Below, one piece after another: positions 1 to 38,864 of a DNA stretch of 38,864 bases. The notes under the pieces are model-generated. The model was given only the letters and a program-made list of their open reading frames with translations. It was not told the DNA's origin and searched no databases. The DNA comes from Lachnospiraceae bacterium (GTDB lineage Bacteria > Bacillota > Clostridia > Lachnospirales > Lachnospiraceae): NCBI GenBank assembly GCA_017624495.1, contig JAGAMY010000030.1:1-38864 (forward strand), given 5' to 3'. Both the position numbers and the translations under genes were made by a program. How positions within the stretch are numbered: position 1 is the stretch's first letter; every line of letters begins with the position of its first letter.

Positions 1-1
1 A

Positions 2-310
2 ATGTTAGAAGAATTAGCAGAAGTACTTGGCGGAACAGTAAGCTGTTCTCGTGCAGTAGTAGAAAACGGCTGGTTACCAGTTGATTTACAGGTTGGTCAG
101 ACAGGTAAAACTGTTCGTCCACAGATCTACTTCGCAATCGGTATTTCCGGAGCAATCCAGCACGTAGCTGGTATGGAAGAATCTGACTTAATTATCGCAA
201 TCAACAAAGATGAAGATGCTCCAATCTTTGATGTTGCTGATTACGGTTTAGTTGGAGACTTAAACAAGATTGTTCCAGCTTTAACAGCAGCTTTAAAAGC
301 TGAAATGTAA
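2..310 (+). CDS. etfA: Electron transfer flavoprotein alpha subunit, C-terminal part
   Basis: This is the last 102 codons of a gene that begins before the window. EtfA with EtfB carries electrons for acyl-CoA dehydrogenases; in butyrate-producing clostridia the pair works with butyryl-CoA dehydrogenase in flavin bifurcation. The visible part is the FAD-binding C-terminal domain. It contains the hallmark stretch with GQTGKTVRP, then [12 protein letters not shown], then [10 protein letters not shown] and ending DYGLVGDL. These match the EtfA signature closely, so the call is firm. The upstream genes (probably etfB, bcd) are outside the window. A strong terminator follows 30 bases after the stop, so this is the last gene of its operon. 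It fits functionally with the butyryl-CoA:acetate CoA-transferase on the minus strand near 37 kb. Confidence 0.95.
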
Positions 311-340
311 TAAGAATTAATGCAGACTTAGGTTTGCTAT

Positions 341-368
341 AAAAAGGTCAGGCTTGCCTGACCTTTTT
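341..368 (+). terminator. Intrinsic terminator after etfA
   Basis: AAAAAGGTCAGGC / GCCTGACCTTTTT forms a near-perfect hairpin with a tiny TT loop and ends in a T-run. It closes the etfA operon. Confidence 0.9.
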
Positions 369-400
369 CTGTGTACTTTTTTGTAAAGATTTGCAAAATA

Positions 401-429
401 TTGACATTATATGGTGAAATTACTATAAT
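401..429 (+). promoter_or_regulatory. Sigma-A promoter of the chemoreceptor gene
   Basis: TTGACA at 401-406, a 17-base spacer, and TATAAT at 424-429. Both boxes are perfect consensus. A ribosome site AGGGGAA lies at 461-467, five bases before the ATG at 473. Confidence 0.85.
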
Positions 430-472
430 ATTTATATGGGTTTATAAAAAATACACAAAAAGGGGAATGTAA

Positions 473-2155
473 ATGAAAGAAAAATTAAGAAATTTGCCTG
501 TAGGTAAAAAATTGCAAACAGCTTTTCGACGGATTTTAGAAGCATTTATTGTTGCGATAGTTGTAGCATTACTAGGTTCGTGGATGATTAATGCCAATGT
601 AAAAAGGTTTTATAATGAAGCCTATAAAAGCATGGAATTGCAATTGGAAATCAGAAGAGATATTCAGCTGGTAGGCAAAAATGTTTTGTGGGCAATTACG
701 GCAGTAGATGGTGAACAACAAGAAAAACTTGATGATGCAGTGACCTATGCGGCTCGTGTGGAAGAGAATGTAAAGGCATTGGAAGGATGTTTTCATGATG
801 CAAGTTTAGTAGCAGCGTTAGAAACAAATTTGCAGACATTAAAGGCAGAAAGAATAAAGGTTACAGATCTTGTAGCAGCTGGAAAGAGTGAAGAAGCACT
901 GGAATTGTTTAATGGTGCTTATGATGTGGCAACAGAAAATATGCAGAATTGCCTGATTGAAATTGGCGATTCCGCAGATGCACAGGTGACAACAGCCTAT
1001 ACACGTATCAGTAATCTTGTAGTGATTATAGTGCTTGTACTTGTAATTGTTGGTATTATCAGCAGCATTCGTTGTAACAAACTGTCTAAAACAATTACGG
1101 ATATGTTGTTACAGCCGATACATCAGCTTCGTGATGCAGCTAAAAACTTAAAAGCAGGAACACTTGATATAGAAATTTCCTATAACAGCCCGGATGAACT
1201 AGGTGAATTGGCAGAGGACTTCCGTGAAGCATGTACACAGATGCGTACAGTGATTGAGGATATGGAATATCTGTTAGGTGGTATGGCAGAGGGTAATTTT
1301 GATGTGCATACTGGAGCAGAAGAATATTATGTTGGTGATTTTGAGTTGTTGATTACAAGTATCCGGAAGATGAACCGACAGTTAAATGATACCCTTGGAC
1401 AGATGCACCAGACTTCAGAACAGGTAATGGCAGGTTCAGGTCAGTTGGCGGATAGTGCCCAGTTGTTAGCAGAAGGAGCTGCTGAACAGGCGGGTGCAGT
1501 AGAAGAACTCATGGCAACTATTGGTAATGTGGCAAATCTGGCAGACGAAAGTGCACAGAATGTAGAACAGGCGGCAGATGCAGCAAAATCCTCCGCAGAG
1601 GATGCAAAGAAGAGTCGTGAAGAAATGAATGCACTGACAGAAGCTATGGATAGAATCAATGTGACATCAAAGGAAATTGAGAATATTATTGCTGCCATTG
1701 AGGAAATTGCTTCACAGACGAATTTATTATCATTAAATGCGTCGATTGAGGCGGCAAGAGCCGGTGAAGCGGGAAGAGGATTCGCAGTCGTAGCTGACCA
1801 GATAGGAAAACTGGCAAATGATAGTGCGAAATCTGCTATAACTACAAGAGAATTGATTGGTAAATCTTTGGATGAAATTGAAAAGGGCAATCATATTGTA
1901 GAACAGACCATGGAAATGATTACTGCTGTGCTAGAAAGTATTGTACAGTTTGCAAACATGGTAACCGGCTCCGCAGAAGCATCTAAGACACAGGCATCTA
2001 TGTTAAAACAGGTAGAAGCAGGAGTAGAACAGATATCTGCGGTTGTAGAAAATAATTCAGCTTCTGCACAGGAAACGTTAGCTGTTAGTGAAGAACTTTC
2101 TACCAGAGCTCAGATATTAGACGAAATGGTGGCAAAATTTAAATTGCGTAGTTAG
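473..2155 (+). CDS. Methyl-accepting chemotaxis protein
   Basis: A 560-residue membrane chemoreceptor that would signal to CheA/CheW. Transmembrane segments lie at about residues 22-39 and 180-199. Between them is a helical extracellular sensor region of roughly 140 residues, resembling a four-helix-bundle type. A HAMP region follows (about 200-265, with a second HAMP-like stretch to about 300), then the cytoplasmic signalling domain. The hairpin tip is clear near residues 405-440: [20 protein letters not shown] followed by [19 protein letters not shown]. No C-terminal CheR-docking pentapeptide is seen. It stands alone between two terminators with its own strong promoter and has no chemotaxis neighbours. 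The ligand cannot be told from the sequence. Confidence 0.95.
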
Positions 2156-2186
2156 ATAGTTGAAGAACTGAATAAATGGGAAAAAA

Positions 2187-2232
2187 GATGTTAAAACCAA
2201 TGAGTAGTTGTAAGTTTTAGCATCTTTTTTTG
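2187..2232 (+). terminator. Intrinsic terminator after the chemoreceptor gene
   Basis: GATGTTAAAAC and GTTTTAGCATC pair over 11 positions with one G-T wobble, followed by eight T residues. Confidence 0.85.
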
Positions 2233-2273
2233 TGTAAAATCCGAAAAAAGACAGATGGTATTTTAAGAAGAGA

Positions 2274-2282
2274 TGTTATAAT
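2274..2282 (+). promoter_or_regulatory. Probable extended -10 promoter
   Basis: TG-T-TATAAT matches an extended -10 element; no good -35 box is seen 17-18 bases upstream. It lies 38 bases before the ATG of the next gene and just after a terminator. Confidence 0.45.
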
Positions 2283-2319
2283 CATTAAAATTAAAATAAT
2301 AGTCTGATAGGAGGATAAA

Positions 2320-3171
2320 ATGAAAAAGAATATTGTATATATGACAGAATGGCAAGTATATGTTTATGGTGGAGAATATAATTTGTCTGGAACAGCAGAT
2401 GAACATCCGGTTTTGGGAAAACATGTTTATGTGGCATATACATCTTCATTAGAGACTTTTGAACTGAGAGACGATATTTTGACGTATGAAACGAAAAATA
2501 CGATTTATAAATGTCCATTAAAATATATAGATATCAATCCTTATAGAACAGTGGTAGAAGAATATAAGAAACAATTAGCACATCAGGCAGATACATCCGA
2601 TAGTTGTCTTGATCGTATTATAGCTGCAGCAGCGAAAATTGCAATCGGGATAGGAGAAGAAGATACGTTTGTTAAGCATATTTTGGAACTCGCATCGGTT
2701 GGTAGAAAAGAGCTGGAAGAACAGATAGTAGCTGAAAATAACAGATTAAAGGAAATTGTAAAGCAATACGAAAACAGCGTATACCTCGAAGTGTCGAACA
2801 TAGCTTGTGGGGATAAAATGGCATATCATCTGGGGAGTGCGTTGGGAACAGTTAAACCGAGATTGCATAGTGGTATGTTTCAGGATAGTGTTTTGTATAT
2901 GAAAATTGCAACAGAGAAAGATGCATGTGCATTGGATTTTAGATATTTTCCAAAGGGATTGAATTTCATGGAAACGTATAGCTGGTCGGATAATATTCAA
3001 TATGCAGTGATAAAAAATGTAAGAAATGAAACAATTTTTTTTAATGGTACAAAAATTGAGCCAGAAGAAACACGGGTATGTACGCCTGATACTCATCGAC
3101 AGGAACTTGTTAGTTCAGATTGCTATAATGGAAAATCTATATTATCTGTAAAATTTTGTGAAGAGAAATAG
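2320..3171 (+). CDS. Hypothetical protein, 283 residues
   Basis: I do not recognise this protein. The start is supported by a strong AGGAG ribosome site about 7 bases upstream. There is no signal peptide or membrane segment, so it is probably cytoplasmic. The N-terminal 85 residues look beta-rich, with many Tyr, Val and Thr residues. A helical stretch runs from about residue 85 to 150 (YKKQLAHQ..., ending in an EENNRLKEIVKQYENSV-like coil), and a second beta-rich part closes the protein. The stop is 52 bases before the next start, and the spacing suggests co-transcription. Both genes look like poorly conserved accessory genes. No function is proposed. Confidence 0.7.
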   Translation: MKKNIVYMTEWQVYVYGGEYNLSGTADEHPVLGKHVYVAYTSSLETFELRDDILTYETKNTIYKCPLKYIDINPYRTVVEEYKKQLAHQADTSDSCLDRIIAAAAKIAIGIGEEDTFVKHILELASVGRKELEEQIVAENNRLKEIVKQYENSVYLEVSNIACGDKMAYHLGSALGTVKPRLHSGMFQDSVLYMKIATEKDACALDFRYFPKGLNFMETYSWSDNIQYAVIKNVRNETIFFNGTKIEPEETRVCTPDTHRQELVSSDCYNGKSILSVKFCEEK

Positions 3172-3223
3172 ATAAAAAATGCGAAATCAGTTTTTGCCGG
3201 AGAATGAAGATGGAGGAGAATAT

Positions 3224-3847
3224 ATGGGTACACATAGATGTCTGGCATATATATGGCCAGTAGAAGAATATAAAAACAAAGCGTATGCACAGTGTTATGT
3301 AAAGTTTTTGAATGGTCCATTTGCAAGACAGGTTGGGCAATACAGTTTAACGACATCTATTTTTCAATACTATTTCTGGGGAGTGACATTAGAAATGATT
3401 ACTATTACAGAAAAGATGGAAATAGTAGATGTATCGGATATACAGAAAGAAGATTTCAGAGAGTTTAAATTGGGAATTGTTTATGCCCGTACATTCAATT
3501 GTAATACACATGAAGTATTAGCTTCTAATGGATTTATTTACAAACTGGATCAAAGTCTATTTCACAATAACTGCAAAAAAGTGTGCGAGCATATGTATGC
3601 AGAAATGGAAACAGCAGATAATTTTTTGCTTGCGCTATATACCATGAATGGTGGTGTAATAGATTTATTGCTGGATAAAAACGTGCGAACAGATGCGATA
3701 GGATATAAATATGCAATACATAGAGGTTTTGTGACAGCGGATGAGAAAGTGTTAAAGAGCATATCGGTAAATACAAAAACATCGACAAATGGAAAAGAAA
3801 TATTGAAACAAGAAGATATTGATAAATTGATAGCGCATTTTTTGTAA
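3224..3847 (+). CDS. Hypothetical protein, 207 residues
   Basis: Not recognised. An in-frame ATG exists at 3179, but the ATG at 3224 has a proper GGAGGA ribosome site (3212-3217) six bases upstream, so I prefer the shorter form beginning MGTHRCLAYIW. The protein has no signal peptide or clear membrane helix. It is mixed alpha/beta and aromatic-rich in the first third. It follows the 283-residue orphan in the same direction with a 52-base gap, and a strong terminator follows 75 bases downstream. The two orphans therefore probably form a two-gene unit. No function is proposed. Confidence 0.65.
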   Translation: MGTHRCLAYIWPVEEYKNKAYAQCYVKFLNGPFARQVGQYSLTTSIFQYYFWGVTLEMITITEKMEIVDVSDIQKEDFREFKLGIVYARTFNCNTHEVLASNGFIYKLDQSLFHNNCKKVCEHMYAEMETADNFLLALYTMNGGVIDLLLDKNVRTDAIGYKYAIHRGFVTADEKVLKSISVNTKTSTNGKEILKQEDIDKLIAHFL

Positions 3848-3921
3848 AGAATAGACTTAAGGTAGAATATTTCTCGAGAAATGGCAGAATGGAGTGGATT
3901 TGTAGTGAAGCTGTATAGAGT

Positions 3922-3957
3922 AGACTGTTACACGGAAACTGTGTGACAGTCTGTTTT
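3922..3957 (+). terminator. Intrinsic terminator after the orphan pair
   Basis: AGACTGTTACAC pairs with GTGTGACAGTCT over 12 positions with one wobble, around a GGAAACT loop, followed by GTTTT. Confidence 0.8.
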
Positions 3958-4037
3958 AATTATGGGTTGTCCCAGTGACCTGACATTATATATAAGGTAT
4001 ATGATAGAAATATAGAAAAGTCATGGAGGTAATATAG

Positions 4038-4465
4038 ATGCATTATGTAATTGGAGATGTACATGGCTGTTATGATGAAATGATGGCTTTAATAAAATTA
4101 ATTGAAGAAAACGATAATGACGCAAAAATTATATTTGTAGGAGATTTAATTGATAGAGGACCGGATGTTATAAAGGTATTGAACTGGGCAATGGAGCATA
4201 TTACCTCCGATGGAAAGTATCAAGGCGTAAGAGGGAATCATGAGCAGATGGTGATAGAGTGGTATCAGGAATTTTTAAAATGGTGGGAAAATCAGGAGAC
4301 TCCAATCTTCCTTACTCGAAAAGGTTAGAAATTTCTACAATTTATGGAAATATGATGACCTATCGTATTGTTCATGCGTGGTATAGGCATGATTTACCGG
4401 AGGATTGCATTGAACAAAAAGAAAGCAATTTGTGGGAACGAAGGGAAAATGGGGAAAAAGAATGA
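4038..4465 (+). pseudogene. Broken PrpE/PP1-type metallophosphatase gene
   Basis: The N-terminal half is an intact calcineurin-like phosphatase with the metal motifs GDVHG, GDLIDRGPD and RGNHEQM, but it stops at 4328 after 96 codons. The family continues in another frame from about 4326: TYRIVHAWYRHDLPED (the usual HAG/HAW motif region) and NLWERR. About 40 residues that normally separate these blocks appear to be missing. The C-terminal GHT motif is also absent, because the reading frame ends at 4465 inside the next gene's start. I read this as a frameshift plus internal and terminal deletion. The enzyme would normally be about 220-260 residues. The gene has a GGAGG ribosome site and is followed by two intact phosphoesterases. 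Confidence 0.75.
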
Positions 4466-5001
4466 AGTTTTATACCAGTGATTTACATTTCGGACATGAA
4501 AAAGTGATTGCATTTGATAATCGTCCTTTTTCGGATTTAGAAGAAATGGAAAAGGTGATGATTAATCGTTGGAATGTGAAAGTGCAGCCAAAGGATGATG
4601 TGTACATTTTGGGGGATTTCATATATAGGAATTTGAAGCCAGAAGAATGGTATTTAGAACAGCTGCATGGGAAAAAACATTTAGTGGTTGGAAATCATGA
4701 TTATCGATTGTTGCAAAATGAAAAAGCCATGTCTTACTTTGAAAGCGTGGACAAGATGATGCATGTGGCGGACATGGGGAAGCAGATATGTTTATGCCAT
4801 TTTCCTATTGCAGAATGGAATGGGTTTTACCATGGATCTTATCATATATATGGGCATATTCATAGTGATACAGGAGAAACCTATCAGTTTATGAAACGTA
4901 GAGAAAGAGCACTGAATGCAGGATGTATGTTAAATAACTATGCGCCGGCAACTTTTCAGGAAATAATAAAGAATAATCAGGATTTTAAAATCAGAAATTG
5001 A
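4462..5001 (+). CDS. Calcineurin-like metallophosphoesterase, 179 residues
   Basis: A small cytoplasmic metallophosphoesterase. Metal-binding motifs appear in family order: DLHFGH (residues 7-12), ILGDF (about 49-53), VGNHDY (about 76-81), LCHFP, and YGHIHSD near residue 130. I start it at 4462 (MKFYTSDLHFGHE) because the family begins directly with the first motif. A longer in-frame start at 4432 would add ten residues that lie inside the upstream pseudogene. The ATG overlaps the TGA of the pseudogene's second frame (ATGA), which suggests translational coupling in the ancestral operon. The next gene starts 12 bases after the stop. Relatives hydrolyse small phosphodiesters or nucleotides; the substrate cannot be inferred. 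Confidence 0.85.
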   Translation: MKFYTSDLHFGHEKVIAFDNRPFSDLEEMEKVMINRWNVKVQPKDDVYILGDFIYRNLKPEEWYLEQLHGKKHLVVGNHDYRLLQNEKAMSYFESVDKMMHVADMGKQICLCHFPIAEWNGFYHGSYHIYGHIHSDTGETYQFMKRRERALNAGCMLNNYAPATFQEIIKNNQDFKIRN

Positions 5002-5013
5002 TAAAGGAGAATT

Positions 5014-5946
5014 ATGGCAGGAAAAATATATGTTACAGGAGATTGTCACGGAGATTTTAGAAAATTTAATATGCATCGTTTTCCTATCCAGCGGGAATTA
5101 GATAAAGAGGATTATGTAATTATTTGTGGAGATTTCGGAGGAATATGGAATCAAGGCTGGGAAAGTGGCAATGAAAACTATTGGCTGACATGGTTAGATG
5201 AAAAGCCTTATACTACATTGTTTGTAGATGGTAACCATGAGAATTTTGAGCGGTTAAAGAAATATCCGGTAAAAGAATGGAAAGGTGGTCTTGTACACGA
5301 AATCAGACCTTCTGTATTACATCTTATGCGAGGAAATGTGTTTAAATTGGCGGAAAAAAGGATTTTCGCTTTTGGTGGAGCAGGTAGTCATGATATAGAA
5401 GGGGGGATACTAGATCCGGAAGATTTAAATTTTGCACAGAAGAAAAAAGAACTTAATAAAGAATATAAATCATATAGAATAAAGCATATTAGCTGGTGGA
5501 AGGAAGAATTGCCTGATGATAAAGAAATCAATATGGCTTCTTGCAACCTTTCTCAGAATGATTTTAAAATAGATTATGTGATTTCGCATTGCTGTGCTTC
5601 TTCTACCCAAAGCCAATTTAATAAAACCGGAGAATACAAAGTAAATGCACTTACGAACTATTTTGACGAGATTAAGAATAATTGTGATTTTAATAAATGG
5701 TATTTTGGGCATTATCATGAAGACAGGAGAATAAGTGACAAAGAAGTGGTGTTATACAACCAGATTGTTAAGATTGGAGAAAATCCTGTAGAGAAAAATG
5801 CTATAGTTGGATATCCCAAATATAAGAGGGAGGATTGGGTGGATTTTATTTATGAGTTAAAAAATGGAGATGTTCGGTTAGAAGGAAAAATATCAGGAGT
5901 AGATGCAGATGGAACTTTTTTAATTGATGGGCGTATAATAAAGTAA
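5014..5946 (+). CDS. Metallophosphoesterase, 310 residues
   Basis: A second intact calcineurin-like phosphoesterase, larger than the first. The motifs are TGDCHGDF (residues 8-15), CGDFGGIW (about 42-49), DGNHENF (about 74-80), SHCCAS (the histidine motif near 193) and YFGHYHEDR (about 231-239). After the last motif comes a tail of about 70 residues, YPKYKREDWVDF onwards, that looks like a small beta domain. The ribosome site AAAGGAGAA sits just before the ATG, 12 bases after the previous stop, so it is co-transcribed with the 179-residue enzyme. A hairpin terminator follows. Three consecutive genes of one superfamily suggest duplication and divergence, or a phosphodiester-processing cassette. 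Confidence 0.85.
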   Translation: MAGKIYVTGDCHGDFRKFNMHRFPIQRELDKEDYVIICGDFGGIWNQGWESGNENYWLTWLDEKPYTTLFVDGNHENFERLKKYPVKEWKGGLVHEIRPSVLHLMRGNVFKLAEKRIFAFGGAGSHDIEGGILDPEDLNFAQKKKELNKEYKSYRIKHISWWKEELPDDKEINMASCNLSQNDFKIDYVISHCCASSTQSQFNKTGEYKVNALTNYFDEIKNNCDFNKWYFGHYHEDRRISDKEVVLYNQIVKIGENPVEKNAIVGYPKYKREDWVDFIYELKNGDVRLEGKISGVDADGTFLIDGRIIK

Positions 5947-5979
5947 ATGAATAAAGAATGTCGTTAAGCGACAGAAGCT

Positions 5980-6020
5980 AATAAACACTTTGTGGAAACA
6001 ACCGTAAAGTGTTTATTTGT
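5980..6020 (+). terminator. Terminator after the phosphoesterase genes
   Basis: AATAAACACTT (5980-5990) pairs with AAGTGTTTATT (6007-6017), extending to 16 pairs with two wobbles. The T-run after it is weak. Confidence 0.65.
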
Positions 6021-6045
6021 TGTAGGATGTTTCTAAATTTTTAAC

Positions 6046-6074
6046 TTGCAATTTGCCACTCTCTCATATATACT
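6046..6074 (+). promoter_or_regulatory. Promoter of the structured leader and first coiled-coil gene
   Basis: TTGCAA at 6046-6051, a 17-base spacer, and TATACT at 6069-6074. Transcription would start near 6081, about 208 bases before the ATG at 6289, giving an unusually long leader. Confidence 0.6.
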
Positions 6075-6081
6075 ATTATCA

Positions 6082-6148
6082 GATAAATACATATCTGACA
6101 TAAATGTTCAGACATTCTTTCACAGAATATTGTGAATCAGAATTTATC
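6082..6148 (+). other. Predicted structured 5' leader (three-way junction)
   Basis: GATAAAT (6082-6088) pairs with ATTTATC (6142-6148) and encloses two smaller inverted repeats: TCTG...CAGA around 6094-6112, and TTCACA (6119-6124) with TGTGAA (6131-6136). The element begins at the predicted transcription start. Further down, AATTATCG (6201-6208) pairs with CGATAATT (6221-6228). The rest of the 5947-6288 gap holds only the terminator, this promoter and these inverted repeats. I cannot match the structure to a known riboswitch class. Confidence 0.4.
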
Positions 6149-6229
6149 AAATGTTTCAGTTAATTATCCAAAATACAATTTCATATAGAAAATTATCAGA
6201 AATTATCGTGAAAACTGTTTCGATAATTG

Positions 6230-6247
6230 AATAGACTTTACACCTTG
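6230..6247 (+). repeat. 18-bp inverted repeat, leader copy (partner 6625-6642)
   Basis: AATAGACTTTACACCTTG here is the exact reverse complement of 6625-6642, just after the coiled-coil gene. The downstream copy is also the 5' arm of that gene's terminator. In RNA the two copies could pair with each other across the gene. Confidence 0.8.
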
Positions 6248-6288
6248 AGTATGCTATATTTATTTTATACAAAAGGAGCGTGGATGCC

Positions 6289-6600
6289 ATGACAGATAGT
6301 GAAAAATTAGATTTGCTAGTGGAAAAGGTTTGTGGATTGGAAACCCGTTTTGACGGATTGGAAACTCGTTTTGATGGATTGGAAACCCGTTTTGACGGGT
6401 TGGAGACCGATGTACAAAAGATAAAGGTAGTCCTTGAAAATGAAATCAGGGTAAATATTCAGCGTGTAGCGGAAGGGCATCTGGATTTGTCGAGGAATTT
6501 ACATGATGCAATGAAGTCAAGTAATGAACTTGAAATGTTAGCAATTAAGGTAAGAATGTTAGAATCCGATATGCTTGAATTGAAAAGAAAAATCTCGTAA
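6289..6600 (+). CDS. Small coiled-coil protein with tandem heptads
   Basis: A 103-residue protein of unknown function. I choose the ATG at 6289 because AAGGAG (about 6273-6278) lies 10 bases upstream; the in-frame GTG at 6280 is too close to that site. The sequence is almost all amphipathic helix. Near residues 16-41 the seven-residue unit GLETRFD is repeated three times plus a partial fourth copy, encoded by nearly identical 21-bp DNA repeats. The rest is charged helix (VQKIKVVLENEIRVNIQRV, then MLAIKVRMLESDMLELKRK). No membrane segment is seen. It may form oligomeric rods, but no partner is identifiable. The next gene encodes a similar protein. Confidence 0.7.
   Translation: MTDSEKLDLLVEKVCGLETRFDGLETRFDGLETRFDGLETDVQKIKVVLENEIRVNIQRVAEGHLDLSRNLHDAMKSSNELEMLAIKVRMLESDMLELKRKIS
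6334..6411 (+). repeat. 21-bp tandem repeats, 3.7 copies
   Basis: Units at 6334-6354, 6355-6375 and 6376-6396, plus a partial copy at 6397-6411. The first and third are identical (GGATTGGAAACCCG...TTTTGAC) and the second differs at two bases. Each encodes one heptad, so copy-number changes would stay in frame. Confidence 0.9.
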
Positions 6601-6625
6601 GGATTCGTTAAAGTAACTGGTTGAC

Positions 6626-6669
6626 AAGGTGTAAAGTCTATTGAATAATAGAAGACTTTGCACTTTTTT
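6626..6669 (+). terminator. Terminator after the first coiled-coil gene
   Basis: AAGGTGTAAAGTCT (6626-6639) pairs with AGACTTTGCACTTT (6653-6666) over 14 positions with two wobbles, ending in a run of six T residues. Confidence 0.85.
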
Positions 6670-6772
6670 CATATAGATATTTTGGAATTGTAATTATATA
6701 GGTGTGGAGCAGTTACTTTTGGATAAGTATTGAAGTTGAAAGACGGTAGCAGGAAAGAGAAAGGAGAAAAGA

Positions 6773-7171
6773 ATGTTAGAGAAAAGAGATGTGGTACTGA
6801 TAAAGGAAGTTGTCGAAGAAGTTGTAGGCAGGCTAGAAGTTCGAATGGACAGATTTGAAGAGCGAATGGACAGAGTTGAGAAACGAATAGATAAAGTTGA
6901 AAAGCGAATAAATCAGCAGGATGACAAGATAGATAAATTGAATCAAAAGATGGAAAAACGATTCACAGAGACAGAAAATTTAATTTTGCAGTATGTGGAT
7001 GATACCAGACATATTCTTGAAGAAAAGATAGATAAGGTAGATGCTAAGGTAGAAGAAGTTAAGCAGTATCATAAAATGAACGAACAGTTATATGAAAATC
7101 AGACATTATGTTTTCAGCTTATTCATGATTTACGGGTGGATGTGGACAAATTAAAGGAGAAAACTGCATAA
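6773..7171 (+). CDS. Coiled-coil protein, 132 residues
   Basis: An almost purely helical protein. Residues 20-65 repeat the heptad pattern RMDRFEERMDRVEKRIDKVEK and similar, followed by QDDKIDKLNQKMEKRF. A second helix covers about residues 70-130. It resembles short coiled-coil segments of phage tail or kinetochore-like proteins only in composition, so I do not assign a family. The ribosome site AAAGGAGAAAA precedes the ATG. The protein resembles its upstream neighbour in being a charged heptad-repeat helix, so the two could be distant paralogues. It ends 20 bases before the esterase gene, which may therefore be co-transcribed. Confidence 0.7.
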   Translation: MLEKRDVVLIKEVVEEVVGRLEVRMDRFEERMDRVEKRIDKVEKRINQQDDKIDKLNQKMEKRFTETENLILQYVDDTRHILEEKIDKVDAKVEEVKQYHKMNEQLYENQTLCFQLIHDLRVDVDKLKEKTA

Positions 7172-7191
7172 GCAGTATTTTAGGAGAAGTT

Positions 7192-10101
7192 ATGAAAAAA
7201 CGAATAATAAATGTATTAATAACTGTAGTATTCATATTTTTATTATATGGAATGGCAAAAAATACAGCTTCGATAGAAAGTTTCGTCATGCCGGAGAATC
7301 CTTCCACATCGGGGGAAAGTATTGCTAAGATAAAGCAGATTGTGTTGAACGAAAATATTTATACATATCAAGTGACACTGCCAGAGGGCTACGATTGTGC
7401 AAATGAAAAACGAAAATATCCGGTAGTATATTTGTTGCCGGAGGATGGAATTTCTGGAAATTCAGATATAGTAAAACAGGCAGTAAGTGATGCAGTTGAA
7501 GCTGGTGATATTGTGGATGTTATTATAGTAGAACCGGCATTTAGTGCAGTAAAGGAATCTGCAAATACCAGTGCTTATGAGGCAGTCAGTGCGATAATTA
7601 CAGAAGTAGATAAAGAATATCACACCATAGCAGATGCATCCATGAGAGCAGTTATAGGAACACAGACAGGAGGCTATCTGGCTACAATTTTAACTTATAC
7701 AAATGGAGATAAAAGCTGGAATAATAGTCCGAAATTATTTGGTATGATGGCAAGTATTCATGGTGATTATAAGAGTGATGCAAATATCTGGAAAGAAGTT
7801 CATGGAGATTTTTATGAAATCGCAGCAGGTGGTGGAAAGGGCGAACTGGATAATCGTACAGCCAATAAATTTTATACGTATATGAGCACAGCGACAGAAG
7901 AAGAGAGTGCGTATGTAAATGGTGGTGCAAATGACATTATTGCATATTTTATTCAGAATGGCAGTGCCTATGAAGGGGCTTTTTATGGTTTTTATGGAAA
8001 TGCAGATGCATATGTATTAAATCTTACTGCAAAGAATAGCGTATATGATGAGACTTATATTCGTACTTCTGTAAAAGAGGCGATGACAGGGTTTGGAGAT
8101 AAGCTGGTACAGAATATGGTTTCCGGTAAACTGTCATTGACCCCACAGGCAGCATTGGCAGCTGAGAAGGAAATTGAGGCTGTATATGAGATAAATGTGG
8201 GAGAAATGTATACAACGTATTGCGGTGACATGGAAAACAAAATGGAAGTGAGAATTTCCATGTCGGATACAGATGCGGGTGAAGCTGTTGCGGAGGATAT
8301 CGTTGTTGAATTGATGGCAAAGGAAACTGAAAAAGGCAGTGCGTATACCAATGCAGATAAATCATTAAAGCTACCAAATATTGTCAATACTGTCAGTACG
8401 GATGTTACCTTATCCGTAAAGCTTTTAGGAAAGATTATCCCGATAGAAACAAAAGCACTTGTCCGTATAGAAAAAACAGGAGAAAGTCCAGAAGAGCAGT
8501 TAGTAGATTTAATGGGCAACTGGAAGTTTCAGGCATTTCGGGATGTAAAATTATCTGCCGGTGCATTACCGCAAAAGGCAGACTATGATACATGGGAAGA
8601 AGTATATCCTTGCCTGACTTGGTGGAATGGAGAGTTTTCCCAAAAAACTAATATGGCATCCTACAATGGCTATGCTTGGTATATAAAAGAATTTGAAATT
8701 CCTTCTTATTTCCCAGAGGGAGAATATTATGTTCCGTTGGGATTTTTTGATGAAACGGATATCTGCTTTATCAATGGAAAGCAGATAGGCTGTACCGGTT
8801 TACATGCCAAAAGCTGGCGACATGAAGCAGATTGCTGGGATACAGAGCGTGTGTATACCGTAAGTTCTGATGTCTTAAATATAGGGGGAAACAATGTAAT
8901 CACTATACTTACGCACAACCAGTCCGGTGATGGTGGCTGGTATAAAGGGCACCCGGGTATTTATACAAAAGCTGCCTATGCAAAGCTGATAGGAAAAGAG
9001 GAAGAGGAAAGTCAGGAACGTTTCTTTAGCCAGACAATTCCTTCTAGGTATCGTGCAAAACTTACCGGTGCAAAGGAAGAAACCGTGGAAGAAAACTTTT
9101 GGGTTTATCTGCCAGAAGGTTATTTTGAGCCGGGAAATGCAAATAAACGATATCCGACAGCCTATGTGTTGCATCAGTTAAACAGCAGCAGTAATTCCTA
9201 TGTTATAGATGGAATAGATGAGCTGTTAGATGAAGGAATTATAACAGGAAAAGTGAAAGAGATGATAGTTATTATTCCAGACAGCACAGGTGAAAGCTGG
9301 TGGTGTAATGGTTGGGATGCTATGGTAACAGAGGAGATTTTACCATTTGTAGATGCCAATTACAGAACTATTCCGGATGCCAGATATCGTTTTCTAGCCG
9401 GCGCATCAATGGGTGGAAGCGGAGCGTACTATATCGGTCTGACGAATCCGGATTTGTTTTCGGGAATAGTAAGTTTCTTTGGTGCAATTAATATGGGGAA
9501 ATCACCACTAAATATTGCTTTGACGGAAAGTAAAGAATATTTAGATTACTTTACACAGTATTTTGTTTGTGGTAATCGTGATTTATATAAATTTGGTATT
9601 CCTGCCATTGCATTGGATAAAAAGCTGCATGCTTATGGAATAGAGCATTTCTTTGAACTTGAGGAAGGAGAACATGACAGTGAATTTTATCTTCCCTATG
9701 CGATAGATTCCTTTGCGTACCAGAGTGCGGCAATGCCTGAGATTACAGCAGAAGATGCAGCGAATGTAATTCGTGGAGAGCTGATGAATTATCGTATCGG
9801 TAATGGAAATATCTGCGCAGTGGCAAATGTGGAAATTACGGATAAGATAAAGGAGTATCTGGCAGAAATACCACAGTCAAAATATGCAAAAGAAACATCT
9901 CCTGCACTACTTCTGCCTGTAACATTGAGTGTTATAAAGGATGGAAAGGTTCTTTGCAGCCAGACACAGATTATTGCAGCAAAAAAAGGAAAAACAGAAA
10001 ATATGGAATGGAATATAGAATGTGAAGAACTGTCCCAAAATGGACAGTATGATGCAGTAAAAGTCTATGTGAGTGTAATGAATCAGACCATAGAATTATA
10101 A
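7192..10101 (+). CDS. Secreted tandem esterase with a carbohydrate-binding middle domain
   Basis: A 969-residue exported protein; the ribosome site is TAGGAGAAG. An uncleaved or signal-type hydrophobic segment covers residues 5-22. Residues about 45-310 form one alpha/beta-hydrolase domain of the putative esterase (esterase D/enterochelin esterase) type. Residues about 425-600 resemble the beta-jelly-roll sugar-binding domain of GH2 enzymes (WYIKEFEIP, FINGKQIG, NVITILTHNQ). Residues about 615-860 are a second esterase domain. The second has an intact triad: Ser739 in GASMGG, Asp797 and His828. The first has Gln158 in GTQTGG where Ser is expected, so it is probably inactive. Relatives act as acetyl- or feruloyl-esterases on plant polysaccharide, which would suit the GH26 enzyme further on, but the substrate is not certain. 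Confidence 0.85.
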   Translation: MKKRIINVLITVVFIFLLYGMAKNTASIESFVMPENPSTSGESIAKIKQIVLNENIYTYQVTLPEGYDCANEKRKYPVVYLLPEDGISGNSDIVKQAVSDAVEAGDIVDVIIVEPAFSAVKESANTSAYEAVSAIITEVDKEYHTIADASMRAVIGTQTGGYLATILTYTNGDKSWNNSPKLFGMMASIHGDYKSDANIWKEVHGDFYEIAAGGGKGELDNRTANKFYTYMSTATEEESAYVNGGANDIIAYFIQNGSAYEGAFYGFYGNADAYVLNLTAKNSVYDETYIRTSVKEAMTGFGDKLVQNMVSGKLSLTPQAALAAEKEIEAVYEINVGEMYTTYCGDMENKMEVRISMSDTDAGEAVAEDIVVELMAKETEKGSAYTNADKSLKLPNIVNTVSTDVTLSVKLLGKIIPIETKALVRIEKTGESPEEQLVDLMGNWKFQAFRDVKLSAGALPQKADYDTWEEVYPCLTWWNGEFSQKTNMASYNGYAWYIKEFEIPSYFPEGEYYVPLGFFDETDICFINGKQIGCTGLHAKSWRHEADCWDTERVYTVSSDVLNIGGNNVITILTHNQSGDGGWYKGHPGIYTKAAYAKLIGKEEEESQERFFSQTIPSRYRAKLTGAKEETVEENFWVYLPEGYFEPGNANKRYPTAYVLHQLNSSSNSYVIDGIDELLDEGIITGKVKEMIVIIPDSTGESWWCNGWDAMVTEEILPFVDANYRTIPDARYRFLAGASMGGSGAYYIGLTNPDLFSGIVSFFGAINMGKSPLNIALTESKEYLDYFTQYFVCGNRDLYKFGIPAIALDKKLHAYGIEHFFELEEGEHDSEFYLPYAIDSFAYQSAAMPEITAEDAANVIRGELMNYRIGNGNICAVANVEITDKIKEYLAEIPQSKYAKETSPALLLPVTLSVIKDGKVLCSQTQIIAAKKGKTENMEWNIECEELSQNGQYDAVKVYVSVMNQTIEL

Positions 10102-10118
10102 AAAAATGCATATTTTGA

Positions 10119-10146
10119 TTGCAATTATAAAAGAATATGCTATAAT
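10119..10146 (+). promoter_or_regulatory. Promoter of the riboswitch operon
   Basis: TTGCAA at 10119-10124, a 16-base spacer, and TATAAT at 10141-10146 preceded by TGC (extended -10). It lies about 25-30 bases before the riboswitch. Confidence 0.7.
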
Positions 10147-10171
10147 GTGGTGTGCAAAAAATGAATAATGT

Positions 10172-10335
10172 CTTTTAGGTGTCAGACGCAATGCGGTCTG
10201 GTGAAAAGGGAAACCGGTGTAAATCCGGTACGAACTCGTCACTGTGATAAGGTGCTGATTGTCAATATGCCACTGACGTATGTTGGGAAGGCGGCAAGAA
10301 GCAAAACCTTTAAGTCAGGAGACCTGCCTAAAGGA
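10172..10335 (+). promoter_or_regulatory. Cobalamin riboswitch aptamer
   Basis: The conserved cobalamin-aptamer elements occur in order: TTTAGGTG, the GGTGAAAAGGGAAACCGG segment, ATCCGGTACG, a TCACTGTGA segment, GCCACTG...TGGGAAGGC, and the B12 box AAGTCAGGAGACCTGCC at about 10312-10328. This is an adenosyl- or hydroxocobalamin-sensing RNA. The part before TCACTGTGA is slightly divergent from the usual CCCGCCACTGT. It is followed by a terminator, so the expected behaviour is shut-off of the operon when cobalamin binds. The rest of the 10102-10441 gap holds the promoter and the expression platform. Confidence 0.95.
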
Positions 10336-10396
10336 GTACGATAACCACGAGTAACTGGTTGTACGAGATATATAGACTAAGGGACGTTTATGCTCA

Positions 10397-10441
10397 AAAT
10401 CTCCTACCATAACGAAAGTGGTTGTGGTAGGAGATTTTTTT
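10397..10441 (+). terminator. Riboswitch expression-platform terminator containing the ribosome site
   Basis: AAATCTCCTACCA (10397-10409) pairs perfectly with TGGTAGGAGATTT (10425-10437), followed by a T-run to 10441. The ATG of the next gene begins at 10442, directly after the T-run. The only ribosome site, AGGAG at 10429-10433, is inside the 3' arm. The same hairpin would therefore stop transcription and also hide the ribosome site. Confidence 0.9.
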
Positions 10442-12415
10442 ATGTTTAACAGAAAGATAAGACATTTTACCATTTTATTTTTAATTTTTACTATTTTATT
10501 TTATAGTATAGCCGGCTGGAACAGACCTAAGATTGTGGAGCCAAAGGATCAGACAATTATCCATGCAGAGGAATTGCAGGTAGATATCGGCACGGTCAAG
10601 GGCAGCTGGAAGGAAAATGAATCGAAGGATTTGGATAACAAAGAAAACCAAAAAGAGGAATCTCAAGAGGACTTCAAAGAGGAAATTCAAAAGCAGCAGG
10701 AGGATAAGACTAAACAGCAGGAAGAAAGTGAAAATACAAATGCTGACACTGAGGAATTGGTAAAAGGAGAAAGAAGGAAATCTATAGAACGTAGTGAAAA
10801 TATTAAGGATGGAGAGGGAGTAAGAAGGGAAGAAGAAACAGAGTCGCCAGATGAAGGCGAAACGGAAACGCCTGAAGAAGAAACAGAAACACCAGATGAA
10901 GGCGAAACGCCTGAAGAAGAAACAGAGATGCCAGGAGAAGGAGCTACAGAAGCTCCGGGTGAAGCGGATATAGATAAACCAGGGGATACCGATGAAGAAG
11001 ATTTAGCAGATACAGAAACAGAAGAAGAAATCGAGGATGCAGGAATTGTTACAGATTTGTATGACCGGATAATTGTGCAGTCAGAACTGCAGGAGGACCT
11101 ATTTTCTTTTTATGTCTATTATGCAGACCCGACGGTAAATGCAAATATCCGGGTAAATTATAAGCATGAAAGTGAAAGCGGGACAGGTACATATCTGACA
11201 GCAAAAGATGGAAAAGATTATCAGACAAAGCTTGCATTAGGAAAGAACTATATCACTGTATATTACTCCCAAAGTAATGGTGAGCGTACATATACACGTT
11301 ATGTCATTACTTATCAGGCAAAAAAAGCAGATGAGGAAAATCCAGAGGAAGGTGAGCATCCACCAAGCATTGAAACAAATTTAGATGGCTGGAGCGGCGA
11401 AATCAAAACGAATGAATTTACATTTGTTGTTAAAGCAAGAACCTGGGAAGATGCAGTGATTTATGAAAATCATATTCAGGTGGCTTTAGATGGAAGTCCA
11501 ATCGTAAATCCTACCGGAAAAGGAACTTATGAATATGTATTAAGTTTTCAAAGACCGGAAACCGGAGATTACAGCTATCACACGGTTACTGTTTTGGCAT
11601 GGGATGATGATGGAAACTCTAAATTTGTAAAGTATACGATAACCTATCATGCTGTGGATGAAGGGGAAGAGCTTGGTGCAGTAACGGTTATTATTGATGC
11701 AACGACGGTAAGCTGCGGTATTGTAGATGAATATGAAGTAAATGTAAAAGCCGGAGATACCGCTGCTACCGCATTGCTGCTTGCCTTAGATGAATTAGGG
11801 TATACCTATGTAATCGAAGGAACTGCACAGGCAAATTTCTATTTGCGCAGCATTGAACGAGCAGATGCATTCCGGGGTTGTGCAGTTAGTGATCGGTTAA
11901 AAGCATTGTTAGAAAGAGATGGTATAGGCTTTCTTGCTCCCGGAAACAGGGATAAGTTAGGCGAGTTTGATTTCACAGCGGGTTCTGGCTGGATGTACTT
12001 TATCGATGGAGAAATATGTCCGGGCAAATCCATGTATGCGTGGGTTCTAAATGGTGGAGAAACGGTTCATATGCGTTTTACTTTATCCTACGGAAAGGAT
12101 TTAGGTGCAATACAGGAAGGTACGGGAAGCTTAAGTTCTTATTGTGCGGTTTGGTTAAATGGAACAATTACAGAATTAGAACACAGCTACGAAGAAAGTA
12201 ACCGGGTGGAACCGGAGGGAACAACCGAAGGGTATGTAGAATACAAATGCAGTAAATGCGGAGAAACCAGACAGGAGGTTATATTGCCACCAGAGGGAAG
12301 TGAAGAAACCGAAAACGAAGCAGAAGGTGAGGCAGCAGAAGGTGAAGAAGCAGAAGAGGAAGAAACAGAAGGTGAGGAAGTGCCTCAAAGAGAGAATGAA
12401 GATGAAGGATTGTAA
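10442..12415 (+). CDS. Secreted DUF4430 (transcobalamin-C-like) protein
   Basis: A 657-residue exported protein. I start at the ATG at 10442, which has AGGAG eight bases upstream; an in-frame GTG at 10418 falls inside the terminator. Residues 1-26 are a signal or anchor segment. Residues about 57-200 are acidic, with Glu/Thr/Pro repeats that look like a surface stalk. Two beta-sandwich domains of cadherin-like type lie near 207-290 and 310-408. The DUF4430 domain covers about 413-550, with the hallmark GSGWMYFIDGE and AWVLNGGETV. Near residue 600 is a small HSYEES...CSKCGE motif, then an acidic tail. DUF4430 is the family related to the C-terminal beta domain of transcobalamin and intrinsic factor. 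With the B12 riboswitch in front, corrinoid binding is a reasonable inference. Confidence 0.88.
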   Translation: MFNRKIRHFTILFLIFTILFYSIAGWNRPKIVEPKDQTIIHAEELQVDIGTVKGSWKENESKDLDNKENQKEESQEDFKEEIQKQQEDKTKQQEESENTNADTEELVKGERRKSIERSENIKDGEGVRREEETESPDEGETETPEEETETPDEGETPEEETEMPGEGATEAPGEADIDKPGDTDEEDLADTETEEEIEDAGIVTDLYDRIIVQSELQEDLFSFYVYYADPTVNANIRVNYKHESESGTGTYLTAKDGKDYQTKLALGKNYITVYYSQSNGERTYTRYVITYQAKKADEENPEEGEHPPSIETNLDGWSGEIKTNEFTFVVKARTWEDAVIYENHIQVALDGSPIVNPTGKGTYEYVLSFQRPETGDYSYHTVTVLAWDDDGNSKFVKYTITYHAVDEGEELGAVTVIIDATTVSCGIVDEYEVNVKAGDTAATALLLALDELGYTYVIEGTAQANFYLRSIERADAFRGCAVSDRLKALLERDGIGFLAPGNRDKLGEFDFTAGSGWMYFIDGEICPGKSMYAWVLNGGETVHMRFTLSYGKDLGAIQEGTGSLSSYCAVWLNGTITELEHSYEESNRVEPEGTTEGYVEYKCSKCGETRQEVILPPEGSEETENEAEGEAAEGEEAEEEETEGEEVPQRENEDEGL

Positions 12416-12418
12416 GAG

Positions 12419-13561
12419 ATGAGGAAAATAGTAAGAAACGTGATAATGCTGCTAGTCTGTTTGTGTATGTTTTTTCCGCATTTGGTTTATGGAAGCAGCA
12501 TGGAAAACGTAGATTTGCAAAGTGCGATTTTACAGACAGCAGAAAGTTTGCAAAAGGTTGCAGGACACACAGGAAAGCATCTGTTAAAAGACCGGGAATA
12601 TATAGCTGCCGGCAGCTCCCATAGTGACTGGATTGCCATGACACTGGCGTTATCAGGAACGGAAGATGCGTATGAAGTGTATAGAAAGCGTTTAAAGAAG
12701 CATGTCATAGAGAAATATGAACAGGAGGGCTGTCTGGATGCCTATAAAGCAACCGAATATCATAGAATCGCACTTACTATGCTTTCTCTTGGAGAAGAGC
12801 CGCAGAATATAGAAAATGCCGGAAATGTCATCGATCTGATTGCCGACGGAACTTACAATTTTCATGGAGATTCCTTAGATTTGCAAGGAGCAAACGGTGT
12901 AATCTACGCATTGCTTACGCTTGATGCAAAACATTATGAAATCCCGGAGAATGCAAAATTTACACGCGAAGATATGCGGATAACCTTACTTAAATATCAG
13001 TGTGCGGATGGCGGATTTGCTTTGATGGGAAATATCAGTGGAGATGTTGGCATTACGGCTATGGCATTGCAGGCACTTGCTCCATACAGGGAAGATGAAG
13101 AGATTTTACTTTCAATAGAAAGGGCATTGAATTGGTTATCCAAACAGAGGATGGAAAATGCGGAATCCACTGCACAGACAATATTGGCATTGTGTGCGTT
13201 GGGAATAGACATAGAAACGGACGAAAGATTTACAAAAAATGGTCAGAGTCTGCTTGGGGAATTGAACCGCTTTCGTATGAAAAATGGCATGTATATGCAT
13301 GATGAAAGCAGTGGAGAAGAAAATATTGTGGCAACCTTTCAGTCCCTGCTGGCTATGGAGGCATTGTATGCGCAAAGGACACAGGGGACATGGATTTTTG
13401 ATTTTGCCGAATATCAATTGCAGATAAAAGAGAATTATTGGCAGAAAGGAATATGGGCAGCAGGCATTTTGCTGACAGGATTATTAGCAGTTAAAGCAGC
13501 TTTTATTATCAGAAAAAGAACTACAGACAAAAAAGGAGAAAAAAATGCACGAAATCATTGA
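12419..13561 (+). CDS. Membrane-anchored alpha/alpha-barrel (prenyltransferase/transcobalamin-alpha-like) protein
   Basis: A 380-residue surface protein with a signal peptide (residues 1-27), a helical body (about 30-335) and a C-terminal membrane helix (about 343-362) followed by a basic tail. The body has repeated helix pairs typical of the prenyltransferase/squalene-cyclase toroid: GANGVIYALLTLDA, then RITLLKYQCADGGFALMG, SGDVGITAMALQALAPY, STAQTILALCALG and IVATFQSLLAMEAL. This alpha6/alpha6 toroid is also the fold of the cobalamin-binding alpha domain of transcobalamin. No DDxD cyclase motif was noticed, so enzymatic terpene chemistry is unlikely. It begins three bases after the DUF4430 gene with no strong ribosome site, implying translational coupling, and overlaps the next gene by 17 bases. 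Confidence 0.8.
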   Translation: MRKIVRNVIMLLVCLCMFFPHLVYGSSMENVDLQSAILQTAESLQKVAGHTGKHLLKDREYIAAGSSHSDWIAMTLALSGTEDAYEVYRKRLKKHVIEKYEQEGCLDAYKATEYHRIALTMLSLGEEPQNIENAGNVIDLIADGTYNFHGDSLDLQGANGVIYALLTLDAKHYEIPENAKFTREDMRITLLKYQCADGGFALMGNISGDVGITAMALQALAPYREDEEILLSIERALNWLSKQRMENAESTAQTILALCALGIDIETDERFTKNGQSLLGELNRFRMKNGMYMHDESSGEENIVATFQSLLAMEALYAQRTQGTWIFDFAEYQLQIKENYWQKGIWAAGILLTGLLAVKAAFIIRKRTTDKKGEKNARNH

Positions 13562-14492
13562 CTCGGTCATAAATGAAATTAAGAAAGTTATTATTGGAAA
13601 GGATGATGTGGTAAACAAGGTGTTGATGGCAATTCTTGCACAGGGGCATGTACTGCTTGAGGATGTTCCGGGTGTGGGAAAAACCACATTGGCAATGGCA
13701 TTTGCCAAAACATTAGGGTTAGATAATAGACGTGTGCAGTTTACATCCGATACGATGCCGTCGGACATTATTGGTTTTTCTGCCTATGATATGCAGACAG
13801 GAGAATTGCAGTACAAACCGGGAGCAATCATGACCAACCTGCTGTTAGCAGATGAAATTAACCGTACATCCAGCAAAACACAATCAGCGCTGCTAGAGGC
13901 GATGGAAGAATGTCAGGTTACAGTGGATGGTATTACAAGGACACTGCAGGCACCATTTATTGTATTGGCAACACAAAATCCGGTGGGTACTGCCGGTACA
14001 CAGTTACTTCCGTCGGCACAGTTGGATCGCTTTTTATTGCGGTTGTCCATGGGATATCCTGACCGTGCCAGTCAGGTGGAGATTATGAAGGAGCGCCACC
14101 GTGAAAATCCATTGGATAAAATTCAGGCAGTTGTGGATAAAGCCATGGTGCTTACATTAATTGAAAAAGCCTCTGAAGTTTATGTGGCAGATGTGTTGTA
14201 CGAATACATATCGGATTTGGTAGAGCAGACAAGAAAAAAATCCGGTATACAGTTAGGCGTAAGTCCCCGTGGTGCATTGGCACTTTGCCGAACAGCAAAA
14301 GCATGTGCATTTTTAGCAGGCAGAGACTATGTAGTGCCGGAGGATGTGGAAGAGGTATTTATTTGCGTCTGCGCCCATCGTTTGGTGTTGTCTTCAAAAG
14401 CAAGGCTGCATGAGCAGTCAGCAGAGCTGCTGTTGGAGGAAATTTTAGCGGAAGTTCCAAAACCAAGAGTAAAGGAGTCGCTGATACGATGA
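13545..14492 (+). CDS. MoxR-family AAA+ ATPase
   Basis: A 315-residue cytoplasmic ATPase of the MoxR/AAA_3 type. Walker A is GVGKTT with Lys46; Walker B is LLLADEINRTSSKTQ; sensor 1 is ATQNPVG; an arginine-finger region DRFLLRL and the C-terminal lid domain follow. MoxR proteins act as chaperone-like ATPases, often with von Willebrand or DUF58 partners. The start has AAAGGAG eight bases upstream and overlaps the previous gene by 17 bases. The stop overlaps the next start (ATGA), so the three genes are translationally coupled. In this operon it probably helps assemble or activate the surface or membrane proteins; that role is inferred. Confidence 0.95.
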   Translation: MHEIIDSVINEIKKVIIGKDDVVNKVLMAILAQGHVLLEDVPGVGKTTLAMAFAKTLGLDNRRVQFTSDTMPSDIIGFSAYDMQTGELQYKPGAIMTNLLLADEINRTSSKTQSALLEAMEECQVTVDGITRTLQAPFIVLATQNPVGTAGTQLLPSAQLDRFLLRLSMGYPDRASQVEIMKERHRENPLDKIQAVVDKAMVLTLIEKASEVYVADVLYEYISDLVEQTRKKSGIQLGVSPRGALALCRTAKACAFLAGRDYVVPEDVEEVFICVCAHRLVLSSKARLHEQSAELLLEEILAEVPKPRVKESLIR

Positions 14493-15637
14493 AGAAAAGA
14501 ATAGCAGCCGCATTTTTTCTCTGGATGTTAGGCGTACTGTGCTTTGGCATACTGACGATTTATTCAGACAGCAGAATATTGTGGATGTGTCTGTTTTTGT
14601 GGATACTATTCCCATTTGTTACATGGGGAGTAAACCAAGTGGCAAAAAAGAACATTTCGATTGCATTTTTTGCGCCATCTTCCATGGAAAAAAATGAAAA
14701 GATTTCGGTAACTATCGTGGTAGAAAATACTGGATGTATTCCTGTGGCAGGTGTTTTTTGTGTGGTGGAGATAACAAATCTTTTTACAGGTGAAACAGAT
14801 AAAAAAGATATATTGCTTGCTGCGCCGGCAAAGAGCCAGATGGAAAAAGCCTTGCAGATAACCTCAAGTCATTGTGGGTATTTACAGGTGAAAATAGTAA
14901 AAATCCATGTATTGGACTGGATGGGATTTTTACCCATTGCCTGTGAAAAAAAAGCAAAAAAGAAAATTTCGATTTTGCCGGATACATTTTCTATGCATTT
15001 ATATTTAAGCAGGGCAATGGCAGAAATGGAAAATGCAGAGTACTGGTCAGGGAGTGAAAAAGGGCTGGATCAGACAGAAATATTTGCTCTGCGTGAGTAT
15101 GCAGAAGGGGATAGCTTAAAACAGATGCATTGGAAATTATCCTCTAAGCAGCAGAAAATGATTGTAAAAGAAGCAAGTATGCCAATGGTGAAATCACTAT
15201 TGATTTTCTGGGACAAAAATACAGCGCATGCATCGCCGGAGGAATTAGATGCTATGGCAGAAAGTATTTCCTCCATCGGTCAGGAGCTTATACAGCAGGG
15301 GAATTCGTTTACATTGGGATGGACAAATGGAAATATCAACGTTTTTGAGGATATAGATACAGAAGAGCAAATATTATCAGTAATTCCTAGAATGTTAAAA
15401 ACGGGTGTGAATCTGACAGCAGGTTCTGGGGCATTTTTATACAACCAGACGAATGGTGAAAGATATTTTGGAAAAGTGATTTATATGGCAAAAACGATTC
15501 CGGCAGATTTTGAAGAAATGACAAAGGGCGATATGACACTGTTATTGTGTGATGAGCAGATAAGGGATTTGGTATGGAAAACCATTCGGTTTCATGCAGG
15601 AAGTTATAGAACAGATTTGGCAGCAATAGAATTGTAG
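14489..15637 (+). CDS. DUF58 membrane protein
   Basis: A 382-residue protein with two close N-terminal membrane helices (about residues 5-22 and 27-45) and a large soluble part. The DUF58 signature lies near residues 199-230: REYAEGDSLKQMHWKLSSKQ followed by QKMIVKEA. DUF58 proteins are nearly always encoded next to MoxR and transglutaminase-like genes, exactly as here, and have a vWA-like fold. The gene overlaps moxR by four bases and ends 13 bases before the transglutaminase gene. The function is unknown in detail; it likely links the cytoplasmic ATPase to membrane partners. Confidence 0.9.
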   Translation: MKKRIAAAFFLWMLGVLCFGILTIYSDSRILWMCLFLWILFPFVTWGVNQVAKKNISIAFFAPSSMEKNEKISVTIVVENTGCIPVAGVFCVVEITNLFTGETDKKDILLAAPAKSQMEKALQITSSHCGYLQVKIVKIHVLDWMGFLPIACEKKAKKKISILPDTFSMHLYLSRAMAEMENAEYWSGSEKGLDQTEIFALREYAEGDSLKQMHWKLSSKQQKMIVKEASMPMVKSLLIFWDKNTAHASPEELDAMAESISSIGQELIQQGNSFTLGWTNGNINVFEDIDTEEQILSVIPRMLKTGVNLTAGSGAFLYNQTNGERYFGKVIYMAKTIPADFEEMTKGDMTLLLCDEQIRDLVWKTIRFHAGSYRTDLAAIEL

Positions 15638-15650
15638 AGAGGAAAATTCT

Positions 15651-17873
15651 GTGAAAGGATTACATATAGAAACCTGTGAAAATCAGGATATACAAAAGAA
15701 TAGCAGCAGCTTTTTACTGGTTATCTCCGTGCTTTTCATTACAGGTTTTGTAAAAATATTTTTATCCGGGTTTTTTGGACTAAAAGAAAGCTGGTGGCTC
15801 TTTGGGATGGGCTGTGCATTATTATCCATAGTGCTAAACGGGCTGTATAGAAGAAAATGGAAAGCATACATCCAGATAGCAGGAAGTATCTGCTTATTCA
15901 TTTTCTTTATTTTAAATTTTACAAGGGTAAAAAATGGAATTTATATTCTGGTTAATGATATTTTGGAGTACTTAACAGGAAAAAATGGAAAAATATATTT
16001 AGATTATCAAGTGACGGAAAATAATGATGTCTATCTTGCAGCGACACTTTTTATGGCTTTTTTCACCTTATGCATGGTACAAATCATTCATACAGGAGGC
16101 TTTGTATGGCTGGGAGTACTTGCCGGAATAGGACTTGCTGGTGGTGTGTGTAAGTTTTGGGAAATAAATGACGGCTGGTTTTATGTATTGACTGGAAGTA
16201 TCTGCTGGTTGTTTTATAAAAATTTTCGTGACGGACAGACAAAACAGTCATGGAAAAGCTTTCTGGCATTTGCAGGGATATTTTTATTGTGTGTGGGATT
16301 TTCTTTTGGAGCGGCATCCATATGGAGCAGGGACACGGCGGATGTTGTAAAAACAGCGAAAAATGCTATTCACAGACTGCGGTATGATGATGCATACAAT
16401 GCCATGCCGGAGGGGAATTTGATAAATGTGGGAAATTTTGAAAAAAATGATAAAACAGCATTGTTGATTCAGGCAGAACAGCCACAGAAATTTTATCTTA
16501 GGGGGCTGGTTGGAGAAGTATATACCGGAAGTGCATGGGAAACCTTCGATGAGCAGATATACATTGAAAATGAAGCACTCTTTTACTGGCTGCACAAAAA
16601 GGAGCTTTATGGACAGAGTATGCTGGCAAAGGCAGCATGTTTGGATGAAGAAACACAAAAAAAGAAACTGACTGTTATGAATGTATCCGCATGTCAAAAG
16701 CATTTATATCTGCCCTATGCATTAAGCGGAAGGGATGTATTAGACAGTAAAGAAATCGGGGATGGAACGGTTATTTCAGATAGTGAAGAAATACACATTT
16801 CCTATGTGCCAGGCAGTATTCCACAGTGGTATGGGACCGCCGCTTATCTGATGGAACATCAAAAGGAAGAAGAGGTTTTAGCATATTTGAAGTTAGAGCA
16901 GACCTACAGACAGTTTGTTTATGAAAATGATTTACAGATGACAAGCGCAGCAGCCGGGGTCTGTAGTGATTTGTTCGCAGAAGCGGATGGAGAAAAAACG
17001 CTGACAGAAATATTGGAAATTATACGGGCAGCACTAGATGAGAAGCTAGTGTATAACGACAAAGTAAGAACCTTAAATGGCAAAAATGATTTTTTCCAGT
17101 ATACCATGGAACAGAGTAAAAAAGGCTATAGTGTACATTATGCCACAGCGGCAGTTCTTATGCTCCGTTATTTTGGTGTGCCGGCAAGGTATGTAGAAGG
17201 TTACTATCTTTCAGGCGATGAAGCGAAAAACTATGAAGCAGGAGATACCATTCGCCTGACAGAGGCACATGCCCATGCATGGGCAGAGTATTATTTAGAT
17301 GGTATTGGCTTTATTCCTTTCGAGGTAACTCCGGGCTATGTGGATGAGAACGATCAGGTAATTGCTGCACAGGAAGGTGAAAACAGCAGGGAAAAGGTAG
17401 GAAAAACTTTTCAAAAAAGTACCATGGCATATACGCCGCCGAAAAATCCAAAATCTAATTTGCAGCCAGAAGATTATAGCAGACGGTTAAAATTTGCACC
17501 GGAAAATTTGCTGGTGTTGTTTGGAGTGTTGCTATTGGCAGGGCTTTTGATTTTGGGAATGTGGATTTTAAAAAGAAGGAAAAGATTGTTGGAGTTTCTT
17601 CGTTCTTTAGAGCAAAAAGATAACCGGACAGCTATTTTGGAAATGTTTGGCTATGCAAAAATGCTGACAGACCGGTGCAAAATAGCGATGCCGGATAGAA
17701 TGGATGAGATTTGGGAAATCAATCTGGAGGCAATGTTTAGCAACCACGAAATGCAGGAGGAAAAACGCAGAAAAGTAGAAGCTTTTATGGCGCAGAGCAT
17801 TGCATTATGCAAGGAAAAAAACAGCAGTATAAAAAACATTGGTTACCAATATGTTCTCTGGCTGTATCGCTAA
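15651..17873 (+). CDS. TgpA-like membrane transglutaminase-fold protein, catalytic Cys replaced by Ser
   Basis: A 740-residue protein starting at GTG with GAGAGGAAAA upstream. Several membrane helices occupy about residues 20-235, an extracellular region follows, then the transglutaminase-like core at about 480-565. Another membrane helix lies at about 620-643, with a cytoplasmic DUF4129-like tail. In the core the motif reads KKGYSVHYATAA where the family has GYC-HFA, so residue 494 is Ser (codon AGT, one change from TGT). His542 is present in AHAHAWAEYY and an acidic residue, Glu558, in PFEVTPGY. Without the Cys nucleophile it may bind rather than cleave or cross-link, unless Ser serves. Membership of the MoxR-DUF58-transglutaminase triad is clear from order and spacing. 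Confidence 0.88.
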   Translation: MKGLHIETCENQDIQKNSSSFLLVISVLFITGFVKIFLSGFFGLKESWWLFGMGCALLSIVLNGLYRRKWKAYIQIAGSICLFIFFILNFTRVKNGIYILVNDILEYLTGKNGKIYLDYQVTENNDVYLAATLFMAFFTLCMVQIIHTGGFVWLGVLAGIGLAGGVCKFWEINDGWFYVLTGSICWLFYKNFRDGQTKQSWKSFLAFAGIFLLCVGFSFGAASIWSRDTADVVKTAKNAIHRLRYDDAYNAMPEGNLINVGNFEKNDKTALLIQAEQPQKFYLRGLVGEVYTGSAWETFDEQIYIENEALFYWLHKKELYGQSMLAKAACLDEETQKKKLTVMNVSACQKHLYLPYALSGRDVLDSKEIGDGTVISDSEEIHISYVPGSIPQWYGTAAYLMEHQKEEEVLAYLKLEQTYRQFVYENDLQMTSAAAGVCSDLFAEADGEKTLTEILEIIRAALDEKLVYNDKVRTLNGKNDFFQYTMEQSKKGYSVHYATAAVLMLRYFGVPARYVEGYYLSGDEAKNYEAGDTIRLTEAHAHAWAEYYLDGIGFIPFEVTPGYVDENDQVIAAQEGENSREKVGKTFQKSTMAYTPPKNPKSNLQPEDYSRRLKFAPENLLVLFGVLLLAGLLILGMWILKRRKRLLEFLRSLEQKDNRTAILEMFGYAKMLTDRCKIAMPDRMDEIWEINLEAMFSNHEMQEEKRRKVEAFMAQSIALCKEKNSSIKNIGYQYVLWLYR

Positions 17874-17908
17874 AGAACAGTGGCAATAAACACGAAAAGG
17901 AGAAAAAA

Positions 17909-20900
17909 ATGAGAAACCAGAGATGGAAACGTTGTCTGGCGTGGATACTGTCCATTATGATTATGCTTTCTGGCGTACAGACGGTAAATGCCGCACAGAT
18001 AACAGGTGAAACACAGGATATTACGTCAACAGAGAATGTTGTGGCAGAAGGATTTTTTTATCTGTCGGCAGTGACTCTTTCGGAAAACATTATTGAACCT
18101 GTAAAGATATGCTATACACAGAATGCAACGGTAAAAGAGGCATTACAGGCAAGTGGCTATACCTTTATGGGATTAGAAGAAGGATTTATCCATGCCATTG
18201 AAGGCATAGATGGAAATTTTTCCGTTTTAATGAGTGATGGTGGATATGATTTAAACAGGGCAGCCAGCGAAGTTAGTGTGGTGGCATTTACTGAAGGTGA
18301 AGTGTATTCATCGGAAATGGTGGCTTTGATTACCCGGATGGGTGAATACAATGCCATGACTAATCATGTGCAAAACTATGCAAAAGCAACAGAAGCTTAT
18401 GAAAAGGCATTAGAAGGACTTGCAGAAGCGGATGCAGAAACGGCGCAGAAGCTTTTAACGGCATTAAATGCAGCAATTGCAGAATATGAAGAGCTCTTTA
18501 ATGGAGAAAAAAAGACAGTTACGGTAACTGCTTTACAGGGCGAAAACACATTAACTGCACCCGTACTTACATTTATGGACAGCTATGGAAATGTGACAGA
18601 AGCAGTAGGCACAAGTGTAGATGTATTAGCAGGAGAGTATGCTTTTGTAGTATCCGATGGCAGCTATAACCGCACAGAAGGTACAGTTACAGTAACCGAA
18701 GAAACCGAATTGCACGTAACCCTTCCTTCCGGTGAATGGTTTGGGGATATTCAGATTTTACGAAAAGAAACCGATGCGGAAGGAAACAAAATTCCTTATG
18801 CATATACGCAGGATACAAAAACACATACAGCAGAATATTTTATTGATGATACAGCAGGAAAAACAGGAAGTACCTATTTATATGCAGGGAAAGGTGCTGA
18901 CTGGCTGGAGGGAACAAAATTGTATGGTGCATACAAGGGGCTAAATGGGACGGATTATGGAACCGTGGTTAGAAGCTGGGAATCTTCCAGCAATGCACTT
19001 GTACAGGCAATTGATAAGGGAATGGAAGGAAATGCATTTCCTTTTGAAGCCAGATATACCGGAGAAGACGGTTATGTGATGATTCAGTCCTATGATGTAA
19101 TACTAACCCGTGTGCCGACATTAAGCAGTATTGTGCTAAAGGATGGAAACGGAACATCCTTGCTTACGGATTTTGCTTCTCATGTGAAAACGTATAGTTT
19201 AAATACCATAAATGATACTTTATCTGTAGAAGCAGCTCCTTATGGTGCAGAAGGATATTCTGTTCGCATGGAAGCACAGGATAAAGAAGCAGACTACTGT
19301 GCAAAAATTGCAGACGGAGAAAATGTAGTAACTGTAGTGGTATCACATACCAATGGACAATCCACAAGCTATATATTTACGGTAAATAAAACAGCGGCAG
19401 CAACAGTAACCATGGAGACTGTAGAGGGTGTAACCGTAGAAGTAGTCAATGAAAATGGCAATGTTATTGCACCTAAAGCAGCAAATGTTTATGAACTGAT
19501 TCCGGGAAATACTTATAACTATATTGCAACAAAAGAAGAAAATTATCATGCTACAGCAGCTTTTATTGCAGAGGAAAATGCAACGGTTACCGTGGCTGCG
19601 CCGGTAGTGGAAACAGCGATGACGAAATTTGCATTGTATGATGGTTCAAGTAAAACGACAAGAAAAGAGCTTGTGAGTGAAACGGAGTTTTCATCGGATA
19701 TTTATGAATATACTTATGTAGTATCTGATGCAAATTCTGCGTTATATGCACAGGCAACAAAAGAGAGTGCTTATACAGCAACTGCAAAGTACACTAAAAA
19801 ATCTGCAACCTCCACAGCTGTGCATAATGTGGAAGCGGCAGTCAATATTGCAAAAACGGTAAGCAGTACAGGAACGACCACAAGTTTGACGGCGGCGGTT
19901 GCTAAAAGTGGATATGGCAATACAATCACACTGCGTCTGTGGAAAGAGGCAGATAATGTGACCTATTATCAGGACTATATTTTGCATATAAACCGATCAC
20001 TGCATCTTGCAGACTTATCGGTGTCTATAGATACGGGCAGTCTTTCTTTTGTAGATGCGAATAAGGCATCATTGGCATTTGACAGGGATATATTTGAGTA
20101 CTCTGTGTTAGTGCCATCAAGTACAGAGCAGGTTTGTCTGCAGGCAGAATTTATGAATGAAACAGCAGTTACAGATGTTTGTGGCGGTTATTATGCCATG
20201 TTAGATGGTGTGCGTTATGACAGTTTAGCAGAAGTAAATCTGGCATTAGATGTATCTGCAAAGGAAGAAACAAAGGAAATAAAAGTCTATCATGAAAACG
20301 GTGTTGCCATCAGCAATACTTATGTAGTAAAGGTAAAAAAACAAACGCCTGTAAAGGTAACCTTTGCTGCAACACCGGAGGATGCCATTGTATTTGTGGT
20401 AAATCAGGTGGATAACAAGCCGGTTTTTGCTGAAAATGGTATATTCGAATTAATGCCGGGAATAGCCTATACCTATACGGTAACAGCAGACGGATATCAG
20501 GCACAAAAGGTAACGGATTTTGTATTAGAAGAAAAGGAAACAGAAACGATTGAAATTGCATTGACAGCTGCGAATATCAACGAAAATTTAAAGGAATTAG
20601 AAGCGCAGTGGCCGGCTTTCCGGGATAAAAATAATAACGGAGTAGTCGATGCTAAAATACCGGTTAAGGCAGAAGATGCAGTACTTTACTGGGCCAATAA
20701 AGTTGGAGACAGTTATGGCTCCGGTGCAACAGGCTGCCCGATTATGGTGGATGGCTATTTGTATGTATATGCAGGAACAAGCATTGTAAAGGTGGATTCT
20801 GTCACCGGTGAAATAAAAGCTTCCGGAGAAATGTTAAAAAGCTCCTCATTTGCCATTAATAATCCGACCTATGGCAATGGCATGATTTTTGTGGGCTTGT

Positions 20901-23425
20901 CTGGTGGAACGATTCAGGCATTTAATGCAGAAACCTTAGAGTCTTTGTGGATATATAAAGATGCCTTAGGCGGTCAGCCAAACTGTCATATTGCCTATCA
21001 TGATGGATATGTGTATACAGGTTTCTGGAATAGTGAAACGAAAGATGCGAATTACGTCTGCGTTTCTGCTGCTGATGAAGATCCGACACAGACACAGGAA
21101 GAAAAAACAGCTTCCTGGGTGCATACACAGGCAGGCGGTTTTTACTGGGCAGGTGCTTATGTTACCGATGATTTTTTGCTGGTAGGGACAGATGATGGGG
21201 AAAGCGGTTATAGTACAGGCTATGCACATATACTGTCTATAGACCCTAAAAGTGGAAAAATCTTAGATGATATGCAGCTTCCGCATGTGGGAGATTTACG
21301 CAGCAATATTACATATGATGCAGAGGAAACAAAGGATTATTATTTTACCACAAAGGGTGGATATTTTTATCGTATTTCTGTAAATGAAGAGGGTATATTT
21401 ACAGAAAATTCCTTAAAATCCGTGAAACTGCCAAATGGCACGACTACAGCATCCATGAGTACATCCACACCGACGATATATAATGGAAGAGCCTATGTGG
21501 GTGTAGCGGGTTTAGGTCAGTTTGCGGCATATTCCGGTCATAATATTGCTGTTATTGACTTGGCAAGAATGAAGGTGGCATATTCCGTGCCTACCCAGGG
21601 ATATCCACAGACCAGTGGCGTTTTGACGAATGCATATGAAGAAGAAACTGGAAAAGTATATGTGTATTTCTTGGATAACTATACACCTGGAAAATTGCGG
21701 GTATTTTCGGATATGCCGGGACAGACACAATTAACGGATGTTACAGAGGAAGTAGTATCCGGTAAAACATATAGTGCAGGCTATACATTGTTTACACCAA
21801 GTGGCAGTCAGGCGCAGTATGCAATCTGCAGCCCGATTGTAGACGAATATGGAACACTGTATTTTAAAAATGATTCTGCGTATCTGATGGCATTAGGTGC
21901 AACTATAGAAAAAATTGAAGTAACCCAGATGCCGGATAAGTTAGTATATAAGTTAGGAGAAAGCTTTAGTGCAGAGGGCATGAAGGTAACAGCGACTTAT
22001 ACAAATGGAAAAACAAGAGATATCACAGAATATATTTCTTATTCTAACGAGCCGATAACCGAAAATGATTTGGATTTTCCGATTACATTTGAGCATGTAA
22101 TGTATCAGGATAAGGATGGACAGGCAGGTGTAGATTATACAGCACCAATGACATTTGTGGAGCTTTCCTTAGAAGTAGATGCGGCTTATGTAATGAATAG
22201 AATAGAAGAAATCGGCGAAGTAATCTTAGAAAAAGAAGAAACCATCAAAGGTATACGTGCTTTATATGATAGTTTATCGGATGAAGAAAAAGGTCTGGTT
22301 GAAAACTACAGTGTTCTTGAGGCAGCAGAAGCAACGTTTACAGAGCTAAAAAATGTAGCAGATAAAGAAGCGGCAGACGCAGTAGCGGCCTTGATAAAAG
22401 CCATTGGAGAGGTAAGTTTAGAAAGTGAAAGTGCAATTGAAGAGGCAAGAAGCGCATATGAAGCACTGACAGAAGACCAGAAAGTATGGGTAAGCAGTGA
22501 AGATATTGCAGTACTAGAGGGTGCCGAAAGTACGTTAGCACAGTTGCAGAAAGAAAAAGCAGAGAAAGAAGCGGCCGAAAGAGAAGCAGCAGAGAAAGAG
22601 GCGGCTGAAAAAGAAGCAGCAGAGAAAGAGGCAGCCGAAAAAGAAGCAGCAGAGAAAGAGGCAGCCGAAAAAGAAGCAACAGCGAAAGCAGAAGCAGAGA
22701 AGGCTGCGAAAGAAGCAGCGGATAAAGAAATTGCAGCTACGGTTATTGCAAAGATAGAAGCTATCGGAGAAGTAACGCTGCTAAGTGAAAGCGCAATTCA
22801 GGAAGCAAAAACAGCATATGAAGCACTAAGTGAAAATCAGAAGAAATATGTGGACAGTGTGTATGTACGCATGTTGACAGAGGCAGAGGCAGTACTTGTA
22901 AAGCAACAGGAGGCGGTAAAAGCCGGAGCAGAAATTACAGTAGAAAACTACCGCTATAGAATTACAAAGAATTCTCTGACAGATGGAACGGTTGAGTTTG
23001 CAGGCGCATCAAAGCGTACAGAAAAATCCATAAAAGTACCGGCAGAGATAACCATATACGGAGTAACCTACAAAGTAACTTCTATTGGGAAAAATGCCTT
23101 TAAAAACAACAAAAAGCTCACCAGTGTAGTCATTGGAAAGCATGTAATTTCTATTGGCAGCAATGCGTTTAACAATTGTAAAAAACTCAAAAAATTAACA
23201 CTTCCTGTAAATGTAACAAAAATAGGTGCATATGCATTTAAGAATTGTACAAAGTTGAAAACACTTACCATAAAGAGTAAGAAAATAACAGCTAAAACGT
23301 TACATAAAAAAGCATTTAGCGGTTTGGAAAAAACGACAAAAATAAAAGTTCCGAAAACGAAAAAGAAAACCTATAAGAAGCTATTTAAGAAATGTGGATT
23401 AAGTGCAAAGAATTCTATAAAATAA
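17909..23425 (+). CDS. Giant surface protein with cadherin-like, PQQ-propeller and LRR domains
   Basis: An 1838-residue secreted protein. I start at 17909, which has AAAGGAG six bases upstream and a clean signal peptide ending VNAA; an earlier in-frame ATG at 17807 lies inside the previous gene. Residues about 45-115 weakly resemble the DUF4430 fold. Cadherin-like beta-sandwiches lie near 404-494 and 700-811. A DKNNNGVVD calcium-type loop precedes a PQQ-like beta-propeller at about 910-1330 (DGYLYVYAGTSIVKVDSVTG, GTIQAFNAETLESLW). Next come a bacterial Ig-like domain (about 1332-1420), three helical repeats of about 70 residues with an AAEKE tract (about 1424-1670), and BspA-type leucine-rich repeats (about 1674-1800). 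The C-terminus is Lys-rich and has no sortase motif. It is last in the riboswitch operon, 35 bases after the transglutaminase-like gene. Confidence 0.85.
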   Translation: MRNQRWKRCLAWILSIMIMLSGVQTVNAAQITGETQDITSTENVVAEGFFYLSAVTLSENIIEPVKICYTQNATVKEALQASGYTFMGLEEGFIHAIEGIDGNFSVLMSDGGYDLNRAASEVSVVAFTEGEVYSSEMVALITRMGEYNAMTNHVQNYAKATEAYEKALEGLAEADAETAQKLLTALNAAIAEYEELFNGEKKTVTVTALQGENTLTAPVLTFMDSYGNVTEAVGTSVDVLAGEYAFVVSDGSYNRTEGTVTVTEETELHVTLPSGEWFGDIQILRKETDAEGNKIPYAYTQDTKTHTAEYFIDDTAGKTGSTYLYAGKGADWLEGTKLYGAYKGLNGTDYGTVVRSWESSSNALVQAIDKGMEGNAFPFEARYTGEDGYVMIQSYDVILTRVPTLSSIVLKDGNGTSLLTDFASHVKTYSLNTINDTLSVEAAPYGAEGYSVRMEAQDKEADYCAKIADGENVVTVVVSHTNGQSTSYIFTVNKTAAATVTMETVEGVTVEVVNENGNVIAPKAANVYELIPGNTYNYIATKEENYHATAAFIAEENATVTVAAPVVETAMTKFALYDGSSKTTRKELVSETEFSSDIYEYTYVVSDANSALYAQATKESAYTATAKYTKKSATSTAVHNVEAAVNIAKTVSSTGTTTSLTAAVAKSGYGNTITLRLWKEADNVTYYQDYILHINRSLHLADLSVSIDTGSLSFVDANKASLAFDRDIFEYSVLVPSSTEQVCLQAEFMNETAVTDVCGGYYAMLDGVRYDSLAEVNLALDVSAKEETKEIKVYHENGVAISNTYVVKVKKQTPVKVTFAATPEDAIVFVVNQVDNKPVFAENGIFELMPGIAYTYTVTADGYQAQKVTDFVLEEKETETIEIALTAANINENLKELEAQWPAFRDKNNNGVVDAKIPVKAEDAVLYWANKVGDSYGSGATGCPIMVDGYLYVYAGTSIVKVDSVTGEIKASGEMLKSSSFAINNPTYGNGMIFVGLSGGTIQAFNAETLESLWIYKDALGGQPNCHIAYHDGYVYTGFWNSETKDANYVCVSAADEDPTQTQEEKTASWVHTQAGGFYWAGAYVTDDFLLVGTDDGESGYSTGYAHILSIDPKSGKILDDMQLPHVGDLRSNITYDAEETKDYYFTTKGGYFYRISVNEEGIFTENSLKSVKLPNGTTTASMSTSTPTIYNGRAYVGVAGLGQFAAYSGHNIAVIDLARMKVAYSVPTQGYPQTSGVLTNAYEEETGKVYVYFLDNYTPGKLRVFSDMPGQTQLTDVTEEVVSGKTYSAGYTLFTPSGSQAQYAICSPIVDEYGTLYFKNDSAYLMALGATIEKIEVTQMPDKLVYKLGESFSAEGMKVTATYTNGKTRDITEYISYSNEPITENDLDFPITFEHVMYQDKDGQAGVDYTAPMTFVELSLEVDAAYVMNRIEEIGEVILEKEETIKGIRALYDSLSDEEKGLVENYSVLEAAEATFTELKNVADKEAADAVAALIKAIGEVSLESESAIEEARSAYEALTEDQKVWVSSEDIAVLEGAESTLAQLQKEKAEKEAAEREAAEKEAAEKEAAEKEAAEKEAAEKEAAEKEATAKAEAEKAAKEAADKEIAATVIAKIEAIGEVTLLSESAIQEAKTAYEALSENQKKYVDSVYVRMLTEAEAVLVKQQEAVKAGAEITVENYRYRITKNSLTDGTVEFAGASKRTEKSIKVPAEITIYGVTYKVTSIGKNAFKNNKKLTSVVIGKHVISIGSNAFNNCKKLKKLTLPVNVTKIGAYAFKNCTKLKTLTIKSKKITAKTLHKKAFSGLEKTTKIKVPKTKKKTYKKLFKKCGLSAKNSIK
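22561..22680 (+). repeat. Four 30-bp tandem repeats encoding (EKEAAEKEAA)n
   Basis: Units at 22561-22590, 22591-22620, 22621-22650 and 22651-22680 share the pattern AGAGAAAGAGGCAGCCGAAA plus ten bases, with only a few changes. Each adds ten helical residues, so slippage would change spacer length without a frameshift. Confidence 0.9.
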
Positions 23426-23451
23426 GTATACAGCGAATCTGATGCTTTCCA

Positions 23452-23480
23452 TTGTATTTCTACATATGTAGCGTTATAAT
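23452..23480 (+). promoter_or_regulatory. Promoter of the small acidic protein gene
   Basis: TTGTAT at 23452-23457, a 17-base spacer, and TATAAT at 23475-23480; the ATG follows at 23513. Confidence 0.75.
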
Positions 23481-23494
23481 TATTGTAGAAATAC
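23454..23494. promoter_or_regulatory. Candidate operator: inverted repeat over the promoter
   Basis: GTATTTCTACA (23454-23464) is the exact reverse complement of TGTAGAAATAC (23484-23494). Inside it is a 12-bp perfect palindrome CTACATATGTAG (23460-23471). The arrangement gives three CTACA/TGTAG half-sites covering the -35 box, the spacer and the start region. No T-run follows, so it is not a terminator. A repressor site is the best reading. Confidence 0.55.
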
Positions 23495-23512
23495 GGAAGG
23501 GAGCGTGGGAGT

Positions 23513-24010
23513 ATGGGTAAAAATGAAAGACTGGCAAATATTTATATCAAAATTTACAATAAAAAACCGCTGCTGATGGAGGATTTGCTGTTTTTATCCA
23601 CCTATGATCCGGAGTGCTTTGAAAAAACCTGTCGGAATCTGGTTTATAATGTTCCAGAGGCAAAAAAGCTGATGGAAGCAGACGTAAAGCCGACAAGTAT
23701 ACAGCAGGAACAGTCCAAGGGAAATACTGTTGTGGAAAGTCAAGATGACGAAAAGCCTGTTGCAGAAGAAGCTGTTGAAGTTATTGAAGAAACAGCAGAA
23801 GCGAAAAAATCCAGAGAAATCGAAAATCTATTGGAAAATTTGAAACACATGGAGTGGAAAAAACAGGTGATGCAGGATATTCCTGTGGATAAAGTAAAAA
23901 ATCTTCTTGGAAGTCTGTATATGGAAATGCTATTTCCGCACAATGACAGAACACAGTCTTTCCCATTGGACAATACAGTAGAAAGTACTTTTTTTAATAA
24001 AAAAGTGTAG
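23513..24010 (+). CDS. Hypothetical acidic protein, 165 residues
   Basis: Not recognised as a named family. The start has GGGAG upstream. The N-terminal 55 residues (MGKNERLANIYIKIYNKKP, then LLMEDLLFLSTYDPECFEKT) form a compact helical domain. Residues about 60-100 are a low-complexity acidic linker. The C-terminal part (REIENLLENLKHMEWKKQV onwards) is helical. There is no signal peptide or membrane segment. It has its own promoter with a possible operator, but no clear terminator separates it from the riboswitch operon, so read-through is possible. A hairpin terminator lies between it and the exporter gene. Confidence 0.7.
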   Translation: MGKNERLANIYIKIYNKKPLLMEDLLFLSTYDPECFEKTCRNLVYNVPEAKKLMEADVKPTSIQQEQSKGNTVVESQDDEKPVAEEAVEVIEETAEAKKSREIENLLENLKHMEWKKQVMQDIPVDKVKNLLGSLYMEMLFPHNDRTQSFPLDNTVESTFFNKKV

Positions 24011-24021
24011 AATTGGTAGAT

Positions 24022-24079
24022 AATCCTCTGGATGGTTAGGTGCATAAGTATTGGCGCATAACCTTTCGGGGGATTTTAT
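24022..24079 (+). terminator. Imperfect hairpin terminator
   Basis: AATCCTC (24022-24028) pairs with GGGGATT; inside it GGTTA (24034-24038) pairs with TAACC (24059-24063) and GTGC with GCGC. It ends in TTTTATTT. The stem has internal loops, so strength is uncertain. Confidence 0.5.
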
Positions 24080-24130
24080 TTCTGAAAAAAATATAAAATA
24101 TCATCAAAACTATTCCAGAACGAAAAAAAC

Positions 24131-24141
24131 TATGCTAAAAT
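24131..24141 (+). promoter_or_regulatory. Possible extended -10 promoter of the exporter gene
   Basis: TATGC-TAAAAT resembles an extended -10 element; no convincing -35 box is seen. The ATG is 73 bases downstream, with a CGGAGG ribosome site at 24204-24209. Confidence 0.35.
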
Positions 24142-24213
24142 TACAGACGTTTCTTATTAATATAGTACCATTGAGTTAGTTATGGGTAACAGAGTGTTAC
24201 AACGGAGGATACG

Positions 24214-27200
24214 ATGATAAAGTACAGTGTAAAAAAACCATTTACTGTCTTAGTGGCAGTAATCGTTGTCTTAGTAATCGGTTTTGTTTCGCTTACAGGG
24301 ATGAAAACGGATTTGCTTCCGGAAATGAGCATGCCGTACATGGTAGTCATTACTACATACCCGGGAGCCAGTCCTGAAAAGGTAGAAGAAAGTGTTACAA
24401 AGCCAATGGAAAGTACTTTAGGTACAGTAAACGGTGTGGAAAATGTCACCAGTACCAGTGCAGAGAACTACAGCATGGTTATGTTGGAGTTTGCTGAGGA
24501 TACGGATATGGATTCGGCGATGGTAAAGGTGTCATCTGCCATTAATCAGATAGAGTCTTATTTACCGGATACCTGTGGTACACCAAATGTTATGGAAATC
24601 AGCATGGATATGATGGCTACCATGTATGCCAGTGTCAGCTATGAAGACATGGATATCTATGAATTATCAGATTTTACCGAGGAAACGGTTGTTCCATATT
24701 TTGAGCGACAGGCAGGGGTAGCAAGCGTATCAGATATCGGTATCGTGGAAAAGACCATTGAAGTGCGCTTAAATCAGGAAAAGATTGATAAAATCAATGA
24801 TAAGGTATTAGTACTTACCAATGATAAATTAGCAGAAGCGCAGGAAGAACTTAACGATGCAGAAAATTCTTTAGCGGATGCAAAAGCGGAAATTAATAAG
24901 CAGGAAGACGAACTTTCCAATCAGCAGAGTACTACGACGGCAGAGCTTGCAGATGCGACTTTGCAGTTAAATCAGGCAATAGCCACAAGAACATCCTTTG
25001 AGTCCCAGCTTGCCAGTTTAAAAGCAAGTAAAGCGGCATTAGAGGGTGAGAAAAAGGCGTATAAAAAGAATAAAATTCAAGATACATATAACAGCTTAAA
25101 TGAAATGTTTGCACAGATGCAGGCAGCAGCAGCCGGTATGCAGGCGCAGCTTGGGGAATACAGTCCATTAGATGCTACGCAAATGCCGGTGGACATTAAG
25201 GATGCCATTGACAATCCTGACAAACTCAAATATTTCAAAACGGCTGTAGAAACTTTAGCTGCCATGCCGGATTCACAGTTAGATGGGGAAATGGTAAAGC
25301 AGACAAAGGATTTAGATAAAAAGACTTTAAAACAGTTGTATGAAATTGTAAATGTGCGTATTCCGCAGATTGATACAGAGCTTGCCAATTTAGAAATTGA
25401 AATAAAAGCGGCAGAAGAGGTGTTAAAACAGGTGGAAAGCCAGATGGCGACCATTGATGATGCTTATAAAAAGGCAGAAGAAGGCAAGATTGCAGCAGCA
25501 GCAGGCTTTGGTTCAGGAAGTGCCCAGCTTGCAGCAGCAAAAACTGCCATGGAAGAAGCACAGGAAGAATTGGAAAATGCCAATGAAACCTATCAGGATT
25601 CCGTGGAAGAGGCCAGAAAAAGCGCCAATATCGACCAGATGCTTACCTTAGAAGCTTTATCCGGTATGATTTACGCACAGAACTTTTCCATGCCGGCAGG
25701 GTATGTGGATGATGCAGAGGATAAGCAGTGGCTTTTAAAGGTTGGTGAAACCTATGAATCTGCGGATGAATTAAAGGCTATGGTGCTTTGTGAAATCGAT
25801 GATATCGGAGATGTCCGGTTAGAGGATGTGGCGGATATCACCGTTATTGATAATGCCGGAGAATCCTATGCAAGGGTAAATGGCAATCCGGGTGTCATTC
25901 TTTCCATTTTCAAGGGAAGTACAGCGGGTACAAGTGAAGTATCTGAAGCATGTATGGAAGCCATTGATGAATTACAGGAAAAATATCCGGGCTTAAATGT
26001 TACACCATTGGTGGACCAGGGACAGTATATTGCCATGCTCATTGAAAGTATTGTATCAAGTATGGTAATTGGTGCATTGCTGGCAATTATTATTCTTGCC
26101 ATATTCTTAATGGATGTACGTCCGACACTGGTAGTAGCCTTTAGTATCCCATTTAGTGCATTATTTGCTATTGTAATTATGTACTTTACAGATTTATCCA
26201 TTAATATGATGTCCTTATCTGCGCTATCCTTAGCAGTAGGTATGTTAGTGGATAACTCCATTGTTGTTATAGAAAATATTTATCGTCTGCGTTATCGTGG
26301 ATTAGAAGCACCAAGAGCAGCAGTTCAGGGTGCAAAACAGGTGGCAGGGGCAATTATTGCTTCTACACTGACGACCATTTGTGTATTTTTCCCAATGGTA
26401 TTTACTACAGGTATGGTAAGAGAACTTTTATTACCATTTGCTTTGACGATTGCCTTTGCACTGATTGCATCTTTAGTGGTTGCACTTACGGTAGTACCAA
26501 CTATGGGTGCTGCCATGTTAAAAAATGCAAAGCCAAAACAGCATAAGATATTTGATAAAATACAAAGTGTATATGGCGTTATTTTAAACTTCTGCTTAAA
26601 AGTAAAAATTGTACCACTGGGTATCTCCGTTGCACTTTTAGTATTCTGTATTGTGCAGGTTATGCAGATGGGAATTGTGCTGATTCCTGACATGGGAAGT
26701 GAACAAATTTCCGTAACCATCACCATACCGGAAGAGGATGATAAGGATACGGCATATCAAAAAGCAGATGATGTTATGCAGGCTATTATGGAAGTAGAAG
26801 GCGTAGACTATGTTGGCGCTATGGATGAAAGTGCTTCAGCCGGTTTATTAGGTGGCATGGGGGCGTCTTCCACAGAAAATTATGGAAGCTTTTCCTATTT
26901 TGTTATTCCGGATGAAAATTATAGTGACAAGGCACAGGTAGAAACCATCTGCTCCACGATTGAAGAAAATACAAAAGAGATAGAGTGTGAAGTGGCTGTA
27001 AGTAATTCTATGATGGGTGAAATGGACGAAATGCTTGGCAGTGGTTTACAGTTAAATATTACCGGACAGGATTTAGATACGCTAAAGACCATCAGTGAAG
27101 AAATTATAGGTATGTTAGAAAAGGTAGAGGGATTTACCAATATTACCAATGGACAGGAAGAAGCGGATGAAGAAATTCATTTAAATATTGATAAAGACGA

Positions 27201-28206
27201 ATCCATGCGCTTAGGTCTTACCGGAGCACAGATTTATGGTGAAATTTCTGACCGACTGACAACGGATAAAACAGCCGTAACCATGACCGTAGATGGCACG
27301 GATATGGATGTTAAGATTATTAATGAAACCAATCCGTTGACGAAAGAAAATCTTATGGATATGGAATTTGAAACTCAGACACAGGATGAAGATGGAAAAA
27401 TGGTTACAGAAAGCCATAAATTAAGTGAGTTTGCCAGATTAGATTATGGTGAAAGTGTAGCTTCTATCAGCCGTGACAATGGTAACCGTATTATGAGTGT
27501 GACCGCAGAAACCAAAGAGGGATATAATACCACACTCTTATCCCGTGAAGTGGAAGAACTGCTTGCAGATTATGAATTGCCGGATGGCTATACAGTGGAA
27601 TTTGGCGGTGAAACATCCAATACAACGGACATGATAGAACAGATGGGAAAATTACTTCTGTTGGGCGGATTATTGATTTATCTAGTTATGGTAGCTCAGT
27701 TCCAGAGTCTGTTATCACCGTTTATCGTTATCTTTACCGTGCCATTGGCATTTACCGGAGGTCTGCTTGCCATGATGGCAACAGGAGAGCCAATGTCTTT
27801 AATTACTTTAATGGGATTTGCGGTATTGATGGGTACAGTTGTAAATAACGGTATCGTATTCGTAGATTATACCAATCAGCTTCGTATTGGCGGTATGACA
27901 AGACATGATGCGTTGATTGCCACAGGAAAGACCCGTATGCGTCCGATTTTAATGACAGCGTTTACGACAATTTTAGCAATGCTTGCCATGATTTTCAGTA
28001 CGGATACAGCCAGTGAAATGGGCAGAGGTATGGCAATTGTTGTTGCCGGAGGACTTGCGTATGCCACATTAATGACGATGTTTGTTGTGCCGGTTATGTA
28101 TGACATTTTGTATCGTAAAGAAGTAAAAGTCGTGGATGTCGGCGACGATTCCATGGATGATGCACCGGATGATGCGGCAGAATTTATTGAACAGATGAAT
28201 AATTAA
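24214..28206 (+). CDS. RND (HAE1/SwrC-like) exporter with a coiled-coil insertion
   Basis: A 1330-residue proton-driven exporter of the AcrB/SwrC superfamily. TM1 is at about residues 8-29 and is followed by LPEMSMPYMVVITTYPGASP, typical of the porter domain. The TM4 motif is GMLVDNSIVVIEN with Asp680; the second-half signature PLAFTGGLLAMM...GTVVNNGIVFVDY is present. The family is normally about 1030-1070 residues. The surplus is a helical, Ala/Glu/Lys-rich insertion at about residues 199-471 in the first porter region (KLAEAQEELNDAENSLADAK and similar). No membrane-fusion adaptor or outer-membrane channel gene is nearby, as expected in a Gram-positive. The insertion could act as a built-in periplasm-like stalk. 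Substrate unknown. A terminator follows. Confidence 0.92.
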   Translation: MIKYSVKKPFTVLVAVIVVLVIGFVSLTGMKTDLLPEMSMPYMVVITTYPGASPEKVEESVTKPMESTLGTVNGVENVTSTSAENYSMVMLEFAEDTDMDSAMVKVSSAINQIESYLPDTCGTPNVMEISMDMMATMYASVSYEDMDIYELSDFTEETVVPYFERQAGVASVSDIGIVEKTIEVRLNQEKIDKINDKVLVLTNDKLAEAQEELNDAENSLADAKAEINKQEDELSNQQSTTTAELADATLQLNQAIATRTSFESQLASLKASKAALEGEKKAYKKNKIQDTYNSLNEMFAQMQAAAAGMQAQLGEYSPLDATQMPVDIKDAIDNPDKLKYFKTAVETLAAMPDSQLDGEMVKQTKDLDKKTLKQLYEIVNVRIPQIDTELANLEIEIKAAEEVLKQVESQMATIDDAYKKAEEGKIAAAAGFGSGSAQLAAAKTAMEEAQEELENANETYQDSVEEARKSANIDQMLTLEALSGMIYAQNFSMPAGYVDDAEDKQWLLKVGETYESADELKAMVLCEIDDIGDVRLEDVADITVIDNAGESYARVNGNPGVILSIFKGSTAGTSEVSEACMEAIDELQEKYPGLNVTPLVDQGQYIAMLIESIVSSMVIGALLAIIILAIFLMDVRPTLVVAFSIPFSALFAIVIMYFTDLSINMMSLSALSLAVGMLVDNSIVVIENIYRLRYRGLEAPRAAVQGAKQVAGAIIASTLTTICVFFPMVFTTGMVRELLLPFALTIAFALIASLVVALTVVPTMGAAMLKNAKPKQHKIFDKIQSVYGVILNFCLKVKIVPLGISVALLVFCIVQVMQMGIVLIPDMGSEQISVTITIPEEDDKDTAYQKADDVMQAIMEVEGVDYVGAMDESASAGLLGGMGASSTENYGSFSYFVIPDENYSDKAQVETICSTIEENTKEIECEVAVSNSMMGEMDEMLGSGLQLNITGQDLDTLKTISEEIIGMLEKVEGFTNITNGQEEADEEIHLNIDKDESMRLGLTGAQIYGEISDRLTTDKTAVTMTVDGTDMDVKIINETNPLTKENLMDMEFETQTQDEDGKMVTESHKLSEFARLDYGESVASISRDNGNRIMSVTAETKEGYNTTLLSREVEELLADYELPDGYTVEFGGETSNTTDMIEQMGKLLLLGGLLIYLVMVAQFQSLLSPFIVIFTVPLAFTGGLLAMMATGEPMSLITLMGFAVLMGTVVNNGIVFVDYTNQLRIGGMTRHDALIATGKTRMRPILMTAFTTILAMLAMIFSTDTASEMGRGMAIVVAGGLAYATLMTMFVVPVMYDILYRKEVKVVDVGDDSMDDAPDDAAEFIEQMNN

Positions 28207-28216
28207 TATAAAACAT

Positions 28217-28257
28217 GAGGATATTGTTTCATAAAGGAGACAGTATCCTCTTTTTTT
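28217..28257 (+). terminator. Intrinsic terminator after the exporter gene
   Basis: GAGGATATTGTTTC pairs with GAGACAGTATCCTC (one mismatch region) around ATAAAG, followed by seven T residues. Confidence 0.9.
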
Positions 28258-28380
28258 GTGGTTAAAAATTTTGGCTAAAAAAATTAAGTAAAACTAAACA
28301 AAAAACAGACGCTAAACATGCAAAAATAAAAGTAAAAACTAGGAAAAATTCCGAAAAAATTAGAAAAAATAAATTAATAA

Positions 28381-28409
28381 TTGACTAAAAGCAAGTTAAA
28401 ATGTAAAGT
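28381..28409 (+). promoter_or_regulatory. Promoter of the GH26 gene
   Basis: TTGACT at 28381-28386, a 17-base spacer, and TAAAGT at 28404-28409. The surrounding 28258-28463 gap is extremely A-rich, which may act as an UP element. AGGAGG at 28450-28455 is the ribosome site. Confidence 0.6.
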
Positions 28410-28463
28410 AAACACATGCTAAAAGAGAATAAAAAACAATTAATTTATTAGGAGGAAAAATAG

Positions 28464-31400
28464 GTGAAAAACAAAACTTTAGCTAAAAAACTAACTGCTT
28501 GGGGACTGATGACCGCAATGACAGTTTCTGCGTGTTATGTGCCGGATGTGGACATGACAGTGCATGCAGAAGATTTGGAAAATGTATTTTACAGTAATGC
28601 AGAAAAGAAGACACAGGAAGAAATCGCATTTATCACAGAGGATTGGGATGAAAAGATTGTATTTTCCTATGACGAAGGTGTGCAGGATGTAAAAACAACT
28701 GCAAATTTTAAAGTGACGGCAGATGTTTATCTGGATAAAACAGCGTATGATTCACTTGCGGCAGATGCGGATGATACAGAAGGGGAAGAGGATTACCTGA
28801 AAATCCAGAGTGTTGTAAAAATTAATGATAATGACTGGACATGGACCCAGAGCGAAGATATTAAATATATGACACAAAGCAGCTTTGTACAGGTGGATGA
28901 TACGGAAGAATATAAAAGCTCCATCGAAATTACATACAGTGATGTCAGTGTGGATACTTTAAAAGGCGTATATTTTGTTATGGTGGGAAGTGAATTTATG
29001 GGAAGTGTATCCTATGCAAATGTTACCATAAGTGAAGTAGCTTCTGCGAATCAGGAACTGGAGAAAAAAGAGCCAACCACTGTAGATGATTTTGAAAATG
29101 AAGAAGCAGTTACATGGGTAGAAGATGCCGGTTATGCTTATGAAGGTGGTGTTTCCATTGCCAAAGAAAATATAAATGGCAGTCAGCAGATGAAAGTAAC
29201 GCTTGATTATACCGGAGAAGCAGAAAATACATGGAGTGAAGCGAAAATAAAGAAATTTTTTGCAGAAGGCATAGATATTTCAGCTTACAATCGACTGACC
29301 TATGAATTGACATATCCAAAAGCCTGTGCAGGAAATTTCAAAGCAAAAGTATATGCGAAAAACCAGACAGAAGATGTAGATACAGAATTGATAAATAAGT
29401 ATACCGGTATTTTAGAAACGGAAGATATCGGCAATGATTTGGTGAAATCTGTGGTGGAAGTTAGTTTTTCTCCAAATGAAAAATCTGTCACAGAACTTAC
29501 ATTAAGTATTATCGGTGTGAATACAGAATTTAAAGGGGATATATACATGGATAACATTGTTTTTTCACAGTATGATGCCTCTGCGGATTATGTAGAGATT
29601 ACAGAAGTGGTAAAAGAGGCTGCCAGCGCAGATGTCAGCCACATGCCGGATACAGTTGCATTAGCAGATGGTAAGGCGACAAAAGAAGCAGTTGCACTAT
29701 ATGCTTATTTAGAAGGGCTTACAGCTTCTAATCAGGTAGTGTTTGGACATCAGAATGATACGCATAAGCATGTGGGGACAAATGATGGTGTATACTCCGA
29801 TACAAAGGATGTCACAGGAAGTATCAGTGGTGTAGTAGGTATCGATTCCTTAGCACTTACCGGTACAGAGCTTGGCATTGATACGGTAGATGCAGCTATT
29901 GCAGAAGCGGTAAACATCAGCAAAAATGCAGCGGCTGAGGGAGCAATCATTACCTTATCCACCCATATGCCAAATATGAGTGATGAAAAAATCGTAGCCA
30001 CACCGGATGGCACAAGAAAATATAATTTTTCTGCATGTGATTTTGCAGAATCTAAAAATCTGGCAAATAACTGTGCAAAAGAAGTATTACCGGGTGGTGC
30101 ATATCATGCACAGTTTACCTGTTATTTAGATATTATTGCAGATTATGCTTTAGCATTACAGGAAGAAAATATACCGGTGATGTTCCGTCCATATCATGAA
30201 AATACTGGCGGATGGTTCTGGTGGGGAGCTGCCACAACAGATGTGGAAACCTATAATGCATTATGGCGTTACACCGTAGATTATCTGACAAATGAAAGAA
30301 ATGTGCACAATCTTTTATATATCTATTCACCAAACGGACCATTGACTTCAACGGAAGAATATGCAAAACGTTATCCGGGAAATGATTATGTAGATATTGT
30401 GGCTTTTGATTATTACAATGATTATAATACCTATCCGGCAGAATGGTCAGAGGATTTCATGACAAGCCTGAATACAACCTGTGAAGTGGTAAAAGACTTT
30501 GCGGCAGAAAATCATAAAGTGGCGGCTATTGGTGAAACAGGTGTCCGTGTGATGAAAAAAGATGGCTCGGACAATGAAGGTATTTTGGTAAAAGATAATC
30601 CAATCAAGAACCAGAACTGGTACAGCAGAGTACAGGCAATTGCCAAAGCGCAGGATATGTCCTATTTCTTACTATGGGCAAACTTTAGCGAAACAAACTT
30701 CTATGTTCCTTACAAGGTAGAGGATAAAGGACATGAACTGATTAATGAATTTATTGCTTTTTACAATGAAGATTCCTCTATATTTGCCAATGGAACAAAC
30801 TTTTATAATGAAGCTGTGACGGCAGAGGTAACCAATACAAAGGAAAGCAGACCATCCGGTTATTTCACAAATGTATTTTCCAAAGATGTAATCAAAGAAA
30901 ATACAATGATTTCTGCAAACGTAAAAAATGCGCAGAATGTAGAGTTTATCCTTGCAAATGGTGAAGTGACACAGACACTTAAAACGCAGGAAAAAGAAGG
31001 TACATATACAGCCACTGTTACAGCAGAGGATTTGACAAAAGTTGGTTTGACAGATATAGGAACAATAAGCCTTGCAGCTGACGGAGAAACATTAGTTACG
31101 CTGACATTTATAAGTTTTGGTAAAGACAAAGATATTTTACCGGAAAATATGGTAGAAAACTTTGAATTATACTATGGCGATAATGATTATTTAAGTGGTA
31201 CATTCAGTGAAAATTCTGCTGCAAATTGTACATCTTCCTTTGTCTTAGATAGTGAAAATAAAGCCTCCGGTTCTTATGGTGGTGCATTTAACTACCAGTT
31301 AAAAACCAGTGGCGCAGAGGTCTGGACAGGTCGGATGAAAGGCTTAGAAGCAACCGATTACAGCAAATACAACGCATTAAGCATGTGGGTAAAACCGGAT

Positions 31401-32327
31401 GGTAAAGGACAAAAGCTTGTTATCCAGTTAGTATCCGGTGGAGAAGATTTTGAAGTATTTTTAACAGACTTTGTGAAAACAACAGAGGCAAAATATATTA
31501 CCATTCCATTTGAAGCATTAAAGGGCAAACAGAATGGAAAATTCAATTCGGCAGACATTACGAAATTTGCGGTTTGGTGTAACAGTATACCGGCAAATGG
31601 CGAAACAGATATCGCATCTGCCATTGTATTTGATGATATTTTTTTTGTAAATGTGGATACTTCTGCTTTGCAGGTAGAAAATGGTTATGCCATTACCGAT
31701 ACTCCGGTTGGAAGCGAAAAGAATGAGCAGGATAAAGAAGATAAGGAAGAGATAGAAAAAACGGAAGAAGAAAAAACAGAAGATGTAAAAACAGAAGATG
31801 TAAAACAGGAAGAAACAAAAGCTGTATCCTATAACATTACTTATGTATTAAATCAGGGTACAAATCATAAGGATAATCCTGCTGTTTATACGAAGGAAAC
31901 GGTAACTTTAAAAAATCCGGGTCGAAGAGGATATGCATTTGAAGGCTGGTATACAGATGCCGCATTTACCAGTCAGGTAACGCAGATTGAGCCGAGTATG
32001 GCAAAGGATATTACCCTGTATGCAAAGTGGAGTAAGATTACTGTAAAAAAAGCAAAATTGCAGACAGTAAAAAATACAAAGAAAAAAGCCATGCAGGTAA
32101 AAATCAAAAAAGTTTCCAAAGCAGATGGTTATGAAATTGTATATTCCACAAATAAAAAATTCAAAAAGAGCAAAAAAGTAACAACAGCTAAAACGAAAAC
32201 ACTTGTGAAAAAGCTGAAAAAAGGCAAAACCTATTATGTAAAAGTGCGTGCTTACCAGAAGGACTCTGTAAATAAAAAGGTTTATGGTAAGTATAGTAAA
32301 TGCAAACAGGTGAAAATTAGAAAATAG
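28464..32327 (+). CDS. Secreted multimodular GH26 beta-mannanase
   Basis: A 1287-residue exported glycoside hydrolase starting at GTG, eight bases after AGGAGG. A signal peptide covers about residues 1-36. The catalytic GH26 domain is at about 395-770: FGHQNDTHKHVG, then the acid/base Glu579 in RPYHENTGGWFWWG, FDYYNDY, and the nucleophile Glu691 in AIGETGVR. Family members hydrolyse beta-1,4-mannan. Two jelly-roll carbohydrate-binding modules flank it, at about 205-370 (CBM27-like) and 892-1065. A Lys/Glu linker follows, then a Listeria-Bacteroides/InlB-type repeat (about 1122-1190, GYAFEGWYTDAAFTSQV) and a basic fibronectin-III-like domain at the C-terminus. There is no LPXTG; the basic end may bind the wall. 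It is transcribed alone, between two terminators. Confidence 0.93.
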   Translation: MKNKTLAKKLTAWGLMTAMTVSACYVPDVDMTVHAEDLENVFYSNAEKKTQEEIAFITEDWDEKIVFSYDEGVQDVKTTANFKVTADVYLDKTAYDSLAADADDTEGEEDYLKIQSVVKINDNDWTWTQSEDIKYMTQSSFVQVDDTEEYKSSIEITYSDVSVDTLKGVYFVMVGSEFMGSVSYANVTISEVASANQELEKKEPTTVDDFENEEAVTWVEDAGYAYEGGVSIAKENINGSQQMKVTLDYTGEAENTWSEAKIKKFFAEGIDISAYNRLTYELTYPKACAGNFKAKVYAKNQTEDVDTELINKYTGILETEDIGNDLVKSVVEVSFSPNEKSVTELTLSIIGVNTEFKGDIYMDNIVFSQYDASADYVEITEVVKEAASADVSHMPDTVALADGKATKEAVALYAYLEGLTASNQVVFGHQNDTHKHVGTNDGVYSDTKDVTGSISGVVGIDSLALTGTELGIDTVDAAIAEAVNISKNAAAEGAIITLSTHMPNMSDEKIVATPDGTRKYNFSACDFAESKNLANNCAKEVLPGGAYHAQFTCYLDIIADYALALQEENIPVMFRPYHENTGGWFWWGAATTDVETYNALWRYTVDYLTNERNVHNLLYIYSPNGPLTSTEEYAKRYPGNDYVDIVAFDYYNDYNTYPAEWSEDFMTSLNTTCEVVKDFAAENHKVAAIGETGVRVMKKDGSDNEGILVKDNPIKNQNWYSRVQAIAKAQDMSYFLLWANFSETNFYVPYKVEDKGHELINEFIAFYNEDSSIFANGTNFYNEAVTAEVTNTKESRPSGYFTNVFSKDVIKENTMISANVKNAQNVEFILANGEVTQTLKTQEKEGTYTATVTAEDLTKVGLTDIGTISLAADGETLVTLTFISFGKDKDILPENMVENFELYYGDNDYLSGTFSENSAANCTSSFVLDSENKASGSYGGAFNYQLKTSGAEVWTGRMKGLEATDYSKYNALSMWVKPDGKGQKLVIQLVSGGEDFEVFLTDFVKTTEAKYITIPFEALKGKQNGKFNSADITKFAVWCNSIPANGETDIASAIVFDDIFFVNVDTSALQVENGYAITDTPVGSEKNEQDKEDKEEIEKTEEEKTEDVKTEDVKQEETKAVSYNITYVLNQGTNHKDNPAVYTKETVTLKNPGRRGYAFEGWYTDAAFTSQVTQIEPSMAKDITLYAKWSKITVKKAKLQTVKNTKKKAMQVKIKKVSKADGYEIVYSTNKKFKKSKKVTTAKTKTLVKKLKKGKTYYVKVRAYQKDSVNKKVYGKYSKCKQVKIRK

Positions 32328-32342
32328 CTGAAAAATAGTAAA

Positions 32343-32384
32343 AAAATACAGTACTTTCACCATTGAGAAGTACTGTATTTTTTT
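32343..32384. terminator. Bidirectional terminator between the GH26 gene and the SulP gene
   Basis: AAATACAGTACTT pairs perfectly with AAGTACTGTATTT around a 10-base loop, flanked by an A-run on the left and a T-run on the right. It serves both converging genes. Confidence 0.92.
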
Positions 32385-32389
32385 CATAA

Positions 32390-34036
32390 TTATTTAGAAA
32401 TCTCCTCTGCATATTCAATAGCATCTACAATATTGCTGCGGAAATTCTTTTCTCCAATCCGTTCAAAGAAACCATCCTTTTTCATAACAGACAAAGGCTG
32501 TTCATTGACATGAGAGAACACTAAGGAAATACCTTTACGTTTGGCTCTGTCTGCTAAGCTGTGTAAAGAGCGCATTGCGCTGGCATCAATGGAAGGAACG
32601 CTTCGCATACGGATAATGATAACCTTTGTATATTTTTTGGAATCAATGGAAGCTAACTGGTCAGCAGCCGCAAAAAACATAGGACCGCTGATTTCGAATA
32701 CACGGATATGCTTGGAAATAGCCAGCATTTTTTCAGCCTCTCCATCTGTAACATCCGGTTCTTCAATATATTTCCAGCCGGAAACATCTGTTACGTCTGC
32801 CATACGTTTCATAAATAATAAAGCAGATAATACGACACCCACTTCAATAGCTACTACAAGGTCAAAAATAACAGTTAAGAAAAAGGTCAATACTAATACA
32901 ATGGAATCACTTTTTGGTGCAGTTTTTACCAGACCAAAGAATGCTTTCCAGTCACACATATTCCATGCGACAACAATCAGTACAGCACCAAGGGTAGTCA
33001 TTGGAATCAGTGCTGCTAACGGCATTAAAACCAGAAGAATAATCAGTAAAGTAATACTATGTACCATACCGGCAATTGGTGTACGACCGCCATTTTTAAC
33101 ATTGGCTGCGGTACGGGCAATTGCACCGGTGGCAGGAATACCACCGAAAAGACCGGAAAAAATATTTCCAATACCCTGACCGATTAATTCTGCATTGGAA
33201 TTATGCTTGTCATTAATCATACCATCCGATACTACGCAGGATAATAGGGATTCAATACCTGCAAGAATGGCAATGGTAAATGCCGGAGAAATCAGCTTAG
33301 AAATCATGTCAAAACTTAATTCCGGAATACTTAAAGCAGGAAGAGAGGAGGAAAGTTCTCCATACACACTACCGATGGTATTTACCGGAAGGTTTGTAAA
33401 TTTTACAATTAAAGTGGTTACAATAATGGCAATTAAAGAACCCGGAAGTTTGTCGGTTACTTTTGGCCAGAAAACCAAAATCGCAATAGCTAAAAGACCA
33501 ATGCCTAAAGCATAAGGATTTATGGTTGTAATATGTTTCGCATAAGCGATTACCTTTTCAATAAATTCGGAGGGTACAGCACCCATGTCAAGACCAAGAA
33601 AATCCTTAAACTGGCCGACTAAAAGGCTGACACCGATACCACAGGTAAAACCTGTAGTGATTGTATATGGGATATACTTAATCAAAGAGCCAAAACGGCA
33701 GATACCCATAATGATAAGGAAAATTCCGGCAAGAATTGTAGCAACAATCAGTCCGCTTGTTCCATGCTCTGTTACAATACCATAAATAATAACAACAAAA
33801 GCCGCCGTTGGTCCGCCAATCTGTACACGGCTTCCACCAAAAAAGGAAATGAAAAAGCCGGCAATGATTGCGGTATAAAGACCTGCTTCCGGTCCGACAC
33901 CGGAGGCAATTGCTAAAGCAATGGATAGTGGCAATGCAATAATGGCTACAATAATACCTGAAATAATGTCTTTGATAAGCTGTTCTTTGGAATATCCTTT
34001 GATGACCTCAAACAGCTTAGGTTGTAATGATTCCAT
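32390..34036 (-). CDS. SulP/SLC26-family anion transporter with STAS domain
   Basis: A 548-residue membrane transporter. About residues 1-410 hold the multi-helix SulP core, including IIALPLSIALAIASGVGPEAG and the conserved FGGSRVQIGGPTAAFV. The cytoplasmic STAS domain is at about 440-548, with the SIDASAMRSL signature in the region that is phosphorylated in anti-sigma antagonist relatives. SulP proteins move sulfate, bicarbonate or dicarboxylates; the E. coli relative DauA carries succinate. The substrate here is not determined. AGGAGGAG lies before the ATG. A hairpin sits in the presumed 5' leader. The gene is not grouped with sulfate-assimilation genes. Confidence 0.93.
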   Translation of the reverse strand: MESLQPKLFEVIKGYSKEQLIKDIISGIIVAIIALPLSIALAIASGVGPEAGLYTAIIAGFFISFFGGSRVQIGGPTAAFVVIIYGIVTEHGTSGLIVATILAGIFLIIMGICRFGSLIKYIPYTITTGFTCGIGVSLLVGQFKDFLGLDMGAVPSEFIEKVIAYAKHITTINPYALGIGLLAIAILVFWPKVTDKLPGSLIAIIVTTLIVKFTNLPVNTIGSVYGELSSSLPALSIPELSFDMISKLISPAFTIAILAGIESLLSCVVSDGMINDKHNSNAELIGQGIGNIFSGLFGGIPATGAIARTAANVKNGGRTPIAGMVHSITLLIILLVLMPLAALIPMTTLGAVLIVVAWNMCDWKAFFGLVKTAPKSDSIVLVLTFFLTVIFDLVVAIEVGVVLSALLFMKRMADVTDVSGWKYIEEPDVTDGEAEKMLAISKHIRVFEISGPMFFAAADQLASIDSKKYTKVIIIRMRSVPSIDASAMRSLHSLADRAKRKGISLVFSHVNEQPLSVMKKDGFFERIGEKNFRSNIVDAIEYAEEISK

Positions 34037-34063
34037 AAAAATCTCCTCCTGTAAAATAGGTCA

Positions 34064-34089
34064 GCGGCTGTCGTATTTCGCACAGCCGC
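34064..34089 (-). other. GC-rich hairpin upstream of the SulP gene
   Basis: GCGGCTGT (34064-34071) pairs with ACAGCCGC (34082-34089). It stands out in AT-rich DNA, 28 bases before the start codon. No U-run follows on the minus strand, so it is more likely a leader structure or protein-binding site than a terminator. Confidence 0.5.
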
Positions 34090-34162
34090 ATGGTTATAGT
34101 ATAAATTTTCTCACAAGGATTGATTGTAGCACTGTAAACGTTAGGAAACAAGAATAAATTGT

Positions 34163-34190
34163 AAAAAAACCGCAAAATTTATCCTTTTAC
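34163..34190 (-). terminator. Weak terminator at the end of the DUF3892 gene
   Basis: On the minus strand GTAAAA (overlapping the stop codon) pairs with TTTTGC and is followed by GG and seven T residues. The stem is short. Confidence 0.4.
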
Positions 34191-34475
34191 CGTTGGTAAG
34201 TGGCTTAAATTATTATCGTCTGTACCATCCGGGATGGATTTTAAATATTCTGTATCTTTTCGATGGGCGACACCAACACCGGTAATTTCACCGGCTTTTG
34301 CCATGGCGACACCTTCTTCACGGCTGACAATACGTTGGTCAGACAATTGATAACCGGTAATTTTACTGCCTTTTTTTACTAATCCAATAATTTCTTTCGC
34401 ATCTGCTTTAGGCTGTGGAATTTTATCTAAAGTATTTGCGGCAAAGGAAATGCCTGTATTTTCTTCTAAATTCAT
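34179..34475 (-). CDS. DUF3892 family protein
   Basis: A 98-residue soluble protein. The frame is open further upstream, but AAAGGAG (34485-34491) precedes the ATG at 34475 at normal spacing, so the protein begins MNLEENTGISFAAN. The conserved core is IIGLVKKGSKITGYQLSD, then RIVSREEGVAMAKAGEITGV and AHRKDTEYLKSIPDGTDDNN, matching the DUF3892 family of small Firmicute proteins. Its function is not established. It is transcribed away from the SseB-like gene and lies upstream of the SulP gene on the same strand, with a 142-base gap and a weak terminator between. Confidence 0.8.
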   Translation of the reverse strand: MNLEENTGISFAANTLDKIPQPKADAKEIIGLVKKGSKITGYQLSDQRIVSREEGVAMAKAGEITGVGVAHRKDTEYLKSIPDGTDDNNLSHLPTVKG

Positions 34476-34577
34476 AGTTGTATACTCCTTTTTCATGATA
34501 AATAACGATAATAGAATGTGTGGAAAAAAAGAAATTATGCAAAAACACAAAAAATGAGTGCGTATTGTGTATTCTTA

Positions 34578-34586
34578 TGGTATAAT
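34578..34586 (+). promoter_or_regulatory. Extended -10 promoter of the SseB-family gene
   Basis: TG-G-TATAAT; the -35 region is weak. Transcription would start near 34593, right at the following hairpin. Confidence 0.5.
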
Positions 34587-34594
34587 TTCCAATA

Positions 34595-34611
34595 GTACGT
34601 TGCTAACGTAC
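34595..34611 (+). repeat. Hairpin or operator at the start of the SseB-family transcript
   Basis: GTACGTT-GCT-AACGTAC is a perfect 7-bp inverted repeat just after the -10 box. It could be an operator or a 5'-end stem that protects the mRNA. Confidence 0.5.
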
Positions 34612-34641
34612 CTATGTATATAATGAAAGAGAGTAAAAACC

Positions 34642-35595
34642 ATGAACAAAGATTTAGAAAAAACACAGGAATTAATTAAAGCTTATAAAGAAAAGCCGGA
34701 GAAAGAGAGTTTTAAAGCAATGGTACTGCAGGTACAGAATACCACCTTTTTAGTACCGGCAACACTTCCGGCAGATGTGGATAGAGAAGAGATTCGTAAA
34801 CGTGCCATTGAAAGTGCCGGAGCACCATCGAAATTACCAGAAGGTGTAAAGCCATTTCCATGTATTTTAAAAAATGAAGAAGGAAAAGTATTTTTCCCAA
34901 TTTATACAGAGCAGGAGCAGATTCCTAAAGAACCAAAGTATGATGTGATTATCACTATTCCTTTCCGTGCCTGCATGGAATTAGCAGGCGAGGGTAAATT
35001 CAATGCAGAAGGAATTGTATTGAATCCATTTTCCGATAATCTTTTATTAGAAAAGAAATTATTAGAAGCACTGAAAAAAGAAGACGAGCTTCGTGCAGCC
35101 GGTGCCAAACAGGTACAGGTAACACCACAGCAGTTCCGTATTATGATGCGCCAGAAGGCAGAGTTTCATGATTTGCCAATGCGTTTATTTAAAGAAGGCG
35201 CAGAGTTTGTACACAAGCTTAGTGATGAACAGGAAAACTTAGTACACGAAATCTACCGTGAAGCATTCCAGAAGACAGATTTGTATCCATACAGCGAAAG
35301 TGATTATTCTGTAATGCCATTAAACATTAGTGAAGATTTATTACTAGTTCGTATAGATACACCTGCAGTTAAGGATGCAGCACGTTTATGTTACCGTATC
35401 TATGTGACAATGAATCCACAGACAGAAGAAATCCATTATTTCACCATTGAGCGTGGAAAAGAAAAGGGTACAAGAAACATTGTCCAGATTACCGGAGAGG
35501 GCAAACAGATTCTCCATGGTGAAGCTCCTGTGGAAGGTGCGGAGATTCAGCGTGTGATGGATTTAATCAAAAATGAGAAGGAAATGACAAGTTAA
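34642..35595 (+). CDS. SseB-family protein
   Basis: A 317-residue cytoplasmic protein. The N-terminal half matches the SseB N-terminal domain: TTFLVPATLP, the PCILKNEEGKVFFPIYTEQE segment and NAEGIVLNPFSDNLLL. The C-terminal part (about residues 170-310) includes SDEQENLVHEIYREAF and a beta-rich end typical of the SseB C-terminal region. E. coli SseB was named for enhanced serine sensitivity; its biochemical role is unknown. The start has GAAAGAGAG, a modest ribosome site. It is transcribed alone. No clear terminator follows; the next 583 bases hold the inverted structured repeats. Confidence 0.8.
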   Translation: MNKDLEKTQELIKAYKEKPEKESFKAMVLQVQNTTFLVPATLPADVDREEIRKRAIESAGAPSKLPEGVKPFPCILKNEEGKVFFPIYTEQEQIPKEPKYDVIITIPFRACMELAGEGKFNAEGIVLNPFSDNLLLEKKLLEALKKEDELRAAGAKQVQVTPQQFRIMMRQKAEFHDLPMRLFKEGAEFVHKLSDEQENLVHEIYREAFQKTDLYPYSESDYSVMPLNISEDLLLVRIDTPAVKDAARLCYRIYVTMNPQTEEIHYFTIERGKEKGTRNIVQITGEGKQILHGEAPVEGAEIQRVMDLIKNEKEMTS

Positions 35596-35620
35596 AAGGG
35601 TTCGTTTTTTGGGGACGGAC

Positions 35621-35809
35621 GAATACGGCACAGGGCATACATAACTTCACACAACCGCTGGTAACGCGCCCGACTGAACTAACTGTCAACTGCAACTACT
35701 GCTCTCAGCAAAGGCTTCGAGCAGAGTTTCCGTAGACAGTGGATTTCATCGGCGCTAAAAGCACCAGCAATATGGTCGTGTGCAGCTATGTATGCCCTGT
35801 GCCGTATTC
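35621..35809. ncRNA. Candidate structured RNA or hairpin element, copy 1
   Basis: 189 bases closed by a perfect 23-bp stem (35621-35643 with 35787-35809; starts GAATACGGCACAGGG). Inside, ACTGTC (35682-35687) pairs with GACAGT (35735-35740), and the hairpin GGCGC-TAAAA-GCACC lies at 35751-35765. Compared with copy 2 the inner sequence is conserved but the closing stem is entirely different. Which strand is functional, and whether it is transcribed, is unknown. Confidence 0.5.
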
Positions 35810-35959
35810 TGTTAGTCGATAAAACGAAGCGTTTTAATTGTATTTGGGGATGTGGGGATTAAAACGGTAGCTTTATCTAAACATTCAAAGTGTAAAAATA
35901 TTCGAGTTACTTACATACTATTCATAAATAAACGTTTTGAGCGTTCATGCCAACGAACA

Positions 35960-36142
35960 GAAAGCGACAGCAGGGGGAGTTTCTAAGCAACCATTTAGCT
36001 GGTGTTTTTAGCACCGATGAAATCCACTGTTTACTATATCTTAGGCTCGAAGCCCTTGCTGAGAGTCTTAGATGTAGTTAACAGTTAGTTCAGTCGGGTG
36101 CGTTACCAGCGGTTGCGTGAGACTACCCCTGCTGTCGCTTTC
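35960..36142. ncRNA. Candidate structured RNA or hairpin element, copy 2
   Basis: 183 bases closed by a stem of 17 perfect pairs (GAAAGCGACAGCAGGGG at 35960-35976 with 36126-36142) plus six more after one mismatch. Inside, ACTGTT (36026-36031) pairs with AACAGT (36080-36085), and GGTGT-TTTTA-GCACC lies at 36001-36015. Orientation is opposite to copy 1. It abuts the 3' end of the CoA-transferase gene and could also affect termination there. Confidence 0.5.
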
Positions 36143-36178
36143 GTCCGTTTGTCATTGACTAACTAAACCAAAACCGTC

Positions 36179-37519
36179 TTATTTATTACTTCTTCTCCAG
36201 ATTTTCATCTTTTCAGCATCCTTAATCAACTCATCCCTAAACTGCGGATGTGCAATATTAATCAATGCTTCAGCTCTCTGCCATGCAGAAAGTCCCTTCA
36301 TATTTGCTTTACCAAATTCAGTAACTACATAATGTGTATTTGCACGGGTATCTGTAACAATAGAGCCCTGACTTAATGTAGGTACAATACGGGATTTTAA
36401 TTCGCCATCTTTGGTTTTATAGGTAGAAGAACAGCAGATAAAGCTCTTACCACCATTAGAAAGATAAGCACCAAGTACAAAGTCTAACTGTCCGCCTGCA
36501 CCGCTGATATGTTTTACGCCGGCAGATTCTGCGTTAATCTGTCCAAATAAATCCAAATCAACAGCATTATTAATAGAAATAAAGTTATCTAAAGCAGAAA
36601 TAGAACGGATGTCATTTGTATAGCTTACCGGAGCACTTAAAAGCTCTGGGTTATTGTCAAGGTAGTCATACATTTTCTTTGTACCGCAGCCAAAAGCATA
36701 TGCCTGGCGGAAGCGGTCAATATTTTTCTTGGAACCATTGATTTTTCCAGCTTTTGCAATATCTACAAAAGCATCAACGTACATTTCTGTATGTACACCA
36801 AGGTCTTTTAAATCGGATTCGGCAATCATAGAACCTACAGTGTTTGGCATACCGCCGATACCAAGCTGTAAACATGCACCGTTTGGAATTTCTTCCACGA
36901 TTAATTTAGCAACAGCAATATCTACATCGGTAGGAGCACCGCCTGCGCCCATTTCACCGATTGGTGGATTTTCACCTTCTACGATATAGTCAACCATAGA
37001 GATATGTACACCGTTTTCCGTACCACCCAGACAACGTGGCATATTCTGGTTTACTTCTACGATAACAGTTTTGGCTGTTTCGCACATAGCCATTAAATGG
37101 GAAGCGTTTGGTCCAAAGTTGAAGTAGCCGTGTTTGTCCATTGGTGCTACCTGAAACATTGCTACATCATCCGGTGTGTCAATATCACGATAGTAGCGTG
37201 GAAGCTCAGAGTAACGGATTGGTGCATAATATGCACAGCCACGGTTGATTAATTTACGTTCAATACCGGACATATGCCAAGAATTCCATGTGAAATGCTC
37301 TCCGGCATCTTCACGCTCAAAAACAGCAGGTACTTTTAAAAGGATACCACCTCTTAAATTTACGTTGGTTAATTCGTCAGTTCTTTTCGCAAGTGCTTTA
37401 TCCAAAGCATCAACAGTTCCGTTACACCAACCGTAATCTACCCAGTCACCGGATTTGATGACTTTGACAGCTTCGTCTGCGGAAACAAGTTTCTGTTTGT
37501 ATTCATTTGAGTAATCCAT
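36179..37519 (-). CDS. but: Butyryl-CoA:acetate CoA-transferase
   Basis: A 446-residue cytoplasmic enzyme that transfers CoA from butyryl-CoA to acetate, releasing butyrate; this is the last step of the main butyrate route in many Lachnospiraceae. The sequence matches the But/4-hydroxybutyrate CoA-transferase family along its length. Landmarks are [17 protein letters not shown] near the start, [20 protein letters not shown], and [20 protein letters not shown], which carries the conserved Glu region. Near the end are [20 protein letters not shown] and [19 protein letters not shown]. The closely related 4-hydroxybutyrate transferase cannot be fully excluded, but the wording around these motifs fits But. 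CGGAGG precedes the ATG. The gene has its own -10 box. Confidence 0.9.
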
Positions 37520-37565
37520 GAAAACCTCCGTAAAAGTTTGTTAAATTTTTATCGTTCTTTCTTAA

Positions 37566-37571
37566 ATTATA
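37566..37571 (-). promoter_or_regulatory. Probable -10 box of the CoA-transferase promoter
   Basis: On the minus strand TATAAT lies about 47 bases before the start codon. A TTGTTT box is 20 bases further upstream, longer than ideal spacing, so the -35 assignment is weak. Confidence 0.45.
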
Positions 37572-37605
37572 GTAGCACGATATACAGGAAAAAACAAGCA
37601 ACTGT

Positions 37606-37890
37606 TTAGGAAATCCCCGTGGGCCAGTCGTCTTTTTTTGCTTCATAGGATGCGTTCAAATACTCTGTAATTTCATTTAAGGATTCCTCTTTGAAAGGAA
37701 AGGTTTTTTCTGTTTTCAAAGCAGAATCGGTTGCAGCATAGCTATAAGGACCAGGCCAGATGGTTGCTAAAAAATACGTTTCCTTTTCCTGTTCGCTTTT
37801 TTCAATGCGGTAGCGCATGCCTTTATAACTGCCTGTGAACTTTTCTTTTTTATAAAAATTAAAAGCAAGAATATCTTTTCTTTGTATCAT
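37606..37890 (-). CDS. Small conserved protein, 94 residues
   Basis: A small soluble protein without a known function. The frame is open to 37992, but GGAGG eight bases before the ATG at 37890 sets the start (MIQRKDILAFNFYKKEKFTG). The core GMRYRIEKSEQEKET, then FLATIWPGPYSYAATDSALK and FPFKEESLNEITEYLNASYE looks like a compact alpha/beta domain that I believe recurs in Lachnospiraceae as an uncharacterised protein; I cannot name the family. It lies upstream of the CoA-transferase on the same strand with an 86-base gap. Its promoter touches the large hairpin element. Confidence 0.65.
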   Translation of the reverse strand: MIQRKDILAFNFYKKEKFTGSYKGMRYRIEKSEQEKETYFLATIWPGPYSYAATDSALKTEKTFPFKEESLNEITEYLNASYEAKKDDWPTGIS

Positions 37891-37928
37891 TTGCAATTCC
37901 TCCGAAATAGTGTTGTCTCTGCTATTAT

Positions 37929-37957
37929 AGTATAACAGAAATGTCTGCTGGGGTAAA
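37929..37957 (-). promoter_or_regulatory. Promoter of the 94-residue protein gene
   Basis: On the minus strand TTTACC (37957-37952), a 17-base spacer, then TATACT (37934-37929). The -35 box lies within the left outer arm of the 37945-38444 element. Confidence 0.55.
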
Positions 37958-38444
37958 TTCATCAATACTAGAAGCTTCATCAAAAACTTCACAGGTAGAT
38001 GGTGTCAGAACACTTACGGCTAAATTTCTACTCTATAGAGATTTTGATGCATATTATCTCAGAATTTCTCGTAATCCTGGCAGACACGTCCTACACTCTC
38101 TAGTCCGGTATCACAACGTAAATCAGTAAAATAGGCAGGGGGAGGTGCTCTGTGGAATTGGTAGTGAAAAGTAGTGTTTCTTACATTTTTTAAGCGACGT
38201 AGTTATGCGCAAACATGGACGTTTGCGCAAGAATCCGCCACGGCATGGACGCCGTGTCGGATTCGGTAACGAACGTTGCCATTACATAAATGAAAATGTA
38301 TAGAACCCCTCTTTTCACGGACTTCCACAGAGCACCTCCCCCTGCCTATTTTACTGCCTTTATACATTATGAATACCGGACGGAAACCAGCCACATAGTG
38401 TACGTCTGCCGTCCATTTCTAGTGTTGGTGAATTTACCCCGCAG
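37945..38444. repeat. 500-base nested inverted-repeat element
   Basis: The gap 37891-38660 is dominated by this element. Outer arms 37945-37973 and 38417-38444 pair over 28 positions with one bulge and two wobbles (GGGGTAAATTCA with TGAATTTACCCC). Middle arms at about 38080-38109 and 38373-38409 share GGCAGAC...TCCGGTAT with gaps. The inner stem is a perfect 34 bp. An unpaired stretch of roughly 100 bases (37974-38077) sits on the left side and includes the palindrome CTCTATAGAG. No coding sequence is convincing inside. Confidence 0.85.
38124..38356. ncRNA. Candidate structured RNA: core of the hairpin element
   Basis: A perfect 34-bp inverted repeat (38124-38157 with 38323-38356; starts CAGTAAAATAGGCAGGGG) encloses more ordered pairing. 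GTGAAAAG (38164-38171) pairs with CTTTTCAC (38311-38318), and TACATTTT (38182-38189) with AAAATGTA (38293-38300). Two hairpins then carry identical six-base loops ATGGAC: 38206-38229 (9 bp) and 38231-38264 (13 of 14 pairs). A third small stem, GGTAACG/CGTTGCC, follows at 38265-38280. This nested order is what a multibranched RNA would show. Confidence 0.55.
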
Positions 38445-38508
38445 TGCCGATTTTGATATCGCATTTACCTTGACACTGCTCAGTTCCGAATATAATCAAA
38501 GAAAACAC

Positions 38509-38537
38509 TTGTTTTTTAAAAATGCTTATGCTATAAT
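38509..38537 (+). promoter_or_regulatory. Promoter of trigger factor
   Basis: TTGTTT at 38509-38514, a 17-base spacer, and TATAAT at 38532-38537 preceded by TATGC (extended -10). The leader to the ATG at 38661 is about 117 bases and contains a small TGCCT/AGGCA stem. The ribosome site is AAGGAGGA. Confidence 0.75.
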
Positions 38538-38660
38538 CATTCAATGACTGTGAGTGGTGGAGTATGCCTATTTACAGGCAACGTAAGCAATCAGGCATTT
38601 TACCCGCAGAGAAAAGAGGAACGTACATCTATTCATATATACAAGGAGGAAATAGTTATA

Positions 38661-38864
38661 ATGAGTGTACAGGTAGAAAATTTAGAGAAAAACATGGCAA
38701 AACTTACCATCGAAGTATCCGAAGATAAGTTAGAAGAGGCATTACAGAAAGCTTATTTAAAGCAGAAAAATAAAATCAGCCTTCCAGGTTTCCGTAAAGG
38801 TAAAGTGCCAAGAAATATGATTGAAAAAATGTATGGACCTGAAATCTTCTTTGAAGATGCAGCA
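38661..38864 (+). CDS. tig: Trigger factor, N-terminal part
   Basis: The first 68 codons of the ribosome-associated chaperone and peptidyl-prolyl isomerase. The ribosome-binding domain is visible, beginning MSVQVENLEKNMAKLTIEVS. The signature loop SLPGFRKGKVPRNMIEKMYG contains the GFRKGK motif that docks on ribosomal protein uL23. AAGGAGGA sits 10 bases before the ATG. The gene runs off the end of the window; in clostridia clpP and clpX usually follow, but they are not visible here. Confidence 0.96.
   Translation, partial: MSVQVENLEKNMAKLTIEVSEDKLEEALQKAYLKQKNKISLPGFRKGKVPRNMIEKMYGPEIFFEDAA

What the first reader, a model, noticed from the sequence alone, without database searches (positions are those of the whole stretch)
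10119..23425. B12-riboswitch operon encoding what looks like a split transcobalamin plus a surface complex
Seen: a full cobalamin aptamer, then six tightly spaced or overlapping genes. The first encodes a secreted DUF4430 domain and the second a membrane-anchored alpha/alpha-barrel protein. Known: mammalian transcobalamin and intrinsic factor consist of an alpha6/alpha6 barrel plus a small beta domain, and DUF4430 is related to that beta domain. Inference: the two proteins together clamp a corrinoid on the cell surface, and the MoxR/DUF58/transglutaminase-like proteins and the giant propeller protein assemble around them. No ECF or BtuCD transporter is in the operon, so it may feed a transporter elsewhere or act as a sensor or scavenger.
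Basis: partly seen in the sequence, partly recalled or inferred. Interest (0 to 1): 0.85.

Follow-up and report, generated by a model that had tools for sequence, protein, structure and literature searches.

The report
Bacterial vitamin B12 surface-capture operon
A gut bacterium carries, behind a vitamin B12-sensing RNA switch, a set of surface proteins whose relatives in many Gram-positive bacteria travel with a known B12 importer, which suggests that they catch B12 outside the cell, somewhat as our own transcobalamin does.

Summary
In detail: a full cobalamin aptamer (RF00174, 116 bits), a strong terminator hairpin and six tightly packed genes. Gene 1 carries a DUF4430-type domain, weak in Pfam (15.8 bits, cut-off 23.8) but clear through relatives; gene 2 is a membrane-anchored alpha/alpha-toroid. 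The operon holds no transporter. Comparison gives the function: gene 2 relatives lie downstream of a same-strand cobalamin riboswitch in 52 of 80 loci, with DUF4430 present in 67 and fused in 39, and an ECF S component in 51 that best matches B12-specific CbrT (6FNP, E 1.3e-21). Barrel genomes carry that S component in 21 of 23 cases against 3 of 75, and in a phylum sample in 24 of 25 against 21 of 124. The MoxR-DUF58-transglutaminase form recurs in six other loci; the transglutaminase lacks its catalytic Cys in 6 of 6 sequences. Best reading: an extracellular corrinoid-capture complex feeding ECF-CbrT.

The parts
10119..10146 (+). promoter-like site (TTGCAA-16-TATAAT, TG before the second hexamer)
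   Evidence: consensus match only, such sites are as frequent as in shuffles
10160..10345 (+). cobalamin riboswitch aptamer (RF00174)
   Evidence: 116.2 bits; with model R1 (built from it among others)
10342..10424 (+). candidate antiterminator: 10342-10348 pairing with 10418-10424
   Evidence: seen only in the fold ending at 10424; inferred
10396..10445 (+). intrinsic-terminator hairpin and T-run, also holding the gene 1 ribosome-binding region
10442..12415 (+). gene 1: 657 aa, N-terminal signal/anchor segment, acidic linkers, DUF4430-type domain
11669..12106 (+). DUF4430-type (transcobalamin beta-like) domain of gene 1, with an insert and the conserved SGWMY motif
12419..13561 (+). gene 2: 380 aa alpha/alpha-toroid (barrel) with N-terminal and C-terminal hydrophobic segments
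13545..14492 (+). gene 3: MoxR-type AAA+ ATPase
   Evidence: AAA_3 5.8e-55, AAA_lid_2 7.8e-26
14489..15637 (+). gene 4: DUF58 protein with N-terminal hydrophobic segments
   Evidence: E 0.0027, below cut-off
15651..17873 (+). gene 5: membrane protein with transglutaminase-like domain lacking the catalytic Cys (GYSVH), His kept
17909..23425 (+). gene 6: about 1838 aa secreted protein: Cadherin-like, PQQ_2 propeller, Big_3, LRR_5 (ORF opens at 17807)

Best explanation
This is a corrinoid-starvation operon that builds an extracellular corrinoid-capture complex on a Gram-positive (Lachnospiraceae-type) cell. When the corrinoid ligand is scarce the aptamer is empty, the terminator before gene 1 does not form and all six genes are made (inferred from the RNA anatomy). 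The DUF4430 protein and the toroid protein sit outside, both membrane-anchored, and bind a corrinoid, probably between them (inferred). The large propeller protein extends or scaffolds the complex (inferred). The MoxR ATPase, the DUF58 protein and a catalytically dead transglutaminase form a membrane-associated assembly module (inferred). The cargo is handed to an ECF transporter with a CbrT-type S component encoded elsewhere in the genome (inferred from co-occurrence; that gene was not found in the 54.7% complete genome).
For: Riboswitch and terminator. Barrel relatives downstream of a same-strand riboswitch in 52 of 80 loci, 51 without the two weak hits in L076; riboswitch strands + / - = 66 / 3. 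In 98 relatives' genomes 14 of 31 barrels lie within 15 kb downstream of a riboswitch, 0.09 expected. Barrel and DUF4430 fused in one ORF in 39 of 80 loci, commonest order barrel-DUF4430, 20 of 40 ORFs. ECF S component in 51 of 80 loci, best solved match 6FNP CbrT E 1.3e-21, next a riboflavin uptake protein 1.2e-5; ECF-CbrT transports cobalamin and cobinamide (PMC5997447, passages read). Phylogenetic profile: 21 of 23 barrel genomes have the S component against 3 of 75, Fisher 3.7e-16; DUF4430 in 22 of 23 against 18 of 75. Phylum sample: 24 of 25 against 21 of 124, Fisher 2.4e-14, 22 of the 24 within 10 kb. Order DUF4430-barrel-MoxR-DUF58 repeated in L072, L074, L075, L077; L064 has the module in one riboswitch-led cluster with ECF genes; L074's cluster lies beside cobT, cobU, cobS. 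The own genome has a B12-binding domain protein.
Against: No corrinoid binding shown. No CbrT-type S component found in the window's genome (54.7% complete). None of the 52 loci with an upstream riboswitch inside the fetched flank is of the MoxR type; for that type a riboswitch is seen in the window, L055/L077 (about 12-14 kb upstream of the barrel), L064 and L074, while L072 and L073 are cut off upstream and for L075 there are only weak hits (L076, E 1e-4 and 0.007). 17 of 31 barrels in relatives' genomes have no Rfam-level riboswitch within 15 kb, and at genome level riboswitches are not commoner in barrel genomes (15 of 23 against 57 of 75). The barrel's nearest solved relatives are terpene cyclases and alpha-2-macroglobulin. 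The MoxR-DUF58-TG module also occurs without B12 context.
Confidence: 0.7

Rival explanations
1. Split transcobalamin in the strict sense: the gene 1 DUF4430 and the gene 2 barrel are homologous to the beta and alpha domains of transcobalamin/intrinsic factor and close on a corrinoid in the same geometry (a stricter form of the best explanation, not exclusive of it).
For: The top solved-structure match of the DUF4430 profile is the transcobalamin-2 beta domain; barrel-then-DUF4430 with gaps of 34-65 residues in 13 listed chains, two of them the same protein (L061 and L092), the domain order of transcobalamin (order recalled); 2 of 58 barrels match PF01122 weakly, best 9e-4.
Against: E 0.032 is not significant, and unrelated proteins follow at E 0.36; the barrel profile finds squalene-hopene cyclases and alpha-2-macroglobulin and no cobalamin binder at E 1; 0 of 22 further barrels match PF01122; a profile of fused chains reaches transcobalamin only through the beta part, E 0.65-1.3; no fold could be computed.
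Confidence: 0.45
2. A surface complex for another purpose (adhesion or glycan capture) that only happens to be repressed by B12, or a B12-independent substitute for a B12-dependent function.
For: LRR_5, Big_3, Cadherin-like and PQQ_2 are general surface modules (domains; generality recalled); cohesin and dockerin domains in L074 and L075; the MoxR-DUF58-TG module is found beside other large proteins.
Against: The barrel co-occurs with the CbrT-type S component across 98 and 149 genomes and often sits in ECF loci, which does not fit an unrelated function.
Confidence: 0.12
3. A sensor or hoarding device that holds corrinoid at the surface without feeding a transporter.
For: No transporter gene among the six genes; the MoxR type shows no ECF S component in L072-L075 and L077 as far as the fetched stretches reach.
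Against: L064 carries MoxR type and ECF genes in one riboswitch-led cluster; H. faecis has both operons in one genome.
Confidence: 0.1
4. The cargo is cobalt or another B12-related compound rather than a corrinoid.
For: Cobalamin riboswitches also control cobalt transport (recalled); the T component of L064 matches CbiQ weakly.
Against: The S components match PF12822/PF07155 and CbrT; CbiM (PF01891) appears once, at E 0.021, in one of the four S proteins scanned.
Confidence: 0.06

Closest known systems
ECF-CbrT vitamin B12 transporter (Lactobacillus delbrueckii, 6FNP; PMC5997447, passages read)
   Same: The S component of the related loci has it as best solved match (E 1.3e-21); riboswitch linkage and co-occurrence point to the same cargo
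   Different: In that paper the membrane S component is itself the substrate-binding protein; that ECF transporters lack an extracellular binder is recalled. Here secreted or anchored proteins stand in front of it, and the window operon itself has no ECF genes
Animal transcobalamin / intrinsic factor / haptocorrin
   Same: DUF4430 lies at the C terminus of TCN proteins (PMC4350170, one passage); an alpha/alpha barrel and the order barrel-beta (recalled) as in many bacterial fusions
   Different: Two membrane-anchored proteins instead of one secreted protein in the window; homology weak by sequence; binding untested
Bacteroides BtuG/BtuH surface lipoproteins (PMC6143338 and PMC10404256, search listings with abstract starts only)
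   Same: Surface capture of B12 ahead of a transporter; gene 6 also holds a propeller-type domain (that BtuG is a propeller is recalled)
   Different: Gram-negative outer-membrane system with TonB-dependent BtuB; the gene 6 propeller has no convincing solved match
MoxR-DUF58-transglutaminase operons
   Same: Same three genes in the same order
   Different: Set in a cobalamin-riboswitch operon with the DUF4430/barrel pair; transglutaminase without catalytic Cys in 6 of 6, a loss also seen in 6 of 27 other homologs, five of which were checked and show no B12 context

Membership tests
Cobalamin riboswitch (RF00174) | Covariance-model score above gathering cut-off, full aptamer | tested here: met
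   116.2 against 31.5 bits, positions 1-189
Cobalamin riboswitch (RF00174) | Ligand-dependent switching | not testable with these tools
   Terminator and a candidate antiterminator were folded only
DUF4430 (PF14478) | Score above Pfam gathering cut-off | tested here: not met
   15.8 against 23.8 bits for the gene 1 domain
DUF4430 (PF14478) | Homology to proteins that pass the cut-off, shared motif | tested here: met
   The H. faecis relative matches gene 1 at E 5e-23 and is over the cut-off; 38 of 38 aligned sequences, the window's included, match DUF4430 at E 0.1 or better; SGWMY motif shared
Transcobalamin/intrinsic factor family (PF01122 plus beta domain) | Alpha domain recognised as Cobalamin_bind (PF01122) | tested here: not met
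   Not for gene 2; 2 of 58 and 0 of 22 barrels scanned, best E 9e-4
Transcobalamin/intrinsic factor family (PF01122 plus beta domain) | Beta domain homologous to transcobalamin | tested here: inconclusive
   Top solved match 5no0, E 0.032
Transcobalamin/intrinsic factor family (PF01122 plus beta domain) | Barrel and beta domain close over a corrinoid | not testable with these tools
   Structure prediction switched off; no binding assay
ECF-CbrT corrinoid uptake system | S component, T component and ATPases in the locus | tested here: not met
   None among the six genes; S component not found in the 54.7% complete genome. Present in many related loci
Active transglutaminase-like enzyme (PF01841) | Catalytic Cys (position recalled from the family) | tested here: not met
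   Ser in gene 5; absent in 6 of 6 B12-operon sequences, present in 21 of 27 other homologs and in 7 of 7 other domains of the own genome

The most novel reading that the evidence does not exclude
Gram-positive bacteria have a widespread two-domain corrinoid clamp related to animal transcobalamin and intrinsic factor that works as an extracellular binding partner for ECF-CbrT, a transporter class thought to have none (recalled). In some Lachnospiraceae and relatives it is elaborated into a cellulosome-like surface assembly (DUF4430, barrel, propeller, and in L074 and L075 cohesin and dockerin proteins) put together by a MoxR ATPase and a dead transglutaminase. The animal B12 carriers may share their origin with this bacterial system.
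Probability: 0.4. Interest if true: 0.88.

Novelty: new variant of a known kind. Interest (0 to 1): 0.75.

Why it matters
Many gut bacteria need corrinoids and compete for them, and capture at the surface is known mainly for Bacteroides (recalled, and abstract starts). If right, this gives a counterpart in Gram-positive bacteria, assigns a testable function to DUF4430 proteins and their toroid partners, and shows that an ECF transporter can work with extracellular binders. It would also give a bacterial relative of the animal B12 carriers to compare with intrinsic factor. In the listings of the searched open library I saw no paper that connects DUF4430, bacteria and cobalamin uptake (subscription journals and preprints are not covered, and long listings were cut).

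Tried and rejected
A second DUF4430 domain at the N terminus of gene 6 was suspected by eye and not supported (1.2 bits); its H. faecis homolog does carry one. The gene 6 propeller was compared with solved structures to look for a BtuG relation: best E 0.033 to an unrelated chain, BamB 0.23. NCBIfam named none of genes 1, 2, 4, 5. The idea that MoxR-DUF58-TG is specific to B12 operons was rejected. The S component was not found in the own genome, weak evidence at 54.7% completeness. A profile of eight barrels was too diverse for a collection scan, so three were used.

Rows dropped before counts: two R1 hits at E 0.57 and 0.73, and three at E 0.0086-0.042. The window's own barrel was left out of the 31. 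In one search one barrel per genome was compared (the nearest where I saw several). The two operon members L163 and L164 were left out of the 27.
Full report
WHAT IS THERE. The window is contig C45 of a 1.93 Mb, 54.7% complete genome. That it is Lachnospiraceae or near is inferred: the closest named loci are Lachnospiraceae and Eubacteriales, and the same-family genome G041 has the contig length of L077, H. faecis. A complete cobalamin aptamer lies at 10160-10345, followed by an 18-bp terminator hairpin ending in the T-run that contains the gene 1 start codon. A fold of RNA cut at 10424 pairs 10342-10348 with 10418-10424, a candidate antiterminator; shorter cuts do not show it and the full length folds as terminator. 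Repression by a bound corrinoid is the expected logic; this is inferred. Six genes follow with gaps of 13 bases or less, or overlaps, except for 35 bases before gene 6 if ATG 17909 is its start.

THE PROTEINS. Gene 1 has one hydrophobic segment, at the N terminus, a linker (residues 61-210) with 40% acidic residues, and a DUF4430-type domain at residues 410-555. Pfam alone is not convincing (E 0.019). The H. faecis relative, itself over the Pfam cut-off, matches this domain at E 5e-23; all 38 aligned sequences, the window's included, hit DUF4430 at E 0.1 or better. Gene 2 has an N-terminal hydrophobic segment, a toroid domain and a C-terminal hydrophobic helix followed by positive charges. Gene 3 is a MoxR ATPase, gene 4 a weak DUF58 match with hydrophobic segments, gene 5 a membrane protein with a transglutaminase-like domain, gene 6 a secreted protein of about 1838 residues with Cadherin-like, PQQ_2, Big_3 and LRR_5 domains.

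WHO CARRIES IT. In 98 genomes (the window's and relatives) the gene 2 barrel is found in 23, cobalamin riboswitches in 72, DUF4430 in 40. A scan of named genomes with three aligned barrels gave 98 encoding stretches, of which the best 80 were kept; they are not all independent (L075 and L076 overlap on one contig). A covariance model built from 13 riboswitches, the window's and twelve from other fetched regions outside these 80, found riboswitches in 57 of the 80, 56 with one on the barrel's strand, at E 0.007 or better. Riboswitch and barrel share a strand: 66 plus against 3 minus. In 52 of 80 the riboswitch lies upstream, median 3.15 kb (51 without the weak hits in L076); among 51 loci with a full 10-kb left flank, 39. 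In the 98 genomes, 14 of 31 barrels other than the window's lie within 15 kb downstream of an Rfam-detected riboswitch; 0.09 were expected. The other 17 do not; model R1 adds weaker hits (27.7-31.4 bits) in six of the regions concerned (L034, L036, L037, L068, L070, L071). At genome level riboswitches are not commoner with the barrel: 15 of 23 against 57 of 75.

WHAT IT TRAVELS WITH. Of the 80 loci, 67 hold both a barrel and a DUF4430 ORF and 39 hold both in one ORF; barrel-then-DUF4430 is the commonest order, 20 of 40 fused ORFs. ECF-type ATPases occur in 54 loci (this profile also hits other ABC ATPases), the S component in 51, the T component in 50. The S component profile (21 sequences) matches 6FNP, the cobalamin-transporting ECF-CbrT, at E 1.3e-21, and a riboflavin uptake protein at 1.2e-5 (identity of 6FNP from PMC5997447, passages). 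Over the 98 genomes this S component is present in 21 of 23 barrel genomes and 3 of 75 others; the two exceptions are the window's genome (54.7% complete) and G070 (77%). In a sample of 149 genomes of the phylum it is present in 24 of 25 barrel genomes, the exception again being the window's, and in 21 of 124 others; in 22 of the 24 it lies within 10 kb of a barrel. These tests treat genomes as independent, which relatives are not.

THE WINDOW'S VARIANT. DUF4430-barrel-MoxR-DUF58 in this order is found in L072, L074, L075 and L077 (L055 is the same contig), with the transglutaminase next except in L072, which is cut off; L073 starts at the barrel. The propeller protein follows in the window, L073 and L074, and lies upstream in L077 and L075. 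L075 shows a 434-residue ORF on the other strand between barrel and MoxR in the mechanical ORF list. L064 has MoxR-DUF58-TG-barrel-DUF4430 downstream of a riboswitch and ECF genes. In L074 the riboswitch lies beyond the first flank and was recovered by fetching more of the contig; upstream of it is a second riboswitch with cobT, cobU and cobS genes. In the same gene cluster a 1631-residue protein and the propeller protein end in dockerin domains (2e-23, 3e-12), and two other proteins match cohesin (1e-6 over the cut-off, 2e-4 below it); L075 has one cohesin match over and one just below the cut-off, the latter with a dockerin. This supports a physically assembled surface complex in these relatives; the window's propeller protein ends in LRR_5 where L074's ends in dockerin.

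THE DEAD TRANSGLUTAMINASE. In all six transglutaminases of such operons (window, L064, L073, L074, L075, L077) the catalytic Cys is Ser, Asn or Asp while the His is kept. Among 27 other homologs from relatives (30 loci were held of 60 matches; the window and two operon members set aside) 21 keep the Cys, and five of the six without it rank as the nearest of those examined. All seven other transglutaminase-fold domains of the own genome keep it. Five of the Cys-less homologs, plus a further copy in one of their genomes, were examined in six fetched regions: each has MoxR and DUF58 but no DUF4430, barrel or R1 riboswitch hit. So the module is general and was recruited here; a role in assembling surface proteins is inference.

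HOW FAR THE TRANSCOBALAMIN IDEA GOES. For: the DUF4430 profile's first solved match is the transcobalamin beta domain (E 0.032), and barrel-DUF4430 is the domain order of transcobalamin (order recalled). Against or neutral: the barrel profile finds terpene cyclases and alpha-2-macroglobulin, PF01122 matches 2 of 80 barrels weakly (118 barrel stretches of 200 or more residues were available), and fused chains reach transcobalamin only through the beta part. A shared working principle is plausible; family membership is not shown.

PRINT. In the listings of eight searches of the open library I saw no paper linking DUF4430 with bacterial cobalamin uptake. PMC4350170, PMC2667541, PMC5599065 and PMC5997447 were read in passages; the Bacteroides B12 papers were seen only in listings. 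Rodionov 2009 (PMC2612444) is not held. Prior description in subscription journals or preprints is possible.

VERDICT. The function (corrinoid acquisition) is well supported by comparative evidence, the clamp mechanism is a good hypothesis, and the MoxR-propeller elaboration is the most unusual part.

Noticed in passing
L160 (G100:C41) 67-7062; L074 7040-8125 and 15184-19596; L075 4313-5350 and 15595-16716: Cohesin and dockerin domains in proteins of the B12-type MoxR gene clusters, a cellulosome-like arrangement next to cobalamin genes.
   Followed up: partly
window 38159-38323 (+): TwoAYGGAY RNA (RF01731), 106 bits.
   Followed up: no
window 24214-28206 and 28464-32327: An AcrB-type RND protein and a GH26/CBM27 protein downstream of the operon.
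   Followed up: no
L192-L197: MoxR-DUF58-transglutaminase modules beside other large proteins; L194 and L196 show what reads by eye like hybrid kinases and L197 like a sortase/pilus operon (neither tested).
   Followed up: partly
L064 10618-11652 (-): A protein of homing-endonuclease-associated repeats (PF18780, 2e-31) as the first gene between the riboswitch and the ECF genes.
   Followed up: no
window 7192-10101: A 969-residue protein with two Putative esterase stretches just upstream of the riboswitch.
   Followed up: no
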